64,000 nt of DNA from Phaeacidiphilus oryzae TH49 (GTDB lineage Bacteria > Actinomycetota > Actinomycetes > Streptomycetales > Streptomycetaceae): the NCBI RefSeq assembly GCF_000744815.1, contig NZ_JQMQ01000005.1, positions 4,348,055-4,412,054 of the forward strand, written 5' to 3'. Positions 1 to 64,000 of the stretch are shown here, in pieces (position 1 is the first letter of the stretch; every line of letters begins with the position of its first letter). The notes under the pieces were generated by a model, which searched no databases, was not told where the DNA came from, and saw nothing but the letters and a program-made list of their open reading frames with translations. The position numbers were made by a program, and so were the translations under genes.

Positions 1-13
1 ATACCACTGGTCC

Positions 14-34
14 TTCCAGACGGGGGGTCTGGAA
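14..34. terminator. Small perfect hairpin at left edge
   Basis: TTCCAGAC (14-21) and GTCTGGAA (27-34) form a perfect 8-bp stem with a GGGGG loop. No U-run follows, as is usual for high-GC actinobacterial terminators. It may end transcription of a gene lying left of the window. Nothing else is recognisable between 1 and about 160. Confidence 0.35.
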
Positions 35-166
35 CCGGGACGCTAACCCCGGGGTGAAGCGGTTCGCCTGGGAAGTTTCGGGGCTGGTCGTATCTGGGTG
101 GAATCGATCACGGGGTGCGCGTTAACGGCTGTGAGGGGGGCGTCCGAAGTGCCGATTGTGCGTGGG

Positions 167-182
167 TACGATCGAGCCCGTG
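167..182 (+). promoter_or_regulatory. -10 element of a probable leaderless mRNA
   Basis: TACGAT at 167-172 fits the TANNNT consensus and ends 7 nt before the GTG at 180. There is no Shine-Dalgarno sequence. This spacing is what a leaderless transcript starting at the GTG would have. No good -35 is visible. Confidence 0.4.
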
Positions 183-533
183 TCCGAGCTCATTGATTTC
201 TTCGTCGCCCTGCACATCATCGGTATCGCGGCTCTGCTGGGTGGGTTCCTCACCCAGATGAAGAGCTTCAAGTCGGGCGACGTGCGCGTCGTTCCCGCGA
301 TGCTGCATGGGGCGCTCACCATGCTGGTCACCGGCGTTCTGCTGGTCGGGTTCAACGAGATGAACCACTCCCACCCGAACATGATCAAGATCGGGATCAA
401 GATCGTTGTGCTGGTGGTGATCCTCGGGCTGATCTATGTGAACCGGAGCGAGGAGAAGCCGGGGAAGGGTGTGGTGGGAGCGATCGGCGGGTTGACGCTG
501 GTCAACATCTTCATCGCGACGCTGTGGCAGTAG
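180..533 (+). CDS. Small integral membrane protein, unknown function
   Basis: A 117-aa protein that is mostly hydrophobic, with about four predicted membrane segments: residues about 5-25 (FFVALHIIGIAALLGGFL), 40-60, 70-90 and 97-115. Short charged loops separate them, including KSFKSGD and NRSEEKPGKG. I chose the GTG at 180 because TACGAT lies 7 nt upstream; an earlier in-frame ATG at 156 would overlap that element. I recognise no catalytic motif. It resembles small conserved actinobacterial membrane proteins of unknown role. It lies alone, convergent with the acyl-CoA dehydrogenase gene across about 215 bp of repeat-like DNA. Confidence 0.7.
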   Translation: MSELIDFFVALHIIGIAALLGGFLTQMKSFKSGDVRVVPAMLHGALTMLVTGVLLVGFNEMNHSHPNMIKIGIKIVVLVVILGLIYVNRSEEKPGKGVVGAIGGLTLVNIFIATLWQ

Positions 534-575
534 CGGCGGCGGTGTGAGTCTGCGCGACGGTGCTGGACCCCTATC

Positions 576-745
576 GGGGGGTGCGGCGCCGTTTTGCTTT
601 TCCCCGTGGCCCTTCCCGCACCGGAGGGACGCGGGAGGGGCGGCAACGGGGGCGTGCGTCGGCGGGTGCGGCGCCGTAGTGGGCTGGTCGCGCAGTTCCC
701 CGCGCCCCTACTTGCGCCTGCGGCGCTGCGCCGGGGCGGTGCTGG
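576..745. repeat. Streptomyces-type intergenic repeat block
   Basis: Two copies of GGGTGCGGCGCCGT occur (near 578-591 and 664-677). The second is followed by a box reading TCGCGCAGTTCCCCGCGCCC (688-707) and a GC-rich tail CTGCGGCGCTGCGCCGGGG. Related boxes recur at 8861-8883 (inverted), 9031-9053 and, degenerate, at 27249-27291 and 40364-40433. The sequence is non-coding and sits between the convergent ends of two genes. It may act as a termination or REP-like element. Confidence 0.55.
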
Positions 746-747
746 GG

Positions 748-1920
748 TCACTCGGCGTCGAGGCCGCCGCGCTTGATCAACTGGGCGGCGATGACGTTGC
801 GTTGGATCTCGTTGGTGCCTTCGCCGACGATCATCAGGGGGGCGTCCCGGAAGTAGCGTTCCACGTCGAACTCGGTGGAGTAGCCGTAGCCGCCGTGGAT
901 GCGGACCGCGTTGAGGGCGATGGTCATCGCCGTCTCGGAGGCGAAGAGCTTCGCCATGCCGGCCTCCATGTCGACCCGCCGGCCGGCGTCCGCCTCCCGC
1001 GCCGCGTACAGGGTGAGCTGGCGGGCGGCGGTCAGGGAGGTGGCCATGTCGGCCAGGTAGTTGCCGATGGACTGGTGCTTCCAGATCGGCTTGCCGAAGG
1101 ACTCCCGCTCCTGGGAGTACGCCAGGGCGTCCTCCAGCGCGGCCTTGCCGACGCCGAGGGCTCGGGCGGCGACCTGGAGGCGGCCGGTCTCCAGGCCCTT
1201 CATCATCTGGGGGAAGCCGGCCCCCTCCGCCCCGCCGAGCACGGCGTCCGGCGCCGCCCTGTAGTCCTCGAAGGAGAGTTCGCAGCTCTCGACGCCCTTG
1301 TAGCCCAGCTTGGGGAGGTCGCGGGAGACCGTAAGACCGGGGCCGTGCTCGACCAGCAGGATGGAGATCCCCTTGTGGGCGGGGCTGGCCTCCGGGTCGG
1401 TCTTGCAGAGCAGCGCGATCAGCTGCGAGCGGCGGGAGTTGGTGATCCAGGTCTTGGAGCCGTTGACCAGGTAGGACCCGTCCTCGGCCCGGCGCGCGAC
1501 CGTGCGCATGTTCTGCAGGTCGGAGCCGCCGCCGGGCTCGGTGAGGGCCATCGTGGCGCGGATCTCGCCGGTGGCCATCCTCGGGAGGTAGCGGCGCTTC
1601 TGCTCCTCCGTACCGAAGTTGAGCAGCAGTTTGGCGACCACGGTGTGCCCGCCCATCGCGCCGGCCAGGGACATCCAGCCGCGCGCCAGCTCCTCGGTGA
1701 CCAGCACGTAGCAGGGCATGGAGACGGCGTTGCCGCCGTACTCCTCGGGGATGGCCAGGCCGTAGATGCCGAGCTGCTTCATCTTCTCGATGAGCGCCTC
1801 GGGATAGGTGTTGGCGTGTTCGAGCTCGTTGACGACCGGCTTGACGTCCTTGTTGACGAAGTCGCGAACGGTCTGGACGACGAAGCGCTCGTCCTCGCCG
1901 AGGGTGTCGAGGGTGCTCAT
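748..1920 (-). CDS. Acyl-CoA dehydrogenase
   Basis: A 390-aa FAD-dependent acyl-CoA dehydrogenase of normal family length. The order is an N-terminal helical domain, a central beta domain with ALTEPGGGSD and WITNS (FAD and substrate contacts), then a C-terminal helical domain. The C-terminal motif VGEGTNEIQ carries the expected catalytic Glu. The ATG at 1920 is preceded by AGGAG about 9 nt away. It is third in an operon with the PrpD-like and CoA-transferase genes (32-bp gap). The acyl-CoA oxidised is not evident from sequence. A dehydrogenase also occurs in the Pseudomonas itaconate locus, so a branched C5-dicarboxyl-CoA such as methylsuccinyl-CoA is possible (inference). Confidence 0.93.
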   Translation of the reverse strand: MSTLDTLGEDERFVVQTVRDFVNKDVKPVVNELEHANTYPEALIEKMKQLGIYGLAIPEEYGGNAVSMPCYVLVTEELARGWMSLAGAMGGHTVVAKLLLNFGTEEQKRRYLPRMATGEIRATMALTEPGGGSDLQNMRTVARRAEDGSYLVNGSKTWITNSRRSQLIALLCKTDPEASPAHKGISILLVEHGPGLTVSRDLPKLGYKGVESCELSFEDYRAAPDAVLGGAEGAGFPQMMKGLETGRLQVAARALGVGKAALEDALAYSQERESFGKPIWKHQSIGNYLADMATSLTAARQLTLYAAREADAGRRVDMEAGMAKLFASETAMTIALNAVRIHGGYGYSTEFDVERYFRDAPLMIVGEGTNEIQRNVIAAQLIKRGGLDAE

Positions 1921-1952
1921 TGCGGGTGGCTCCTGGAAGGGGGTGGGGGGCG

Positions 1953-3230
1953 TCAGACGGCCTTGCGGGCGCGGAGGGCGGCGATCTCCTCGGGGCCGCG
2001 GCCGAGGGAGGCGAGGATCGCGTCGGTGTGCTCGCCGGGGGACGGGACCGGGCCCATCCGGGGGCTGACCCCGGCCAGGTCGGCCGGCGGCAGCAGGGCC
2101 GGTACGGCGGCCCCGCCGGGGACGGCGACCTCCCGCCAGCGGCCGCGGCCGGAGAGGACGGGGTGGTCGAGGAACTCGGCGACGCTGTTCACGCCCGCGT
2201 TGGCGACCGCGATCCGGTCCAGCTCCTTCTGGATCTCGCTGCTGTCGGAGCGGGAGAAGCGCTCGGCGATGATCGCGTTCAGGGCCGGGCGGTTGGCCAC
2301 GCGGTCGCCCTGGGTGGCGAACCGCGGGTCGGTGGCCAGGGCCGGGTCGCCGAGGAACTCGGCGCACACGGCCGCCCACTCGCGCTCGGTCTGGATCGAG
2401 AAGAGGACGTCCTTGCCGTCGGCGGCGGTGTACGCGCCGTACGGGGCGATGGTGGCGTGCTGGGTGCCGACCCGCGGCGGCTGGGTGCCGGTGAAGCGGG
2501 TGTAGTAGGCGGGCTGGTTCATCCACTCGGCCAGCGCCTCGAAGAGCGAGACCTCGACCGGGCGGGCCCGGCCGGTGGTGGCGCGGGTGAAGAGCGCGGT
2601 GAGGATGCCGGAGTAGGCGTACATCCCGGCGGCGATGTCGGCGACCGAGACGCCGACCCGGGCCGCCTCCTCGGCGGTGCCGGTGAGCGAGACCAGGCCG
2701 GTCTGGCACTGGATCAGCAGGTCGTAGGCCTTGCGGTCGGCCCACGGGCCGTCGGTTCCGTAGCCGGAGACCGTGCAGGGGATCAGCCTCGGGTAGCGGG
2801 ACTGGAGTTCGGCCGCGCCCAGGCCGAGGCGGTCGGCCGCGCCCGGGGCCAGGTTCTGCACGAACACGTCGGCCTCGGCGAGGAGTTGGTGGAGGATCTC
2901 CTTGGCGCCGTCCTGCTTGAGGTCCAGGCTGAGCGACTCCTTGGAGCGGTTCAGCCAGACGAAGTAGGAGGAGGTGCCGTGCACCGAGGTGTCGTAGCGG
3001 CGGGCGAAGTCGCCGCCGCCGGGGCGCTCGATCTTGATGACCCTGGCCCCGAGGTCGGCGAGCTGGCGGGTGGCGAAGGGGGCGGCCACCGCCTGCTCCA
3101 GGCTGACCACGGTGATTCCGGCGAGCGGGAGGTCGTCCGGGAGGTCGTCCGGGAGGTCGTCCGGGAGGTCGTCCGGCCGGTTCTCGTCCTCGGGGCGGTT
3201 CTCCGGGAGGTCGTCGCTGTGCGCGGTCAC
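1953..3230 (-). CDS. CaiB/BaiF family (class III) CoA-transferase
   Basis: A 425-aa protein that moves CoA between an acyl-CoA donor and a free carboxylic acid. Typical features are LAGITVVSLEQAVAAPFATR, LGARVIKIERPGGGDFAR, the NRSKESLSLDLK block and a conserved Asp in KAYDLLIQCQTG. The GTG start (3230) overlaps the TGA of the upstream PrpD-like gene as GTGA, with AGGAG inside the upstream gene, so translation is probably coupled. The N-terminus carries a repeated DLPD segment, encoded by four perfect 12-bp DNA repeats, that the family does not normally have. By context it probably activates itaconate, mesaconate or a similar diacid using succinyl-CoA. CoA-transferase membership is certain; the substrate is inferred. 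Confidence 0.92.
   Translation of the reverse strand: MTAHSDDLPENRPEDENRPDDLPDDLPDDLPDDLPLAGITVVSLEQAVAAPFATRQLADLGARVIKIERPGGGDFARRYDTSVHGTSSYFVWLNRSKESLSLDLKQDGAKEILHQLLAEADVFVQNLAPGAADRLGLGAAELQSRYPRLIPCTVSGYGTDGPWADRKAYDLLIQCQTGLVSLTGTAEEAARVGVSVADIAAGMYAYSGILTALFTRATTGRARPVEVSLFEALAEWMNQPAYYTRFTGTQPPRVGTQHATIAPYGAYTAADGKDVLFSIQTEREWAAVCAEFLGDPALATDPRFATQGDRVANRPALNAIIAERFSRSDSSEIQKELDRIAVANAGVNSVAEFLDHPVLSGRGRWREVAVPGGAAVPALLPPADLAGVSPRMGPVPSPGEHTDAILASLGRGPEEIAALRARKAV
3129..3176. repeat. Four perfect 12-bp tandem repeats inside the CoA-transferase gene
   Basis: GAGGTCGTCCGG occurs four times without interruption at 3129-3140, 3141-3152, 3153-3164 and 3165-3176. Read on the minus strand it encodes a DDLP repeat at the protein N-terminus. 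The unit is a multiple of three, so copy-number change would not shift the frame. Confidence 0.9.
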
Positions 3231-4495
3231 GCCTTCTCCTCCTGAGGGAGCGTCAGCGGGTAGGTCTTGGCGAGGAGTTCGGCGCCGCCGGTCCAGTCGA
3301 TGCCGGCCAGCAGGGCGGGAACGTCGGGGCCGCAGGCGGCCAGCTTGCCGGCCAGCTCCTCGTCGGTCGGCGGGCGGCCGGGAGCGCCCGGTGGCAGGGT
3401 CATCGCGGTGTGGAGGCGCTCGCCGCCGGCCAGCTCGACCTCGATCGAGACCTCGCCCTCCAGGAGGTTCTCGGTCTCGATCGGCAGGCGCTCCTCGGCG
3501 GTCCGCTCGATCAGGGCCCGCGCCTCCGGGCGGCGGACGGAGGCGTCGGTGAAGGCGGCGAAGCCCGGGTAGTCGTCGACCAGCGCGGTGGCCACGGCGT
3601 AGGGGAGGGAGAACTTGCCCTCAAGGCCGGTGGACGGCCGGGCGTGGATCAGCGGGTGGACGGTGCCGGCCGGGGTGGTGACGGTGACCCGGGAGATCTC
3701 CCGGCCGTCCGTACGGTCCTTGAGCTCGCGGAGGGCGGCGATCGGCCGCTGCATGGCGTAGCAGCAGGGGAAGAGCTTGATGGCGAGGCCGCCGGGGACG
3801 GCGGGGCTCGCCGGAAGCGGCTCTTCCGCCTCGGGGTCGGCGCCGAGCTTGCGCAGCCAGGAGTCGAGGGCGCGTGGGTCGGCGGTCGCGCCGGCGCGGG
3901 CCAGCCGGGCCGCGCGCACGCCCGCCTCGGCGGCGAAGCCGACCTGGAGGGACTTGCCGTGGGTGCCGAAGGCCTCCTGGACTCCGCCGGCCGCGGGGAC
4001 CGCCAGGGCCATCGCGGTGGCCAGCTGCTCCGGCGTCAATCCGTAGGCCACGCCCGCCGCGACGGCCGCCGCCGGGGCGCCCGCGGTGCAGGTGATGTGC
4101 CAGCCCTCGGCGTAGTGCCGCCAGCCGAGGCGGGCGGCCAGCCGGGCGAAGACCCCGGCGCCGGCGAGGTATGCCCGGGCGCCCGCGTCCCCGCCGCCGG
4201 CGGCGAGCACGGCGGGGACGGTGACCACCGAGATGTGGGTGGTGGTGTCGGTGTGGAGGTCGTCGAAGTCGAGGACGTGCGCCATCGCGGCCCAGCGGGC
4301 GGCAGCCGGGAGTCCGGCGGCGATCGGCCGGAGGGCGTCCTCGCGGGCGGCCAGGGCCACCGCGAGGGTGTCGGTCAGCGCCCGGTCGGCGAGGGCCAGG
4401 TCGTCGGCGTCCGGCCGGTACCCGTGGGCCCAGGCGGCGAGGGTGGCGGCGACGGTCGGCCGGGGCGGGCCTGGGGTCGCGGTCGCTTCGGACAC
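3227..4495 (-). CDS. MmgE/PrpD family protein
   Basis: A 422-aa protein of the MmgE/PrpD family, which contains 2-methylcitrate dehydratases, cis-aconitate decarboxylase (IRG1/CAD) and iminodisuccinate epimerase. Visible family features are MAHVLDFDDLHTDTTTHISV, GWHITCTAG, FGTHGKSLQVGFAAEAG and IKLFPCCYAMQRPI. The start is GTG at 4495, preceded by GGAGGACCCC. Transcription probably starts near 4537 from the promoter at 4544-4572. It is the first gene of the minus-strand operon and overlaps the CoA-transferase by 4 nt. Propionate-pathway PrpC/PrpB are absent and CoA-transferase/CitE/MaoC partners are present, so a C5/C6 tricarboxylate or itaconate-related role is more likely than 2-methylcitrate dehydration. 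Confidence 0.88.
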   Translation of the reverse strand: MSEATATPGPPRPTVAATLAAWAHGYRPDADDLALADRALTDTLAVALAAREDALRPIAAGLPAAARWAAMAHVLDFDDLHTDTTTHISVVTVPAVLAAGGGDAGARAYLAGAGVFARLAARLGWRHYAEGWHITCTAGAPAAAVAAGVAYGLTPEQLATAMALAVPAAGGVQEAFGTHGKSLQVGFAAEAGVRAARLARAGATADPRALDSWLRKLGADPEAEEPLPASPAVPGGLAIKLFPCCYAMQRPIAALRELKDRTDGREISRVTVTTPAGTVHPLIHARPSTGLEGKFSLPYAVATALVDDYPGFAAFTDASVRRPEARALIERTAEERLPIETENLLEGEVSIEVELAGGERLHTAMTLPPGAPGRPPTDEELAGKLAACGPDVPALLAGIDWTGGAELLAKTYPLTLPQEEKA

Positions 4496-4543
4496 GGGGT
4501 CCTCCGTCTCACATCGTCGTGACGGCTGGCGTGGCTGCTCTGA

Positions 4544-4572
4544 TTTGTACGGCCATTTGGTCTGACTGTCAA
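4544..4572 (-). promoter_or_regulatory. Near-consensus promoter of the prpD-like/CoA-transferase/ACAD operon
   Basis: On the minus strand TTGACA (4572-4567) and TACAAA (4549-4544) are separated by exactly 17 nt, an excellent HrdB-type promoter. The predicted start near 4537 leaves a leader of about 40 nt before the GTG at 4495. The plus-strand motif TTTGTACGG (4544-4552) overlaps the -10. Confidence 0.7.
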
Positions 4573-4627
4573 TGGTGCGTCCTGAGCTGCGGATCCCTTC
4601 GCTTACGCGGTTCGGAGCGGACAACCC

Positions 4628-4679
4628 TTGACCGGCCGAGTGACTGGGCCGTACGGTGACGCCACTTTGTACGTATCAA
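4628..4679 (+). promoter_or_regulatory. Promoter of the MFS/MaoC/CitE operon with candidate operator
   Basis: TTGACC (4628-4633), an 18-nt spacer and TACGGT (4652-4657) make a plausible promoter with start near 4665. Just downstream TTTGTACGT (4666-4674) repeats the motif that overlaps the divergent -10 at 4544, followed by ATCAA. The shared TTTGTACG in both promoters suggests binding sites for the GntR regulator encoded at 8047 (inference). Confidence 0.45.
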
Positions 4680-4724
4680 TCGGCCAACTGTCCTGACCTG
4701 GTCCACACCCCGGAGGTTCGGTCG

Positions 4725-6239
4725 ATGGCGACCCCGACTCCTCTTTCCCCCGCCGCCGCCCCTGCCGCGGCGGCCACCGTCCGGGCGCGCTCCGCACTGG
4801 CGGCGCTCGGCGACTCGGCCGTCGGCGCACTGCACCGGCGGGTGCTGCTCACCGTCAGTGCGATGTTCCTCTTCGACCTCGCCGACCTGAACACCTTCGC
4901 CTACGCCGCGCCCGTGCTGCGCGACCGGCACGGCTTCACCGTCGACGACGTCGCGCTGGTCACCGCCACCGGCTTCGGCGGGATGGCGATCGGCTCGGTG
5001 ATCGGCGGCCGGCTGGCCGACCGGATCGGGCGGCGGGCCGGAATGACCGTCTCGGTGCTGCTCTTCTCGCTGGCCTCGCTGGTCAACGCACTGGTCTCGG
5101 CGCCCGGCGAGATGGCCGTCACCCGGTCCCTCACCGGTTGCGGGCTCGGCGCGATGACCGCCATCGCGATCTCCTACCTCTCCGAGGTGACGCCCACCCG
5201 GCAGCGCGGCCGCTTCCAGGCGGTGGCGCTCGGGGTGGGGCTGATCGGCATCCCGATCGTGGCCTTCGGGGCCCGCGCGGTCACCGTGGACACCCCCGGC
5301 TCCTGGCGCTGGCTGTTCGTCTTCGGCGCCCTCGGCTTCCTGCTGCTGCCGTTCCTGTGGCGGCTTCCGGAGTCGCCGCGCTGGCTGCTGGCGCGCGGGC
5401 GGGCCGAGGAGGCCGTCGAGGTGGTGCGGCGGTTCGCGCCCAGTGCCGTCGCGGCGGACACCGCGGTGGACACCGCGGCCGACATCGCGGCCGACCACGG
5501 GCCAGACCGCGGCACCGGCACCGGCACCGGCACCGCGGGCGACAGTGCGCCCGGCACCGGGTCCGACGTGGTGGCCGGCACTGCCGAGAGTGCGCCCGCC
5601 GAGGCCGTGCCGCCGCCGAAGGCGGCCTTCGGCGAGCTGTTCCGGGCCGGGCAGCTGCGCAACACCCTGGTCATCATGGTGCTCTGGGCGTTCGCGCTGA
5701 CCGGCTTCTACGGCTTCCAGTCCTGGGTGCCGACCCTCCTCGTCGACCATGGGCACGACTTCGCCAAGTCGATGACGATGTCCGCGGTGACCACCATCGG
5801 CGCCGTCCCCGGCGCCTTCCTCGCCGCCCCGTTCATCGACCGCTTCCAGCGCAAGCACCTCGCGGTGGTGCTCGGTCTGATCATCACCGCGCTGGGGATC
5901 GGCTACGGGCTGAGCGGCGGGGCGGCCGCCATCATGGTCTTCGGCGTGCTGGTCTCCGCGCTCTCCCAGTGCTTCATCGCGGTGCTCTACTCCTACACTC
6001 CCGAGTACTTCCCGACCCGGCTGCGGACCGCCGGATCGGGCCTGGCCAACGGCACCGGGCGGGCGGCCAACGTGGCGGCGCCGTTCCTCATCGCGGCCGT
6101 CTACACCGCGCCCGGGCTCGGTTACGTCGCGGTCTTCGGATTCGTGGCCGGGGTGTGGCTGGTGGCGGCGCTCGTGGTGGCCCTGCTCGGGCTGCGGACC
6201 CGGGGCAGCTCGCTGGAGGAGCTGCACGGGGAGTCCTGA
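4725..6239 (+). CDS. MFS transporter, sugar/metabolite:H+ symporter type
   Basis: A 504-aa major facilitator with 12 predicted membrane helices. The loop 2-3 signature GGRLADRIGRRAGM and the PESPRWLLARGR motif after helix 6 place it among metabolite:H+ symporters (AAHS/sugar-porter type). The central cytoplasmic loop is enlarged by a low-complexity Ala/Thr/Asp/Gly insert (about residues 240-295, GTGTGTAGD and similar). The ATG at 4725 follows GGAGG by 8 nt. It heads the plus-strand operon and is the obvious uptake system for the acid degraded by the neighbouring enzymes. In the comparable Pseudomonas locus a TRAP transporter does this job. Confidence 0.88.
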   Translation: MATPTPLSPAAAPAAAATVRARSALAALGDSAVGALHRRVLLTVSAMFLFDLADLNTFAYAAPVLRDRHGFTVDDVALVTATGFGGMAIGSVIGGRLADRIGRRAGMTVSVLLFSLASLVNALVSAPGEMAVTRSLTGCGLGAMTAIAISYLSEVTPTRQRGRFQAVALGVGLIGIPIVAFGARAVTVDTPGSWRWLFVFGALGFLLLPFLWRLPESPRWLLARGRAEEAVEVVRRFAPSAVAADTAVDTAADIAADHGPDRGTGTGTGTAGDSAPGTGSDVVAGTAESAPAEAVPPPKAAFGELFRAGQLRNTLVIMVLWAFALTGFYGFQSWVPTLLVDHGHDFAKSMTMSAVTTIGAVPGAFLAAPFIDRFQRKHLAVVLGLIITALGIGYGLSGGAAAIMVFGVLVSALSQCFIAVLYSYTPEYFPTRLRTAGSGLANGTGRAANVAAPFLIAAVYTAPGLGYVAVFGFVAGVWLVAALVVALLGLRTRGSSLEELHGES

Positions 6240-6292
6240 ACCGGGCCCCGGTGCTTCGGACGGCAACTGATCGACTCTGCGGAGGTGCGTGA

Positions 6293-7177
6293 ATGATGAG
6301 CGGTGACCCGGCCGAGCTGATGCGGAAGGTCGAACGGGACTGGCACCCGGGCGAGACGACCGAGCGGGACGCCATGGCGGCCGCCCCGGTCGCCGGCCTC
6401 TCCGCGGTCTACGACCTGGCGGAGCCGGTCGCCCGGGAGGGGGATCCGCTGCCCCTGCTCTGGCACTGGCTCTACTTCCTGGAGTGGCCGCGGCAGAGCG
6501 CCCTCGGCGAGGACGGCCACCCCGCCGCCGGGCACTTCCTGCCGCCTCTGCCGCAGCGCCGCCGGATGTTCGCGGGCGGCAGGCTGCGGATCGAGTCGCC
6601 GCTGATCATCGGCCGAGAGGCGGTCAGGACCAGCCGGCTGGGGCCGGTCAGGGCCAAGCGGGGACGCAGCGGCGACATCCTCTTCGTCACCGTGGTCAGC
6701 GAGTTCGCCCAGGGCGGCGAGGTCCGGGTGGTCGAGGAGCAGGACATCGTCTACCGGATCGGCGACGGGCGTCCCCCGGTGGCCGGCCCCGACCTCGATC
6801 TGACGAGCCGTCCGAAGGCGGACGAGGAGTGGCAGTTGGCGCTGCGGCCGGGCGCGGAGGAGCTGTTCAGGGTCAGCGCGCTGACCGCGAACACCCATCG
6901 GATCCACTACGACCAGCCGTACGTCACCGGGGTCGAGGGCTACCCCGGGCTCGTCGTCCACGGGCCGCTGCTCGCCCTCACCATGCTGGAGCTGTGCCGG
7001 CGCGAGGCCCCCGGGCGTCCGCTGCGCAGCTACGCGTACCGGCTGCGCAAGCCGGTCTTCGCCGGCGAGCACCTGCTGGCCTGCGGTGAGCCGGCCGGGG
7101 ACGGCAGCGGGGCGCGGCTGCGCGTCGCCACCGTACGGGACGGCGAGCACGCGACCGGCGAGGCGGTGTTCGGATGA
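6293..7177 (+). CDS. MaoC/FAS1-like hotdog hydratase, probable itaconyl- or mesaconyl-CoA hydratase
   Basis: A 294-aa double-hotdog protein. The N-terminal half is the FAS1-like dehydratase type (about residues 10-150, including LWHWLYFLEWPRQ and HFLPPLPQRRRMFAGG). The C-terminal half has the hydratase-2 pattern NTHRIHYDQPYV followed by GYPGLVVHGPL, with the Asp/His pair expected for CoA-ester hydration. The long N-terminal Trp-rich motif is typical of mesaconyl-C4-CoA and itaconyl-CoA hydratases. GGAGG at 6281 precedes the ATG at 6293 (a second ATG at 6296 is also possible). It overlaps citE by ATGA. Expected reaction (inference): itaconyl- or mesaconyl-CoA plus water to citramalyl-CoA. Confidence 0.85.
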   Translation: MMSGDPAELMRKVERDWHPGETTERDAMAAAPVAGLSAVYDLAEPVAREGDPLPLLWHWLYFLEWPRQSALGEDGHPAAGHFLPPLPQRRRMFAGGRLRIESPLIIGREAVRTSRLGPVRAKRGRSGDILFVTVVSEFAQGGEVRVVEEQDIVYRIGDGRPPVAGPDLDLTSRPKADEEWQLALRPGAEELFRVSALTANTHRIHYDQPYVTGVEGYPGLVVHGPLLALTMLELCRREAPGRPLRSYAYRLRKPVFAGEHLLACGEPAGDGSGARLRVATVRDGEHATGEAVFG

Positions 7178-8007
7178 GCGGGGACGGGGGCCTGGCCGAG
7201 GCCCGGGCGCTGCTGTTCGTGCCGGGGGCGCGGGCCGATCGCTTCGACAGGGCGGTGGCCGCGGTGGCCGCCGCGGCCGGCCGGCGGGCCATGGTGGTGG
7301 TCGACCTGGAGGACGCGGTCGCCCCCGGGGAGAAGGAGGCGGCCCGGGACGCCGTGGACGGCTGGCTGGGGCGCGGCAACCGCGCGGTCGTACGGATCAA
7401 CGGCGCCGGGACGCCGTGGTTCGCGGACGACCTCGCGCTGGTGGTCGGCCGCGGCTGCCCGGTGATGCTGCCCAAGGCGGCGGACCCGGCGGTGCCGGAG
7501 GAGATCGTCCGCAGGACCGGCGGGCGGTCCGCGGTGCTCGCCCTGGTCGAGACGGCCGAGGGGGTCGAGGGGGCCTCGGCGCTGGCCCGGGCCGCCGGGG
7601 TGGCGCGGCTGGCCTTCGGCAACGTGGACCTCTCCACGGAGCTCGGGGTGGACGCGGCCGACGCGGAGGCGCTGCGGTACGCCCGCTCGCGGGTGGTGCT
7701 GGCCTCGGCGGCCGCCGGGCGCCCCGGGCCGGTCGACGGGGTCACCACGGATCTCGGGGACGAGGCCGCGCTGCGGGCCGACGCGCGGGAGGGGCGGCGG
7801 CTCGGCTTCACCGCGAAGCTGTGCCTCCATCCGCGCCAGCTGGGCCCGGTCGTGGAGGAGTTCGGGCCGGCGGAGCGGGAGCTGGAGTGGGCCCGGCGGG
7901 TGCTGGCGGCGGCGCCGACCGGCACCGAGCTGACGGTGGTCGACGGCAAGATGGTGGACCGGCCGGTCTGGGAACGCGCCCGGCGGCTGATCGCGTCGGT
8001 AGACTGA
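7174..8007 (+). CDS. CitE/HpcH-type CoA ester lyase, probable (S)-citramalyl-CoA lyase
   Basis: A 277-aa TIM-barrel lyase with ALLFVPGARADRF at the N-terminus, the Mg2+-binding DLEDAV, a substrate-binding Arg in VVRING, the ETAEG glutamate and FGNVDLS. It is the length of single-subunit CitE-like enzymes, and no citD or citF lies nearby, so it is not citrate lyase. Its start overlaps the MaoC gene as ATGA, so it is translationally coupled to the hydratase that would feed it. Likely reaction: citramalyl-CoA to acetyl-CoA plus pyruvate. A malyl-CoA or HMG-CoA substrate cannot be excluded from sequence. Confidence 0.87.
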   Translation: MSGDGGLAEARALLFVPGARADRFDRAVAAVAAAAGRRAMVVVDLEDAVAPGEKEAARDAVDGWLGRGNRAVVRINGAGTPWFADDLALVVGRGCPVMLPKAADPAVPEEIVRRTGGRSAVLALVETAEGVEGASALARAAGVARLAFGNVDLSTELGVDAADAEALRYARSRVVLASAAAGRPGPVDGVTTDLGDEAALRADAREGRRLGFTAKLCLHPRQLGPVVEEFGPAERELEWARRVLAAAPTGTELTVVDGKMVDRPVWERARRLIASVD

Positions 8008-8046
8008 CCGCCTTCCGGAAGAGGGTCCTGCGATCGAGGAAGTGGT

Positions 8047-8808
8047 GTGACGGCGAAGGGTGCCCGCGGGGTCAGCGCGTACCAGCGGCTGGCCGACGAT
8101 CTGCGGGCCGACCTGCGGGACGGCAAGTACCCGCCGGACGTCAAGCTGCCGACCGAGGCGGAGCTGGCCGAGACCTACCGGATCAGCCGGCAGACCGTGC
8201 GGCGGGCCTTCCAGGACCTGGTCGCCGAGGGGCTGGTGCACCGGGTCCCCGGCCGGGGCACCTTCGCGGCCCCGCGGGACGGCCGGTACCTGCGGCAGTT
8301 CGGGTCGGTCGACGACCTGATGGGGCTGTCCATCGACACCACGATGCAGATCGTCACCGGGCTGCAGCGGCGGGTCGACGTGGACGCGGCGGGGCGGCTG
8401 CGGCTGGACTCCGACGCGTTGCAGACCTTCTCCTTCCGGCGGCTGCACGACGGGGCGCCGTTCTGCCACACCGTGATCTGGCTGCCGCCGGACGTGGGGG
8501 AGCTGCTGCGGGACGCGCCGGAGCTGGCCTCGCCGGGTGTGGAGAGCCGGGCGACGGTGATCGGGCTGCTGGACACCCGGCTGGAGAGCCCGATCACGGA
8601 CGCCGAGCAGTCGATCACCGTGGGCGAGGCGGGGGCGGCGACGGCCGAGGCGCTGGGGTGCGAGGCGGGGCGGCCGGTGCTGCGGATCGACCGGCTGTAC
8701 AGCACGGCAGCGGGGCGGCGGGTGGAACTGGCGATCAGCTGGTTCCTGCCGGAGCAGTACTCGTACCGCGTGCATCTGCGACGCTCGCCGGGGGGCGGGG
8801 GGTTGTAG
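8047..8808 (+). CDS. GntR family regulator with UTRA ligand domain
   Basis: A 253-aa protein. The winged-helix domain is at about residues 8-75 (YQRLADDLRADLRDGKYPP, LPTEAELAETYRISRQTVRR, GRGTFAAP) and the UTRA (HutC-type) effector domain at about 95-245. The start is a GTG at 8047. It is the last gene of the plus-strand catabolic operon, 39 bp after citE, and so is probably autoregulated. It is the natural candidate to bind the TTTGTACG motifs in the 4.5-4.7 kb divergent promoter. The ligand is probably the pathway acid or its CoA ester (inference). Confidence 0.88.
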   Translation: MTAKGARGVSAYQRLADDLRADLRDGKYPPDVKLPTEAELAETYRISRQTVRRAFQDLVAEGLVHRVPGRGTFAAPRDGRYLRQFGSVDDLMGLSIDTTMQIVTGLQRRVDVDAAGRLRLDSDALQTFSFRRLHDGAPFCHTVIWLPPDVGELLRDAPELASPGVESRATVIGLLDTRLESPITDAEQSITVGEAGAATAEALGCEAGRPVLRIDRLYSTAAGRRVELAISWFLPEQYSYRVHLRRSPGGGGL

Positions 8809-8843
8809 TCTCCTGCCCCGGCCCCCGCTTCAGCGGCCCCGCA

Positions 8844-9053
8844 AAGTCGCGCAGCGACTTCAGGGGCGCGGGGAACTGCGCGCCCGGCCATCGACTGCCC
8901 GCAGTCGGCAGCGGAGTCCGGGTTGCAACCCGGTGGCCTCCCCCAAGCTCTTCGAGCAGGGGGGACCCCCCAGCCGGGTGCGGCGCCGATGGGGGTCCCC
9001 CCGCGCCGTCAAGGCGTGGGGGAGGCTGGGCGCGCAGTTCCCCGCGCCCCTTA
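8844..9053. repeat. Composite inverted-repeat block between gntR and pcrA
   Basis: A short hairpin AAGTCGC-GCA-GCGACTT (8844-8860) leads into GGGGCGCGGGGAACTGCGCG (8863-8882). The inverse of that box is at 9031-9053. Between them lie CCTCCCCC (8937-8944) and its complement GGGGGAGG (9018-9025), plus two self-complementary runs GGGGGGACCCCCC (8959-8971) and GGGGGTCCCCCC (8991-9002). The inner pairs share a centre near 8981. The block is non-coding and could fold into a large cruciform or RNA structure. It accounts for most of the 350-bp gap. Confidence 0.7.
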
Positions 9054-9143
9054 CTTGGCCCTTCGGGCCTGCGTTCGGGGCTGCTCAGCGAGGTCCGGGG
9101 CGGCAGCCCCGGGAAACGGGGAGGGGCGGGACTGGGGGGCAAC

Positions 9144-9161
9144 TAGACTCGTCGATTGATG
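9144..9161 (+). promoter_or_regulatory. -10 element of pcrA, probably leaderless
   Basis: TAGACT (9144-9149) is a strong Streptomyces -10. The TTG/ATG start pair lies only 6-9 nt further on and no Shine-Dalgarno sequence fits between. Transcription probably begins at or within a few bases of the start codon. Confidence 0.5.
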
Positions 9162-11774
9162 AGCAGCAGCCTGTTTGACGATGACATCCCGCTTCCCGGT
9201 CTGGAGCCCGCCCCCGGGGGCGACGCCGAGCCCGCCCCGTACGAGGAGGAGCTTCCGGCGGACCTCTTCGACGGCGTCTTCGACCAGCCGCCGTCCACCG
9301 GCATGGCCACCGCCGGCCGCTACCACGGCAACGGCTCCCCGCGTACCGTCGCCGATGCCGCGCAGCTGCTCGACGGGATGAACCCGCAGCAGCGCGAGGC
9401 CGTGCTGCACGCCGGCTCACCGCTGCTGATCGTGGCCGGCGCCGGGTCCGGCAAGACCCGGGTGCTGACCCACCGGATCGCGTACCTGCTGGCCGCCCGC
9501 GGCGTGCGGCCCGGCGAGATCCTGGCGATCACCTTCACCAACAAGGCCGCCGCCGAGATGCGGGAGCGCGTCGAGGCGCTGGTCGGCCCGCGGGCCAACG
9601 CGATGTGGGTGTCCACCTTCCACAGCGCCTGCGTCCGGATCCTGCGGCGGGAGAGCAAGCGGCTCGGCTTCACGTCGAGCTTCTCCATCTACGACGGCAC
9701 GGACGCCCAGCGGCTGATGGGCCTGGTCTGCCGGGACCTGGACCTGGACCCGAAGCAGTTCCCGCCGAAGTCCTTCAGCGCCAAGGTCTCCAACCTCAAG
9801 AACGAGCTCATCGACGAGGAGACCTACGCCGCCCAGGCGAGCAACCCGATGGAGCGCCAGCTCGCCGAGGCGTACACCCTCTACCAGCGGCGGCTGCGCG
9901 AGGCCAACGCGCTGGACTTCGACGACATCATCATGACGGCGGTGCACCTGCTCCAGGCCTTCCCGGACGTCGCCGAGCACTACCGCAGGCGATTCCGGCA
10001 CATCCTGGTCGACGAGTACCAGGACACCAACCACGCCCAGTACATGCTGGTCCGGGAGCTCAGCGGCGGGGCCGCCGGCAGCGCGCCCAAGCGGACGGTG
10101 GACGGTGAGCTGGTCAACCCGGCGCAGGCCGGGCTGGCGGAGGTGCCGCCGGCCGAGCTCTGCGTGGTCGGCGACGCCGACCAGTCGATCTACGCCTTCC
10201 GCGGCGCGACCATCCGGAACATCCTCGACTTCGAGGAGGACTACCCGGATGCCGTGACCATCCTGCTGGAGCAGAACTACCGCTCCACCCAGACGATCCT
10301 GAGCGCCGCCAACTCGGTGATCGAGAAGAACACCAACCGGCGGGCCAAGAAGCTGTGGACCGCCGGGGCCGACGGGACGAAGATCGTCTCGTATGTCGCG
10401 GACGACGAGCACGGCGAGGCCCAGTTCGTCGCGGACGAGGTGGACCGGCTGATCGACGCCGGGGACGTACGGCCCGGCGACGTCGCCGTCTTCTACCGGA
10501 CCAACGCCCAGTCGCGGGTGTTCGAGGAGGTGTTCATCCGGGTCGGGCTGCCGTACAAGGTGGTCGGCGGGGTGCGCTTCTACGAGCGCAAGGAGGTCCG
10601 GGACGTGCTGGCCTACCTGCGGGTGCTGGCCAATCCGGAGGACACCGTTCCGCTGCGGCGGATCCTCAACGTGCCGAAGCGCGGGATCGGCGACCGGGCC
10701 GAGGCCATGGTGGACGCGCTGGCGCTGCGCGAGCGGATCTCCTTCTCCCAGGCGCTGCGCCGGGTGGACGAGGCCTACGGGATGGCCTCGCGGTCGATGA
10801 ACGCGGTCAAGAAGTTCAACGAGCTGCTGGAGAAGCTGCGCGCGGTCGTCGAGTCCGGGGCGGGCCCGGCGACGGTCCTGGAGGCGGTGCTGGAGGAGAC
10901 CGGCTACCTGGCCGAACTCCAGGCCTCGACCGATCCGCAGGACGAGACCCGGATCGAGAACCTCCAGGAACTCGCCGCGGTGGCGCTGGAGTTCGAGCAG
11001 CTGGGCGAGGAGCAGGCCGCCGAGGAGCAGGCCTCCGGGGAGGAGACGCAGGACGCCGAGGCGGATGGCGCGGAGGCGGAGGGCGCGGACGGGGACGGGG
11101 ACGCCGCCCCCGCCGCGCGCGGCGGATCGGCCGGTCTCGCGGAGTTCCTGGAGCGGGTGGCGCTGGTCGCCGACTCGGACCAGATCCCGGACGAGGAGGG
11201 CGAGTCGCAGGGCGTCATCACGCTGATGACCCTCCACACCGCCAAGGGCCTGGAGTTCCCCGTGGTCTTCCTGACCGGCATGGAGGACGGGGTCTTCCCG
11301 CACATGCGCTCGCTCGGCCAGACCAAGGAGCTGGAGGAGGAGCGCCGGCTCGCCTACGTCGGGCTGACCCGGGCGCGCGAGCGGCTCTACGTCTCCCGGG
11401 CGGCCATGCGCAGCGCCTGGGGCCAGCCCTCGTACAACCCGCCGTCCAGGTTCCTGGACGAGATCCCGGCGACGCTGGTCGAGGAGAAGCGGACTGCGGC
11501 GGCCGCCGCGCCGCCGGCGATGCGCTCGGCCTCCTCGCTCTCCGGCGGCGGCGGGCGGACCGCCCCCGCCGGCTGGGGGCGGAGCGCCCGGACGGTCCGG
11601 GAGCGCGAGGTGGTGGCGCTCGCGGTGGGCGACCGGGTCACCCACGACCGCTTCGGCCTCGGCACGGTGGCCGCGGTCGCGGGCAGCGGCGACAAGGCGG
11701 AGGCCACCATCGACTTCGGCGCCAACGGGGAGAAGCGGCTGCTGCTGCGGTACGCGCCGGTGGAGAAGCTCTAG
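9159..11774 (+). CDS. pcrA: ATP-dependent DNA helicase PcrA/UvrD
   Basis: An 871-aa superfamily 1A 3'-5' helicase for nucleotide-excision repair and replication-fork upkeep. It has Walker A GAGSGKT (94-100), TFTNKAAAEM (Ia), DEYQDTN (from about 285), VVGDADQSIYAFRGA (III), QNYRST (IV), TLHTAKGLEFPVVFL (V) and VGLTRARERLYV (VI). An acidic low-complexity insert (about 620-650) lies before motif V. The C-terminus ends in the Tudor-like RNA-polymerase-interaction domain (DRVTHDRFGLGTV). The roughly 75-residue acidic N-terminal extension is common in Streptomyces. ATG at 9159 is preferred over the adjacent TTG at 9156. Confidence 0.96.
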   Translation: MSSSLFDDDIPLPGLEPAPGGDAEPAPYEEELPADLFDGVFDQPPSTGMATAGRYHGNGSPRTVADAAQLLDGMNPQQREAVLHAGSPLLIVAGAGSGKTRVLTHRIAYLLAARGVRPGEILAITFTNKAAAEMRERVEALVGPRANAMWVSTFHSACVRILRRESKRLGFTSSFSIYDGTDAQRLMGLVCRDLDLDPKQFPPKSFSAKVSNLKNELIDEETYAAQASNPMERQLAEAYTLYQRRLREANALDFDDIIMTAVHLLQAFPDVAEHYRRRFRHILVDEYQDTNHAQYMLVRELSGGAAGSAPKRTVDGELVNPAQAGLAEVPPAELCVVGDADQSIYAFRGATIRNILDFEEDYPDAVTILLEQNYRSTQTILSAANSVIEKNTNRRAKKLWTAGADGTKIVSYVADDEHGEAQFVADEVDRLIDAGDVRPGDVAVFYRTNAQSRVFEEVFIRVGLPYKVVGGVRFYERKEVRDVLAYLRVLANPEDTVPLRRILNVPKRGIGDRAEAMVDALALRERISFSQALRRVDEAYGMASRSMNAVKKFNELLEKLRAVVESGAGPATVLEAVLEETGYLAELQASTDPQDETRIENLQELAAVALEFEQLGEEQAAEEQASGEETQDAEADGAEAEGADGDGDAAPAARGGSAGLAEFLERVALVADSDQIPDEEGESQGVITLMTLHTAKGLEFPVVFLTGMEDGVFPHMRSLGQTKELEEERRLAYVGLTRARERLYVSRAAMRSAWGQPSYNPPSRFLDEIPATLVEEKRTAAAAAPPAMRSASSLSGGGGRTAPAGWGRSARTVREREVVALAVGDRVTHDRFGLGTVAAVAGSGDKAEATIDFGANGEKRLLLRYAPVEKL

Positions 11775-11829
11775 GGCGGGCAGCGCCTGAGGGTTGTCGG
11801 CCGCTGGCCGGCGGCCGTCGCCCGGCCCG

Positions 11830-12957
11830 TCAGCGCGGGTCGAGGTGGTGGCCGAGCAGCCAGGGCAGCGGGTCGGAGGCCTCGCCCCCGTGCGGATGGA
11901 CCTCGAAGTGGAGGTGCGGGCCGGTGGAGTTGCCGGTGTCGCCGGAGTAGGCGATCACCTCCCCGGCCCGTACCCGGCCGTGGGTCAGCCGGTAGCCGCT
12001 GAGGTGGCAGTACCAGGTCTGCGTCCCGTCGGGGGCGATGACCTTGACCATGTGGCCGTAGTCGTCGTTCCACAGGGTGTGGACGGTGCCGTCGGTGGCC
12101 GCGCGGACGGGGGTGCCCTCCTGGACCGGGAAGTCGATCCCGGTGTGGAGGTGCAGCCAGTGCTCGCCCACCGCGCCGAAGAGGGCGCTCAACCCCTTCT
12201 GGGTGACCGGTAGTTCGAACTTCGGGCGGCGGGCCTCGGCGGCCCGCGCGGCGTCCGCGGCGGCCTGGCGGGCCCGGTGCTGGGCGTCGGCGACGGCGGC
12301 CAGATGGTGCTCGGTACGGTCGCGGACGCGCGCGGCGAGGGCCGCGTCGGCCTCGGCCCGGGTGAGACGGCCGGCGGAGGCGCCCGCCGGTCCGCCGGTC
12401 CGGCCCGGCTGGCCGGACGGACCCGGCTGGCCGGACGGGCCGCTCTGGCCGGGGAATCCGGCGGGGGTGCGGTCCGCGGCGGCGGCTTGAGCTCCGCCGT
12501 CGCCGGCTAGGTCGATCCCGGCTGCCCCGGCCACGTCCGAGCCGACCTCGCCGGCGATCCGGCCCAGGCCGGGGACGAGGACCACCGCGGCCGCGCCCAG
12601 AGCGCTGAGGGTGCCGAGCGCGCCCAAGGCCAGTGCGGACGGGGAGAGGAGGGCCCGCAGCGGGGAGGGCGCGGCCCGGTGGCCGGCCTTGCGGGCGCCG
12701 CTCCGGGCGCTGGTTCGGACGCCGGTTTCGGCGCTGGGTCCGGCGGTGGGTCCGGCGGTGGGTCCGGCGCTGGTTCCTGCGCTGGTTCGCACCGTGGCGG
12801 GTCGGTCGGCCGCACGGCGGCCGGTGGCTCGCCGGCCGGCGGCTCGGCCCGCGCGGTGCCGGCCGGCCGACTCGGAGCCCTGCGGGCTCCGCGGCCGGCC
12901 CGGGTTCTCGGCCCCGGCGGCGGGGGTGAAGCGGTGAGCGGGGGCGGCAAGCGACAT
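11830..12957 (-). CDS. M23 family metallopeptidase, membrane-anchored
   Basis: A 375-aa cell-wall hydrolase. The C-terminal peptidase_M23 domain (about residues 250-370) has the zinc ligands in HLHTGIDFPVQEGTPV and TGPHLHFEVHPHG. One predicted membrane segment (about 108-130, LALGALGTLSALGAAAVVLV) follows a long, basic cytoplasmic N-terminus with a TAGP repeat. A Pro/Gly linker and an Ala-rich coiled region (about 200-240, DAALAARVRDRTEHHLAAVADAQ) precede the catalytic domain. It probably cuts peptidoglycan cross-bridges outside the membrane. The ATG at 12957 has only a weak ribosome site. It is convergent with pcrA. Confidence 0.9.
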   Translation of the reverse strand: MSLAAPAHRFTPAAGAENPGRPRSPQGSESAGRHRAGRAAGRRATGRRAADRPATVRTSAGTSAGPTAGPTAGPSAETGVRTSARSGARKAGHRAAPSPLRALLSPSALALGALGTLSALGAAAVVLVPGLGRIAGEVGSDVAGAAGIDLAGDGGAQAAAADRTPAGFPGQSGPSGQPGPSGQPGRTGGPAGASAGRLTRAEADAALAARVRDRTEHHLAAVADAQHRARQAAADAARAAEARRPKFELPVTQKGLSALFGAVGEHWLHLHTGIDFPVQEGTPVRAATDGTVHTLWNDDYGHMVKVIAPDGTQTWYCHLSGYRLTHGRVRAGEVIAYSGDTGNSTGPHLHFEVHPHGGEASDPLPWLLGHHLDPR

Positions 12958-13001
12958 GGCGGTGAGGCGACCTCGTCCGGTCCGCGGACAGAATGAGCGC
13001 G

Positions 13002-13031
13002 ACTGTACTCGCTGTCACGAAAGCCTTACAA
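13002..13031 (-). promoter_or_regulatory. Promoter of the M23 peptidase gene
   Basis: On the minus strand TTGTAA (13031-13026), an 18-nt spacer and TACAGT (13007-13002) form a good HrdB-type promoter. The predicted start near 12995 gives a leader of about 38 nt to the ATG at 12957. Confidence 0.55.
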
Positions 13032-13072
13032 ACCGTGTCGGCTGGGCGTGTTGGCGGTCGCTCAGGTGTCCC

Positions 13073-14008
13073 TCAGGCCGCGCCGGTTGCCTCCGCGGGG
13101 CGGTCCGGCGCCGCCTCCCGCCGGGGCGCGCGGGCCGCCGGGGCGGTCGGGTAACCGGTTGCCAGCGCCTCCCTGACCAGCGCCATGGTGCCGTAGTGCA
13201 CCGGCAGTGCGAGGTGGCCGACCCGGGGCACCAGCAGATTGCGGACCGCCAGGTCCGGGTGCTCGATCCTTGCGCTGGAGCCGGGCAGGACGAGCTCGTC
13301 CAGTCCGCCGCGGATCGAGGTGAACCTGGTCCGGCAGCCGGGCGCGGGGGCCCGCAGCTCGGTCAGCAGGGAGCTGCCCGGACGCATCTGGCGGACGATC
13401 GGCAGCAGGTGGGGGAGGCGCGCGAGATGGGTGCCGGAGTGCGGGGTGCCCAGCGTGATCAGGCTGTGGACGTGCTCGTCGCCGGCGAGGCGCTGGACGT
13501 AGTAGCGCCCGATCAGCCCGCCGAGGCTGTGCCCGATGACGGCCACCCGCTCCCCGCCGTAGGCGGCCCTGATCCGCTCGACCTGGTAGCCGAGGTCGGC
13601 CGCCGCGTAGCGAATGTCGCTGGTCAGGGGGCTGTAGTTGACGCAGTGGACGCGGGTCCAGCCGTGCCGGAGGAGGTTCTGCCGGAGCAGGGTGAACACC
13701 GAGCGGTTGTCGATCAGCCCGTGCAGCAGGACGACCGGCGAGTAGTCCGGTTCGGATGCGGAGAACGACTCCCCGCCGGGTTCCGGGAGATGGGCGCAGT
13801 GCGGGCGCGGCTCGCCGGCGGGGGTGCCGGTCCGGGAGCCGGCGGCCGGTGGCGCGGTGGTGTTCCGGTTGCCCGAAGGGCTTGGCAGGGCGGGGAGTTG
13901 CTCGGGCGTCAGGCCGTATGGATAGAGCAGCAGATGCCCGGCGAGTGCGGCGAATTCCATCCCCATCACCCGGGCCGCGGTCGCGGCGCACCGGAGAAGG
14001 CTGACCAT
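13073..14008 (-). CDS. Lipase/esterase-like alpha/beta hydrolase
   Basis: A 311-aa alpha/beta hydrolase of the bacterial lipase (EstA/LipA-like) group. VVLLHGLIDNRSVF supplies the HG oxyanion element. VAVIGHSLGGLIGRYY carries the nucleophile Ser in GHSLGG. LITLGTPHSGTHLARLPH is the lid region typical of lipases, and the catalytic His is probably in RVGHLALP near the C-terminus. The first about 30 residues are hydrophobic (VSLLRCAATAARVMGMEFAALAGHLLLYPYG), suggesting membrane attachment. I chose the ATG at 14008; an upstream in-frame start at 14074 adds residues unlike the family. The substrate is unknown. Confidence 0.82.
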   Translation of the reverse strand: MVSLLRCAATAARVMGMEFAALAGHLLLYPYGLTPEQLPALPSPSGNRNTTAPPAAGSRTGTPAGEPRPHCAHLPEPGGESFSASEPDYSPVVLLHGLIDNRSVFTLLRQNLLRHGWTRVHCVNYSPLTSDIRYAAADLGYQVERIRAAYGGERVAVIGHSLGGLIGRYYVQRLAGDEHVHSLITLGTPHSGTHLARLPHLLPIVRQMRPGSSLLTELRAPAPGCRTRFTSIRGGLDELVLPGSSARIEHPDLAVRNLLVPRVGHLALPVHYGTMALVREALATGYPTAPAARAPRREAAPDRPAEATGAA

Positions 14009-14451
14009 GATCGTCCCCACTTCCCTGCGCAGGCGCACATGGAGGTGGCGGCACACTCCTTCGTGCGCGATCACGGAAGCCGACCCGCGGGGCGAGTGCT
14101 CGGACGGGAAGGCGCGAATGCGATGAAACCGGGGTGAGAAGGACTGCCCCGAGGCGCACCTGATCCCGGACGAAAAGCACGGGCGAGTGATGGGCGGCTA
14201 CCGTCGCGCGAACTCGCCCCTTGCCGGATGGAGCTGACGAGCTGTGGGTTTCGGCCGGTCGGACCGGGGAGGGCCGCGCGATGAACGTCTGTCCCGGTGT
14301 GATTCTCCCCTCGCCCGACGGCCCGAAACGGTTTTTCCGGCCGCCCGGCGCTAACGTTCCTCCAACGGCGTGGAACGGCCGTTAACGCAGGCGCGTTGAC
14401 GGGGTATCCCAAGGGCGTATGCGCGACGACGCGAGAACGCAGGAGGCGTTG
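14009..14451. other. Divergent intergenic region, lipase / icmB
   Basis: About 440 bp without a convincing gene. TTGACG (14396-14401), a 16-nt spacer and TATGCG (14418-14423) are a weak candidate promoter for icmB. Upstream, TAACG motifs near 14351 and 14383 with TTCC/GGAA between them form an imperfect inverted repeat (about 14350-14388) that could be an operator. Nothing else stands out. Confidence 0.3.
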
Positions 14452-14865
14452 ATGGAGATGACCGGGCCGATCCGGGTAGTGGTCGCCAAGCCTGGCCTGG
14501 ACGGGCACGACCGGGGCGCGAAGGTGATCGCGCGGGCGCTGCGCGACGCGGGCATGGAGGTCATCTACACCGGCCTCCACCAGACCCCTGAGCAGATCGT
14601 CGACACCGCCGTCCAGGAGGACGCGGACGGCATCGGGCTGTCCATTCTCTCCGGCGCGCATATGACCCTCTGCGCCAAGGTAGTCGAACTCCTCCGGGAA
14701 AGGGATGCCGCCGACATCACGGTATTCGGCGGCGGGATCATCCCGGAGGCCGACATTCCGGAGCTGAAGAAGCTCGGCGTGGCGGAGGTCTTCACCCCCG
14801 GCGCGTCGACCGGCGAGATCGTCGAATGGGTCAAGGGGCATCTGCGGGCCGGGGCGGCTGCGTAG
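14452..14865 (+). CDS. icmB: Cobalamin-binding small subunit of isobutyryl-CoA mutase
   Basis: A 137-aa stand-alone B12-binding domain, the length of known Streptomyces Icm[17 protein letters not shown] holds the DxHxxG motif with the axial His at residue 19. [11 protein letters not shown] and [19 protein letters not shown] line the cobalamin and nucleotide-tail pocket. With the large subunit IcmA, which is not in the window, it interconverts isobutyryl-CoA and n-butyryl-CoA and so links valine breakdown to butyrate units for polyketides. The ATG at 14452 follows AGGAGG by 5 nt. Its 3' end overlaps the convergent DUF5691 gene by 35 bp. A small subunit of another acyl-CoA mutase is the alternative. 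Confidence 0.88.
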
Positions 14866-16714
14866 CGGCTGGACCGGGGGTGGCGCCGGGCCGGGACGTG
14901 AGTTCGCACCCCGCCTGGGGCCCGGTCTCGTACCCGGCCTGGGGCCTGGTCTCGTACCCGGCCTGGGGCTCGGTGAGTTCGGCATGGACGGCCGCGCGCA
15001 CCCGCAGCGTCGCCGAGAGGCGGTCCAGCACCTCCGCCCAGGCCGGGTCCAGCGCCGGGGCGGCGGCGCGCTCGGCGACCTCACCCGCCGCCGAGGGCGC
15101 CAGCGAGCGCTCGGCCGCGCCCAGCACCCCGCTGTGGCTCCATGGGTAGGCACCCGCCTCGGCCGCCCGTACCAGCGCGCACAGCACCGCCGTGGCCAGC
15201 GGCGGGGGCCAGGGCGCGGGACAGGCGGCCAGCGACTGGAAGGCGTCGGCGAGCCCGTGCCGGGCGACGAAGCGGGCGGTCCACTCCGCCCGTTCGGCCT
15301 TCGGCAGCACCGTCAGCAGGCCCGGCGGCGGGGGCGCGCCCGGCGGGAGCAGGTCGAGGAGCGCCCGCGCCCAGGCCGCGTCGCCCTGGCGGACGGCGGC
15401 TCGGGCCCAGGCCGCGTGGAGCTCGTCCCGCCAGCCGTCGGCGACCGGGAGGCGGAGCAGCGCCTCGGGAGTGGCCGGGGCGCCCGCGTAATCGCCTGCA
15501 GATTCGCCCGCCGAGCCGTCCGCGGGGTCGCCGGCGGAATCGTCTCCGCACCAGATGGTGAGCGGGGCGGCGGCGGTGATCTCACCCAGCCAGAACGCCC
15601 GGTCGCCGCGGCCGGTGGGCGATCTGACGGGTATTCCGTCCCGCTGCATTCCGGCGTCGCAGGCGCTCGGGGGATCGACCGCGATGCGGGCCGGTGAGCC
15701 GCGGCCGCCCGGGCCCCGGACGATCCGGACGGCTGCCTGGGCGCGCTCGGCCATCCGGCCGGCGAGCGCCGAGCCGGGCAGCGTGGAGAGGAGCTCCGCG
15801 GCGGTGTGCCGGACGTTGGGGGAGCGGTCGGAGAGGGCCTCTTCAAGGAACGGCTCGTCGGCGGCGGAGAGACCCTCCTGCAGCGCGTCCAGGAAGAGGA
15901 GGCGGTCCTCCGCGCGTTCCCGCGCCCAGTCGGAGCGGAGCAGGGCCAGCGCGGCGGCCGGATCGCGCCTGCGGAGGGCGGTGAGGTGGTTGATCCGCTC
16001 GGTGAACAGGCCCACCTGCCAGATGCGATGGGGATCCGCGGGCGCGGCGCCGGTGGGGCGGCCGGACCCGGTCTCCGCCGCCGCCTCCAGCTCGGCGGCG
16101 GCCGAGGTGCGCAGCAGGGCGGACCAGCTCGGGTTGAGGCCGGCCAGCCAATGCCCGAGGGGGCCGGCCAGGGCGGCGACGTCCTCGCGCAGCTCGCTGC
16201 GGCCGCGCGCGGCCGCCAGCAGCTCGGGCAGCAGCTCGGCCGGTGCCCGGTAGCCGGCGGAGCGGGCCAGGCGCAGCCAGTCGGCGAGGAGCTGGGGCCG
16301 GTTCGCGGTCTCGGGCGCCGGCCGGGGCGGCCGCTCGTACGGGGGGACGAGGGCCGGGGCGAGCGGAGCGGCGCCCGACCGGTCCTGGTCGGCCGCGAGC
16401 AGCCAGGCCAGCCGGGCCCGGGCGGCCGGCGGCGGCAGCGGACGCGGGTCGTGCGGGGGCGGACCCTGCGGGCCCTGCGGTCTCGCTGGTCCCGGTGCTC
16501 CTGTTACTCCCGGTGCTCCTGGTACTCCCGGTGGTCCCGCTGTTCCTCGCGGCTCGGCGGACTCGGCCGGTCGCAACCCCGCCCGGCGGCGGAGGGCCGC
16601 CGTCGCGGAGGCGTTCAGCAGGGCGCGCGGCTCCGGCGCGGACGGCCGCCGGACGGTGCCGAGGAGGGCGGCGGCGACCAGGTCGTCCCATGCGAGGTCG
16701 GTGTCGGGAACCAT
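14831..16714 (-). CDS. DUF5691 family protein
   Basis: A 627-aa Ala/Leu/Arg-rich, largely helical protein. The N-terminus [16 protein letters not shown] is characteristic of DUF5691, and HEAT-like stretches follow (about 270-370, [30 protein letters not shown]). A Pro/Gly tract (about 60-105) and a C-terminal 8-residue repeat (PQAGYET, three copies, encoded near 14900-14975) are lineage-specific. The ATG at 16714 lies 14 bp after the SWIM-family gene, so the two form an operon. DUF5691 proteins usually occur with MoxR AAA, DUF5682 and VWA genes, as here. No enzymatic motif is evident; a scaffold role is a guess. Confidence 0.82.
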
Positions 16715-16728
16715 GGCGGGCCTTCGGA

Positions 16729-17823
16729 TCAGCGGTGGACCGGGACGGGGGAGGGCTCCGGGTGCCGGGCCCAGCAGGTCACCGGGGCGAAGCCGCGGTG
16801 ACCGAGCTCGCCGAAGACGGTCAGCGGCCGGCCCGCGCCGACCGCGGTGAGCCGCCACAGGCCGGTGTCCACGGCGTACCGACCGTCCACCGGGACGGAC
16901 CGGGCGCCGGTCGGCTCGGTGATCAGCCAGCCCTCCGGTCCGGGGCGGCAGACGACCTCGCGCAGCACCACCGGTATCCGGTCCGTCCAGGGATCGGCGG
17001 CGAGCGCGGCGGTGTAGTCGGCGAGGGCCTCCGTCAGGCTGCGGCCGGGTGGCGGCCCGGCGTCGGCGGCGTCCTCCGCGATCGGCTCCGCCGGATCGGC
17101 GAGCACCGCGCGGAGTGGGAGGGCGGACGGGTAGTAGGCCACCTCGGCCGCCAGCTCTCGGCCGACCGGCAGCAGCGGCCCGGGCATCGGGCGGCCTGGG
17201 CCCGCGTAGGCCAGCAGCAGTGCGATACGGCCGCTGCTCCGGCCGAGCAGCCAGGTCCTGCGGGCGGTCAGCCGGTGCGGCGATTGCTGGGCTGTCGGCC
17301 GCTGAGCTGTTGATTGCCGGGCGCCCGGTCGCTGGGCTGCCGGTTGCGACTGCGACTGCTGCGGCTGCCGGGGCGGGCCCTCGCCGGTCTCCGTGCGGCC
17401 CAGCACCAGCCAGCGATCGCGCAGCCGGGGGCCCGTCGCCAGCACCTCGGCGGTCGGGGTGGGCCGGCCCACGCGGGTGCTGACGGTGGCCGCGAGAGGG
17501 GCCGGCAGGGCGCCGAGCCGGCCGTAGCCCACGGCCAGCAGATGGAGCAGCGCGTACTCCTCCAGCAGCCGGTCCGGCCAGTCCGGGCCGCTGCTCGGGA
17601 TGGTCGCCAACTCCCGTAGCCGGGCCGCGAGTCCGGGCGCCTGGGCGTCGACCATCCGGGCCGCGGGCTCGGAGAGGGAGCGGGGGTCCGCGGCGGCCTC
17701 GGCCAGGCCTGGCCCGAGCGCGTCGGCGAGCCGGCGCTCCAGTTCCGCGGCGCCGGCCGTGATCCGGTCGTCCCGCTGCTGCCGCCGCTGCCGACCCTGC
17801 GTTCCTCCGGGCTTCGCTGCCAT
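16729..17823 (-). CDS. SWIM-family protein lacking its zinc finger (N-terminally short)
   Basis: A 364-aa protein matching the body of Streptomyces SWIM zinc-finger proteins from the DUF5691/MoxR locus. Visible blocks are DDRITAGAAELERRLADALG, ARMVDAQAPGLAARLRELA, LLEEYALLHLLAVGY, RRTWLLGRSSGRIALLLAYA and PVVLREVVCRPGPEGWL. Family members carry about 90 further N-terminal residues with the CxCx(n)CxH SWIM finger; these are absent. Only 120 bp separate this ATG (17823) from the divergent MoxR start, so the finger cannot be encoded upstream even with a frameshift. TAGCTT (17836-17831) lies 7 nt before the ATG, so the shortened gene may be expressed as a leaderless mRNA. Confidence 0.75.
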   Translation of the reverse strand: MAAKPGGTQGRQRRQQRDDRITAGAAELERRLADALGPGLAEAAADPRSLSEPAARMVDAQAPGLAARLRELATIPSSGPDWPDRLLEEYALLHLLAVGYGRLGALPAPLAATVSTRVGRPTPTAEVLATGPRLRDRWLVLGRTETGEGPPRQPQQSQSQPAAQRPGARQSTAQRPTAQQSPHRLTARRTWLLGRSSGRIALLLAYAGPGRPMPGPLLPVGRELAAEVAYYPSALPLRAVLADPAEPIAEDAADAGPPPGRSLTEALADYTAALAADPWTDRIPVVLREVVCRPGPEGWLITEPTGARSVPVDGRYAVDTGLWRLTAVGAGRPLTVFGELGHRGFAPVTCWARHPEPSPVPVHR

Positions 17824-17830
17824 GGCGGGA

Positions 17831-17836
17831 AAGCTA
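17831..17836 (-). promoter_or_regulatory. -10 element upstream of the SWIM-family gene
   Basis: On the minus strand TAGCTT (TANNNT) ends 7 nt before the ATG at 17823 with no Shine-Dalgarno sequence, consistent with a leaderless transcript. No clear -35 was found. Confidence 0.35.
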
Positions 17837-17943
17837 GTACGGGGGTCTGACAACCGCCTCTGACCTGGTACTTGACGGATCGTCGGGGGATTGTCAGTGG
17901 TCGGGTGCAGCCTGTTCCCAGGGACCTTCCGGGGAGGGCGATC

Positions 17944-19035
17944 GTGGGAACGACGGTACTGAGGCCGCACGCCGAGCAGGCGTACGCCGCCGAACTCGCC
18001 GCGCTGGAGCGGGCGGACGACCGGCCCCGGCCCGAGCGCTGGCGGCTCTCGCCCTGGGCGGTGGCCGCGTACCTGCTCGGCGGGCGGCTGCCGGACGGCA
18101 CCGGGATCACCCCGAAGTACGTCGGCCCGCGCCGGATCGTGGAGACCGCGGTGGCGACCCTCGCCACCGACCGTGCGCTGCTGCTGCTCGGGGTGCCGGG
18201 GACGGCCAAGACCTGGCTCTCCGAGCATCTGGCCGCGGCGGTGAGCGGGGACTCGACGCTGCTGGTGCAGGGCACCGCCGGCACCCCCGAGGAGTCGCTG
18301 CGGTACGGGTGGAACTACGCCGAGCTGCTGGCGCACGGCCCCCGGCGGGAGGCGCTGGTGCCCGGCCCGGTGCTCAACGCGATGGCCGAGGGCAAGCTCG
18401 TCCGGGTCGAGGAGCTGACCCGGATACCCGCCGACGTGCAGGACTCGCTGATCACCGTGCTCTCCGAGAAGTCCCTGCCGATACCGGAGCTGGGCGAGGA
18501 GGTGCAGGCCGTCCGAGGCTTCAACCTGATCGCCACCGCCAACGACCGCGACCGGGGGGTGAACGAGCTGTCCAGCGCGCTGCGCCGGCGGTTCAACACG
18601 GTCGTGCTGCCGCTGCCGGCCGGGGTGGAGGAGGAGGTGGAGATCGTCAGCCGGCGGGTGGCCGAGCTGGGCCGCTCCCTGGAGCTGCCGACGGCCCCGG
18701 ACGGCTCGTCGGCCGCGGAGATCCGCCGGGTGGTCACCGTCTTCCGCGAGCTGCGCGAGGGCGTGACCGCCGACGGCCGCACCAGGGTCAAGTCGCCCTC
18801 GGGGACGCTCTCCGCCGCCGAGGCGATATCCGTGGTGACCGGCGGGCTGGCGCTCTCCGCGCACTTCGGGGACGGCGTGCTGCGGGCCGCCGACCTGGCG
18901 CCGGGACTGACCGGCGCGGTGGTCCGGGAGGAGGCCGTGGACGGTCTGGTCTGGCAGGAGTACCTGGAGACGGTGGTCCGGGAGCGCCCGGGCTGGCAGG
19001 ACCTCTACCGGGCCTGCCGCGAGGTCGGTCCGTGA
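17944..19035 (+). CDS. MoxR-type AAA+ ATPase
   Basis: A 363-aa AAA+ ATPase with Walker A GVPGTAKT (83-90), a Walker B region reading KLVRVEELTRIP, sensor 1 in FNLIATANDRD and an arginine-finger region at SSALRRRFN. MoxR ATPases act as chaperones that remodel or activate partners, usually with a VWA protein. The GTG at 17944 follows GGGGAGGG; an upstream in-frame start at 17872 lacks support. Its TGA overlaps the GTG of the DUF5682 gene. Gene order AAA-DUF5682-VWA plus a SWIM protein recalls the E. coli yehL-yehM-yehP-yehQ set (family knowledge, not a sequence comparison). Confidence 0.9.
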   Translation: MGTTVLRPHAEQAYAAELAALERADDRPRPERWRLSPWAVAAYLLGGRLPDGTGITPKYVGPRRIVETAVATLATDRALLLLGVPGTAKTWLSEHLAAAVSGDSTLLVQGTAGTPEESLRYGWNYAELLAHGPRREALVPGPVLNAMAEGKLVRVEELTRIPADVQDSLITVLSEKSLPIPELGEEVQAVRGFNLIATANDRDRGVNELSSALRRRFNTVVLPLPAGVEEEVEIVSRRVAELGRSLELPTAPDGSSAAEIRRVVTVFRELREGVTADGRTRVKSPSGTLSAAEAISVVTGGLALSAHFGDGVLRAADLAPGLTGAVVREEAVDGLVWQEYLETVVRERPGWQDLYRACREVGP

Positions 19036-21565
19036 GCGGTGCCGTCCGGGCCGACCCCGCGCTCGACCTGGCCGTGCTGGGGGTGCGCCACCACGGTGTG
19101 GGCTCCGCGCGGGCGGTGGCGGCGGCGCTGGAGGAGCTGCGGCCGGACGCGGTGCTGATCGAGGGCCCGCCGGAGGCGGACCCGCTGCTCGGTCTCGCCG
19201 CCGATCCGGGGATGGCGCCGCCGGTGGCGTTGCTGGTCTACGCGGTGGACGAGCCCGCGCGGTCGGTGTTCTGGCCGTTCGCCGAGTTCTCCCCGGAGTG
19301 GGTCGCGCTGCGGTACGCCCTCGGGGCGGGGACGGCGGTCCGCTTCGCCGACCTGCCGACCGGCCATCTGCTGGCGGCCGAGGGGCCGGAGGGTGCGGCC
19401 GGGGCGGCGGAGCCGGACGTGCCCGGACCGGACCGGGATCCGATCGCCGAGCTGGCCGCGGCCGCCGGGCGGGCGGACGACCCGGAGGCCTGGTGGGAGG
19501 ACGCGGTGGAGCACCGGGCCCCGGACCCGGCCGATCCCCTGGCGTACTTCGCCGCGCTGGCCGAGGCGGTGGCCGAGCTCCGGGCCGACCACGCCCCGGA
19601 CCGGGACGACCTGCGGGAGGCCGCGATGCGCCGAGCGGTCCGGGCCGCCCGCCGCGCCGGCCACCGGCGGATCGCCGTGGTCTGCGGCGCCTGGCACGTG
19701 CCGGCGCTGGCCGGCGGCCGCTCGCCGCTGCCCTCGGCCGCCGCGGACGACGCCCTGCTGCGCGGGCTGCCGCGGCTGCGGACGGAGGCCACCTGGGTGC
19801 CCTGGACGGACCGGCGGCTCGGCCGGGCCGGCGGCTACGGCGCCGGGGTCGCCTCGCCCGCCTGGTACCGGCATCTCTTTCGGCACGGCGCCGGGCGGGA
19901 CGGGCTGGCCCGCTGGATGGCCGACGCCGCCGGGCGGCTGCGCGGGGAGGGGATGGCGGTCTCCCCGGCCGGGGTGATCGAGGCGGTACGGCTGGCCGAG
20001 GGGCTGGCGGCGCTGCGCGGACGCCCCGCGGCCGGGCTGGCCGAGGCGGTCGAGGCCGCGCGGAGCGTCCTCTGCGAGGGCTCGGACGTCCCGCTCGGAC
20101 TGGTCCGGGAGCGGCTGGTGGTCGGCGAGTCGATGGGCCGGGTGCCGGACGCGGTGCCGGCGGTGCCGCTGGCCCGTGATCTGGAGCGGAGCCGCCGGCG
20201 GCTGCGGCTGCGCCAGGAGCCGGCCGTCCGGGAGCTGGACCTCGACCTCCGCGAGCCGACCGGCGCCGCCCGGAGCGTGCTGCTCCACCGGCTGCGGCTG
20301 CTGGGGGTGGGCTGGGGGGTGCCGATCGCCTCGCAGACGGTCAACCTCGGCACCTTCCGGGAGAGTTGGCGGCTGTGCTGGGAGCCGGAGACGGCCGTGG
20401 AGGTCACCGAGGCGGGGGTGTGGGGGACCACCGTGGAGTCCGCGGCCGAGGCGCGGGCGGCGGACGCGGCGGTCTGCGCGGGTTCGCTCGGCGAGCTGAC
20501 CGGGCTCAGCGAGCGCTGCCTCCGCGCCGAGCTGCCGGGCGCGCTCCCGGCGGTGCTGCGGGCGATCGCCGACCGCGCGGCGCTGGACACCGACGCCTTC
20601 CGGCTGGCGGAGGCGCTGCCCGCGCTGGTCCGCGCGGCCCGCTACGGCGATGTCCGGCGCGCGGGCGGCGCGGCCGGGGCGGCCGGAGCGGGCCGGGCCG
20701 GAACCGTGGCGGACGCCGACTCCGGGGCGCCCGACGGCCACGGCGGCGACGGCCACGCCGATGGCGAGGGCGACGGCGACAGCGCCGGCGCAGCGGACCC
20801 TTCCGCGCGCGGGATCACCCGCCTCGCCCTGAGTCTCGCCGAGCGTGTCTGCGTCGCCCTTCCCGCCGCCTGCTCGGGCCTCGACACGGACGCCGCCGAG
20901 TCCGCCCAGGCCACCGTCGACGCCCTCCACACCGCGATCCACCTGTTGACCGGCCCGGGCGCGGACCCGCACGGCGGAGCAGCCGGAAAGGACGGAGCGG
21001 CCGGAAAGGACGGCGGTCCCGAGGCCTCCGGTCTCGCCGGGCGGTGGGTCGCGGCGCTGCGGGCGATCGCCTCGCGGGGCGGGGTGGCCGGGGTGCTGCG
21101 GGGCCGGGCGGTGCGGCTGCTGCTGGACGGGGGGTGGCTGGGCGCGGAGGAGGTCGGGCGGCGGATGGCGCTGGTGCTCGGGCGGAACGCGTCGGTGCGG
21201 GACGCCGCCGGCTGGGCGGCCGGCTTCCTCGGCGGCGGACCCGCCGGAGGGGTGCTGCTGCTCCACGACCCGGTGCTCCTCGGGCTGGTCGACCGCTGGC
21301 TGACGGGCCTGCCCGAGGCGGCGTTCCGGGAGGCGCTGCCACTGCTCAGACGGGTCTTCGCCGGTTTCGAGCCCGGCGCCCGGCGGGCCGTCGGAGAGCG
21401 AGTGCTGGCCGGCGCGCCCGCCCCGGCCGCGGCGGCGACGGTGGGGCGGCGAGGGTCGGGGCGGCGGGCCCCCGGCGGGGCTTCGCCGCGGAGCTGGACG
21501 AGGCGCGCGCGGACGCCGTACTGCCCGTCCTCGGGATGCTGCTGGGCGCGACGGAGGAGAGATGA
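19032..21565 (+). CDS. DUF5682 family protein, interrupted by an apparent -1 frameshift
   Basis: A large helical protein of about 844 residues if repaired. The N-terminal domain starts LAVLGVRHHGVGSARAVAAALEELRPD, with IEGPPEADPL and VCGAWHVPAL, and resembles TraB/erythromycin-esterase-like folds. An acidic His/Asp/Gly-rich linker lies near 20680-20800. From GTG 19032 the frame is good to about 21440. The family-like C-terminus GFAAELDEARADAVLPVLGM is in another frame and ends at 21565, giving an ATGA overlap with the VWA gene. One base appears to be missing in the G/C runs between 21440 and 21480 (for example CCCCC 21469-21473). Sequencing error or recent mutation are the options. Confidence 0.8.
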
Positions 21566-22746
21566 CGCAGAACCCGTACGACGAGCGCGCCCGGCGCTGG
21601 CGGCTGGTGCTGGGCGGGGGCGAGGCCGACGCCTTCGGTCTCCGGCTCAGCGGCGCCGACGCCGGGATGGACCAGACCCTGGACGCCCTCTACGGAGACG
21701 GCCGCGGCCGTGGCGCCCGCCCGGCGCCCGGCCGGACCGCGCGCCCCGGGGCGGGCCTGGGCGCCTCCGCGCCGCAGGCCGCCCGCTGGCTCACGGACGT
21801 CCGGCGCTGGTTCCCGAGCAGCGTGCTGCACCTCCTCCAGCGCGACGCCATCGAGCGCCTGGGCATCGAACACCTCCTCGCGGAACCGGAGTTGCTGGCG
21901 GCCGTCGAGCCCGACGTGCATCTCGTCGGCACGCTCCTCTCGCTCTCCCGGGCGCTGCCGGAGTCCGCCCGGGAGGCCGCCCGCCAGGTGGTCCGCACGG
22001 TGACGGCGGACCTGGAGCGCCGGCTCGCGGTGCACACCCGTACCGCGCTCGGCGGGGCGCTGGACCGCGCCGCCCGGGCGGTCCGCCCCCGCCTCGGGGA
22101 TGTGGACTGGAACCGAACGATTCGGGCCAATCTGAACCGCGGCAACTGGCTTTCCGAGCACGGCGCGGTGGTTCCGGAGAAGTTGGTGGGCTACGCACGG
22201 GCGCGCCGCGGGCTGCGCCGGGAGGTGGTGCTGTGCGTGGACCAGTCCGGCTCGATGGCCGCCTCGGTGGTCTTCGCCTCGGTCTTCGCCTCCGTGCTGG
22301 CCTCGCTCCCGGCGCTGACGACCCGCCTGATCGCCTTCGACACCTCGGTGGTGGACCTCACGGGGCTGATCGCCGATCCGGTGGACGTTCTCTTCGGGGT
22401 CCAGCTCGGCGGCGGCACCGACATCGGCCGGGCGCTGGCGTACTGCGCGGAGCGGATAGCGCGGCCGACGGAGACCGTGCTGGTGCTGGTGAGTGATCTG
22501 CACGACGGAGCGTCGGAGGACCAGCCCCGGGGTCACGGGGGCTGGCCGGCTCGGTTGGCCGCTCTCCAGGCGGCGGGCGTGCGCTGCGTCGCGCTGCCCG
22601 CCCTGTGCGACGAAGGCGCCCCCGCCTACCACCGGGAGAACGCCGCCGCTCTGGCGGCCGTCGGGATACCCGTCTTCAGTTGTTCGCCTGATCGTTTTCC
22701 CGAGGTGATGGCGGCGGCCCTGGAGGGGCGGCCGCTACCCCAGTGA
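21562..22746 (+). CDS. VWA domain protein, CoxE-like partner of the MoxR ATPase
   Basis: A 394-aa protein. The N-terminal helical half starts RARRWRLVLGGGEAD and contains VRRWFPSSVLHLLQRDAIERLG. The C-terminal von Willebrand A domain (about 220-390) has an intact MIDAS, DQSGS at 227-231, then GGGTDIGRALAY and LVLVSDLHDG. The arginine/tryptophan stretch DWNRTIRANLNRGNW just before the VWA domain is typical of this class. It overlaps the DUF5682 gene by ATGA and is the last gene of the MoxR operon. Probably an adaptor that presents metal-ion-dependent ligands to the AAA+ ring. It is convergent with the next gene, with a 12-bp overlap. Confidence 0.9.
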   Translation: MTQNPYDERARRWRLVLGGGEADAFGLRLSGADAGMDQTLDALYGDGRGRGARPAPGRTARPGAGLGASAPQAARWLTDVRRWFPSSVLHLLQRDAIERLGIEHLLAEPELLAAVEPDVHLVGTLLSLSRALPESAREAARQVVRTVTADLERRLAVHTRTALGGALDRAARAVRPRLGDVDWNRTIRANLNRGNWLSEHGAVVPEKLVGYARARRGLRREVVLCVDQSGSMAASVVFASVFASVLASLPALTTRLIAFDTSVVDLTGLIADPVDVLFGVQLGGGTDIGRALAYCAERIARPTETVLVLVSDLHDGASEDQPRGHGGWPARLAALQAAGVRCVALPALCDEGAPAYHRENAAALAAVGIPVFSCSPDRFPEVMAAALEGRPLPQ

Positions 22747-23253
22747 GGAGGGGAGGACGATCGCGGCCCAGACCGTCTTGCCGCCCAGTCCCGGCCGGGG
22801 CGTGGTGCCCCAGGCGGCGGTGAAGGTCTCGATCAGCAGCAGGCCGCGGCCGCTCTCGTCGTCCGCGCCGGCCTTCTCGACCGCCGGGCCGCCGTCGTCG
22901 GTCCCGCCCTCGTCGTCCACCTCCAGGAAGAGCACCCCTCGCGCGCTCCACAGCCTGCAGTGGACGCGGCTGCTGCGGGTGTGCGAGACGGCGTTGCCGA
23001 CCAGTTCGGACATGCACAGTTCAACGTCGTCGAGGAGCTCGCCGCGGAGCCGCCACATCGCGCCGGTTATCCGCACGAAGCGGCGGGCGGTGGCGACCGA
23101 CTCCGGCCGGCCCGGGAAGGTCGCTGCGGCCTGGCGGTCCATCGGCCAGGTGTTCCGGGCCGTGGAGAGACCGTTCAGCTCGCTGCGGCCGGGGTCCTGG
23201 TCGGGTGGATCGTCGGGATCCCGATGCTGCACACGATGGCGTTGGCTGTGCAT
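22735..23253 (-). CDS. HATPase_c family ATP-binding protein (RsbW/anti-sigma-like)
   Basis: A 172-aa GHKL ATPase without receiver or kinase dimerisation domains. ELCMSELVGNAVSHTRS is the N box, EVDDEGGTDDGG the G1-like box and GRGLLLIETFTAAWGTTP the G2 box. Such proteins are very numerous in Streptomyces and act as anti-sigma factors or partners of STAS proteins. The ATG at 23253 is one option; ATG 23142 (MDRQAAATFPGRPESV) would remove a poorly conserved leader. It is divergent from the XRE-DUF5753 gene across a region rich in GTTAC motifs, a genomic pairing common in Streptomyces (whiJ/abaA-like clusters). Confidence 0.85.
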   Translation of the reverse strand: MHSQRHRVQHRDPDDPPDQDPGRSELNGLSTARNTWPMDRQAAATFPGRPESVATARRFVRITGAMWRLRGELLDDVELCMSELVGNAVSHTRSSRVHCRLWSARGVLFLEVDDEGGTDDGGPAVEKAGADDESGRGLLLIETFTAAWGTTPRPGLGGKTVWAAIVLPSSLG

Positions 23254-23269
23254 CCGCGGTCTACTCTCG

Positions 23270-23373
23270 GTAACAGGGGCGAACCGGAGGCACCGGCACG
23301 ACGGCTGCTTGCCGGCTCGGTTACCGTGTGCAGCGCTTCCGTTACTCCCTCAACACTCCCGGAGTAACGTTAC
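23270..23373. promoter_or_regulatory. Cluster of GTTAC/GTAAC motifs, candidate operators
   Basis: Five copies of GTTAC in either orientation lie within 104 bp: 23270-23274, 23320-23324, 23341-23345, 23364-23368 and 23369-23373. GTTACTCC (23341-23348) and GGAGTAAC (23361-23368) form a perfect 8-bp inverted repeat, and GTAACGTTAC (23364-23373) is a perfect palindrome. The cluster lies between the divergent HATPase and XRE genes and is likely bound by the XRE-DUF5753 protein. Confidence 0.5.
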
Positions 23374-23482
23374 AAAGGCAAGTTAGTCGAGACGATTGGC
23401 CGGGCTCCCGAGGTGAATTCGGGGGCGTGCGGGAGAGGGCGCGCCCCCCGGCGCGTCTGTCGCAGGGAGGGGCGAAGGCGCG

Positions 23483-24406
23483 ATGGTGCAGCCGATCGGC
23501 GAAGCGGCGGGTCCGGCGCGGGATTCCGGGGCGGGCGGAATCGGCCGCGCCGGTCGGCCCAGCCCCACCGTCCAGCGCAGACGGCTCGGCCTCGAACTCC
23601 GGCGCCTGCGACAGAAGGCGAGGCTCACCATCGAGGAGGTGGCCCGCTCCCTGGATTGCTCGACGGCGAAGGTCAGCCGAATCGAGACCGGGAAGTTGAA
23701 GGCCCGTCAGATCGACGTGGACGCCATGCTCCGGCTCTACGGAGTACGGGACCCCGAGGTACGCGAACAACTGCTGCAACTCAACCGCGGTGCGCGGGCC
23801 ACGGGTTGGTGGCGCAGCTTCGAGGAGGTGCTGCCGCCGGGCTTCGAGACCTTCATCGGTCTGGAGGCCGACGCGGTCGCCGTCCGCACTTATGCGCCGG
23901 CCGTCGTGCCCGGTCTGCTGCAGACCGCGGACTACGCCCGCGCACTGCTCCGGGCCGGCTATCGGAACGCGCCTCCGGACGACGTCGAGCAGATGGTGAA
24001 ACTGCGCACCACCCGGCAGGAACGGCTGACGGAGACGCAGAATCCCCTTCGGTTGCGGGCGGTTGTGGACGAGGCGGTGCTTCGGCGGCCGGTCGGTGGC
24101 CGAGATGTGATGAAGCATCAGCTTCTGAGTATGGCGGAACTGGCCTCTCGTACTAATGTCCACCTACAAGTACTGCCGTTCGAAACGGGTGCCCATTCCG
24201 CACTTTCGGGAATGTTCACCCTGCTCGAGCTTCCGGACGAGGCAGATGCGGACGTGGTCTATGTCGAAGGGCCTGCTGGAAGCGTCTACCTGGAGAAGCC
24301 GCCCGATGTCCGGCGAGCGGCGGAGATCTTCGCCACCCTGGCGGAGCAGGCCCTGGACGCCGACCGCTCCGTGCGCGTCATCCTTGCAGCAGCAGAGGAG
24401 ATGTGA
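23483..24406 (+). CDS. XRE family regulator with DUF5753 (Scr1-type)
   Basis: A 307-aa protein. The N-terminal helix-turn-helix is at about residues 35-95 (LGLELRRLRQKARLTIEEVARSLDCSTAKVSRIETGK). DUF5753 is at about 110-300, with WWRSFEEVLPPGFETFIGLE, VVPGLLQTADYARALLRAG, RQERL, VHLQVLPFETGAHSALSGMF and VVYVEG. The family includes the Scr1 antitoxin-like regulators paired with DUF397 proteins, and WhiJ-type developmental regulators. The start is an ATG at 23483 with an upstream GGGAGGGG. The DUF397 gene follows by 4 bp, so both are co-transcribed. Confidence 0.92.
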   Translation: MVQPIGEAAGPARDSGAGGIGRAGRPSPTVQRRRLGLELRRLRQKARLTIEEVARSLDCSTAKVSRIETGKLKARQIDVDAMLRLYGVRDPEVREQLLQLNRGARATGWWRSFEEVLPPGFETFIGLEADAVAVRTYAPAVVPGLLQTADYARALLRAGYRNAPPDDVEQMVKLRTTRQERLTETQNPLRLRAVVDEAVLRRPVGGRDVMKHQLLSMAELASRTNVHLQVLPFETGAHSALSGMFTLLELPDEADADVVYVEGPAGSVYLEKPPDVRRAAEIFATLAEQALDADRSVRVILAAAEEM

Positions 24407-24410
24407 GCCC

Positions 24411-24614
24411 GTGGAGCGACTGGAACTCACCGATATCCGCTGGTTCAAATCGAGCAGCAGCGACACCAACGGCTGCGTGGAGGTCGCCTTCCTCCCCGAC
24501 GGCGCGGTCGCGTTGCGCGATTCCAAGAACCCGCACAGGCCCGCCCATGTCTACACGGCGCACGAGTGGGCGTGCTTCCTGGACGGGGCCAAGCGGGGCG
24601 AGTTCGACCGGTAG
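24411..24614 (+). CDS. DUF397 domain protein (Scr2-like partner)
   Basis: A 67-aa single-domain DUF397 protein with the full family pattern: WFKSSSSDTNGCVEVAF, VALRDSKNP and EWACFLDGAKRGEFD. The start is a GTG at 24411 with GAGGAG ending about 10 nt upstream inside the preceding gene. DUF397 proteins bind or are controlled by XRE-DUF5753 regulators and behave in some strains as a toxin-antitoxin-like pair or a developmental switch. The pair here is complete and intact. Confidence 0.92.
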   Translation: MERLELTDIRWFKSSSSDTNGCVEVAFLPDGAVALRDSKNPHRPAHVYTAHEWACFLDGAKRGEFDR

Positions 24615-24700
24615 CCGCCGCCTCTGACCCAGGCGAACGGCCTCAGGGAGCCGGATCCCACTGTCCGGCCGCACGCGGGGACGAACGGGGGAGAACCACT

Positions 24701-24760
24701 CAGCACCACCCGGTACCACCGAGCACCATCAAGCACCACCGAGAAACACCGGGAAACACC
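24701..24760. repeat. Six imperfect 10-bp tandem repeats
   Basis: Six consecutive 10-mers follow the pattern nAGCACCACC: CAGCACCACC, CGGTACCACC, GAGCACCATC, AAGCACCACC, GAGAAACACC, GGGAAACACC. They are non-coding and lie between the DUF397 gene and the sucC promoter. The period equals about one DNA helical turn. Confidence 0.8.
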
Positions 24761-24817
24761 GTACGGAGCCGGCGGGCGGCGGCGGAGAAGCCTCCGTCCG
24801 CCGCCTGACGGGCGCTT

Positions 24818-24833
24818 TGTGACCGTTCTCACG
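24818..24833. promoter_or_regulatory. Crp-like binding site upstream of sucC
   Basis: TGTGA-CCGTTC-TCACG matches the CRP/FNR consensus TGTGA-N6-TCACA at all but the last base. A possible sucC -10 (TAACCT, 24879-24884) implies a start near 24890, placing the site at about -65, a typical class I activator position. Streptomyces has a Crp regulator of primary metabolism, so binding is plausible but unproven. Confidence 0.45.
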
Positions 24834-25066
24834 GGCCCATCCAGGGGGCCCGATTCATCCGAGCACGTGGAACGGGGATAACCTGCGAGACGGACATGCC
24901 GCGTGCAAAGGCCGACGTGGGCTTCCGGAAGGCGATGGCGCTGGACGCAAGGATCCCGGTCCGGGCGTACCCCTGAGCCATCACGTCACCCTCACGAAGT
25001 GCAACTGCGCCGACCCGCCCGGCACGCTCGGAAGAAAAGCAGTCGCGATCACAAGGACGGACGCGC

Positions 25067-26239
25067 GTGGACCTGTTCGAGTACCAGGCGAGGGACCTCT
25101 TCGCCAAGCACGGTGTACCGGTGCTGGATGGTGAAGTCATTGACACGCCTGAGGCCGCGCGTGCGGTCGCGGAGCGCTTCGGCGGCAAGGCCGTGGTCAA
25201 GGCCCAGGTGAAGGTCGGTGGCCGAGGCAAGGCCGGCGGCGTGAAGCTGGCCGCCGACCCGGAGGACGCGGTCGCCAAGGCCGGGCAGATCCTCGGCATG
25301 GACATCAAGGGCCACACCGTGCACAAGGTGATGCTGGCCCAGACCGCGGACATCAAGGAGGAGTACTACGTCTCCTTCCTGCTGGACCGCACCAACCGGA
25401 CCTTCCTGGCGATGGCCTCCGTCGAGGGCGGTGTGGAGATCGAGGTCGTCGCCGCGGAGAAGCCCGAGGCGCTGGCCAAGATCCCGGTGGACGCCGTCGA
25501 GGGCGTGACCGAGGCCAAGGCCCGCGAGATCGTCGAGGCCGCGAAGTTCCCGGCCGAGATCGCCGACCAGGTCGTGGCGACCCTGCAGAAGCTGTGGGAG
25601 GTCTTCGTCAAGGAAGACGCCCTGCTGGTCGAGGTCAACCCGCTGGTCAAGACCGGCGACGGCAAGATCATCGCGCTGGACGGCAAGGTCTCCCTGGACG
25701 CCAACGCCGAGTTCCGCCAGCCGGAGCACGCCGCGCTGGAGGACAAGGCCGCCGCGAACCCGCTTGAGGCGAAGGCCAAGGAGAAGGGCCTCAACTACGT
25801 CAAGCTGGACGGCGAGGTCGGCATCATCGGCAACGGCGCGGGTCTCGTGATGAGCACCCTGGACGTCGTGGCCTACGCGGGCGAGGCGCACAACGGCGTC
25901 AAGCCGGCCAACTTCCTCGACATCGGCGGCGGCGCGTCCGCCGAGGTGATGGCCAACGGCCTGGAGGTCATCCTCGGCGACCCGGACGTCAAGTCCGTCT
26001 TCGTCAACGTCTTCGGCGGCATCACCGCCTGCGACGCGGTGGCCAACGGCATCGTCCAGGCCCTGGACCTGCTGAAGTCCAAGGGCGAGGACGTCACCAA
26101 GCCGCTGGTCGTCCGGCTGGACGGCAACAACGCCGCGCTGGGTCGGAAGATCCTCGACGACGCCAACCACCCGCTGGTGCAGCGCGTGGACACGATGGAC
26201 GGCGCGGCCGACAAGGCCGCCGAGCTGGCTGCTAAGTAA
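25067..26239 (+). CDS. sucC: Succinyl-CoA synthetase (ADP-forming) beta subunit
   Basis: A 390-aa ATP-grasp subunit of the TCA-cycle enzyme that makes ATP from succinyl-CoA. It starts [19 protein letters not shown] and carries [15 protein letters not shown] (nucleotide binding), [20 protein letters not shown] (Mg2+), [15 protein letters not shown] and [18 protein letters not shown]. Length is standard. The start is a GTG at 25067 with AAGGA about 10 nt upstream. sucD follows after 22 bp. The roughly 450-bp upstream region holds the decamer array, the Crp-like site and a weak -10. Confidence 0.98.
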
Positions 26240-26261
26240 GGGACGAGGGACTCACCACACC

Positions 26262-27146
26262 ATGGCTATCTTCCTCACCAAGGACAGCAAGGTCATCGTC
26301 CAGGGCATGACCGGCTCCACCGGCATGAAGCACACCAAGCTCATGCTGGCCGACGGCACGAACATCGTCGGTGGCGTCAACCCGCGCAAGGCGGGCACCA
26401 AGGTCGACTTCGACGGCACCGAGGTGCCGGTCTTCGGGACGGTCAAGGAGGCGATGGAGGCCACCGGCGCCGACGTCACCGTGATCTTCGTCCCGGAGAA
26501 GTTCACCAAGGACGCGGTCATCGAGGCGATCGACGCCGAGATCCCGCTGGCCGTCGTGATCACCGAGGGCATCGCGGTCCACGACTCCGCGACGTTCTGG
26601 GCGCACGCGCAGCACAAGGGCAACAAGACGCGGATCATCGGCCCGAACTGCCCGGGTCTGATCACCCCCGGTCAGTCCAACGTGGGCATCATCCCCGGCG
26701 ACATCACCAAGCCGGGGCGGATCGGGCTCGTCTCCAAGTCGGGCACGCTGACCTACCAGATGATGTACGAGCTGCGGGACATCGGCTTCTCGTCCGCGGT
26801 CGGCATCGGCGGCGACCCGATCATCGGGACCACCCACATCGACGCCCTGGCGGCGTTCGAGGCGGACCCCGAGACCGACCTGATCGTCATGATCGGTGAG
26901 ATCGGCGGCGACGCGGAGGAGCGCGCGGCGGACTTCATCAAGGCGAACGTGACGAAGCCGGTCGTCGGGTACGTGGCCGGATTCACCGCGCCGGAGGGCA
27001 AGACCATGGGGCACGCGGGGGCGATCGTCTCCGGGTCCTCGGGTACCGCCCAGGCGAAGAAGGAAGCGCTGGAGGCCGCGGGGGTCAAGGTCGGCAAGAC
27101 GCCGTCCGAGACGGCGCGGCTGGCGCGCGAGGCGCTGAACGGCTGA
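26262..27146 (+). CDS. sucD: Succinyl-CoA synthetase alpha subunit
   Basis: A 294-aa subunit carrying the CoA site and the phosphohistidine. [19 protein letters not shown] and GGVNPRKAG form the CoA-binding Rossmann part. [20 protein letters not shown] and [15 protein letters not shown] are conserved, and the phosphorylated His is residue about 251 in [12 protein letters not shown]. It is the second gene of the sucCD operon. A GC-palindrome terminator candidate lies 58 bp after the stop. Confidence 0.98.
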
Positions 27147-27203
27147 GGCCGGCGGAGTCGTCGCTGCGGCGGCGCTGCGATCCGCTCCCCTCGGGGGGCG
27201 GGT

Positions 27204-27225
27204 GGCGGCGCCGCCGCGGTCTTTT
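27204..27225 (+). terminator. Probable sucCD terminator
   Basis: The perfect palindrome GGCGGCGCCGCC (27204-27215) is followed by GCGGTCTTTT, a short T-run. It lies between the convergent sucD and sigma-like genes. Confidence 0.45.
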
Positions 27226-27248
27226 CTCCCCCTGCTCCGAGGTGGCGG

Positions 27249-27291
27249 GGGCGCGCAGTCCGCGCCCCTTGCCTGCGCCTGCGGCGCTGCG
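27249..27291. repeat. Degenerate copy of the GCGCAGTTCCCCGCGCCCC box
   Basis: GGGCGCGCAGTCCGCGCCCC followed by CTGCGCCTGCGGCGCTGCG repeats, with small losses, the element at 688-730. It is non-coding and lies between convergent genes, the same setting as the first copy. Confidence 0.45.
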
Positions 27292-27319
27292 TTCGGCGGG
27301 GTCGCCGGGTGCGCGCTGC

Positions 27320-28291
27320 TCAGTGCGGGGGGAGCGGGGGCCACTGGGGAGGGGCGGGCGGCCGGTGGGGGGCGCACGGGGGCGTGGGCAGGGGTCGGAT
27401 CTGTCCAGGGCAGGTGGGCGGAGAGGGACGGAGGGGGGTCAGGGGCGGGAGGGTGAAGGCGGGGGCCGGGAGGACCGTCTGCTGGAGGCGGACGGCCTGG
27501 GCGATGGGGACGTGGGGAGGCGGGGGCGGCCAGGCGGTGGCGAAGAGGGCCGTGGTGGCGGCGAGGGTCGCGGCCGCGGCCGTGGTGGGGAGCCAGGACT
27601 GGGCGCGGCCGGTGCGGCGGACCCGGCCCACCGGGACGTGCGGGACCTCGTTGGGGCAGGCCCGGGCCGCCGCCGCGCGCAGCCGCGCGCCCAGCGCCGG
27701 GCCGAAGTCGGCGGACTGCCAGTCGGTGCCGAGCAGCGTCGGCAGCCGGAGGGCCAGCAGCGCGCGCGATCTGATCACCCGTCCGCAGGTCGCCGCGGTG
27801 GTGGCCTCCACCTCGCGGGCGGTCTGAGCCCAGGTCAGGCCGAGGGCGTCGTGGAGGACGAGGGCGCGGCGGTACGGCCGGGGGAGGCGGAGGAGCGCGC
27901 CGAGGAGCATCCGGTCCTCGCCCGTGAGACCAGGCTCGTCCGGTGTCAGCCGGCGCTCCAGACGGTACGTCAGCGCGTGGAGGCGGGTGGAGTCGAGGAA
28001 CTCGCGGATCGCGATGCCGTGCATCTCCCGCGGGCCGCCCGGCCGCCAGGGCGAGAGCGCCAGGTCGAAGGCGCGGGCGCGGACCCATCCCTCCGGTGAG
28101 GCGTCGGACCCGACCGCGGCCCAGCCGCGGGCTGCCAGGCCGAAGGCCCTGTGCGCCGCCTGACGTGCGCGTTCTCGGTTCGCGGTGACCAGGTACACCT
28201 GCCGGACCACGCGGTCCACGCTGTGGTGGTAGAGCAGTTCGAAGCCGGTCGGGGACTCGAGGTCGGAGACATATTTCCTGACGAACCGCAT
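27320..28291 (-). CDS. Sigma-factor-like protein with C-terminal membrane segment
   Basis: A 323-aa protein. An N-terminal sigma region 2-like part (about 12-75, FELLYHHSVDRVVRQVYLVTANRERARQ) is followed by a region 4-like helix-turn-helix (about 125-180, LRLPRPYRRALVLHDALGLTWAQTAREVE). One predicted membrane helix comes next (about 238-255, TTAAAATLAATTALFATAW), then a Pro-rich tail of about 60 residues. The ATG at 28291 (MRFVRKYVSDLES) is chosen; a TTG at 28321 is possible. A membrane-tethered ECF-like factor or degenerate sigma derivative fits. The usual region 2.4 residues are not evident, so promoter recognition is uncertain. Its position after sucCD is conserved in streptomycetes as I recall. 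Confidence 0.7.
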   Translation of the reverse strand: MRFVRKYVSDLESPTGFELLYHHSVDRVVRQVYLVTANRERARQAAHRAFGLAARGWAAVGSDASPEGWVRARAFDLALSPWRPGGPREMHGIAIREFLDSTRLHALTYRLERRLTPDEPGLTGEDRMLLGALLRLPRPYRRALVLHDALGLTWAQTAREVEATTAATCGRVIRSRALLALRLPTLLGTDWQSADFGPALGARLRAAAARACPNEVPHVPVGRVRRTGRAQSWLPTTAAAATLAATTALFATAWPPPPPHVPIAQAVRLQQTVLPAPAFTLPPLTPLRPSPPTCPGQIRPLPTPPCAPHRPPAPPQWPPLPPH

Positions 28292-28369
28292 ATAGGCATG
28301 ATTCGCGACACGGGCCCGCAACGCTCATGTTCTTGGGCGTATCGGGTGTTCTTGGCACCATGAGCCGAC

Positions 28370-30178
28370 ATGGCCAACCAACCGCAGCAGCTCCCCACCG
28401 GTGGTCCCCGTAGCCGCCCGGCGTCCTGGGCGCCGGCGCCCGTGCTGCGCAGACTCCCGGGCCTGCTGGCCGTCCTGCCGCCGCTGCTGAAGGGCGCGTT
28501 CGACGGGGCGGCAGCGGCGCTCGGGGGCCTCGCGCTGCTCTTCGCGCCGGTGTATGTGCTCTGGATCATCAGTCCCGATCTCTCCGGCGGAGCCGGCTCG
28601 GTGCTGAGGACGGCCACCTGCCTCTGGTTCTACGGGCACGGCGCCGCCCTCTGGCGGACCGGCGTCGACGGCGCCCCGGTCCCGGTGGGCGTGACCCCGC
28701 TGCTCCTCAGCGCGCTCTTCGCGGTGCTGCTGCGGCGGGCCGCGGTACGCGCGGACGCGCGCGGCAGGGCGCCGGCCGCCGCCGCGCTGGCACCGGCCGC
28801 CGGCTACCTCGCCGTCGGGCTCCTCGCCCGGGCCGCATGGGTGACGGGCGGTCAGGGCGGGCTGTCGGTACGGGGCATGACGGGCGCGGGCTGGCTGGTG
28901 GCCTGGGTGGCCGTACTGGTCGGCGGCCCGCAGCTGCGCCGGCTGCGCGGGCCGCTGCTCGACCGGGCGGCCCGCTGGGGCTGGTACCGCCGGGTCGGCG
29001 GTGACGGCCGCGTGGAGGCGTGCGCCGAATGTCTGCGCGACGCCGTGCGCGCCGCCTGCGCCGGAGCGCTGGCGCTGCTCGCGGCGGGCGCGGCGGTGTG
29101 GCTGGTGGCCGTGCTGGCCCACCTCGGCGGCGGGGGGCGGATCGCCGGGCACCTCGCGCCGGATCTCTCCGGACGGCTGGCGCTGCTGCTCCTCTGCGCG
29201 CTCTTCGCGCCGAACGCGGCGGTGGCCGGTTCGGCGGCGGCGGTCGGCGCCGGGTTCCAGGTGCCGGGCGGCGGACTGATCGCGTTCCCGCTGCTGGGCG
29301 CCGTGCCCGGCGGGAGGGTGGACGGCAGCGGCGGTCTCGGGCTGGTGCTGGGTCCCGATCTGGGGGCGGGCCTCGGATTCGTCCTCGGTCCTGCGACGCC
29401 GGCGGCGCTGGCCGCCGGGGTGGTGGTCGGGCTCTTCGCGCGCCGGGCGGGCCGGCTGCGCGCGGCCCTGGCCCGGGCGCTGCTCGCGGCGGCCGGAGTC
29501 GGCCTGCTGGCCGGGGCCGGCGCCTGGGCGGCCGGGGGCGCCCTGGGGGTGAGCGCCCTCGCCTGGGTGGGGCCTCCGCCGCTTGCCACCGGGCTGTGCG
29601 CGGCGATGTGGACGGTGCTCGCCGGGGTGCCCGCGACGGTGGTCGCGCGGGGCGGACTGCGGGCGCTCGATCCGTCCTGGCTGCTGCGCCGTGAGACATG
29701 GGCGGGGATGCGGATCGGAAGCGGGTTCACATCCGCGTCCGGGGCGGGTGCCGGTTCCGATTCCGGGGCCGGTTCCGGTTCCGGGGCCGCCTTCCGGCTG
29801 CGGCTCGGGCTCCGTGAGCGGTTGACGCGGCGTCAGGAGGCGGGCGCGGTCGAGGCCGAGGGGCCGGGCGCGGCGGTGGGCGGCCCGGGTCCGGCGGCGG
29901 ACGCGAAGGAAGAGCGGACGGCCGCGCGGCCCGCCCGGCCCGCGCGCGGATTCGACCCGACGCTGGGCGGAGCACTCGGGGGCGGCCTCGCCGACGAACT
30001 GGGCGCCGCGCTGGGTGACCTCGGTGGCCTGGGCGGCCTGGACGGTCTGGACGGTCTGGACGAGCTGGACGACGAGGACGCCCCGCCGCTGCGGGACGAG
30101 CGGACCTCGCGGCTGGGCGGCTGGCGGACCGCCCTGCGGGATCAGGCCTGGCGCCTCGGCTCCCGGCCGCGCCGCTGA
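28370..30178 (+). CDS. DUF6350 family integral membrane protein
   Basis: A 602-aa membrane protein with many predicted helices over the first about 430 residues (for example LGGLALLFAPVYVLWIISPDL, VTPLLLSALFAVLLRRAAV, LALLAAGAAVWLVAVLAHL) and a long disordered, Gly/Ala/Asp-rich cytoplasmic tail containing short LDGLDELDDEDA repeats. The pattern matches DUF6350, conserved next to purN in actinobacteria. The ATG at 28370 has no clear Shine-Dalgarno sequence. Function unknown; no transporter motif recognised. It is divergent from the sigma-like gene (78-bp gap), which suggests shared control. Confidence 0.82.
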   Translation: MANQPQQLPTGGPRSRPASWAPAPVLRRLPGLLAVLPPLLKGAFDGAAAALGGLALLFAPVYVLWIISPDLSGGAGSVLRTATCLWFYGHGAALWRTGVDGAPVPVGVTPLLLSALFAVLLRRAAVRADARGRAPAAAALAPAAGYLAVGLLARAAWVTGGQGGLSVRGMTGAGWLVAWVAVLVGGPQLRRLRGPLLDRAARWGWYRRVGGDGRVEACAECLRDAVRAACAGALALLAAGAAVWLVAVLAHLGGGGRIAGHLAPDLSGRLALLLLCALFAPNAAVAGSAAAVGAGFQVPGGGLIAFPLLGAVPGGRVDGSGGLGLVLGPDLGAGLGFVLGPATPAALAAGVVVGLFARRAGRLRAALARALLAAAGVGLLAGAGAWAAGGALGVSALAWVGPPPLATGLCAAMWTVLAGVPATVVARGGLRALDPSWLLRRETWAGMRIGSGFTSASGAGAGSDSGAGSGSGAAFRLRLGLRERLTRRQEAGAVEAEGPGAAVGGPGPAADAKEERTAARPARPARGFDPTLGGALGGGLADELGAALGDLGGLGGLDGLDGLDELDDEDAPPLRDERTSRLGGWRTALRDQAWRLGSRPRR

Positions 30179-30182
30179 GGTC

Positions 30183-31382
30183 TCACTCGGCCGACGAGGC
30201 GGCCTGGGCGAAGTAGGGGCGCAGCGGCTGCGGCAGCAGGCTGGTGCAGCCGCTCCTGGTCTGCTGGGTCAGGGCGTCCTGGACGCAGTCGAAGTACGGC
30301 TTGTACGCGAGGTGGACGGTGAAGTAGCCGCCGACCATCACCAGGCCGAGGAGCGCGGCGAGCAGTCCGGCCATCGCCGCCGGGGCCTGCGGCTTCACCG
30401 GCGGGGCGGGCATCGGCTGCCAGCCGGGCCGCGCCACGGGGTACGGCGGGCGCTGCTGCTGGGCCTGGGGCTGGGCCTGGGCCTGGGGCTGGGCCGGGGC
30501 CTGGGGCCGGCCGGGCTGCCCGGTGCCGGGCTGGGGCGGGACCCGGGCGCCGCCCTGCGCCGCCTGGTCCGGCTTGGCCTCGCCGTCCTTGCGCGGCGCG
30601 TTCGGCGCCCCACGCAGCGCGCTGACGCTCCAGTAGAGGGCGAGCGCGGCCAGCAGCAGGGTCAGGTACGGCACCCCGAGGATGAAGAAGAAGACCCCCC
30701 ACATGCCGCTGAACAGCGCGTACCGGGCCCGGCGCTGGGCCGGGTCGGTGGGGTCGAAGGACGGCTGCGGGCCCCGCGGGGGGTACTGGCCGGGGCCGCC
30801 GGGGCGCTGGCCCTGACCGGGGCCCAGCTTGCCGCCCTGCCAGCCGGGCGACCAGGGGTGCGGCGGCGGCACCGGAGGGCGGTTGGGGTGCCGGCGCGGG
30901 GGCGTCCCGGTGCCGCCCGCGCCCGGTCGTCCGCCGCGCGCCGGTCGTCCGCCGCGCGAGCCTCCGTCTGTGCCTGTGCCTGTGCCCCTGCCCGGGCCTC
31001 CACCCGTACCGGAGGGGCGTGGTGACGGGCCGTCAGGGCCTCCAGAGGATCCCGAGGACCCCGAACCGGCCGCGGAGCCGTCCTCGTCCGCGGACTGGGT
31101 GCTCACCGGGTGGCGCGGCTGCCAGGGGCGGACGGGGGCGTCCTTGGCCGGCGGGGCGAACGGGTCCTGCCGCCGCTCCTCCGACCACACCACGCCGCCG
31201 AGCCCGCCGAAGGCGCCGAGCCCGCCGACGGCGCCGGGCGCGAGCACGGGCCGCGGCAGCAACGGCGGGCGGCCGGCCCCTGGGACCCGGGCCTCGCGCC
31301 CACCCCCGTCGGCTGGTGCGCCGGAGGCGGTGCGGAGGGGGCGTCCGGTCCCTCGGGAGACTGCCGTCTGACCGCTGATCAT
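30183..31382 (-). CDS. Pro/Gly-rich membrane protein, unknown function
   Basis: About 399 aa if ATG 31382 is used (ATG 31442 is also possible). A long disordered Gly/Pro/Arg-rich N-terminal half ends in FDPTDPAQRRARYALFSG. Two close membrane segments follow (MWGVFFFILGVPYLTLLLAALALYW), then a Pro/Gln linker (AQPQAQAQPQAQ) and a third membrane segment (MAGLLAALLGLVMVGGYFTV). The extracellular C-terminus has two Cys (YFDCVQDALTQQTRSGCTSLL). Proteins of this kind sit between DUF6350 and purN in many Streptomyces. Convergent with DUF6350 with only 4 bp between the stops. Confidence 0.65.
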   Translation of the reverse strand: MISGQTAVSRGTGRPLRTASGAPADGGGREARVPGAGRPPLLPRPVLAPGAVGGLGAFGGLGGVVWSEERRQDPFAPPAKDAPVRPWQPRHPVSTQSADEDGSAAGSGSSGSSGGPDGPSPRPSGTGGGPGRGTGTGTDGGSRGGRPARGGRPGAGGTGTPPRRHPNRPPVPPPHPWSPGWQGGKLGPGQGQRPGGPGQYPPRGPQPSFDPTDPAQRRARYALFSGMWGVFFFILGVPYLTLLLAALALYWSVSALRGAPNAPRKDGEAKPDQAAQGGARVPPQPGTGQPGRPQAPAQPQAQAQPQAQQQRPPYPVARPGWQPMPAPPVKPQAPAAMAGLLAALLGLVMVGGYFTVHLAYKPYFDCVQDALTQQTRSGCTSLLPQPLRPYFAQAASSAE

Positions 31383-31717
31383 CGTGTCTGCCGCACTCCC
31401 ACGTCCATCGCCGGCCCGCCAGGACCGTTCCGTCACGACCATTCCCGCCGCGTCGGGACCACCTTCTCACCCTCCGCCACGCGTGCGGGGCCCGGCCTCC
31501 CGGTGCGCCGCCGGTATCGTTGCTTACGGCCGGGGAGCCCGCATCGTTCCCGGAGGCTCCCGCGAACCGCTCTCCGGCGGGCTCTGCCCGCCGGCTCTCC
31601 GCGTCGCAGTGCAGCGCGCGTAGATTGCCGAAGCGGGTGCCGGTATGTCGGAATGTGCGCGAACAGTCGAGTGGTCGCGGGGTTCCCGCGCCCTGTCGCG
31701 AAGGATCGGGAAACATC
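31383..31717. other. Divergent region upstream of purN
   Basis: About 335 bp between the membrane-protein gene and purN. TAGATT (31621-31626) is a possible -10 for purN but has no matching -35. A long open frame runs through the region in the purN frame, but its codon use and composition look non-coding. I see no riboswitch-like conserved block. Confidence 0.3.
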
Positions 31718-32485
31718 TTGAGCGAAAGCGACGTGAGCGGCGCGAGCAGCACGAGCGCCCAGGCCACGGCGGGCTATCCGGCCGTCCGACCGGGGCCCGC
31801 CCGGATCGTGGTGCTGGTCTCCGGCTCCGGAACCAACCTCCAGGCGCTGCTGGACGCCTGCGCCGACGAGGGCTACGGCGCGCGGGTGGTGGCGGTCGGC
31901 GCGGACCGGGACGGGATCGCGGGCCTGGAGCGCGCCGAGCGCGCCGGCGTGCCCACCTTCGTCCACCGGCTCAAGGACTTCACCGAACGCGCCGACTGGG
32001 ACCGGGCGCTGCTCGACTCGGTGACCTCGTACCGGCCCGACCTGGTGGTCACCGCGGGCTTCATGAAGATCCTCGGACTGCCGTTCATCGACCGGTTCCA
32101 CGGGCGGATCGTCAACACCCACCCCGCCCTGCTGCCCGCCTTCCCCGGCGCCCACGGAGTCCGGGACGCCCTCGCGTACGGGGCGAAGGTCACCGGCTGC
32201 ACGGTCCACCTGGTCGACGGAGGGGTGGACACCGGGCCGGTGCTCGCCCAGGGGACGGTCGAGGTGACCGACGCCGACCACGAGGACGGCGGCGAGGCGC
32301 TGCACGAGCGGATCAAGGGCGTCGAACGGCGCCTGCTGGTGGACGTCGTGGGCCGGCTGGCCCGGGAGGGCCACCGGGTCGAGGGACGCCGGGTGCTGCT
32401 GCCCTACCGGCCCTCCGGCGAGGAACTGCCGTCCGGCGAGGACCGGCCCTCCGGCGAGAACCCGCCCTCCGGCGAAGGCGCCTGA
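31718..32485 (+). CDS. purN: Phosphoribosylglycinamide formyltransferase 1
   Basis: A 255-aa enzyme that uses 10-formyl-THF to formylate GAR in purine synthesis. It shows IVVLVSGSGTNLQALLDAC, a FMKILGLPFIDRF block, the catalytic NTHPALLPAFPGAHG and HLVDGGVDTGPVLAQ. The start is uncertain: TTG 31718 follows AAGGA at 31701, and GTG 31733 is an alternative. The C-terminus is extended by a four-fold PSGE repeat (32410-32475) absent from typical PurN. purH follows after 62 bp, so the two form a purine operon that consumes two formyl-THF. Confidence 0.94.
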   Translation: MSESDVSGASSTSAQATAGYPAVRPGPARIVVLVSGSGTNLQALLDACADEGYGARVVAVGADRDGIAGLERAERAGVPTFVHRLKDFTERADWDRALLDSVTSYRPDLVVTAGFMKILGLPFIDRFHGRIVNTHPALLPAFPGAHGVRDALAYGAKVTGCTVHLVDGGVDTGPVLAQGTVEVTDADHEDGGEALHERIKGVERRLLVDVVGRLAREGHRVEGRRVLLPYRPSGEELPSGEDRPSGENPPSGEGA

Positions 32486-32547
32486 CGGGCCGTCAGTGCC
32501 GTGAATGAGTTTTCCGACAGCTTCAACTGCATCGAGGGAAGAGCGGA

Positions 32548-34134
32548 ATGAGCCCCGACGACAACCGACGTGACGAGAACCGACGCCCGATCCGCCGCGC
32601 GCTGGTCAGCGTCTACGACAAGACCGGTCTGGAAGAGCTGGCCAAGGGCCTCCACGAGGCCGGGGTCGAGCTCGTCTCGACCGGCTCCACCGCCGCCCGG
32701 ATCGCCGGCGCCGGCGTCCCGGTCACCAAGGTCGAGGAGCTGACCGGCTTCCCCGAGTGCCTGGACGGCCGGGTCAAGACCCTCCACCCGCGGGTGCACG
32801 CCGGGATCCTCGCCGATCTGCGGCTGGAGGCCCACCGGGCGCAGCTGGAGGAGCTCGGCGTGGCGCCGTTCGAGCTGGTGGTGGTCAACCTCTACCCGTT
32901 CCAGCAGACCGTGGACTCCGGGGCCGGCCCCGACGAGTGCGTCGAGCAGATCGACATCGGCGGCCCGAGCATGGTCCGCGCCGCCGCCAAGAACCACCCC
33001 TCGGTGGCCGTGGTGACCTCGCCCGAGCGGTACGGGGACGTGCTGGCCGCGGTGTCCGCGGGCGGCTTCGACCTGGCCGCGCGGAAGCGGCTGGCCGCCG
33101 AGGCCTTCGCCCACACCGCCGCCTACGACGTGGCGGTGGCCGGCTGGTTCGCCCGCGACTACGCGCCGGCGGACGACGCGGCCTTCCCCGAGTTCCTGGG
33201 CTCGACCTTCACCCGGCAGTCGGTGCTCCGCTACGGCGAGAACCCGCACCAGGCCGCCGCGCTGTACAGCGACGGCTCCCACTCCGGTCTGGCGGCGGCC
33301 GAGCAGCTGCACGGCAAGGAGATGTCCTACAACAACTACCAGGACACCGACGCCGCCCGGCGGGCCGCCTACGACCACGCCGAGCCCTGCGTGGCGATCA
33401 TCAAGCACGCCAACCCGTGCGGGATCGCGATCGCGGTCGAGGGCGAGACCATCGCCGACGCCCACCGCAAGGCGCACGCCTGCGACCCGGTCTCCGCCTT
33501 CGGCGGGGTCATCGCGGTCAACCGGCCGGTCTCCAAGGAGATGGCCGAGCAGGTCGCGGAGATCTTCACCGAGGTGATCGTCGCCCCGGCGTACGAGGAC
33601 GGCGCGGTCGAGGCGCTGCAGCGCAAGAAGAACATCCGGATCCTGGTCGCCCCCGGCGAGCCGTGCAACCGGATCGAGTACCGCCAGGTGAGCGGCGGGC
33701 TGCTAACCCAGCAGGTGGACCGGGTCGACGCGGACGGCGACGACCCGGCGAACTGGACGCTGGCGACCGGCGAGGCGCTGCCCGCCGAGGAGCTGAAGTC
33801 GCTCGCCTTCGCCTGGAAGGCCTGCCGGGCCGTCAAGTCCAACGCGATCCTGCTGGCCAAGGACGGCGCCTCGGTCGGCGTCGGAATGGGCCAGGTCAAC
33901 CGGGTCGACTCGGCGAAGCTCGCGGTCGAGCGGGCGGGGGAGCGGGCGGCCGGCTCGTTCGCCGCCTCGGACGCGTTCTTCCCGTTCCCGGACGGTCTCG
34001 AGGTGCTGATCGCGGCCGGCGTGAAGGCGGTCGTCCAGCCGGGCGGCTCGGTCCGCGACGAACTGGTCGTCGAGGCCGCCGAGAAGGCCGGGCTGACCAT
34101 GTACTTCACCGGTACCCGGCACTTCTTCCACTGA
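32548..34134 (+). CDS. purH: Bifunctional AICAR transformylase / IMP cyclohydrolase
   Basis: A 528-aa enzyme for the last two steps to IMP. The N-terminal IMP cyclohydrolase domain (about 15-210) has [39 protein letters not shown] and NLYPF. The C-terminal AICAR transformylase domain has [13 protein letters not shown], the catalytic Lys-His pair in IIKHANPCG, and [17 protein letters not shown] (ZMP) is its substrate, and the ZMP/ZTP pool is what the riboswitch upstream of glyA senses. The ATG at 32548 follows GGGAAGAG. A strong terminator follows at 34186. Confidence 0.98.
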
Positions 34135-34185
34135 CCGGGGCCGGAAGGCCGGAAGACGCGGGAAACCGCGGAAGACGCGGGAAAC

Positions 34186-34219
34186 GCGGCGGGCGCGGCC
34201 GAAGGGCCGCGCCCGCCGC
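34186..34219. terminator. Strong bidirectional terminator purH / RDD gene
   Basis: A perfect 15-bp stem, GCGGCGGGCGCGGCC (34186-34200) with its complement at 34205-34219 and a GAAG tetraloop. It lies between the convergent stops of purH (34134) and the RDD gene (34243). Immediately upstream GAAGACGCGGGAAA is duplicated (about 34152-34184). Confidence 0.8.
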
Positions 34220-34242
34220 GCTGTCCGTCCGCTGACGCCGGG

Positions 34243-34998
34243 TCAGCGGGTGCGGACCACCACCGCGCCGGTGATCTTGTCGGCGAAGGTCTGCTTCTTG
34301 GCGTCCCAGATCGGCCACAGGTAGCCGAGGTAGCAGGCGATCCCGTCCACGAAGTGGCAGATCTTCCGGCCTATCGCCAGGCCGAAGCCGAGCGGCTGGG
34401 CGGTGGTCTCCTTGACCACCATGATGCCGAGGGCCTTCTTGCCCGGGGTCTGGCCGGTGGTGCCCTCGCGGTAGCACATCAGCAGGAAGGCGGCGAGGCC
34501 GAGGATCCCGCCGATGACCATCATGATCAGACCGCCCGGCGAGCTGCCGGAGCAGGTGGTCTGGAAGGTGTTCGGGTCGGTGGTGCAGCTCTGCGCGGAG
34601 GCCGCCATCACCGAGCCGATGATGTAGAAGATGACCGGCACGATGCCGAACACCAGGCTGTCCAGCAGGTAGGCGCCGACCTGCAGGCCCCAGTGGCCGT
34701 ACTCGCCGGACGGCGCGGCCTGGCCGGGCGCCGGCGGCGCCGGGTAGCCGCCCGGGGTGCCGTAGCCGCCGTTGCCCGCGTAGGCGTTCGGGTCCGGGTA
34801 GCCGGGGGCGCCGGCCTGCTGCTGGGGGTAGCCGTAGCCGGGCTGGGCGCCGGCCTGCGGGGGCTGCTGCGGGTAGCCGTACGCGGGCTGACCGGCCGGC
34901 GGCTGGCCGGGCGACGCATAGGGGTTGGCGCCCTGCGGGGGCTGCTGGGGCTGCTGGGGTTGGCCGTAGGGGTTGTTCGGGCCGGGCGGGTAGCTCAT
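34243..34998 (-). CDS. RDD family membrane protein with Pro/Tyr/Gln-rich N-terminus
   Basis: A 251-aa protein. The first about 95 residues are a disordered PxxYGYPQQ-type repeat region. An RDD domain follows (about 100-248) with GLQVGAYLLDSLVFGIVPVI, a second membrane segment GLIMMVIGGILGLAAFLLM, TPGKKALGIMVVKE and DKITGAVVV. RDD proteins are small transporters or exchangers of unclear substrate. The RDD Asp (DS in AYLLDSL) is present. Two Cys occur in the extracellular loop (SCTTDPNTFQTTC). It lies downstream of the DUF2752 gene on the same strand (117-bp gap). Confidence 0.88.
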   Translation of the reverse strand: MSYPPGPNNPYGQPQQPQQPPQGANPYASPGQPPAGQPAYGYPQQPPQAGAQPGYGYPQQQAGAPGYPDPNAYAGNGGYGTPGGYPAPPAPGQAAPSGEYGHWGLQVGAYLLDSLVFGIVPVIFYIIGSVMAASAQSCTTDPNTFQTTCSGSSPGGLIMMVIGGILGLAAFLLMCYREGTTGQTPGKKALGIMVVKETTAQPLGFGLAIGRKICHFVDGIACYLGYLWPIWDAKKQTFADKITGAVVVRTR

Positions 34999-35115
34999 CT
35001 TCTGTCTTTCTGTGTGTGCCGGGATCTGACGGTGTTCGGACGGGCCCGGTGTTCCCCGCCCCGGGAGGGCGTCGGCACGCCCGGTGCGGGCGCGGGGGGT
35101 GCACCGGTGGGGTCG

Positions 35116-35535
35116 TCACCAGAGGAAGTCGTATCGGTGCAGCTGCCACAGCCAGGAGAGGGCGGCCGCGGTGATCAGCACGGCGGTGCGCCGCCTGGAC
35201 GGGAGCGCGCGCCAGCGCTCGCCGAGGCCCAGCGGGGCGCACAGCAGGGCGACCGCGGCCACGGCGGTCACCGGGTTGGCGGCGAGGGCGGCGAGCGGGT
35301 GGCCGCCGCCGAGCTCGGTGAAGACGGTGGTGCTGCCGCAGACCGGGCAGGGGACCCCGGTCAGGCGGCGCAGCGGGCACAGGACGCCCGGGTCGTGCCA
35401 GGCGTGGAGGGCCGCCGCGGCGGCGGCGACGGCGGAGCCGAGCGCGGCCCGGGCCGCGACCTCACGCCAGCCGCCGCGGGTCTGACGGCCCATCAGGCCG
35501 AGCAGCCCCGGTCTGGCGGGTACGTCGATGTTCAC
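35116..35535 (-). CDS. DUF2752 domain membrane protein
   Basis: A 139-aa protein with the DUF2752 core CPLRRLTGVPCPVCGSTT followed by a membrane segment (AALAANPVTAVAAVALLCAPLGLG) and ending LWQLHRYDFLW. An N-terminal membrane segment precedes it (ARAALGSAVAAAAAALHAW). The CxxC-type cysteines may bind metal or form a disulphide. The start is GTG 35535; ATG 35493 is an alternative. Often found beside RDD or TM2 proteins. Function unknown. Confidence 0.8.
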   Translation of the reverse strand: MNIDVPARPGLLGLMGRQTRGGWREVAARAALGSAVAAAAAALHAWHDPGVLCPLRRLTGVPCPVCGSTTVFTELGGGHPLAALAANPVTAVAAVALLCAPLGLGERWRALPSRRRTAVLITAAALSWLWQLHRYDFLW

Positions 35536-35805
35536 CGGCCCCCGGACCCCCGACCCTCTGTTCCCCCGACTAGCGCCTCCCGCGGCGGGCGCCGCGTCCG
35601 TGGGGTTTCCGTGCGGAACCACTGGTGCGGTTCGCACAGGATGCGCACCGCTGGAGGTCTGTTGCGGGGTCCATCGTTCCGGTGCGTGTTCCCCCGTGTC
35701 CAGTGAGTTGGCGGGGGAGAAGGGAACTGTTCCGATTCCGCAACCGAAACGTTCCTGAGGCGGGGGCTTTCGCCTCCGGCGCCCGCCATCCGGGAGGATG
35801 TACCC
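35536..35805. other. Divergent intergenic region, DUF2752 gene / folD
   Basis: About 270 bp. An odd palindrome GGAACTGTTCC lies at 35723-35733, followed by GAAACGTTCC (about 35746-35755). These could be operator or promoter elements. No coding potential was recognised. The folD ribosome site GGGAGGA is at 35792-35798. Confidence 0.3.
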
Positions 35806-36663
35806 ATGACCGCCCAGATTCTCGACGGCAAGGCCACCGCGGCCGCCATCAAGTCCGAACTCAGCGTCCGCATCGAAGCCCTCAAGGCCAAGGGGATCAC
35901 CCCGGGTCTCGGCACCGTCCTGGTCGGCGACGACCCCGGCAGCCACTCGTACGTCCGCGGCAAGCACCGCGACTGCGCGCAGGTCGGTCTGGCCAGCATC
36001 CGGCGCGAGCTGCCCGCCGACGCCACCCAGGAGCAGGTCGAGGACGTCGTCCGGGAGCTCAACGAGAACCCGGAGTGCACCGGCTACATCGTCCAGCTGC
36101 CGCTGCCGAGGCACCTGGACGAGAAGCGGGTGCTGGAGCTGATCGACCCGGCCAAGGACGCGGACGGGCTGCACCCGATGAACCTCGGCCGGCTGGTGCT
36201 CGGCGTGGACGCGCCGCTGCCCTGCACCCCGAACGGCATCCTGGAGCTGCTGCGCCGGCACGGCGTCGAGGTCAAGGGCGCCGACGTGGTCGTGGTCGGC
36301 CGCGGCATCACGGTCGGGCGGTCGATCGGCCTGCTGCTCACCCGCCGCACCGAGAACGCCACCGTCACCACCTGCCACACCGGCACCCGCGACCTCTCCG
36401 CCCACCTGCGCCGGGCGGACATCATCGTCGCGGCGGCGGGCGTGACGCACATCGTCAAGCCTGAGGACGTGAAGCCGGGGGCGGCGGTGCTGGACGTCGG
36501 CGTCAGCCGGGACGCGGAGGGCAAGCTGGTCGGGGACGTCGACCCGGCGGTCGCCGAGGTGGCCGGCTGGATCTCGCCGAACCCGGGCGGGGTCGGCCCG
36601 ATGACCCGGGCCATGCTGCTCTCCAACGTGGTCGAGGCCGCCGAGCGCGCCGCCGCCGGCTGA
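35806..36663 (+). CDS. folD: Bifunctional methylene-THF dehydrogenase / methenyl-THF cyclohydrolase
   Basis: A 285-aa NADP-dependent enzyme that interconverts 5,10-methylene-THF and 10-formyl-THF. Visible are [18 protein letters not shown] (with the catalytic Tyr and Lys), [61 protein letters not shown] and [15 protein letters not shown]. The ATG at 35806 is about 8 nt after GGGAGGA. It supplies the formyl donor for PurN and PurH and uses the methylene-THF made by GlyA. DUF3017 follows on the same strand. Confidence 0.97.
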
Positions 36664-36687
36664 GCCGGCGACCGGGGGCGCGACGCA

Positions 36688-36728
36688 GGAACGACGGGGA
36701 ACGACGTAGGAACGACGAGGGAACGACG
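36688..36728. repeat. Four GGAACGACG repeats before the DUF3017 gene
   Basis: GGAACGACG occurs at 36688-36696, 36698-36706, 36709-36717 and 36720-36728, a spacing of 10-11 bp. They are non-coding and lie between folD and the DUF3017 start. Confidence 0.75.
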
Positions 36729-36746
36729 GAAGGGAGAGGGCCGGCG

Positions 36747-37160
36747 ATGGCATCACCCGCTCGAAGCCCGCGCAGCAGGCGCCGCCCGGTGAAGACCGTC
36801 GGCACCTATCCGCCCGAGGGCTCGCACGCCGCCCTCGGGCGCGGCCACTCGGTCCCGGTGCGGCAGTGGCCGATAGTCGCCGTGCTGCTGGTGGTGGCGA
36901 TCGGCCTGGCGGTCACCGCACTGGGATCGTTCCGGGCCGGGGTGCTCACGATCGGGGTCGGCATGCTCCTGGGGGCGGGGCTGCGCTGCTGGCTCCCGGA
37001 CGTCGGGCTGCTCGCGGTGCGCAGCCGGTACACCGACGTGGCCCTGATGGGCGTGGTGGGGGTGGCGATCGTGCTGCTGGCGCTGGCCGCGCAGCCGAAT
37101 CCGGTCATCCAGTGGTCGATACTCCGCGACCTCTCCGGCTGGCTGGGCCGCAGCAACTGA
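36747..37160 (+). CDS. DUF3017 domain membrane protein
   Basis: A 137-aa small membrane protein. A basic N-terminus is followed by three predicted helices: PIVAVLLVVAIGLAVTALGS, GVLTIGVGMLLGAGLRCWLP and VALMGVVGVAIVLLALAAQ. DUF3017 genes follow folD in many actinobacteria. The ATG at 36747 has GGGAGAGGG upstream. Function unknown. A hairpin terminator begins at the stop codon. Confidence 0.85.
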   Translation: MASPARSPRSRRRPVKTVGTYPPEGSHAALGRGHSVPVRQWPIVAVLLVVAIGLAVTALGSFRAGVLTIGVGMLLGAGLRCWLPDVGLLAVRSRYTDVALMGVVGVAIVLLALAAQPNPVIQWSILRDLSGWLGRSN

Positions 37161-37202
37161 GGCCGCCCCGCGGCGCCCGGGGAGACGGGCGGGCGCGGGG
37201 CG
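37160..37202. terminator. Bidirectional hairpin terminator
   Basis: GCCGCCCCGCG (37160-37170) pairs with CGCGGGGCGGC (37192-37202), and inside it CGCCCG pairs with CGGGCG. The long GC stem lies between the convergent DUF3017 and His-rich protein genes. Confidence 0.65.
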
Positions 37203-37258
37203 GCGGTCTGCGGCGGCCGGTACGGACCGGCCGCGCGGCCGGCTGCGGCCGGCTGCGG

Positions 37259-37924
37259 TCAGCTGCGGGCCAGGTGGCGCCGCATGCGGTGGTGGCGGGC
37301 GTGGTGGCGGACGTGGTGCCGCAGGTGGTGGTGGGCCGCCGGGTGGTGGGCGAACCGGTGGACCGGGACGGTCCAGGTGTAGGACGCCGTGCTCACCCGC
37401 GCCGGCGCGGCCGCCGGGTGCTCGTACGGCCGGACGTGGAGACGCGGAGCGAGGTGCTGCCGGGCGGCGACGGCATGGTGCCGGACGGCGGCGGCGTGCG
37501 GCCGGACGGCGGCGGCGTGCGGCCTGACGGCGGCAGCGTGCGGCCGGACGGCCGCGGTGTGCGGCCGGGCGAGGACGCGGTGCGGCCTGGCGACGAGGTG
37601 GTGGCGGCGGGCGTGCTGGAGCCGCCGGCCGTGGCGGGCGTGGCGCGAATGGCGGGCGGCGTGCGGCCGATGGGCCGGGCGCGCGTGGTGGACGGCCTTG
37701 GCGTGGTGCGGGGCGGCCGCCGGGCGGGTGGCCGGCTCCGGGCGCTCCTCGAGCACGTACACCTTCACCGTGTAGGTGTGCTCGGCGAGGACCATCGCCG
37801 TCCGCGGGGGGACGGGTACCGCCCGCGGGCAGGCGGCGGACGCGGCGGGCGCCGCTCCGAGCAGCAGGCCGATGCCGGCCCCGGCGGTGGCCGCGACCAC
37901 GGCGAGGCGCTTGCGAACTGACAT
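37259..37924 (-). CDS. Secreted histidine-rich repeat protein
   Basis: A 221-aa protein. A classical signal peptide (about 1-30, MSVRKRLAVVAATAGAGIGL then an AXA site at APAASA) precedes a mature part with about 36 His, many in HH or RHH runs (AAHHHLRHHVRHHARHHRM). The centre holds a 7-residue repeat RPHAAAV in about four copies. A less repetitive stretch near the mature N-terminus reads PPRTAMVLAEHTYTVKVYVLEERP. I recognise no domain. A His/Arg-rich exported protein could bind Zn, Ni, Cu or wall polyanions (inference). The ATG at 37924 is followed downstream by a terminator at 37160-37202. Confidence 0.78.
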   Translation of the reverse strand: MSVRKRLAVVAATAGAGIGLLLGAAPAASAACPRAVPVPPRTAMVLAEHTYTVKVYVLEERPEPATRPAAAPHHAKAVHHARPAHRPHAARHSRHARHGRRLQHARRHHLVARPHRVLARPHTAAVRPHAAAVRPHAAAVRPHAAAVRHHAVAARQHLAPRLHVRPYEHPAAAPARVSTASYTWTVPVHRFAHHPAAHHHLRHHVRHHARHHRMRRHLARS

Positions 37925-38104
37925 GGTGTGAGTCGTCCTCTCGTGAACCAGGTTCTCCCCGGTCGTTCCGTTCGCCACGAGAGTTGCCCCTGCTCCCGGG
38001 AATGGGTACGCAATACCCGTCATCTGGGACGACCTGGGTCGAGTCGGGCATCCCACCTGCGGGGACGTCCCGCGGGGCGGAGGAGGACGGGACGGGGATG
38101 GGAC

Positions 38105-39111
38105 ATGGGCGGCTGGCGTCCGCTGCCGGGGGACCTGCCACCGGACCTGCGGCGGCTGGTCGAGCAGCTGCGGCTGCTCAAGGACCGCACCGGGCTCAGC
38201 CTGGTGGCGCTCTCCGAGCGCACCGCGTGCAGCAAGTCGGCCTGGCAGCGCTACCTCAACGGGACCAAGCTGCCGCCGCGCTCGGCGGTGGAGGCGCTCG
38301 GCCGGGTGGCGGGGGCGGACGCGCCCCGGCTGCTGGCGCTGTGGGCGCTGGCGGAGCGGGACTGGATCGCCCGGGAGGGTGAGTTCGCGGAACTGACGGA
38401 GTGTCAGGCTGTCCAGGGGGCGCCCGGCCCCGCACACGCGCCCGCCGCTCGGGTGCCCGCCGTCCGGGCCGTGGGCCCGGGGTGGGGGCGGCGAAGGGGG
38501 TGTCGGTCGCGGCCGTCGTCGCGGCGGCGGTCGGCGCCGGCGCCTGGCTCGCGGTGGACGGCCTCGGAGCGGCGTCGGCCGGGCAGGCGGCACAGGGGGC
38601 CGGGCTGCGGGCCGTCGTCGCCTCCTCGCCGGCCCCGGGCCAGGGCGGCGGCGGAGCCGGGACGGCCTCGGTCGACCGGCAGCTGCGCGGGGCGCCCGGG
38701 CCGATCGCCCCGGTCTGCTCCGGACCGGCCTGCCAGGGGCTCAACCCGCGGACCACCGGCTGCGACCGCGGAGCGCACACCATCGGCTCGGTCACGGTGG
38801 ACGGGCTCAGCCTGGAACTGCGCTTCAGCCCCCGCTGCCGGGCCGCCTGGGCCCAGGCGGAGGGAGGGCCGGGGGCCCGGCTGCGGGAGGTCGCCGTCGC
38901 CTCCGAGGACGGCAGGCTGCTCGCCGAGCCGCTCGGCCCGCATGCCGCGCCCGGCCGGGCCGCGCCCTCCGCCGGGCTCAGTCCGATGCTGAGCGCCGCG
39001 GATCCGGCGGCGGTGGAGGCGTGTGCGCTGGTGGACGACGTGGAGGCGTGCGCGGGGGCGGCCGACCACGGCGGCGCGCCCGGCCGCTTCGGCTATCTCC
39101 CACCCGGCTGA
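38105..39111 (+). CDS. Helix-turn-helix / DUF2690 membrane protein, apparent frameshift
   Basis: Two frames make one recognisable protein of about 335 residues. From ATG 38105, an XRE-type helix-turn-helix (about 12-70, LKDRTGLSLVALSERTACSK and WQRYLNGTKLPPRSAVEAL). From about 38480 in another frame, a membrane segment (GVSVAAVVAAAVGAGAWLAV) and a DUF2690 domain with CSGPACQGLNPRTTGCD. This is the domain order of Streptomyces HTH-DUF2690 proteins. The join needs one extra base in GGCCCGGGGTGGGGGCGGC (about 38478-38496). If the frameshift is real the gene is broken. The C-terminal frame has a GTG at 38401 but no ribosome site. Confidence 0.7.
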
Positions 39112-39188
39112 CCGGCGGGGCCGGACGGAGGGGGCGGGTCCGGTACTACTGCCCGGGGGTATGGCCCGCAACGCCCGTGGGACGGTAG

Positions 39189-40352
<1,164 letters not shown>

Positions 40353-40386
40353 TCGCGCAGTTCTCCTCTGGTCGCAGTCCTCTTCC

Positions 40387-40433
40387 CGCGCCCCTGAGTT
40401 CCGGCCCCCACGGGCCGCGAGCTCAGGGGCGCG
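40387..40433. terminator. Bidirectional terminator mdh / MocR gene
   Basis: CGCGCCCCTGAG (40387-40398) pairs perfectly with CTCAGGGGCGCG (40422-40433), with an inner GGCCC/GGGCC stem. It overlaps the stop of the convergent MocR-type gene (40423). CGCGCAGTTC just upstream (40364-40373) shows that it derives from the same intergenic repeat as at 688. Confidence 0.65.
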
Positions 40434-41859
40434 GGCCGTCGAGGACGGCGGCCAGGCGTTCCAGGGCTCCGCGGTAGGCGTGCTCCGGCGGGGTGGCGTA
40501 GCCGACGGCCAAGGCGCGGGTCTCCGGCGCGGCGCCGAAGGAGCTGAGCGGTTCCAGTCCGAGGCCGCGGGCCGCGGCGGCGCGGACCAGGTCGGGCAGC
40601 GGTGGCGCGGCCGCCGGCAGTTCGACCACCGCGTGGAGGCCGGCGGCGATGCCGGTGATCCGGGCGCCGGTCGGCGCGAGGACCGAGACCAGGGTGTCCC
40701 GCCGGCGGCGGTAGTGCGCGCGGGCCCGGCGGACCTGGCGGTCGTAGTCGCCGGAGGAGAGGAAGTCGGCGAGGGTCAGCTGGTCGAGGACGCCATGCTG
40801 GCGGTCGGCGTGGCGCTTCTCCTCGACGACCGGTTCCAGCAGCGCGGGCGGCACCACCAGCCAGCCCAGCCGGAGGCCAGGCGTCAGGGACTTGGACGCC
40901 GTGCCGGCGTAGGCCACCCGGTCGGGGGCGAGCGCCTGGAGGGCGCCGACCGGCTGGCGGTCGTAGCGGAACTCGCCGTCGTAGTCGTCCTCCAGCAGGT
41001 ATCCGTCCGCCGCCCGGGCCCAGGAGACGGCGGTGGTGCGGCGGTCCGGGGCGAGCGCCACGCCGGTCGGGAACTGGTGGGCGGGGGTGAGGAGGGCGGC
41101 GTCCGGATCGGCGTCCAGCAGGGCCGCGGTCTGTGCCCCGTGCTCGTCCACCGGCAGCGGGACCGGGGCGAGTCCGCCGCGGGCGACGGTCTCGCGGATG
41201 TCCGGGAGGCCCAGCGCCTCCACCCCGGCCCGCCGCGCGCCCCGGGCGGCCAGGGCCCGGGCGAACAGCCCGGCCGCCTGGACGTACCCGGCGCAGACCA
41301 CGATCCGCTCGGGGCTCGCGCGCACCCCGCGGACCCGGGCCAGGTACTCGGCCAGGGCGGCGCGGACGGCGGGCAGCCCGCGCGGGTCCCCGTAGCCGAG
41401 CGCCTCCCGGGACGCCGAGGACAGCGCCCGGCGGGCCGCCGCGAGCCAGCGCTCCCGCGGGAAGAGCGAGAGGTCCGGGGTGCCCGGGCGCAGGTCGTAC
41501 GGCATCGGGCGGCGGCCGGGGAAGGCCTGGCCGAGGGTGGCGGGGACGGCCGGTATCGGCTCGCCGCCGAGCCGTACGGGGCTGCCGGAGAGCTCCTCGG
41601 CCTCGGCCACCCGGGTGCCGGAGCCCTGACGGGCCGTCAGCCAGCCCTCGGCGGTGAGCTGGGCGTAGGCCCCGGCCACGGTGTTGCGGGCCAGGCCGAG
41701 GTCGGCCGCGAGGGCGCGCGAGGACGGCAGGCGCGCCCCCGGCGAGAGCCGCTGCTCCCGGATGGCGGCGCGCAGCGCGTCCTCCAGGCCGGCGCGGGTG
41801 CCGCGATCGCCGGGCAGGTGGAGGTCGAAACCGAGCTCGCGATTGGCCCACGAATCCAT
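40423..41859 (-). CDS. MocR-type PLP-dependent GntR regulator
   Basis: A 478-aa protein. The N-terminal GntR winged helix is at about 20-90 (LEDALRAAIREQRLSPGARLPSSRALAADLGLARNTV). The C-terminal fold-type I aminotransferase-like domain has DLRPGTPDLSLFP, ALGYGDPRG, LLEDDYDGEFRYDR and the PLP Lys in GTASKSLTPGLRLGW. MocR proteins such as PdxR and GabR sense PLP or amino acids. It is divergent from the AhpD-like gene with only 49 bp between the start codons, so it probably controls that gene and itself. Confidence 0.92.
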   Translation of the reverse strand: MDSWANRELGFDLHLPGDRGTRAGLEDALRAAIREQRLSPGARLPSSRALAADLGLARNTVAGAYAQLTAEGWLTARQGSGTRVAEAEELSGSPVRLGGEPIPAVPATLGQAFPGRRPMPYDLRPGTPDLSLFPRERWLAAARRALSSASREALGYGDPRGLPAVRAALAEYLARVRGVRASPERIVVCAGYVQAAGLFARALAARGARRAGVEALGLPDIRETVARGGLAPVPLPVDEHGAQTAALLDADPDAALLTPAHQFPTGVALAPDRRTTAVSWARAADGYLLEDDYDGEFRYDRQPVGALQALAPDRVAYAGTASKSLTPGLRLGWLVVPPALLEPVVEEKRHADRQHGVLDQLTLADFLSSGDYDRQVRRARAHYRRRRDTLVSVLAPTGARITGIAAGLHAVVELPAAAPPLPDLVRAAAARGLGLEPLSSFGAAPETRALAVGYATPPEHAYRGALERLAAVLDGPRP

Positions 41860-41908
41860 GCCCCAAGTGGACCACGCGGCTATGACAATCGCGGCTTAGG
41901 TTGGGGGC
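41860..41908. promoter_or_regulatory. 49-bp overlapping divergent promoter region
   Basis: The plus strand has TAGGTT (41897-41902) 6 nt before the ATG at 41909, a leaderless arrangement. The minus strand has TTGTCA (about 41888-41883) as a possible -35 for the MocR gene. Both promoters must share this short stretch, as is usual for MocR regulators and their targets. Confidence 0.45.
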
Positions 41909-42388
41909 ATGAACGACAGCAGCGAACCGCGTATCGACACCGGCCACGAGCGCCGGATGGACCTCCAGGAGCAGCTCCCCGACTTCTACGCCGCCGTGCT
42001 CAGGATGGAGAAGGAGTCCAGGCGGCATCTCGACCCGGTGATCGCCGAGCTGGTGAAGGTCCGGATCTCGCAGATCAACGGCTGCGCCTTCTGCCTGGAC
42101 ATGCACACCACCGACGCCCGCCGGGCCGGGGAGGAGGAGTACCGCCTCCACGTCCTCCCCGCCTGGCGCGAGGCGCCCTTCTTCACCGCCCGGGAGCGGG
42201 CCGCGCTGGCCGTCGCCGAGCGGATGGCGCGGATCTCCGAGGGCGGGGTGCCGGACGAGGAGTACGAGGCCGCCGCGAAGCTCTTCGGGGAGCAGGAGCT
42301 GGCCGCCCTGCTGGCCGTCTGCGTCACCATCAACGCGTGGAACCGGATCGCCGTCAGCACCAGGCTGGCGCCCCCGGCGCGGGACTGA
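41909..42388 (+). CDS. Carboxymuconolactone decarboxylase / AhpD-like protein
   Basis: A 159-aa AhpD-fold protein with the redox motif C59-x2-C62-x3-H66 in INGCAFCLDMHT, then ERAALAVAERMARI and LLAVCVTINAWNRIAVSTR. Members act as alkylhydroperoxidases or thiol-disulphide reductases. The C-C-H triad and absence of the decarboxylase residues favour the peroxidase type. The ATG at 41909 is probably leaderless. The MocR neighbour implies vitamin B6 or amino-acid dependent control (inference). Confidence 0.9.
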   Translation: MNDSSEPRIDTGHERRMDLQEQLPDFYAAVLRMEKESRRHLDPVIAELVKVRISQINGCAFCLDMHTTDARRAGEEEYRLHVLPAWREAPFFTARERAALAVAERMARISEGGVPDEEYEAAAKLFGEQELAALLAVCVTINAWNRIAVSTRLAPPARD

Positions 42389-42658
42389 CGGCCGGTCCGA
42401 AAGGGCCGGGCGGTTTCGGGGAGGGGCGGGTCGGCCGGGGGCGGTAGCCGGACCGGTACCGGGCGTCCAGTCGATTGACAGCCACCGAGGCGAGCGACAC
42501 GCTGCGGACGGACCCCGACGGAGACCGGTGTCGGTCGGGGACGGGGGTCTTCACTTCCGGTCGGCGGCGCGCGCGCCGGGCAGGCGCGGCGCGCCGCAGT
42601 GGGCGTGCGCCCGCCCTTTCGCCCTCTCGGCTTCTCGCACTCGATGAGGAGTGCCGGC
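42389..42658. other. Intergenic leader upstream of the G1-type peptidase gene
   Basis: About 270 bp. TTGACA (42474-42479) with CACGCT 17 nt later (42497-42502) is a possible promoter. In the presumed leader CCCCGAC (42513-42519) pairs with GTCGGGG (42534-42540). GAGGAG at 42646-42651 is the ribosome site of the next gene. No small gene recognised. Confidence 0.35.
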
Positions 42659-43579
42659 ATGCCTCAGCAACAGCACTCGCAGACCTTCGGACGGGTCACC
42701 GTCCGCACCTTCCCGCTGCCGCCCAAGGGCTTCGACCCGATGCAGGCCAGCCCCGCGCAGCTGGAGCAGCACGGCTTCCCGCGCCGCCCGGACCCGGAGC
42801 GCGAACCGCACATCTCCGCGCGGTGGGTGGAGGCCTTCCGCGCGTACCCGAAGCTCGCCCACGTCACGCCGACCTTCCGTCCGCTGGAGCACCGGCACGC
42901 GCCGAACCAGCGGACCCGGAAGGGCACCCAGGGGCACCTCAACGCGACCTCGGCGAACTGGTCCGGCTCCGTGCTGCTGATCGGCAGCGGGGACAGCTTC
43001 AGCTGGATCACCGGCTCGTGGACCGTGCCGCAGACCTACGAGTCGCCGGCGGGCGGTGCGCAGTACTCCTCCGCCTGGCTCGGCATCGACGGAGACGAGT
43101 CGCCGGACGTGATGCAGGCCGGGACCGAGACCGACCCCGGCGGGAACTGCTACGCCTGGTTCGAGTGGTTCCCCAACTACTCGATCGCGATCGACAACTT
43201 CCCGGTCAGTCCGGGCGACGTGGTCTCGCTGCTGCTGTGCGCGACGGCGCCGAACACGGCGTGGATGTCGATCGGGGACCTGACCTCGATGCAGTACACC
43301 AACTTCTCGTTCTCGGCCCCGGACGGGACGGTGCTGGTCGGGAACAGCGCCGAGGCGATCGTCGAACGGCCGGAGGTGAACGGGCAGTTGGCCACGTTGC
43401 CGCGGTACGGCGAGGTGTTCTTCGACGACACCATCGCGTACACGGCGGGCGGGCAGTCCTGCCCGATCGGGCTCGGGACGCCGGTCTCCATGGTGGCCAA
43501 CGACGGCGTGACGGTCGTCTCCGCGCCGACCTTCGAAGCGGACACCGACTCCTTCAAGATCTCGTACACCGGCGTGTGA
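42659..43579 (+). CDS. G1 family glutamic endopeptidase (eqolisin-like), no signal peptide
   Basis: A 306-aa protein. The first about 95 residues are a Pro/Arg/His-rich leader without a hydrophobic signal. A beta-sandwich G1 domain follows: SANWSGSVLL, GSWTVPQTY, SSAWLGIDGDES, MQAG, YAWFEWFPNYS and NSAEAIVERPE. By alignment in the head to scytalidoglutamic peptidase, Gln153 (MQAG) and Glu232 (NSAEA) are the catalytic pair; their spacing of 79 is close to Q53/E136. ATG 42659 follows GAGGAG. Eqolisins are normally secreted acid proteases of fungi, with bacterial relatives. Lack of an export signal is odd; the N-terminal leader may be a propeptide. Confidence 0.82.
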   Translation: MPQQQHSQTFGRVTVRTFPLPPKGFDPMQASPAQLEQHGFPRRPDPEREPHISARWVEAFRAYPKLAHVTPTFRPLEHRHAPNQRTRKGTQGHLNATSANWSGSVLLIGSGDSFSWITGSWTVPQTYESPAGGAQYSSAWLGIDGDESPDVMQAGTETDPGGNCYAWFEWFPNYSIAIDNFPVSPGDVVSLLLCATAPNTAWMSIGDLTSMQYTNFSFSAPDGTVLVGNSAEAIVERPEVNGQLATLPRYGEVFFDDTIAYTAGGQSCPIGLGTPVSMVANDGVTVVSAPTFEADTDSFKISYTGV

Positions 43580-43637
43580 GGCGGGCGTTCTCGCCTCCGC
43601 CTCCGCCTCCGCCTCGGCCCCGCGGCCCGGCCGCCCC

Positions 43638-43675
43638 GGCCCCGCGTGAGCCCGAAGGGCGCGACGCGCGGGGCC
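43638..43675. terminator. Hairpin between G1 peptidase gene and rocD
   Basis: GGCCCCGCG (43638-43646) pairs with CGCGGGGCC (43667-43675) between convergent stops. It is preceded by a short CTCCGC repeat run (43590-43612). Confidence 0.55.
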
Positions 43676-43694
43676 CGGGGCCGGCCCCGAGGCC

Positions 43695-44870
43695 TCAGCC
43701 CAGCACCCCTCGCAGCTGCGCCAGGGCCCAGGAGAGGTCCTCCTCGCTGATGACCAGCGGCGGCGCGACGCGGATCGTGGAGCCGTGGGTGTCCTTGGCC
43801 AGGACGCCCCGGGCCATCAGGCGTTCGCAGATCTCGCGGCCGGTGCCGACCGCGGGGGAGACGTCCACGCCGGCCCACAGCCCGCGCCCCCGCACCGCCG
43901 TCACCGGCCAGTCGCCGTCCGCGAGTTCGGCCAGCTCGCGGTGGAGGCGGGCACCCAGCTCCGCCGCCCGCCGCTGGTACGCGCCGGTGCGCAGCAGCGC
44001 GATCACCTCCAGCGCGACCGCGCAGGCCAGCGGGTTGCCGCCGAAGGTGGAGCCGTGGCTGCCCGGGGTGAAGACGTCCATGACGGCCCGTGAGGAGACC
44101 ACCGCGGAGATCGGCAGCACGCCGCCGCCCAGCGCCTTGCCGAGGATGTAGGCGTCCGGGACGACGCCCTCGTGCTCGCAGGCGAAGGTGCGCCCGGTCC
44201 GCCCCAGCCCGGACTGGATCTCGTCGGCGATCAGCAGGACGCCGCGCTCCTCGGTGATCCGCCGCGCCTCGGCGAGATAGCCCGGCGGGGGGACGATGAC
44301 GCCCGCCTCGCCCTGGATCGGCTCCAGCAGCACGGCCGCGGTGCGGTCGTCCACCGCCGCGGAGAGCGCCTCCACGTCCCCGTACGGGACCAGCTCGAAG
44401 CCGGGAGTGAAGGGGCCGAAGCCGTCTCTGGCCTCCTCGTCGTCGGAGAAGCCGACGATCGTGGTGGTCCGGCCGTGGAAGTTGCCCCGGGCGGCGACGA
44501 TCTTCGCGGTGTCCGCCGGCACCCCCTTGACCCGGTAGGCCCACCTCCGCGCGGTCTTGATCGCGGTCTCCACCGCCTCCGCGCCGGTGTTCATCGGCAG
44601 TACCGCCTCCATCCCGCAGAGGTCCGCCAGCTGCTCGCAGAAGGGGGCGAAGAGGTCGTGCTGGAAGGCCCGGGAGGTGAGGGTGACCCGGCCCAACTGC
44701 CGCTCTGCGGCCGCGATCAGGCGGGGGTGGCGGTGCCCGAAGTTCAGCGCCGAGTATCCGGCCAGCAGATCCAGGTAGCGGCGCCCTGCGGTGTCGGTCA
44801 CCCAGGCGCCCTCGGCGGACTCGATGACCACCGGCAGCGGGTGGTAGTTGTGCACGGTCGCGTCGTCCAT
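43695..44870 (-). CDS. rocD: Ornithine--oxo-acid transaminase
   Basis: A 391-aa class III PLP aminotransferase. Features are [67 protein letters not shown] (Asp to the pyridine nitrogen), the Schiff-base Lys in ILGKALGGG and [14 protein letters not shown]. Motifs and length are those of RocD rather than acetylornithine or GABA aminotransferase. It makes glutamate semialdehyde from ornithine. ATG 44870 is preceded by GGAAGAA. It is divergent from glyA across the riboswitch leader. No rocA or arginase is adjacent. Confidence 0.93.
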
Positions 44871-44920
44871 GTCCCGGTTCTTCCCGCCCGGCGGTGCGCT
44901 CCCACCTGGGCGGCGCCCGG

Positions 44921-44926
44921 TAGAGT
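44921..44926 (+). promoter_or_regulatory. glyA -10 element
   Basis: TAGAGT fits TANNNT and would start transcription near 44933, about 10 nt before the ZTP aptamer. The -35 is not obvious. Confidence 0.35.
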
Positions 44927-44942
44927 GGGTGGTCTGAGGCGA

Positions 44943-45048
44943 GGCCGCGACTGGCGTCTACTACGTGGAACCGACCACGAGGAAGCGGCCGAGCAGGTAT
45001 CCACCGGAATGCCGTCCGCCTGGGCATCCGGGTCCGTCGTCGACCCGG
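44943..45048 (+). ncRNA. ZTP (pfl) riboswitch controlling glyA
   Basis: The conserved pfl-motif parts are present in order. P1 is GGCCGC (44943-44948) with GCGGCC (44985-44990). The GACTGGCG box follows P1, and P2 is CGTGG (44964-44968) with CCACG (44975-44979). GGAAGCGGCC comes next, then a variable linker, then GCCGTCCGCCTGGGC (45011-45025), the signature of the second domain. The expression platform is CCGGGTC (45028-45034) pairing with GACCCGG (45042-45048). Its 3' arm includes the first two G of the glyA ribosome site GGGAGG (45047-45052), so control is probably translational. ZTP riboswitches upstream of glyA are known in actinobacteria. Confidence 0.88.
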
Positions 45049-45061
45049 GAGGCATGGCCTC

Positions 45062-46342
45062 ATGAGCAGTCCCCACCCGCACCACCCCGCCCTCGCCGCC
45101 ACCGATCCCGAGCTGGCCGAGCTGGTCGGCGCCGAGGAGCGGCTGCAGGCCGAGACCCTGCGGCTGATCCCCAGCGAGAACTACGTCTCCCAGGCCGTGC
45201 TGGAGGCCTCCGGGACGGTGCTGCAGAACAAGTACTCCGAGGGCTACCCCGGAAAGCGCTACTACGAGGGCCAGCAGGTCATCGACCAGGTCGAGCGGCT
45301 GGCCGCGGACCGGGCCAGGGAGCTGTTCGGCGTCGAGCACGCCAACGTCCAGCCGTACTCCGGCTCGCCCGCCAACCTCGCCGTCTACCTGGCCTTCCTG
45401 AAGCCGGGGGACACCGTGCTCGGGATGTCGCTGCCGATGGGCGGCCACCTCACCCACGGCTGGGGGGTCTCCGCGACCGGCAGCTGGTTCCGGGGCGTGC
45501 AGTACGGCGTCCGCCGCGACACCGGCCGGGTCGACCTCGACCAGGTGCGGGAGCTGGCGCTGGCCGAGCGGCCGAAGCTGATCTTCTGCGGCGGCACGGC
45601 GGTGCCGCGGACCATCGACTTCCCGGCCTTCGCCGGGATCGCGCAGGAGGTCGGCGCGGTGCTGGTGGCGGACATCGCGCATATCGCCGGGCTGGTCGCG
45701 GGAGGGGCGCATCCGTCGCCGGTGGGGCACGCGGACGTCATCTCCACCACCACCCACAAGACCCTGCGCGGGCCGCGCGGGGCCATGCTGATGTCCACCG
45801 CCGAGCACGCCAAGGCGATCGACCGGGCGGTCTTCCCCGGGCTGCAGGGCGGACCGCACAACCAGACCACGGCGGCGATCGCGGTCGCGCTGAAGGAGGC
45901 CTCCGGACCGGACTTCCGGAAGTACGCGGCGGACGTGGTGGCGAACGCCAAGGCGCTCGGCGAGGAACTGGCCGGGCGTGGCTTCGAGCTGGTCTCCGGC
46001 GGCACCGACAACCACCTGCTGCTGATCGACCTCACCGGGAAGGGCGTCGCCGGCAAGCCGGCGGCCAAGGCGCTGGACCGGGCCGGGATCGTGGTCAACT
46101 ACAACACCGTGCCGTACGACCCGCGGAAGCCGTTCGACCCGTCCGGGATCCGGATCGGCACGCCGTCGCTGACCTCCCGCGGGGTGCCGGTCTCGGCGAT
46201 GGGCCAGGTCGCCGAGTGGATCGACCGGGTGGTCGGGGCGGTCGCCGTCGGCGAGGCGCAGACCGAGGCCGAGGTCGGCAAGGTCCGCGCGGAGGTCGCG
46301 GAGCTGATGGCGGCGTGGCCGGCGCCGGGTCTCGCCCGGTGA
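45062..46342 (+). CDS. glyA: Serine hydroxymethyltransferase
   Basis: A 426-aa PLP enzyme that converts serine plus THF to glycine plus 5,10-methylene-THF. LIPSENYVSQAVLEASG, the KYSEGYPGKRYYEG block, VQPYSGSPANLAVYLAFL, the PLP Lys233 in STTTHKTLRGPRG, FPGLQGGPHNQTTAAIAVAL and the C-terminal GIRIGTPSLTSRG are all typical. ATG 45062 lies 9 nt after GGGAGG. An earlier ATG (45054) is one base from that site and stops after three codons. Translation is probably released when ZTP binds the leader riboswitch, raising one-carbon units when purine synthesis lacks formyl-THF. Confidence 0.97.
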   Translation: MSSPHPHHPALAATDPELAELVGAEERLQAETLRLIPSENYVSQAVLEASGTVLQNKYSEGYPGKRYYEGQQVIDQVERLAADRARELFGVEHANVQPYSGSPANLAVYLAFLKPGDTVLGMSLPMGGHLTHGWGVSATGSWFRGVQYGVRRDTGRVDLDQVRELALAERPKLIFCGGTAVPRTIDFPAFAGIAQEVGAVLVADIAHIAGLVAGGAHPSPVGHADVISTTTHKTLRGPRGAMLMSTAEHAKAIDRAVFPGLQGGPHNQTTAAIAVALKEASGPDFRKYAADVVANAKALGEELAGRGFELVSGGTDNHLLLIDLTGKGVAGKPAAKALDRAGIVVNYNTVPYDPRKPFDPSGIRIGTPSLTSRGVPVSAMGQVAEWIDRVVGAVAVGEAQTEAEVGKVRAEVAELMAAWPAPGLAR

Positions 46343-46403
46343 AGCGCTGACGCGCCCCCCGCCGCCGGGCACGGCCCGAGGCCGGGCGGGCGCGCGGTGT
46401 TCC

Positions 46404-46418
46404 TAGACTGCCTCCGTG
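46404..46418 (+). promoter_or_regulatory. -10 element of a leaderless mRNA
   Basis: TAGACT (46404-46409), identical to the pcrA -10, is followed by GCCTCC and the GTG start at 46416. No ribosome site fits, so the transcript is probably leaderless. Confidence 0.5.
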
Positions 46419-47831
46419 AGCGAAACCGTTCAGGACGTGGTGCTCGTCCTGCTCTTCATCGTCGTCGGCGGGCTGTTCAACATCGCGGAGATCTCGCTGA
46501 TCTCGCTGCGGGAGGGGCAGATCCGGGGCCTGGAGGAGACCGGGGGCAAGCGCGGCCGCCGCGCCGCCCACCTCGCCTCCGACCCGAACCGCTTCCTCGC
46601 GGCCGTCCAGGTCGGGGTGACCTGCATGGGCTTCCTCTCGGCGGCCTTCGGCGCGGACACCCTGGCCGGCAAGGTCTCCCCCTACTTCGTGGACTGGGGG
46701 CTGAGCAAGGGCGTCGCGGACACCGTCGCACTGGTCGCGCTCACCCTGGTCATCTCGTATGTGTCCCTGGTGCTGGGCGAGCTGACGCCGAAGCGGATCG
46801 GGCTGCAGCGGGCCGAGCCGATCGCGGTGCTGGTCGCCCCGGTGGTGGACCTCATCTCGGTGGTGCTGCGGCCGGCCATCTGGCTGCTCGGCCGCTCCAC
46901 CAACCTGATGGTCCGGCTGCTCGGCGGCGACCCCAAGGCCGGGCGGGACGCGATGAGCTCCGAGGAGCTGCGCGGACTGGTCGCCTCCAACACCGAACTC
47001 GGCAGCGACGAACGGGAGTTGATCAACGACGTGTTCGCCGCCGGGGAGCGGCAGCTGCGCGAGGTGATGCTGCCGCGCACCGAGGTCACCTTCCTCGACG
47101 GCGACCAGCCGGTCCAGCAGGTGCGCGGGGAGGTCGCCGCCTACCCCCACTCCCGTTACCCGGTGGTCGACGGCTCGTACGACGCGGTGATCGGGTTCGT
47201 CCACGTCCGCGACCTCTACCGGGCGGAGGCCGGGGAGCCGGCCGGCGGCGGGGCGGCCGCCGACGGGCAGCAGCCGCCGCGGACGGTCCGCGAGCTCGCC
47301 CGGCCGATCAAGCTGCTGCCGGCCACCAAGCGGGTCCTCCCGGCGATGTCCGAGATGCGCCGCGAGGGCAGCCATCTGGCGATCGTCGTCGACGAGTACG
47401 GCGGCACGGCCGGCATCGTCACCCTGGAGGACCTGGTCGAGGAGGTGGTCGGGGAGATCCGGGACGAGTACGACACCGAGGAGTCCGCCAGCCGCCGGCT
47501 GGCCGGCGGCGGCATGGAGGTCGACGGGCTGCTCAACCTCAACGACTTCGAGCAGGAGACCGGGATCGAGCTGCCCGAGGGCCCGTACGAGACCGTCGCC
47601 GGCTATCTGGTCTGCATCCTCGGCCGGCTGCCCGCCGCCGACGACCAGGTGGAGGTGCAGACCCCGCGGGGCGACTACCGGCTGAGCGCGGCCCGGATGG
47701 ACGGGCGGCGGGTGGACCGGGTCCGGGTCAGCGCGAGCCCGTCGGCGGGGGCGCCGGCCGCGCCCCCGGCGGGCGGGCAGCCGGTGACGCCGGCCACGCC
47801 CGGTCAGGACGGAGCAGTGGGGCAGGCCTGA
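46416..47831 (+). CDS. CNNM/CBS-domain membrane protein (CorC/HlyC family)
   Basis: A 471-aa protein. The N-terminal CNNM membrane domain (about 1-185) has three to four helices and the motif FFSA-like [32 protein letters not shown] and [13 protein letters not shown]. The tandem CBS domains (about 210-350) have [48 protein letters not shown]-terminal CorC_HlyC domain follows ([17 protein letters not shown]) and a Pro-rich tail. Probably a Mg2+ or Co2+ exporter or exchanger with CBS nucleotide sensing; the old name hemolysin is misleading. trpS begins 13 bp downstream, so the two may be co-transcribed. Confidence 0.92.
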
Positions 47832-47844
47832 GAGAATGAGGGTC

Positions 47845-48882
47845 ATGACGACTGATCGCGCCAGCGCCGCAGCCAACGACCGCCCCCGCGTGTTCTCCGG
47901 GATCCAGCCGACCTCCGGCTCCTTCCACCTGGGCAACTATCTCGGCGCGGTCCGGCAGTGGGTCGACATGCAGGACACCCACGACACCTTCTACTGCGTC
48001 GTCGACCAGCACGCGATCACCGTCGAGCAGGACCCCGCGCAGCTGCGCGAGAACACCCGGGTCTCGGCCGCCCAGCTGCTGGGCGCCGGGCTCGACCCGG
48101 AGCGCTGCACCCTCTTCGTCCAGTCGCACGCCCCCGAGCACGCCCAGCTGGCCTGGGTGATGAACTGCATCACCGGCTTCGGCGAGGCCGCCCGGATGAC
48201 CCAGTTCAAGGACAAGTCGGCGAAGCAGGGCAACGACCACACCTCGGTCGGCCTCTTCACCTACCCGGACCTGATGGTCGCCGACATCCTCCTCTACCAG
48301 GCGGACGAGGTCCCGGTCGGCGAGGACCAGCGGCAGCACCTGGAGCTGAGCCGCACCCTCGCCGAGCGCTTCAACCACCGCTACGGGCAGACCTTCACCG
48401 TGCCGACCGCCTTCATCCCCAAGGCCACCGCCAAGATCTACGACCTCCAGGACCCGGGCGTGAAGATGTCCAAGTCGGCGTCCTCGCCCAAGGGCATCGT
48501 CAACCTGCTGGACGACGCGAAGACCAGCGCCAAGAAGTTCAAGAGCGCCGTCACCGACACCGAGACGGTGATCCGGTACGACGAGGAGGGCAAGCCTGGC
48601 GTCTCCAACCTGCTGCGCATCCACTCCGCGATGAGCGGGCAGACCGTCGAGCAGCTGGAGGCGCACTTCGAGGGCAAGATGTACGGCGCCCTGAAGACCG
48701 AGCTGGCCGAGCTGTTCGTGGAGTGGGTCACCCCGTTCCAGCGCCGGACCAACGAGTTCCTCGACGACCCGGCGGCGCTGGACAAGGTGCTGGCGCAGGG
48801 CGCCGAGAAGGCCCGCGCGGTCGCCGGCCCCACCCTGGCCGCGGCGTACGAGCGGATCGGCTTCCTGGCCTCCCGGCACTGA
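47845..48882 (+). CDS. trpS: Tryptophanyl-tRNA synthetase
   Basis: A 345-aa class I synthetase. [21 protein letters not shown] carries the HIGH-type element, [14 protein letters not shown] and [20 protein letters not shown] bind tryptophan and adenylate, and [12 protein letters not shown] is the KMSKS loop. I chose ATG 47845 (MTTDRAS) over ATG 47836 because homologues begin near there. GAGAAT lies 7 nt upstream, which could be a weak -10 for an extra leaderless transcript. Many Streptomyces have two trpS genes, one inducible by indolmycin-type inhibitors; which this is cannot be told here. Confidence 0.96.
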
Positions 48883-49031
48883 CTCCGGCCCGCCGGGGAC
48901 GTGTTCCGGCCCTTGCCCGGTTCGCTGCCCCTCGGGGCCGAGTCGTATTAGGGTCTGGGCAGCTTCAGGGGTTCCTCGGGTGATCCGGGGGAGGAGATGA
49001 GCGGACGATGGGCGGAGGAGGTGGGCGCGGA

Positions 49032-49622
49032 GTGATACCCGAGTCGACGTCGGAGACCGCTACCCGCGTCGCGGCGACGGTGCCCGGACCGCGGCCCGTG
49101 GTCGCGGCGCCCACCGTCATCGGGGTCTCCATCGCCGTCCCGGAGCCGTGGGCCACCGAGATCCAGGATCTCAGGGCGGGCTACGGCGATCCGCTCGCCC
49201 GGGCCATCCCGACCCACGTCACCCTCCTCCCGCCGACCCAGCTCGCGGCCGAGGCGCTGCCCAGGATCGGGGAGCACCTGCGCCGGGTCGCCGCCGGGCA
49301 GGCGCCGTTCCGGATGCAGCTGCGCGGCTCCGGCACCTTCCGCCCGGTGTCCCCGGTCACCTACGTCAAGCTGGACCAGGGGCTGCGGGAGTGCCGGGTG
49401 CTGGAGGCCGCGGTACGGGCCGGGCCGCTGGCGCGGGAGCTGGCCTTCCCGTACCACCCGCACATCACCGTCGGGCACGGGCTGCCGGAGGACGTGCTGA
49501 TCCGGGCCGAGAGCGAACTCCGCGGCTACTGGGCGGAGTTCGAGGTCACCTCGTTCTCCCTCTACCGCTTCGGCGCGGACGAGGTCTGGCGCCCGATGCG
49601 GGCCTTCGACCTGTCCGGCTGA
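49032..49622 (+). CDS. 2'-5' RNA ligase family protein
   Basis: A 196-aa 2H phosphoesterase-fold protein. The two family tetrapeptide motifs are HVTLL (in IPTHVTLLPPTQL) and HITVGH (in YHPHITVGHG), spaced as in LigT/ThpR-like proteins, with a final SLYRFGADEVW. Such proteins cleave cyclic phosphodiesters or ligate 2'-5' RNA ends; the cellular substrate is unknown. Start uncertain: GTG 49032 is preceded by GGAGGAGG, while ATG 49008 is preceded by GGAGGAG. It is conserved immediately after trpS in Streptomyces. Confidence 0.85.
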   Translation: MIPESTSETATRVAATVPGPRPVVAAPTVIGVSIAVPEPWATEIQDLRAGYGDPLARAIPTHVTLLPPTQLAAEALPRIGEHLRRVAAGQAPFRMQLRGSGTFRPVSPVTYVKLDQGLRECRVLEAAVRAGPLARELAFPYHPHITVGHGLPEDVLIRAESELRGYWAEFEVTSFSLYRFGADEVWRPMRAFDLSG

Positions 49623-49696
49623 GCCGGCCCCTCCGTTTCCCGGGCCCGTCCGGCTCGTTGGTCCTGGTGAAGAGCGCCCCCGAACCAGGTGAAGGC

Positions 49697-51547
49697 ATGT
49701 CCCAGCTTCGGCTGTCCGCCCCCGGTCCCGGACCCGGCCCCCGCCCCGGAGAGGGCGAGCGGCCCTCGGCCGGCCGCCGCCGGCCCGCGCCGGCGGTACG
49801 CCGCTGCGCGGAACCGCTGGCGCTCGCCGGACCGGTCGCCGCCCTCGCCGTGCTGGGCTGGGCGCACCGCTGGGCGGCCGACGACGGCCTGATCTACACC
49901 CGGGTGGTGCGGCAGATCCTCGCCGGGCACGGCCCGGTCTCCAACCCCGGCGAGCGGGCCGAGGCCGGCACCGGCACCCTCTGGCAGTGGCTGGTCGCCG
50001 GGGTGGACGGGCCGATCGGGGTGGACCCGGCGCTGCTCGCGGTGGTCCTGGGGCTGGTCTGCAGCGCGGCCGGGCTGCTCGCCGCGCTGGACGGGACCCG
50101 GCTGCTGTACCGCGCGTCCACCGGCGCGCCGCTGCTGCCGCTGGGCGCGCTGGTCCCGCCGGCCCTCGCGGTGGAGTGGGACTTCGCGACCTCCGGCCTG
50201 GAGAACGGGCTGAGCACGCTGTGGATCGGGCTGTGCTGGCGGGTGCTGGTCCGCTGCCCCGCCCCGGAGCGGCCGGCCCCGGCGCCCCCGGCGCCCGCAG
50301 CGCCCCCGGCGGCGCGGGTGGCGGGCGGGGCGGTGCTGTTCGGGCTGGGGCCGCTGGTGCGGCCCGATCTCGCGCTGGTCACCGGGGTGTTCGCGGTGGC
50401 CTGGTGGCTGGCCGCCCGGCCGGGACGGCGGCGTACCCTCGCGGCCGCCGGCTGCGCCCTCGCGCTGCCGGCCGGCTACGAGCTCTTCCGGGCCGGCTAC
50501 TACGGGATCCTGGTGCCGCTTCCGGCGCTGGCCAAGGACGCCGGGGGCAGCGTCTGGCCGCGCGGGCTCGCCTACCTCGGCAACCTCGCCGGGCCGTACT
50601 GGCTCTGGGTGCCCGGGCTGCTGATCGCGGGGTGGGCGCTGTACGCCGCCCGCGGCCTGCGGGGCCGGTCCGGGCCGCGTGGGGTCCGCGGCCGCCGGGT
50701 GGCCGTGGTGGCCGCCCCGCCGGCTGCCGGGCTGGCCTCCGCCCTCTACGTCTGCCGGGTGGGCGGGGACTTCATGCACGGCCGGATGCTGCTGGAGGCC
50801 CTGCTCCTGGTGCTGCTGCCGGTGCTGCTGGTACCGGCCAACCGGGTCTCGGCGGCGGTCGCCGCCGCCGTCGCGGTGTGGGCGCTGGGCTGCGGGCTGT
50901 GGCTGCGCCCGCCCGCCTCGTCCGGGCGGCCGTACGAGGTCGTCGACGAACACGCCTTCTACCTGCGGGTGCTGTCCCAGCCGCATCCGGACTCGCTGGG
51001 CTCCCGGCGGTCCGTCGACCCCGGGCTGCGGGCCGACCTGGCCGCCGCCCGGCGGTCCGGGCGCCCGGTACTGCTCCTCCAGCCCGACCACGGCTCCGTC
51101 TACCGCGCGCTCCGGCTCGATCCGCGCCGGCCCGGCCGGATCGCGCTCGCCGATGCGGTGCTCGGCGAGAGCGGCTACCTCGTCCCGCTGGACGGGACCT
51201 CCATCGACCCGCTGGGCCTCTCCTATCCGCTCGCCGCCCACCAGGCCGCAGGCCCGGTCGGGTCCGCCGGCCGGGCCGGGCACAGCCGGCGGATCGCCGC
51301 GGCCTGGATCGCGGCGGACTACGGCGACCCGGCCGGGCCCGCCCCGCGCGGTGTCGATCCGCGGGCGGTGGACGCGGCCAGGGCCGCCCTGCGCTGCGGC
51401 CCGCTGGCCGAGCTGCAGCGCTCGGTCCGCGCGCCGCTCACCCCGAGCCGCTTCTGGCGGAACCTCACCGGCGCCTGGCGGCGCACCCTCTTCCGCTACC
51501 CGGCGGACCCGTTCGCGGCCGAGCGGGAGCTCTGCCGGACGCGCTGA
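49697..51547 (+). CDS. GT-C membrane glycosyltransferase, AftB-like
   Basis: A 616-aa protein with about ten predicted membrane helices in the first about 420 residues and a soluble C-terminal part. WAADDGLIYTRVVRQILAGH followed by PVSNPGERAEAGTGTLW holds the acidic ADD pair and the GxGPVxNPGERxE pattern of the AftB (GT89, arabinofuranosyltransferase) and ZomB-like group, which use decaprenyl-phosphate sugars outside the membrane. ATG 49697 has GGTGAAGG upstream. Streptomyces walls lack mycobacterial arabinogalactan, so the acceptor must be another glycopolymer. It is convergent with the GT4 gene, with stops 3 bp apart. Confidence 0.82.
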   Translation: MSQLRLSAPGPGPGPRPGEGERPSAGRRRPAPAVRRCAEPLALAGPVAALAVLGWAHRWAADDGLIYTRVVRQILAGHGPVSNPGERAEAGTGTLWQWLVAGVDGPIGVDPALLAVVLGLVCSAAGLLAALDGTRLLYRASTGAPLLPLGALVPPALAVEWDFATSGLENGLSTLWIGLCWRVLVRCPAPERPAPAPPAPAAPPAARVAGGAVLFGLGPLVRPDLALVTGVFAVAWWLAARPGRRRTLAAAGCALALPAGYELFRAGYYGILVPLPALAKDAGGSVWPRGLAYLGNLAGPYWLWVPGLLIAGWALYAARGLRGRSGPRGVRGRRVAVVAAPPAAGLASALYVCRVGGDFMHGRMLLEALLLVLLPVLLVPANRVSAAVAAAVAVWALGCGLWLRPPASSGRPYEVVDEHAFYLRVLSQPHPDSLGSRRSVDPGLRADLAAARRSGRPVLLLQPDHGSVYRALRLDPRRPGRIALADAVLGESGYLVPLDGTSIDPLGLSYPLAAHQAAGPVGSAGRAGHSRRIAAAWIAADYGDPAGPAPRGVDPRAVDAARAALRCGPLAELQRSVRAPLTPSRFWRNLTGAWRRTLFRYPADPFAAERELCRTR

Positions 51548-51550
51548 CGC

Positions 51551-52765
51551 TCAGCGGTCCAGCAGCTCGAAGAGGCGCTCCCACTGGTCGAGGACGGCGT
51601 CCGGCGAGTAGCGGCGGATGCTGTGGAACGCCTTGTCGCCCAGCCGGTCCCGGAGTTCCCGGCCGGCCATCAGGCGGCGGAGGGCGTCGGTGAACGCGGG
51701 CAGGTCGCCGGGCGGCGCGAGGAGGCCGTCCACCCCGTCCTCGATGATCTCCCGGATTCCCGGGGCGACGTCGAAGGCCACGCAGGGCACCCCGCAGGAC
51801 ATCGCCTCCAGCAGGGTGAGCGGGAAGCCCTCGGCCCGGGAGGGGAGGGCCAGCACGGCGGTCCCGGCGAGGACGCCGGGCACGTCGCCGGTGCCCCCGG
51901 CGAAGGTGACCGAGGAGGTGATCCGGAGGGCCTTGGCACGCCGCCGCAGCTCCTCGGTGTACGCGGCCGAGCCGCTGCCGTGGATCCGCAACTCCCAGCC
52001 CGGGAACGACTCGTGGAGCTCCGACCAGGCGTCGAGCAGCTGGTCCAGGCCCTTCTCCGGGGCGATCCTGCCGATCGCGGAGACCACCTTGGCGGAGCTC
52101 CGGAACCGCTCCTCCGGCGGCGGGAAGGGCAGCGGGTTGGGGACGGCGCCGACGTGGTTCATCCCGGTCTCGGTGATCCAGGCGTCGGCGTCCTCCCGGG
52201 TGAGGACCAGCATCCGGTCCACCTGGGAGCGGGCGTAGCCGCTCAGCACCCGGGCGTGCCGGGAGCTGTCGGCGGTGGCCTGGTAGGACTCGTGGCTCAT
52301 CCCGATGGTGTGCAGTCCCCTGCGGCGGGTGCGGGAGGTCCAGCCCATCGCCCAGATCTGCACGTTGACGACCACGCCGCCGGGCTCGGCCCCGGCCAGC
52401 AGGCGGTCGAACCGGCGTACCGCCGCGTCCCGGCGCTGCCGCCGTCTCAGCGCGCCGAGCGCCCGCCGGGGATGCAGCAGGGCGGCGACCAGCGGCCGGC
52501 GCGGGGTCCAGGGCGTCCCGGGGTGCCGGGGGTGGAGGGTCAGCACCTGGTAGCCGGGGGGCGGGCCGCTCGGCGACGGCGGGCGGCGGAGCTCGGGCGC
52601 CGCCGGGGCGATGCCGACCAGCCGGACCCGGTGGCCGCGCCCGGCGAGGAGGCCGGCCATGGTGTGCGCCCAGGCGGTGGCCCCGCCCAGCTCGTCGGCG
52701 GCGTTGACGACGAGGAAGACGTCCCGGGGGCGCGGCCCGCCGCGCGGCCCGCTGCGGGGGGTCAT
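51551..52765 (-). CDS. GT4 family glycosyltransferase
   Basis: A 404-aa GT-B fold enzyme. The N-terminal acceptor half starts FLVVNAADELGGATAWAHTMAGLLAGRGH. The C-terminal donor half has AIGRIAPEKGLDQLLDAW, a GGTGDVPGVLAGTAVLALPS stretch and the nucleotide-sugar EX7E motif EGFPLTLLEAM (Glu to Glu). No signal peptide, so it is cytoplasmic and probably acts on a lipid-linked acceptor. Its ATG (52765) overlaps the stop of the GT2-TagF gene (ATGA), so the two are translationally coupled and likely work on the same polymer. Confidence 0.92.
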   Translation of the reverse strand: MTPRSGPRGGPRPRDVFLVVNAADELGGATAWAHTMAGLLAGRGHRVRLVGIAPAAPELRRPPSPSGPPPGYQVLTLHPRHPGTPWTPRRPLVAALLHPRRALGALRRRQRRDAAVRRFDRLLAGAEPGGVVVNVQIWAMGWTSRTRRRGLHTIGMSHESYQATADSSRHARVLSGYARSQVDRMLVLTREDADAWITETGMNHVGAVPNPLPFPPPEERFRSSAKVVSAIGRIAPEKGLDQLLDAWSELHESFPGWELRIHGSGSAAYTEELRRRAKALRITSSVTFAGGTGDVPGVLAGTAVLALPSRAEGFPLTLLEAMSCGVPCVAFDVAPGIREIIEDGVDGLLAPPGDLPAFTDALRRLMAGRELRDRLGDKAFHSIRRYSPDAVLDQWERLFELLDR

Positions 52766-55700
52766 CGGGCCAGCTCCAGCATCCGGTCCACCACCCGGGC
52801 GGCGGCCCGCCCGTCGTCCAGGTCGCAGTACCGCTCGCGGAAGCCCGCGTACGCGTCCGCGTACCGCGCGGAGGTGGCGCCGAGGTTCCGCAGCGCGCCC
52901 ACGACCTCGGCGGAGGTGCTCAGCAGGGGGCCCGGGGCCTCCCGTTCGAAGTCGAGGTAGAAACCGCGCAGGATGTCCCGGTACCACTCCAGGTCGTAGG
53001 TGAAGAACAGCATCGGGCGGCCGGTGTGGGCGAAGTCGAACATCAGCGACGAGTAGTCGGTGACCAGGACGTCGGCGACCAGGAAGAGTTCGGTGACGTC
53101 CGGGTAGCTCGCCACGTCCCAGACGAAGCCGTCGCCGGCGTTCGGGACCTTCTCCACCACGTGGGTGTGCGGCCGGATCAGCAGCACGTGGTCGCGCCCC
53201 AGCTCGCGCCTGGCGTGGTCCAGGTCGAGGCAGAGGTCGAGGGCCACCCCGCCGTTGAACCGGCGCCGGTCCTCCCGCCAGGTGGGCGCGTAGAGGACCA
53301 CCTTCTTGTCCGGCGGCAGCCCCAGTCGGCGGCGCACCGCGTCGGCGGTCTTCTCCCGGTCCGCCGCGTACAGCAGGTCGTTGCGCGGGTAGCCGGACTC
53401 CAGCACCTCGCCCTGGTAGCGGAAGGCCCGGCGGAGCAGCGGGGTGGAGAACCGGTTGGGGGAGAGCAGCAGGCTCCAGTGCGGGGCCTCCCGCTCGATC
53501 TCGGAGAGGTAGTCCTCGCCGGCCAGGTGGGCGTTGTCGAAGTCGAAGCCGATCCGCTTGAGCGGGGTGCCGTGCCAGGTCTGCACGATCACCTGGCCCT
53601 CGCGGCGGCGGATCCACGGCGGGAAGTGGGTGCTGCCGACCACGTACCGGCTGCGGGCCAGCGCCTCGTGCCATTCGGCGCTGCCGAAGAGCACCGGCCG
53701 GGCGCTCGGCGGCATGGCCACATGCGGGCCGCGGACCGCCCACAGGTGCTCCACGTCGAGACCGCGGTCGAGCATCTCGCGGTGGATCGCCCACGGCGAG
53801 TCGCCGTACGGGCCGCCCTTGAAGTTGTCGAAGAGCACCGCCTCGCGCAGCGGCCGCCGGAGGGCGGCGGGGTAGTCGACGGTCTGCAGGCGGCGGCGGC
53901 CGTAGGCGCTGTCGGCCTCGCGATCAAGCGGGGGGTGGACGGTGAGCACCGCCCGGTCGTAGCCGACCCGGTCCAGCGCCGTGCGGGCGCCGCGGGCGGT
54001 CTGCTCGACGGGGAGGGAGCGGTGGAGGGCGGGGGCGGCCAGCACCGGGGTGTCCTCGGAGGTGTCCTCGGCGGCGCCCTGGCCGGCCGGCCCGGCCGTC
54101 GCCGGGTCGTCCGGCCGGTGCAGCAGCTGCCAGTCGCCGGGGGCGAGCGCCAGGTTCTCGCCCTCGTAGGCCGGCTCGGGGTGCAGCGGCAGCAGCACCT
54201 GGAAGCGCTCGGCGAACCGGCCGCCGGGGCCCGGCTTCGGCAGCGGGACGGTCAGCTCCTCCTTGGTCCAGTCCCGTTGCAGCACCAGCCGGCCGCGCGG
54301 GCCCGGGCAGCTCAGCTCCAGTTCGAGCGCCCCACGGGTGCGGGCGGAGACGGAGTGGAGGACCATCGCGGCCGGCTGGTCGGTGAGCTGGAGGTAGCCC
54401 TGCGGGGAGCGCTTGGCGTGGAGGGTGCCCGGCGGCAGCGGCAGTTGGACCGAGGCGCAGTCGGCCCGCTCGTCCACCACCACCGGCAGGTCGCTGCCGT
54501 CGGCCAGGTGCAGCCGGGTGTTCCAGCCGAGCCGGGTGAGGCCGAGCCCGCGGGCGGCGGTGAGGGCCGCGGCGGGGATCCGGGCGGTGAAGCCGCGGGT
54601 GCCCTCCGGGCCGGGCGCCCCCTCCGGGCCGGATGCGCCCTCCGGACCCGGTGCGCCCTCCGGTCCGGTGGTGGGGGCCGGTTCCAGGGCGGCCTCGATC
54701 CGGCGGCCCGAGTTGGCCTGGGTGAGCACCAGCACCGCGCCCTCCGACGGCAGTTCGCCGGCCAGCGCGAGGTCGAGGAGGAAACCCTCGGTGCCGTCGC
54801 CGGCCAGGCGCACCGCCGCCAGCCGGACGCGCACCCGCTCCACGGCCAGGTAGAGGTGCTGGTCCTTGATCTGCGGAACGATCCGGACGTCCGGCGCCAC
54901 CCAGTGCGCCGGCGGATACGCCCCGCTGCCCTTCGCGCCGGCCTTCAGCCGGCTGCGGGCCGGGCGCCCGCCGGAGACCGCCGCCACCGTCACCCGCCAG
55001 GTGCCCTCCACCCAGCGGCCGCCACGGCGCAGCCGCCGCACGTCGAGCGCGGTCTCGAAGCCCGCCCAGGCGCAGCTGACCAGCGACTGCCCGGACTCGG
55101 CGGTCGCCGACGGGTGCCGCGTCGAGCGGGCGCGCAGCAGCAGCGTGCGGCGGCTGCCCTGCTCGCGCAGCAGCACCGCCTTCGGCGTCGAGGACTTCCG
55201 GCGGGCCCCCAGGTACTTGGTGTAGGCGCGGCCCTCCAGCCGGAGGGTCTCGCCCGCCCAGACCGCCGCGTCGAGACGGGTGCGCAGCACCAGCTCGCGG
55301 TCGAGCCGGGCCACCGCGGGCGGCAGCGCGGAGCGCCCGGCCAGGAACGGGTAGGCGGCGCGGGCCCGGAGCGCGCCGCCGACCGGCACCCCGCCGGGGA
55401 ACTCCTTCTCGTACGCGAACAGCTGGAGGAGCTCGTCGAGCCGGCCCTCGGCGGTGAGGTGCATCTTGACCCGGGTGGAGACCAGGCAGCGGGCGATCGG
55501 CTCGGGGCCCATCCGCCGCAGCAGCGCGCCGACCTGCTCCAGGTAGACCCTCCGGTACTCCTCGTCGGCGGCCGGCAGCTGCTTGGCCAGGATGAGGATC
55601 TCCTCGTTGAGGAGGTTGTCCTGGTAGATCCGCAGCAGTTCACCGGCGTCGGCCGGGCGGGCCCCGGACTCGCGCAGCAGGAAGTCCCGCACCAGGTCGA

Positions 55701-56406
55701 TGGAGGCGATCCGGTCGCGGATCTGCCGGGGGTCGATCCGGCGCTGGGTGATGGAGAGGTTGCCGCCCTCGCGCTCCCGCCAGTTGTAGACCGGGGTGGA
55801 GAGGACGTCCACCGCCCTGGCCGCGAAGTGCCCGGGCAGGCTGACCGGGGCGTCCTCGTAGAGGATCCCCTCCGGGTAGCGGAAGTTGTGCCGGTCCCAG
55901 AACTCCCGCCGGTAGACCTTGTTCCAGGCGGTCCGGTCGATGATCAGCTCCGGGCGCTCCCGGAGGTGGGTGCGCAGCGCGGTGGTGGCGAAGGCCTTGC
56001 GGTGCAGCGCGGACGGGACGGCGCCGACCGAGCGGAAGCGCATCACGTTGCCGGAGGCGAAGTCGGAGCCGGTTTCGTCCAGGGTGTCCGTCATCAGCCG
56101 GTAGGCGTCCGGTGGCACGGTGTCGTCGCTGTCCACGAAGGCCAGGTAGCGGGCGTCCGGACGGCAGCGGGCGAAGCCGGCGTTGCGGGCCGCGCCCAGG
56201 CCCTGGTTCTGCTGCCGGTGGAAGCGGAACCGGGGGTCCGCGGCGGCGTACTTCTCCGCGATCGCGGGGCTGCCGTCGGTCGACCCGTCGTCCACCATCA
56301 GGCACTCGAAGTCCTCCATCGTCTGCGCTGCGATGGAGTCGAGGCACTCGGCGAGGTACGGCTCGACGTTGTGCACCGGGACGACGATCGAAAGTCGGGT
56401 GGCCAT
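52762..56406 (-). CDS. Bifunctional GT2 glycosyltransferase / TagF-type glycerophosphotransferase
   Basis: A 1214-aa fusion. The N-terminal GT-A domain (1-280) has SIVVPVHNVEPYLAECLDS, CLMVDDGSTDGS, the DxD in AFVDSDDTV and YEDAPVSLPGHFA. A long beta-rich middle (about 380-830) contains a GPEGA repeat. The C-terminal CDP-glycerol:polyglycerophosphate transferase domain (about 850-1210) has FDNFKGGPYGDSPWAI, QTWHGTPLKRIGFDF, SGYPRNDLLY, VVLYAPTWREDRRRF, HTHVV and VLVTDYSSLMFDF. It probably builds a glycosylated teichoic-acid-like polyol-phosphate polymer. ATG 56406 has a weak AAGGG site. It is the upstream partner of the GT4 gene. Confidence 0.92.
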   Translation of the reverse strand: MATRLSIVVPVHNVEPYLAECLDSIAAQTMEDFECLMVDDGSTDGSPAIAEKYAAADPRFRFHRQQNQGLGAARNAGFARCRPDARYLAFVDSDDTVPPDAYRLMTDTLDETGSDFASGNVMRFRSVGAVPSALHRKAFATTALRTHLRERPELIIDRTAWNKVYRREFWDRHNFRYPEGILYEDAPVSLPGHFAARAVDVLSTPVYNWREREGGNLSITQRRIDPRQIRDRIASIDLVRDFLLRESGARPADAGELLRIYQDNLLNEEILILAKQLPAADEEYRRVYLEQVGALLRRMGPEPIARCLVSTRVKMHLTAEGRLDELLQLFAYEKEFPGGVPVGGALRARAAYPFLAGRSALPPAVARLDRELVLRTRLDAAVWAGETLRLEGRAYTKYLGARRKSSTPKAVLLREQGSRRTLLLRARSTRHPSATAESGQSLVSCAWAGFETALDVRRLRRGGRWVEGTWRVTVAAVSGGRPARSRLKAGAKGSGAYPPAHWVAPDVRIVPQIKDQHLYLAVERVRVRLAAVRLAGDGTEGFLLDLALAGELPSEGAVLVLTQANSGRRIEAALEPAPTTGPEGAPGPEGASGPEGAPGPEGTRGFTARIPAAALTAARGLGLTRLGWNTRLHLADGSDLPVVVDERADCASVQLPLPPGTLHAKRSPQGYLQLTDQPAAMVLHSVSARTRGALELELSCPGPRGRLVLQRDWTKEELTVPLPKPGPGGRFAERFQVLLPLHPEPAYEGENLALAPGDWQLLHRPDDPATAGPAGQGAAEDTSEDTPVLAAPALHRSLPVEQTARGARTALDRVGYDRAVLTVHPPLDREADSAYGRRRLQTVDYPAALRRPLREAVLFDNFKGGPYGDSPWAIHREMLDRGLDVEHLWAVRGPHVAMPPSARPVLFGSAEWHEALARSRYVVGSTHFPPWIRRREGQVIVQTWHGTPLKRIGFDFDNAHLAGEDYLSEIEREAPHWSLLLSPNRFSTPLLRRAFRYQGEVLESGYPRNDLLYAADREKTADAVRRRLGLPPDKKVVLYAPTWREDRRRFNGGVALDLCLDLDHARRELGRDHVLLIRPHTHVVEKVPNAGDGFVWDVASYPDVTELFLVADVLVTDYSSLMFDFAHTGRPMLFFTYDLEWYRDILRGFYLDFEREAPGPLLSTSAEVVGALRNLGATSARYADAYAGFRERYCDLDDGRAAARVVDRMLELAR

Positions 56407-56626
56407 CTGCTGCGGGCCCTTCTTGCTGCGGCGAGTATTGGCAGGTCGCGGACGCGGTTCGCCTCGCCTCTCCGAGTGCAACGGTGCGTCGCGGATTGGG
56501 TTGCTCAGCGCCGGGGCGTATCACCCGCGAGCGTGAGCCGGTGGGGGCCGGACTGACCGGCGAACGCTTGTCCCGGACGGTCCTTCCGGACGGTCCTTCC
56601 GGGTGGGCCTCCCAGGTGGTCCGGCG

Positions 56627-58104
56627 CTAGCGCCGGTCCGGGCGGCGCAGCAGCCGGTGCAGCCGCCTGAGCAGCGCTCCGGCGACCGCTCGGGAGCCGC
56701 CGACGTGGAGGACGGCGGAGCCGTCCCCCGCCGGCCGACCCAGACGAGGTGGAGGCCGGGCCTGGGGAGGAGGCGCAGCCGCGGCCGGGGGGCGGGGAGG
56801 CGGCCGCGGACCACCCGCAGGGGCAGGTCCTGGTCGGGCCCGGGGTCCCTGGTCCGGCCGTCGCCGGTGCCTCCGGTGCCTCCCGTGCCGGCGGGGGAGC
56901 GCAGCAGCAGCCGGGGCTCGCTGCGGCCCGGCCGGTCCGGTACCGGCAGCGTTCTGCGGAAGGTCAGTTCGGCGGTGTCCGGCTCGGCGCCGGTCAGCAG
57001 GTCGGCGACCCGGACGCCCTTCGGCAGCCGGACGCCGGTCCGCACGGTCACCTCCAACCGCCGTCCGCCGCGCGGGAGTTCGAGCCGGGTGCCCTCGGCG
57101 CCGGAGTCGCCGGGGCCGAACTGGAAGCGGGCCAGCCGGACCAGGTCGTCGGTCCTGCGCTCGCGGATCAGCGCCAGCCGGAGCCGGCCGAGCGGCGGCA
57201 GCCCGGTCATCCTCCCGTCCGGGAGGAACTCGGCGGCGATCCGCCCGGCCTCCTCGGTGTAGGCCTCCCGGCGCTCCCGCGGCCAGTCCGGGAACCCGGC
57301 CCGGAAGCGGCCCAGCACCTCCTGCTCGGCCCAGCGCCGGAGGAGGGCGTCCCGGCCCGGTCCGGGCTCGGTGTACTGCACCACCGCCCGCAGCGCCTCC
57401 CGCACCACCCCGTAGAACTCCGCCGGCTCCGGCACCTGGTGGGTGAGATGCTCGAACCCCGGGCGGTGCACCAGGTGGTAGCAGTCGTAGTCGCGGACCA
57501 CCGCGATCGACCGGGCGAGGAAGTACGCCGGCACCACCAGCGGCTGCTCCTCGGCCAGTCGCACCCCCTCGGCGAACCGCAGCTTGTGCCGCTCGACCAG
57601 CGAGCGCCGGAAGAGCTTGTGCGCGGTCAACGACCAGACGGCATGGGTGGAGTGGACGTCCCCGACCTCGGCCCCCCTGGCGAACGGCCTGGTCGGCGCC
57701 TTGCGGCCGACCCCGCGGATCCGGCCGAGCACGACGTCGGACCCGTGCCGCTCGGCCGCCGCCACCATCCGCTCCAGGCCCTCGTCGCCGAGGTAGTCGT
57801 CGGGGTCGGCGAAGAACAGGTACTCGCCCGCGGCCAGTTCGATCGCGCGGTTGCGCGGGCCGCCGGGCGCACCGGAGTTGGGCTGATGGAGCACCCGGAT
57901 CCGGCCCGGGTGGCGGGCGGCCCAGTCGTCCAGGAGCTCGCCGCTGCCGTCGGTCGAACCGTCGTCCACGGCCAGCACCTCGATCCGCTCGAAGCCGAGG
58001 GACTGTCGGACGATCGACGCCAGGCACTCGCCGAGGTGCTCGGCGGCGTTGTAGACCGGGACGACGACGCTGACCGTCGGCGGTCTCGGGGGGTTCACGG
58101 TCAT
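56627..58104 (-). CDS. GT2 family glycosyltransferase, apparent C-terminal frameshift
   Basis: A GT-A enzyme of about 492 residues if repaired. VSVVVPVYNAAEHLGECLAS, VLAVDDGSTDGSGELLDDW, the DxD in FADPDDYLG and RNRAIELAAGEY are intact, with HTH-free helical and beta C-terminal parts. After GLHLVWVGR (near 56735) the frame changes: the natural-looking ending AGDGSAVLHVGGSRAVAG and its RRLHRLLRRPDRR tail is in another frame and stops at 56627, while the uninterrupted frame runs on to 56521 with non-coding composition. One missing G in the CGGGGG stretch (about 56725-56732) explains it. ATG 58104 overlaps the upstream stop. The catalytic domain is unaffected. Confidence 0.85.
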
Positions 58105-59663
58105 GGTCGGACCGGCCTTCTGGTGCGGAGGAGCGGAAGGGCGAGGACGCCGAGGAAGACCGGCGGCAGCATGTACCGGGCCAGCGGCGCGGGGTTGGCG
58201 GCCAGCACGGAGAGCTGGAGTCCGGCCGTCAGGGCGATCACCACGGCGCCGGTCCGCCATCCGCGCCGCCGGGCGAGGGCCCAGCCGACCGCGTACGCGG
58301 CATAGCACCACAGGGCGCCCCGCCAGAGCAGCCACTGGGTCTGCCGGGCGGTGCTCAACTCGTAGGACCAGACGGCGAGTCGGTGGAGCGTACGGTCGAC
58401 GGGCCGGGGCGTCAGCGCCGCTCGGTAGCGGCTGTGCCGCATGCTGCTCCAGTCGGCCCAGCCGAAGAGGTCGGCGGGGACCACCGGGGAGGAGATCATC
58501 GTCTGGCCGTCCCGCGCGGCCGGGCCGGGCCAGATGCCCCAGCCGATCTGAGCACGGCAGAGGTGGCCCTGGGCCACCGCCTGCGGGGTGCGCTCCAGTA
58601 CCCGCCACCAGATCCGCATCAGCTGGTCGTTGCGGGCCCCGGCGGCCGCCCGGTCGAAGGGCGCGGCCATGGTGTCGTCCACGTCCCAGCAGTCGGCGCC
58701 CCGGCCGCCCCAGTGCGAGAGCGGGGCGACCTCGGCCATCACCCGCCGGTCGGCCGCGGTGAAGGTCTGCGGGTACTCGCCGTAGGCGACCGCGATGTCG
58801 GCGTAGTTGAAGGCGTACAGCTGGTCGGTGCGCGGCATCTGGATGCCCACCGCCGGGTACACCGCGAACTGGAGGACCAGGTAGACGGCGGTCGCCGCGG
58901 CCACCGCGGCGGCCACCCAGCGGCGCATCAGCGGCAGCCCCGCGATCAGCAGCGGCGCCGCCGCCAGCACCACCAGCACGCTGTTGTTGCGGAACAGCGC
59001 GAGGCCGAGGAAGCCCGCCTGGAGGAGGGCCAGCCGGCGCCAGAAGCCGGCGTCCCGCACCCCCGCCCGGCCGTCCAGGACGCGGGCCAGCAGCCGCAGC
59101 GCGGCGGCGAAGGAGAGGACGGCGGACAGCGTGAACGCCGAGTCCTTCCAGACGAAGACCGGCAGTGTGCCGGTGGCCGGCAGCAGCACCAGGGCCAGCG
59201 CCGCCGCGGCCGAGTGGCGGCCGCGGGCGCCGAGGTCCCTCAGTGCCACGCAGGTGTAGGCCAGCACCGCGGCCGCGGCGACGACCTGGGCCAGGGTCAG
59301 CGGCCAGAGACCACCGGACAGCCGGATGGCGGCCCAGACCAGGCAGTTGTAGAGCACCGAGTGGTTGTCCATCCAGTGCCCGGTGGTGACCTGCCAGGTG
59401 TAGGCGACCGAGTCGTAGCTGAGCAGCCCCGGGAAGAACGCCGCCCACCAGCCGAGGAGGACGGCCAGGGTGCCGAGGAAGACGGCGGCGGGCAGCCGCC
59501 GCGCGGGCGCCGGCAGGCGGCGCTCCAGGCCCTCCCGCAGGCGGCGCGGACCGCCTGCGGGGGCCTTTCCGCGCTGCCCGGCGGACGGTCGCTCCGGTGG
59601 GGCGGTGGCGCGCGGGATCAGGACACTGTCCCTGAGGCGGGTGAAGCGGGGGCTGAGGCTCAT
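58101..59663 (-). CDS. Polytopic membrane protein, GT-C glycosyltransferase-like (DUF6020-type)
   Basis: A 520-aa protein with about ten predicted helices (AAVFLGTLAVLLGWWAAFFPG, AALALVLLPATGTLPVF and others). PGLLSYDSVAYTWQVTTGHW in the first outer loop has an acidic YDS pair as in GT-C enzymes, and VFVWKDSAFT is a second conserved spot (KD) seen in DUF6020-type proteins. A large extracellular loop (about 310-420) has YAFNYADIAVAYGEYP. ATG 59663 follows AGGAGAG. It is coupled to the GT2 gene by ATGA. Probably adds or flips a lipid-linked sugar at the outer face; the substrate is unknown. Confidence 0.78.
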   Translation of the reverse strand: MSLSPRFTRLRDSVLIPRATAPPERPSAGQRGKAPAGGPRRLREGLERRLPAPARRLPAAVFLGTLAVLLGWWAAFFPGLLSYDSVAYTWQVTTGHWMDNHSVLYNCLVWAAIRLSGGLWPLTLAQVVAAAAVLAYTCVALRDLGARGRHSAAAALALVLLPATGTLPVFVWKDSAFTLSAVLSFAAALRLLARVLDGRAGVRDAGFWRRLALLQAGFLGLALFRNNSVLVVLAAAPLLIAGLPLMRRWVAAAVAAATAVYLVLQFAVYPAVGIQMPRTDQLYAFNYADIAVAYGEYPQTFTAADRRVMAEVAPLSHWGGRGADCWDVDDTMAAPFDRAAAGARNDQLMRIWWRVLERTPQAVAQGHLCRAQIGWGIWPGPAARDGQTMISSPVVPADLFGWADWSSMRHSRYRAALTPRPVDRTLHRLAVWSYELSTARQTQWLLWRGALWCYAAYAVGWALARRRGWRTGAVVIALTAGLQLSVLAANPAPLARYMLPPVFLGVLALPLLRTRRPVRP

Positions 59664-59882
59664 ACGACTCTCCTCTGGCGCCGAGGCGCCGAGGCGGAAA
59701 AGGCGGCAGGGCGGGAGGCGAAAGGCGGCCCTCCGGCCAGCGGCTTCAACGGGGGACCGGTGGCGGAAGGTTGCGGCGGGCACGGCCCGATCACCCGGAT
59801 GAGCGAACCCCGCGCGTCCGACCCGGGCGGGGCTCGTTGTAGTCCTTCGGACCACACCGCCGCCAGGAAGGGTCGGGCCGCT
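59664..59882. other. Divergent intergenic region within the wall-polymer cluster
   Basis: 219 bp separate the minus-strand DUF6020-type gene from the plus-strand DUF2304 gene and must hold both promoters. I could not assign convincing -10/-35 pairs. AGGAAGGG (59866-59873) is the ribosome site of the DUF2304 gene. Confidence 0.3.
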
Positions 59883-60260
59883 GTGCAACTCTCCGTCCTC
59901 ACCTCGGTCACCAGCGTGGTGATCGTGCTGTGCATCCTCGAACTGCTGCGCCGCCAACAGCTGCGGGAGAAGTACGCCGTGGTCTGGCTGCTGATCGGCC
60001 TGGCCGTGATGCCGCTCGGCTTCGATCCCTCGCTGCTGGACTCGGTGGCCGGCGCGATGGGCGTCGCCTCCGGGGCGAGCCTGGTGCTGTTCTCCGGATT
60101 CGTGCTGATCCTGCTGGTCAGCCTGCATCTGAGCTGGGAGACCAGCCGGCTGGAGGCGGAGACCAGGTCGCTCGCCGAGGAGGTGGCGCTGCTCCGCACC
60201 GAGCTGGCCGAGGTCCGGCGGACCGCGGCCGGGGACGCCCCGGTGGGGACGGTCCGGTGA
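59883..60260 (+). CDS. DUF2304 family membrane protein
   Basis: A 125-aa protein with three predicted helices: VLTSVTSVVIVLCILELLRR, KYAVVWLLIGLAVMPLGF and GASLVLFSGFVLILLVSLHL. A C-terminal coiled coil follows (ETSRLEAETRSLAEEVALLRTE). REKYAVVWLL is the DUF2304 signature. GTG 59883 follows AGGAAGGG by 9 nt. Its TGA overlaps the GTG of the next GT2 gene. DUF2304 proteins regularly accompany polyprenyl-phosphate glycosyltransferases and may anchor them or help flip the product. Confidence 0.9.
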   Translation: MQLSVLTSVTSVVIVLCILELLRRQQLREKYAVVWLLIGLAVMPLGFDPSLLDSVAGAMGVASGASLVLFSGFVLILLVSLHLSWETSRLEAETRSLAEEVALLRTELAEVRRTAAGDAPVGTVR

Positions 60261-60973
60261 TCGGCGAGCGGCGGGTGCTGGTCGTCCTCCCGGCCTGGAA
60301 CGAGGCGGAGGGACTGGCGGACGTGCTGGCGGAGCTGGCCGAGCGGCTGCCGGGGGCGGACGCGCTGGTCGTCGACGACGGCTCGACGGACGGCACGGCC
60401 GGGGTCGCCGAGGCGGCGGGGGCGGTGGTGGCCAGGCTGCCGTACAACCTCGGGGTGGGCGGGGCCATGCGGCTCGGCTACCGCTACGCCCACGAGCACG
60501 GTTACGACGTGGCCGTGCAGGTCGACGCCGACGGCCAGCACGATCCCGGCTATGTGCCGGCGCTGCTGCGCGCGCTGGACGCGGGGGCGGACCTGGCGAT
60601 CGGCGCGCGGTTCAGCGGTGAGGGCGCGTACCGGGTGCGCGGGCCGCGGCGGTGGGCGATGCGGCTGCTCTCCGCGGTGCTCTCGCGGATCGCGGGGACC
60701 CGGCTGACCGACACCACCTCAGGGTTCCGGGCCTGCAACCGGCGCACCATCGAGCTGTTCGCGCGGTGGTATCCGGTCGAGTACCTGGGCGACACGGTGG
60801 AGAGCACGGTCGGCGCGGTGCGCTGCGGGTTGACGGTCCGTCAGGTGCCGGTGGCGATGCGCCCGCGTACCACCGGCCGGCCCTCCGCGTCGCCGACGCG
60901 GGCGCTGGTGTACCTGCTGCGCGCGGCGCTGGTGCTCGCGCTGGCGATGGGCCGCCGGGCGCCGGCGGGCTGA
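60257..60973 (+). CDS. GT2 family polyprenyl-phosphate glycosyltransferase (DPM1-like)
   Basis: A 238-aa GT-A enzyme of dolichyl-phosphate mannosyltransferase type. VLVVLPAWNEAEGLADVL, LVVDDGSTDGTAGVA, LPYNLGVGGAMRLGYRYA, the DxD in VQVDADGQHDP and DTTSGFRACNRR are present. No membrane helix except a short hydrophobic end (LVYLLRAALVLALAM), consistent with needing the DUF2304 partner. Predicted role: transfer of a sugar from a nucleotide donor to polyprenyl phosphate, giving the donor for nearby GT-C enzymes. The stop lies inside a 17-bp tandem duplication. Confidence 0.9.
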   Translation: MIGERRVLVVLPAWNEAEGLADVLAELAERLPGADALVVDDGSTDGTAGVAEAAGAVVARLPYNLGVGGAMRLGYRYAHEHGYDVAVQVDADGQHDPGYVPALLRALDAGADLAIGARFSGEGAYRVRGPRRWAMRLLSAVLSRIAGTRLTDTTSGFRACNRRTIELFARWYPVEYLGDTVESTVGAVRCGLTVRQVPVAMRPRTTGRPSASPTRALVYLLRAALVLALAMGRRAPAG

Positions 60974-60992
60974 TCGCGCCGGCGGGCTGATC
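60959..60992. repeat. 17-bp tandem duplication at a stop codon
   Basis: GCGCCGGCGGGCTGATC occurs twice in direct tandem (60959-60975, 60976-60992), with a third partial copy at 60993-61002. The TGA in the first unit is the stop of the GT2 gene. Confidence 0.9.
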
Positions 60993-61119
60993 GCGCCGGC
61001 GGCGCCGCCCGGCGGCGACGCGTCACCCGGTTGCCCTACCGAATCGTGTCCTCCGTGGTGGGCGGTCGTTGGAGTGCGGTCGGGCGGGGGGCCGCCCGGC
61101 TGCGCCCGGGGAGGTCCGG

Positions 61120-62775
61120 ATGACCACACTGCTGCCCCGTCAACCGGTCGAGGTCGCGCCGCCCGCCGCGCGTCCCGCGCTGCGGACCCGCTGGTGGCCC
61201 GCCGTGGCGGAGGCGCTGCTCGCGGTCGGCGCCGCCCTCGGCTTCGCCGCCTGGGCGACGACCATCGGCGACAGCCCGGTGCTGAGGGTCGGTCAGGTCA
61301 GCGGGCTGGCCGCGCTGCAGTTCCGGCTGGCCCTCTGCGGAATCGTTTTGCTGGTGGTCGCGGGGCTCGCGGCCGGCGCCGGGGGCCGCCGCCGGGAGTC
61401 CTCCGTCCGCCTCTGCGCCGCCGCCGCGGCCGGCCTCGGCGGCGGAATGCTGGCCGGCGGCGTGGTCTTCGCACTGCACGGCACCAGCTGGCCGCTGCTC
61501 GGTCAGGGCGGGGACAACATCCGGCTGATCGCCTGGACCGACGACGTCCTGCGCACCGGCCGGTTCCACAACGTCTACCCGCCCGGGATCCCCCGCCTCG
61601 CGGCCTGGATCGCCCGCTACGCCGAGCACGACGACGCGAACGCCGCCCTCAAACCGCTCTTCCTCACCGCCTCCGCGCTGGTCGCCCCCGCCGGCTACCT
61701 CGCCTGGCGGACGGTCCTGCCGCCGCTCACCGCGCTGGCCGTCGCGCTGGCCGGCGCCTACGCGCTGAACGCGCCGGAGAAGCCGTACCCGCTGCTGGTG
61801 CTGGTCATGGTGGTGCCGCTGCTCGCCAAGGCGGTGCAGTGGCTGCGGCTCTCGCCCGGCTTCGGCCGGGCCGGGGCGTTCGCCCGGGGAGCCGGCCTGG
61901 GGCTGCCGTTCGGGCTGCTCTTCCTGCTGTACGCGGGCCAGCACGTGTGGTCCTTCCCCGCCTTCGCGGTGCTGCTGCCCGCCGCGCTGCCCTGGCGCTC
62001 CGGACGGGCCGGCCTGCTGCGCGGGGCGCTGCTGCTGGCCGGCCTGGCCGCGGGCTTCCTCGCCGTGGGCGGGGCGTACCTGCGCCAACTGCTGGGCGCC
62101 GCCGGCACCCACGACACCTACTGCTCCGCCTGGACGCTGGCGGACCCGGCGGCCGTGGGCGTCTTCCCGCTGACCGCGGGCCCCTGGCCGCTGCTGCTGG
62201 CGGGCGCCGGGACGGCGATCGCGCTCGGCCTCCGGACACCGGCCGTGAGCGCGGCCCTGGCCTGCTTCGGCGGCGCCTGGCTGCTGCGGTTCTACCTCGC
62301 CCACCGGATGGCCCGGGACGCCGACGTCCACCTCTTCACCCACACCGAGGCCGAGGTGCAGTACACCCTGGTGGTCCTGACGGTGCTGGGCGCCTCGCTC
62401 GCCGTCCGCGAGCTGGTACGGCACTGGGGCGGTGGGCCGGGGAGCGGCAGCCCTGGGGGCGGCGGCCCGGCGGGCGCCGTCGCCGCCCGGGGCGCGGTGG
62501 GGCTGCTCTTCGGCGCGCTGCTCTTCTGCGGGGTCGCCGGGTCCGCGGCGACCGACGCGGTGCTCGCCGTCCACCCGGTGCCCGGGCGGGCCGTGCTGGG
62601 CAACGCGGCCTGGATCGCCCAGCACCTCCGCAACCCCGGCGGCAGCTGCTCCCGCTACGCGGTCGGCGGCCGCTGCGTGACCGCCCCGCGCCGGCCGGTG
62701 CCGCCGCCCTTCGACACCACCGGCCGACTGCGCTGCCCGGACTTCGGGTTCTCCTCCCGGCCGCCCGCCGGCTGA
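61120..62775 (+). CDS. GT-C membrane glycosyltransferase, AftA-like
   Basis: A 551-aa protein with about eleven predicted helices. LHGTSWPLLGQGGDNIRLIA followed by WTDDVL carries the acidic GGDN/TDD pair, and VYPPGIPRLAAW is the YPPxxP motif of the AftA (GT85, galactan arabinofuranosyltransferase) group. KPLFLTASAL and NAPEKPYPLLVLVMVVPL resemble the AftA KP and P-x-Y elements. The C-terminal soluble part is short, with four Cys (CSRYAVGGRC, YCSAW, LRCPDF). ATG 61120 follows GGGGAGG. A paralogue follows at 62874. The acceptor is unknown, since Streptomyces does not make mycobacterial arabinogalactan. Confidence 0.8.
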   Translation: MTTLLPRQPVEVAPPAARPALRTRWWPAVAEALLAVGAALGFAAWATTIGDSPVLRVGQVSGLAALQFRLALCGIVLLVVAGLAAGAGGRRRESSVRLCAAAAAGLGGGMLAGGVVFALHGTSWPLLGQGGDNIRLIAWTDDVLRTGRFHNVYPPGIPRLAAWIARYAEHDDANAALKPLFLTASALVAPAGYLAWRTVLPPLTALAVALAGAYALNAPEKPYPLLVLVMVVPLLAKAVQWLRLSPGFGRAGAFARGAGLGLPFGLLFLLYAGQHVWSFPAFAVLLPAALPWRSGRAGLLRGALLLAGLAAGFLAVGGAYLRQLLGAAGTHDTYCSAWTLADPAAVGVFPLTAGPWPLLLAGAGTAIALGLRTPAVSAALACFGGAWLLRFYLAHRMARDADVHLFTHTEAEVQYTLVVLTVLGASLAVRELVRHWGGGPGSGSPGGGGPAGAVAARGAVGLLFGALLFCGVAGSAATDAVLAVHPVPGRAVLGNAAWIAQHLRNPGGSCSRYAVGGRCVTAPRRPVPPPFDTTGRLRCPDFGFSSRPPAG

Positions 62776-62873
62776 GCCCGCCCGGCCCGCCCGCCCGCTC
62801 CGCTGGGCACGGCGCGCCGGGCGGCCGGGCGCCGGCTTCGCGGCCTTACCTGCGGGGCTTAGGGTCTCCCGTC

Positions 62874-64000
62874 ATGGATGTGGTGCAGGAGGCGGCCGGG
62901 CCGGGCGGGGCCACGGTGGGGTGTCGGGCGGACCCGGACGAGGCCGGCGGGCGGAGGTGGTACCGCCGCCGGATCGGCGGCCCGGCCCTTGAGCTGGTGG
63001 TCGCCGTCGGCGTGGCGGTCGGGTTCACCTACTGGGCAAGGAACCTGACGGACAATCCGATGGAGCGGATCGGCCAGGTCAGCGCCCTCGCCGCGCTCCA
63101 GTTCCGGTTCGCGGTGGTCGCCGTGGTGCTGCTGGCCGCGCTCGTCGCGACCGTGCGCGGCCGGTTCACCCGCTACCGGCCGGTGGTGCTGCGGGTGGCC
63201 TGCGCCGGGCTCGCCGGGCTGGCCAGCGCGCTGGTCGCGGCGGCGCTGGTGTTCGCGCTGCGCGGCACCGTCTGGCCGCTGAACGGCCAGTACGGGGACA
63301 CCGGCCAGCTCGCCACCTGGGCGACGGACATCATCCACGGCAAGGGCATCCAGCCCTTCTACCCGCCCGCCTTCCCGTACCTGCTGGCCTGGTGGTCGCA
63401 GGCGTTCACCGGGGGCAACACCTGGCACGGACTCCAGCAGATGGAGATCCTCACCACCGCGCTCTACGGCCCCACGGCGTACGCCGCCTGGCGGCTGACG
63501 GTCCGTCCGCCGTGGGCGCTGGCCATGGTGGTGGTCGGGGCGATGCCGCTGATCGCGCCGTACAAGCCGTACACCAACATCGTGCTGGTCATGCTGGTGC
63601 CGCTGTTCGCCCGCTTCGTGCGCGGGATGCGCCGGGCGGCGGGGCGCGGGCCGCGGCGGAACGCCGTCGGCGCGGTGCTCGCCGGGGCCGGCTTCGGCGT
63701 GCTGTTCCTGGTCTACTCCGGCTGGTACGTGTGGGCCGCGCCGGGGATGCTGGTCGCCGCGCTGGCCTCGGTGCCGTGGGCGCGCGGGCGCCGGGCCCGG
63801 CTGGTCTCGCTGGGGTACGCGGCGGGCGCGGCGGTGGTCGCCTTCCTGGTCTCGGCGGTCAACCTGATCCCGCTGCTCACCTCGGCGAGCTCCGGGACCA
63901 CCGACCGCTACGCCTACTTCGACACCTACATCGAGCCGACGTACATCGCGATGTTCAGGTTCAACCTGCCGGCCGGGGCCACCACGCTGAGCTGGCCGCC
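62874..64000 (+). CDS. Second AftA-like GT-C glycosyltransferase, truncated by window edge
   Basis: At least 375 residues, running off the right edge. It is paralogous to the preceding gene: IGQVSALAALQFRF matches VGQVSGLAALQFRL, and LRGTVWPLNGQYGDTGQLATW with WATDII and PFYPPAFPYLLAWW repeats the GGDN...TDD and YPPxxP pattern. PYKPYTNIVLVMLVPLFARF parallels EKPYPLLVLVMVVPLLAK. ATG 62874 has TAGGGT (62860-62865) 8 nt upstream and no strong ribosome site. The tandem pair arose by duplication and the copies may use different acceptors or linkages. Confidence 0.8.
   Translation, partial: MDVVQEAAGPGGATVGCRADPDEAGGRRWYRRRIGGPALELVVAVGVAVGFTYWARNLTDNPMERIGQVSALAALQFRFAVVAVVLLAALVATVRGRFTRYRPVVLRVACAGLAGLASALVAAALVFALRGTVWPLNGQYGDTGQLATWATDIIHGKGIQPFYPPAFPYLLAWWSQAFTGGNTWHGLQQMEILTTALYGPTAYAAWRLTVRPPWALAMVVVGAMPLIAPYKPYTNIVLVMLVPLFARFVRGMRRAAGRGPRRNAVGAVLAGAGFGVLFLVYSGWYVWAAPGMLVAALASVPWARGRRARLVSLGYAAGAAVVAFLVSAVNLIPLLTSASSGTTDRYAYFDTYIEPTYIAMFRFNLPAGATTLSWP

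Follow-up and report, generated by a model that had tools for sequence, protein, structure and literature searches.

Two putative lipid-linked sugar decoration systems beside a TagF-type wall-polymer cluster in Phaeacidiphilus oryzae TH49

A locus of Phaeacidiphilus oryzae TH49 is best explained, with slightly better than even confidence, as a composite wall-glycopolymer island in which two lipid-linked extracytoplasmic decoration systems lie beside a TagF-type cluster. This explanation draws on homology, fold, conserved catalytic residues, gene order and co-occurrence, from which we infer the enzyme activities, the donor of the second system, the acceptor and the flippase. Tuberculosis bacteria use lipid-linked D-arabinose for their cell wall, and AftB attaches the last arabinose. 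The first of the two systems would use the same kind of donor, and the second probably uses another sugar.

Gene content of the locus

The window is the whole stretch of 64,000 nucleotides that was analyzed, and the genes within it and to its right are listed in Table 1. An earlier note had described one AftB-like and two tandem AftA-like proteins together with a GT2-TagF fusion, a GT4, GT2s and a DUF2304/DPM1-like pair, and all of these are present.

Table 1. Features of the locus, numbered from the first letter of the window
Feature	Position	Strand	Basis or remark
AftB-like GT-C (GT89-related)	49697..51547	+	NF041481; phmmer to AftB 9dlf
GT4 glycosyltransferase	51551..52765	-	PF13692 126 bits; PF00534 126 bits
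GT2-TagF fusion	52762..56481	-	PF04464 340 bits; PF00535 130 bits
GT2 with TarS linker domain	56521..58104	-	PF00535 111 bits; PF22181 90 bits
Polytopic membrane protein	58101..59663	-	Sub-threshold PF19484 (DUF6020), 17.7 bits, cut-off 28.3
DUF2304 small membrane protein	59883..60260	+	PF10066 79 bits, cut-off 25.5
GT2, PpgS/DPM1-like	60257..60973	+	PF00535 77 bits; NF058614 (PpgS) 90.9 bits
AftA-fold GT-C 1	61069..62775	+	AF2 model; PDB fold match; hhalign to AftA
AftA-fold GT-C 2	62874..64592 (window ends 64000)	+	36% identical to copy 1
GT-C-like protein without family	65193-66425	+	
GT87	66392-67783	-	UbiA operon
GtrA	67780-68256	-	Pfam 63 bits, cut-off 26.1
UbiA phosphoribosyltransferase	68253-69263	-	NF008978 411 bits, cut-off 207
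PAP2	69256-69819	-	PAP2 superfamily match
DprE1	70133-71521	+	660 bits, cut-off 500
DprE2	71600-72355	+	384 bits, cut-off 250

The GT2-TagF fusion, which may start at TTG 56481 or ATG 56406, is predicted to be a wall polyol-phosphate polymerase. Its Glyphos_transf domain lies far over the cut-off of 22.1 bits, in agreement with the teichoic-acid-type polymerase proposed earlier, and the protein falls under the TarF equivalog cut-off (NF041712, 288 vs 550 bits). In the GT2 gene with the TarS linker domain, the codon-position profile weakens after about 56750. The adjoining polytopic membrane protein has 8 hydrophobic segments and is a possible GT-C candidate. Profile comparison did not link this protein, the GT-C-like protein at 65193-66425 or the GT87 protein to AftA or AftB; each was compared as a single sequence, which makes the test weak. 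The DUF2304 protein is the presumed partner of the PpgS/DPM1-like GT2, whose gene it overlaps by 4 bp. This GT2 is predicted to be a polyprenyl-phosphate-sugar synthase, and its score is under the PpgS equivalog cut-off of 370 bits.

A predicted arabinose-donor module to the right of the window

Extension to the right, for which the earlier note had called, changes the meaning of the locus. Pfam and NCBIfam searches of 65193-72355 identified a GT-C-like protein, GT87, GtrA, UbiA, PAP2, DprE1 and DprE2, and this region appears to hold a polyprenyl-phosphate-D-arabinofuranose module that starts approximately 4 kb past the window edge. UbiA matches the solved structure 8j8j at E 1.6e-75 and is short of the NF008976 cut-off (305 vs 474 bits), and DprE1 matches a solved DprE1 at E 7e-128. 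The PAP2 and GtrA genes both overlap the UbiA gene. As UbiA, DprE1 and DprE2 exceed curated cut-offs and stand with PAP2 and GtrA beside the window, one donor becomes predictable, and the former statement that the donor could not be predicted is not supported. The best NCBIfam model for the GT87 protein is a mannosyltransferase (151 vs 413 bits), a result that makes an arabinose donor less likely for this protein.

The benzothiazinone-cysteine position of DprE1 is Ala in both copies of the P. oryzae genome; in 19 DprE1 loci of other genomes, it is Ala in 16 and Thr in 3. Ala is also found at this position in two of the five Mycobacteriales-like DprE1 sequences compared.

The AftB relative and its distribution

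The AftB-like protein is a predicted user of polyprenyl-phosphate-arabinofuranose. It aligns with AftB (9dlf, cryo-EM) over residues 47-605 of 616 (phmmer E 3e-70) and matches NF041481 at E 1e-80, which upholds its original assignment. Its 271.5 bits are far short of the NF041481 equivalog cut-off of 1050 bits, a value that was passed by none of the 150 Streptomycetaceae genomes surveyed, nor by the Corynebacterium glutamicum control. Six of the seven donor or catalytic residues of AftB are kept (D61, D62, T91, E172, R221 and R372); catalytic D62 of the DD motif, R221 and R372 correspond to D63, R222 and R363 of the window protein. The donor contact T274 is replaced by Pro. For the AftB-like protein, the pairwise homology and the kept residues count against a position outside the arabinosyltransferase-like clades, the outcome that the earlier note would have taken as a refutation. 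The same six residues are kept in all 12 loci compared (L153-L164, one of them the window gene), in which the T274 position is Pro in 11 and Ser in 1.

In the survey of 150 genomes, an AftB relative was counted at E 1e-20 or better and DprE1 over its curated cut-off. AftB relatives were found in 21 genomes, every one of which also carries DprE1, whereas DprE1 itself occurs in 69 genomes, 48 of them without an AftB relative at this threshold. The co-occurrence has a Fisher p of 1.2e-8, calculated with shared ancestry ignored. The Emb domain PF04602 was not detected in any of the 150 genomes at E 0.001, and it was detected in the C. glutamicum control. Since no Emb arabinan polymerase was found, D-arabinofuranose (Araf) would be expected as single or short side chains.

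GT-C folds are widespread, and the AftB-like and AftA-fold proteins might be generic GT-C enzymes that resemble arabinosyltransferases through a shared fold only. The lack of AftA Pfam matches in the AftA-fold proteins would suit this idea. Nearly full-length homology to AftB with six of seven residues kept, and the wide lead of the AftA match over the other folds and families compared, described below, make it very improbable.

Genomic context of the arabinose module

The donor genes and an AftB relative beside a wall-polymer cluster make D-arabinose decoration of walls probable. Another target, such as protein or pilus O-glycosylation, a lipoglycan or an exopolysaccharide, is also conceivable for both the AftB relative and the module; the teichoic-acid genes would then be neighbors only because envelope genes accumulate at this chromosomal site. 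For Pseudomonas, arabinosylation of pili through a related pathway has been proposed (PMC11127046). The trpS-LigT/YihY-DacC site holds DprE1-DprE2 in 12 of the 19 DprE1 loci of other genomes (11 with UbiA), and TagF, AftB and AftA-fold genes were not matched in these 12. In five Kitasatospora-group genomes, the same site holds AftA-fold and TagF-like genes, and this difference in contents indicates that the arabinose module and the AftA-fold/TagF part are separable. None of the 19 loci had a match to AftB or to the AftA-fold family in the 20 kb, and the module therefore usually lies apart from such genes.

Against another target, four of the 15 other genomes examined (G043, G138, G066 and G105) have TagF-family genes close to their AftB relative, and three of these loci (L174, L176 and L179) are away from the trpS-LigT/YihY-DacC site. 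No TagF-like match was found near the fetched AftB relatives of the other 11. In G043, the arabinose module is approximately 18 kb from the AftB relative. We regard another target as less likely than decoration of a TagF-type polymer.

The AftA-fold tandem pair

The two tandem proteins are remote relatives of AftA, as judged from profiles and from a model of the first copy. Neither has a Pfam or NCBIfam match, and AftA_N and AftA_C were not matched in 29 family members scanned. PF12249 and PF12250 are absent from the whole P. oryzae TH49 genome, and profiles of 29 and 47 family sequences retrieve no AftA among PDB sequences. Because these sequence searches were empty, the resemblance is visible only by profile-profile and fold comparison. 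The first copy has alternative starts at TTG 61069 and GTG 61204, and the AF2 model of 61204-62772 has a pLDDT of 89.4 and a pTM of 0.91. Its best PDB match is AftA 8if8 (Z 24.3, rmsd 4.0 Å over 452 residues), and the next-best fold, at Z 15.5, is approximately 9 Z units lower. By hhalign, the family profile matches AftA with 96.1% probability (E 3.4e-9), and the alignment pairs the Asp and YPP regions of the two; nine other families reach at most 6.1%. The invariant Asp of the family aligns with the GT-C Asp of AftA.

A recent tandem duplication was rejected on account of the low identity of the copies and their different positions in a quick tree with long branches. In this tree, the first copy groups with two Streptomyces rows (support 99), and the second falls among mostly Kitasatospora sequences with a support of only 83.

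The closeness to AftA and the aligned Asp, together with the arabinose module only about 4 kb away in P. oryzae, raise the question of whether the pair transfers arabinofuranose as well. The three GT-Cs would then share polyprenyl-phosphate-arabinose, one as the priming enzyme and the others for extension or capping, on the mycobacterial model. Two genomes (L050 and L051) have UbiA-PAP2-GtrA near an AftA-fold gene, and use of a pentofuranose by this family therefore stays conceivable. The distribution of the family points elsewhere. DprE1 over the cut-off is present in 9 of 34 genomes that carry the family and missing from 25. Neither UbiA nor DprE1 nor DprE2 was found near the AftA-fold gene in any of the 76 named loci (fetched 10 kb), whereas DUF2304 and a polyprenyl-phosphate-sugar-synthase-like GT2 are both present in 42 of them, and rhamnose genes are often in the company of AftA-fold genes. 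The absence of the AftA Pfam domains from P. oryzae and of Emb from the survey also counts against a mycobacterial division of labor. As the family is mostly DprE1-free and tied to DUF2304/GT2, the reading with three arabinose-using enzymes was demoted from its leading place and is considered fairly improbable. The AftA-like label holds for fold and profile, and the name arabinosyltransferase is unsafe for this pair because its gene company elsewhere is DUF2304/GT2 and not the arabinose module.

Proposed decoration pathways

In the preferred explanation of two systems, the first would begin with UbiA, which would put ribose-5-phosphate from PRPP onto polyprenyl phosphate. PAP2 would strip the 5-phosphate, and DprE1/DprE2 would epimerize C2 to give polyprenyl-phosphate-D-arabinofuranose, which GtrA may flip. 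The AftB-like GT-C would transfer D-Araf outside the membrane, and possibly the GT87 of the UbiA operon would do so too. In the second system, the DUF2304/GT2 pair would make a polyprenyl-phosphate sugar and the two AftA-fold GT-Cs would transfer it. The likeliest acceptor would be the polymer that the GT2-TagF fusion synthesizes together with the GT4 and GT2 enzymes. The early suggestion that polyprenyl-phosphate sugars serve for decoration on the outer side of the membrane is consistent with this scheme.

Significance

According to a 2018 survey (PMC6194230), arabinogalactan and the genes for it occur only in Corynebacteriales and some neighboring orders. Since roughly every second Streptomycetaceae genome sampled carries the donor half, fewer carry an AftB relative and none was found to carry Emb, the origin of the arabinogalactan wall becomes testable in organisms that are safe to handle in the laboratory. 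We put forward, tentatively and at less than even confidence, that several Streptomycetaceae genera have a D-arabinofuranosylated wall teichoic acid, in which an AftB relative fed by a mycobacterial-type polyprenyl-phosphate-arabinose pathway adds beta-D-Araf caps to a TagF-type polymer, with no arabinan involved, and that the AftA fold was reused in transferases for other lipid-linked sugars from DUF2304/GT2 pairs. Parts of the arabinogalactan machinery would thus be older and wider than Mycobacteriales.

One large-genome genus of the survey (g4) is, we assume, Embleya. The donor genes suggest a source of the whole-cell arabinose of this genus, provided that the arabinose-containing strains carry them. 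Two reports give arabinose as a whole-cell sugar of Embleya, a genus of Streptomycetaceae (PMC7143961, PMC6113628). A full-text search of open-licence papers returned no title or abstract describing a polyprenyl-phosphate-arabinose pathway in streptomycetes. The window protein is an AftB relative usable for mechanism work, Streptomycetaceae DprE1 is predicted to lack the benzothiazinone-target cysteine, and an AftA-fold family has been recognized without AftA Pfam matches (29 members) or NCBIfam matches (the two in the window).

Comparison with known systems

Rv3632 of mycobacteria is presumably a DUF2304 protein. The PpgS/Rv3632/Rv3779 system, which decorates arabinogalactan with galactosamine (PMC3485146, PMC9671496), likewise has a small membrane protein adjoining a polyprenyl-phosphate-sugar GT2, and a GT-C that decorates a wall polymer. 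It differs from the window genes in that the GT2 here reaches 91 of the 370 bits of the PpgS cut-off and the GT-C has an AftA fold. Mycobacterial AftA (GT85; 8if8) is the closest fold by a wide margin and the profile-profile match of the pair, but the pair is without AftA_N/AftA_C and is accompanied by DUF2304/GT2, and often rhamnose genes, in place of the arabinose module.

Mycobacterial AftB (GT89; 9dlf/9dlh, PMC12041299) is like the window protein over residues 47-605 and in the six residues kept, and both occur with the polyprenyl-phosphate-arabinose module. The window protein, however, scores roughly one quarter of the equivalog threshold, has Pro for T274 and has no detected Emb arabinan polymerase whose product it could cap. 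In the mycobacterial donor pathway (Rv3806c UbiA, Rv3807c, DprE1, DprE2 and Rv3789), UbiA, DprE1 and DprE2 have counterparts here over cut-offs, although this module is outside Mycobacteriales, without Emb and with Ala for the benzothiazinone cysteine.

The three-component pentofuranose systems of Kelly et al. 2024 (PMC11127046) share a polyprenyl-phosphate-ribose synthase, optional epimerases, a flippase and a GT-C acting after polymerization. Their prototype differs in its HAD-type phosphatase module, MATE flippase, GT136 and Gram-negative host. According to that report, beta-linked Araf has a single precedent, AftB, and the relative in Streptomycetaceae would extend it.

Gene content and setting

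The window (C5:4348055-4412054) belongs to a 7.8 Mb genome of the family Streptomycetaceae, the only genome of its genus in the collection. The next 40 kb rightwards was added, and genes were called from codon usage. Pfam and NCBIfam supported a GT4 protein, a GT2-TagF fusion, a GT2 with a TarS linker, a DUF2304 protein and a DPM1/PpgS-like GT2 (GT2dpm), in line with the earlier note. The codon-position signal of the GT2/TarS-linker gene is gone in its final part, possibly owing to a frameshift or a degraded C-terminus.

Features of the cluster and of related loci (window numbering unless a locus, L, or contig is named; values above 64000 lie to the right of the window)
Feature	Position	Direction	Remark
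trpS-LigT	47836-49622		left boundary of cluster
AftB-like protein	49697-51547		
GT2-TagF fusion	52762-56481	-	
GT2/TarS-linker gene, final part	56521-56800	-	codon-position signal gone
DUF2304/GT2 pair	59883-60973		
AftA-like pair	61069-62775, 62874-64592		tandem
PAP2-UbiA-GtrA-GT87	69819 down to 66392	leftward	single unit, 4-8 base overlaps
DprE1, DprE2	from 70133	rightward	gene calls and domain matches
YihY-DacC-sdhBA	from 72431		right boundary of cluster
Second DprE1-DprE2-UbiA set	L076 8000-11100 (C5:285000-288100)		source genome
PAP2-UbiA-GtrA near AftA-fold gene	L050 5900-13300, L051 500-20000		
~520-residue protein	L177 11392-12930, L174 11090-12664		examples

A predicted arabinofuranose donor module

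Extension rightwards, proposed in the earlier note, revealed the genes of a polyprenyl-P-D-arabinofuranose module. UbiA passed NF008978 (411 bits, cut-off 207) and missed NF008976 (305 of 474), while DprE1 and DprE2 scored 660 and 384 bits against NCBIfam cut-offs of 500 and 250. UbiA and DprE1 matched the solved enzymes at E 1.6e-75 and 7e-128. The top NCBIfam model for the GT87 protein was a mannosyltransferase, below its cut-off (151 of 413 bits). Judged by sequence, the UbiA/PAP2/DprE1/DprE2 set corresponds to the pathway by which mycobacteria convert PRPP to polyprenyl-P-D-arabinofuranose, as described in PMC11127046.

The source genome has a second, more distant set, whose DprE1, DprE2 and UbiA share 47, 48 and 38% identity with their counterparts in the first set (DprE1 401 bits, UbiA 228 bits). 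At the DprE1 cysteine position that we take to be the benzothiazinone target, both DprE1 proteins of this genome carry Ala, as do 16 of 19 DprE1 loci from other genomes (Thr in 3); five Mycobacteriales-like sequences carry Cys (3) or Ala (2).

The AftB-like protein

The AftB-like protein matched solved AftB at E 3e-70 and scored 271 bits against NF041481 (cut-off 1050). The catalytic or donor-binding residues of AftB include D62, T91, E172, R221, R372 and T274 (PMC12041299). The first five are identical in the AftB-like protein, as is D61, and these six are kept in all 12 family loci compared, the window gene included. T274 is replaced by Pro in the window protein, and across the 12 loci this position is Pro in 11 and Ser in 1.

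Among 150 Streptomycetaceae genomes, DprE1 and UbiA exceeded their cut-offs in 69 and 73, and Emb was found in none. An AftB relative, counted with the AftB family model rather than the window protein as query (E 1e-20), occurs in 21 genomes, all of which have DprE1 (Fisher p 1.2e-8, ancestry not corrected for); 48 DprE1 genomes gave no AftB relative at this threshold. Six genomes of the large-genome genera g2 and g4 (G001, G003, G017, G019, G030, G037) each had between three and seven rows matching the AftB model.

Of 19 stretches selected from the 69 DprE1 genomes, 12 had the trpS/LigT flank as well as the YihY/DacC flank, and UbiA was present in 11 of the 12; among all 19, a TagF-fusion match occurred in two (L068, L070), and AftB or AftA-fold genes were matched in none. 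Stretches around AftB relatives, covering some of the copies, were drawn from 15 of the 20 other positive genomes. Pfam-confirmed TagF-family genes were nearby in four (G043, G138, G066, G105), and in G043 the arabinose module lies about 18 kb from the AftB relative. Directly 3' of the AftB relative, eight loci encode a protein of about 520 residues with no Pfam match in the two members scanned, possibly a second GT-C.

The AftA-like pair

Pfam, NCBIfam and PDB sequence searches gave no match for the AftA-like pair. Forty-seven sequences, including relatives from other genomes, were aligned, and a structure of 61204-62772 was predicted (pLDDT 89.4, pTM 0.91). Foldseek ranked AftA (8if8) first (E 2e-8, query TM 0.64; best other entry E 5.5e-3), and VIA-align gave it Z 24.3 (rmsd 4.0 A, 452 residues), followed by oligosaccharyltransferases (Z 15.5 and lower), AftB 9dlh (10.1) and EmbB (8.9). 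With five AftA sequences from PF12250-positive genomes (5/198) as reference, hhalign scored the family at 96.1% (E 3.4e-9); in this alignment D104 stands opposite the Asp in the ISVDQ motif of AftA, and YPP opposite its FYP/FYPP stretch. Nine other neighbour families reached at most 6.1%. Because of the fold ranking and this difference in hhalign score, the likeness to AftA claimed earlier stands as remote homology; Pfam does not place the pair in AftA. One member (L105) lies on a contig labelled as a Kofleriaceae (Myxococcota) MAG, reflecting transfer or mis-binning.

The AftA-fold family occurs in 34 of the 150 genomes (E 1e-10). Nine have DprE1, fewer than the approximately 16 expected (p 0.011), or 12 at a looser E 1e-80 (p 0.08). 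Of 20 stretches with an AftA-fold gene (20 kb each, 19 genomes), none had a DprE1 match and two (L050, L051) had UbiA. In these two, PAP2-UbiA-GtrA lies near the AftA-fold gene, and their genomes (G142, G035) gave no DprE1 match at E 1e-80; they are candidate loci for ribofuranose, rather than arabinofuranose, decoration.

A second sample comprised 76 AftA-fold loci among the matches listed, pattern-seeded, some of them sharing a genome, with at most 10 kb per side. UbiA, DprE1 and DprE2 were found by tblastn in none of these. GT2dpm was present in 44 by tblastn (43 by clustering, where one member per family was scanned in Pfam), DUF2304 in 43, both together in 42, and RmlA, C or D rhamnose genes in 38. 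A ribosomal operon, S10-like by protein lengths and order, was present in 31. Many loci within L078-L152 place the AftA-fold gene, rhamnose synthesis genes, a GT2, a 442-aa protein of unassigned family and DUF2304/GT2 beside it. In five genomes of the Kitasatospora-containing group (L038, L039/L040, L042, L044, L051), trpS/LigT and YihY/DacC flanks, on one or both sides, adjoin AftA-fold genes and TagF-fusion matches; the TagF-fusion protein cluster includes three of them (L082, L120, L148, covering L040, L044, L051).

Proposed model and comparison with known systems

A model with two donor systems is modestly favored. UbiA, PAP2 and DprE1/2 would make polyprenyl-P-Araf at the inner membrane face. 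GtrA is a candidate flippase for this donor, from which the AftB relative would move Araf onto an acceptor outside. The side chains would be single or short, since Emb is lacking, and a beta linkage is expected from a retaining enzyme of AftB type. The DUF2304/GT2 pair would supply a second lipid-linked sugar to the AftA-fold pair. We infer the acceptor, linkage and second sugar; as acceptor, the TagF-type polymer is a plausible nearest candidate, in keeping with the teichoic-acid-type polymer suggested earlier, and could be ligated by LCP-family proteins, of which eleven matches lie elsewhere in the genome.

In the seven genomes of g2 and g4 listed as positive, the number of rows matching the AftB model ranged from one to seven per genome; g4 is presumably Embleya. 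Whole-cell sugars of Embleya scabrispora, E. hyalina and strain NEAU-wh3-1 include arabinose, and the genus description gives arabinose in traces and galactose as absent (PMC7143961, PMC6113628). Searches of open-licence literature for the pathway or its sugar listed no account of such a locus type. Streptomyces does not occur in the main text of PMC11127046, and the available text of PMC11481543, which counts teichulosonic acid and polydiglycosylphosphate among the wall polymers of Streptomyces, has no word starting with 'arabin'. Arabinogalactan and its genes are described as confined to Corynebacteriales and some near orders (PMC6194230). Pentofuranose decoration systems in which DprE1/E2 supply Araf are known (PMC11127046), and PpgS/Rv3632/Rv3779 provide a precedent for a pair like DUF2304/GT2 working on a wall polymer (PMC3485146, PMC9671496).
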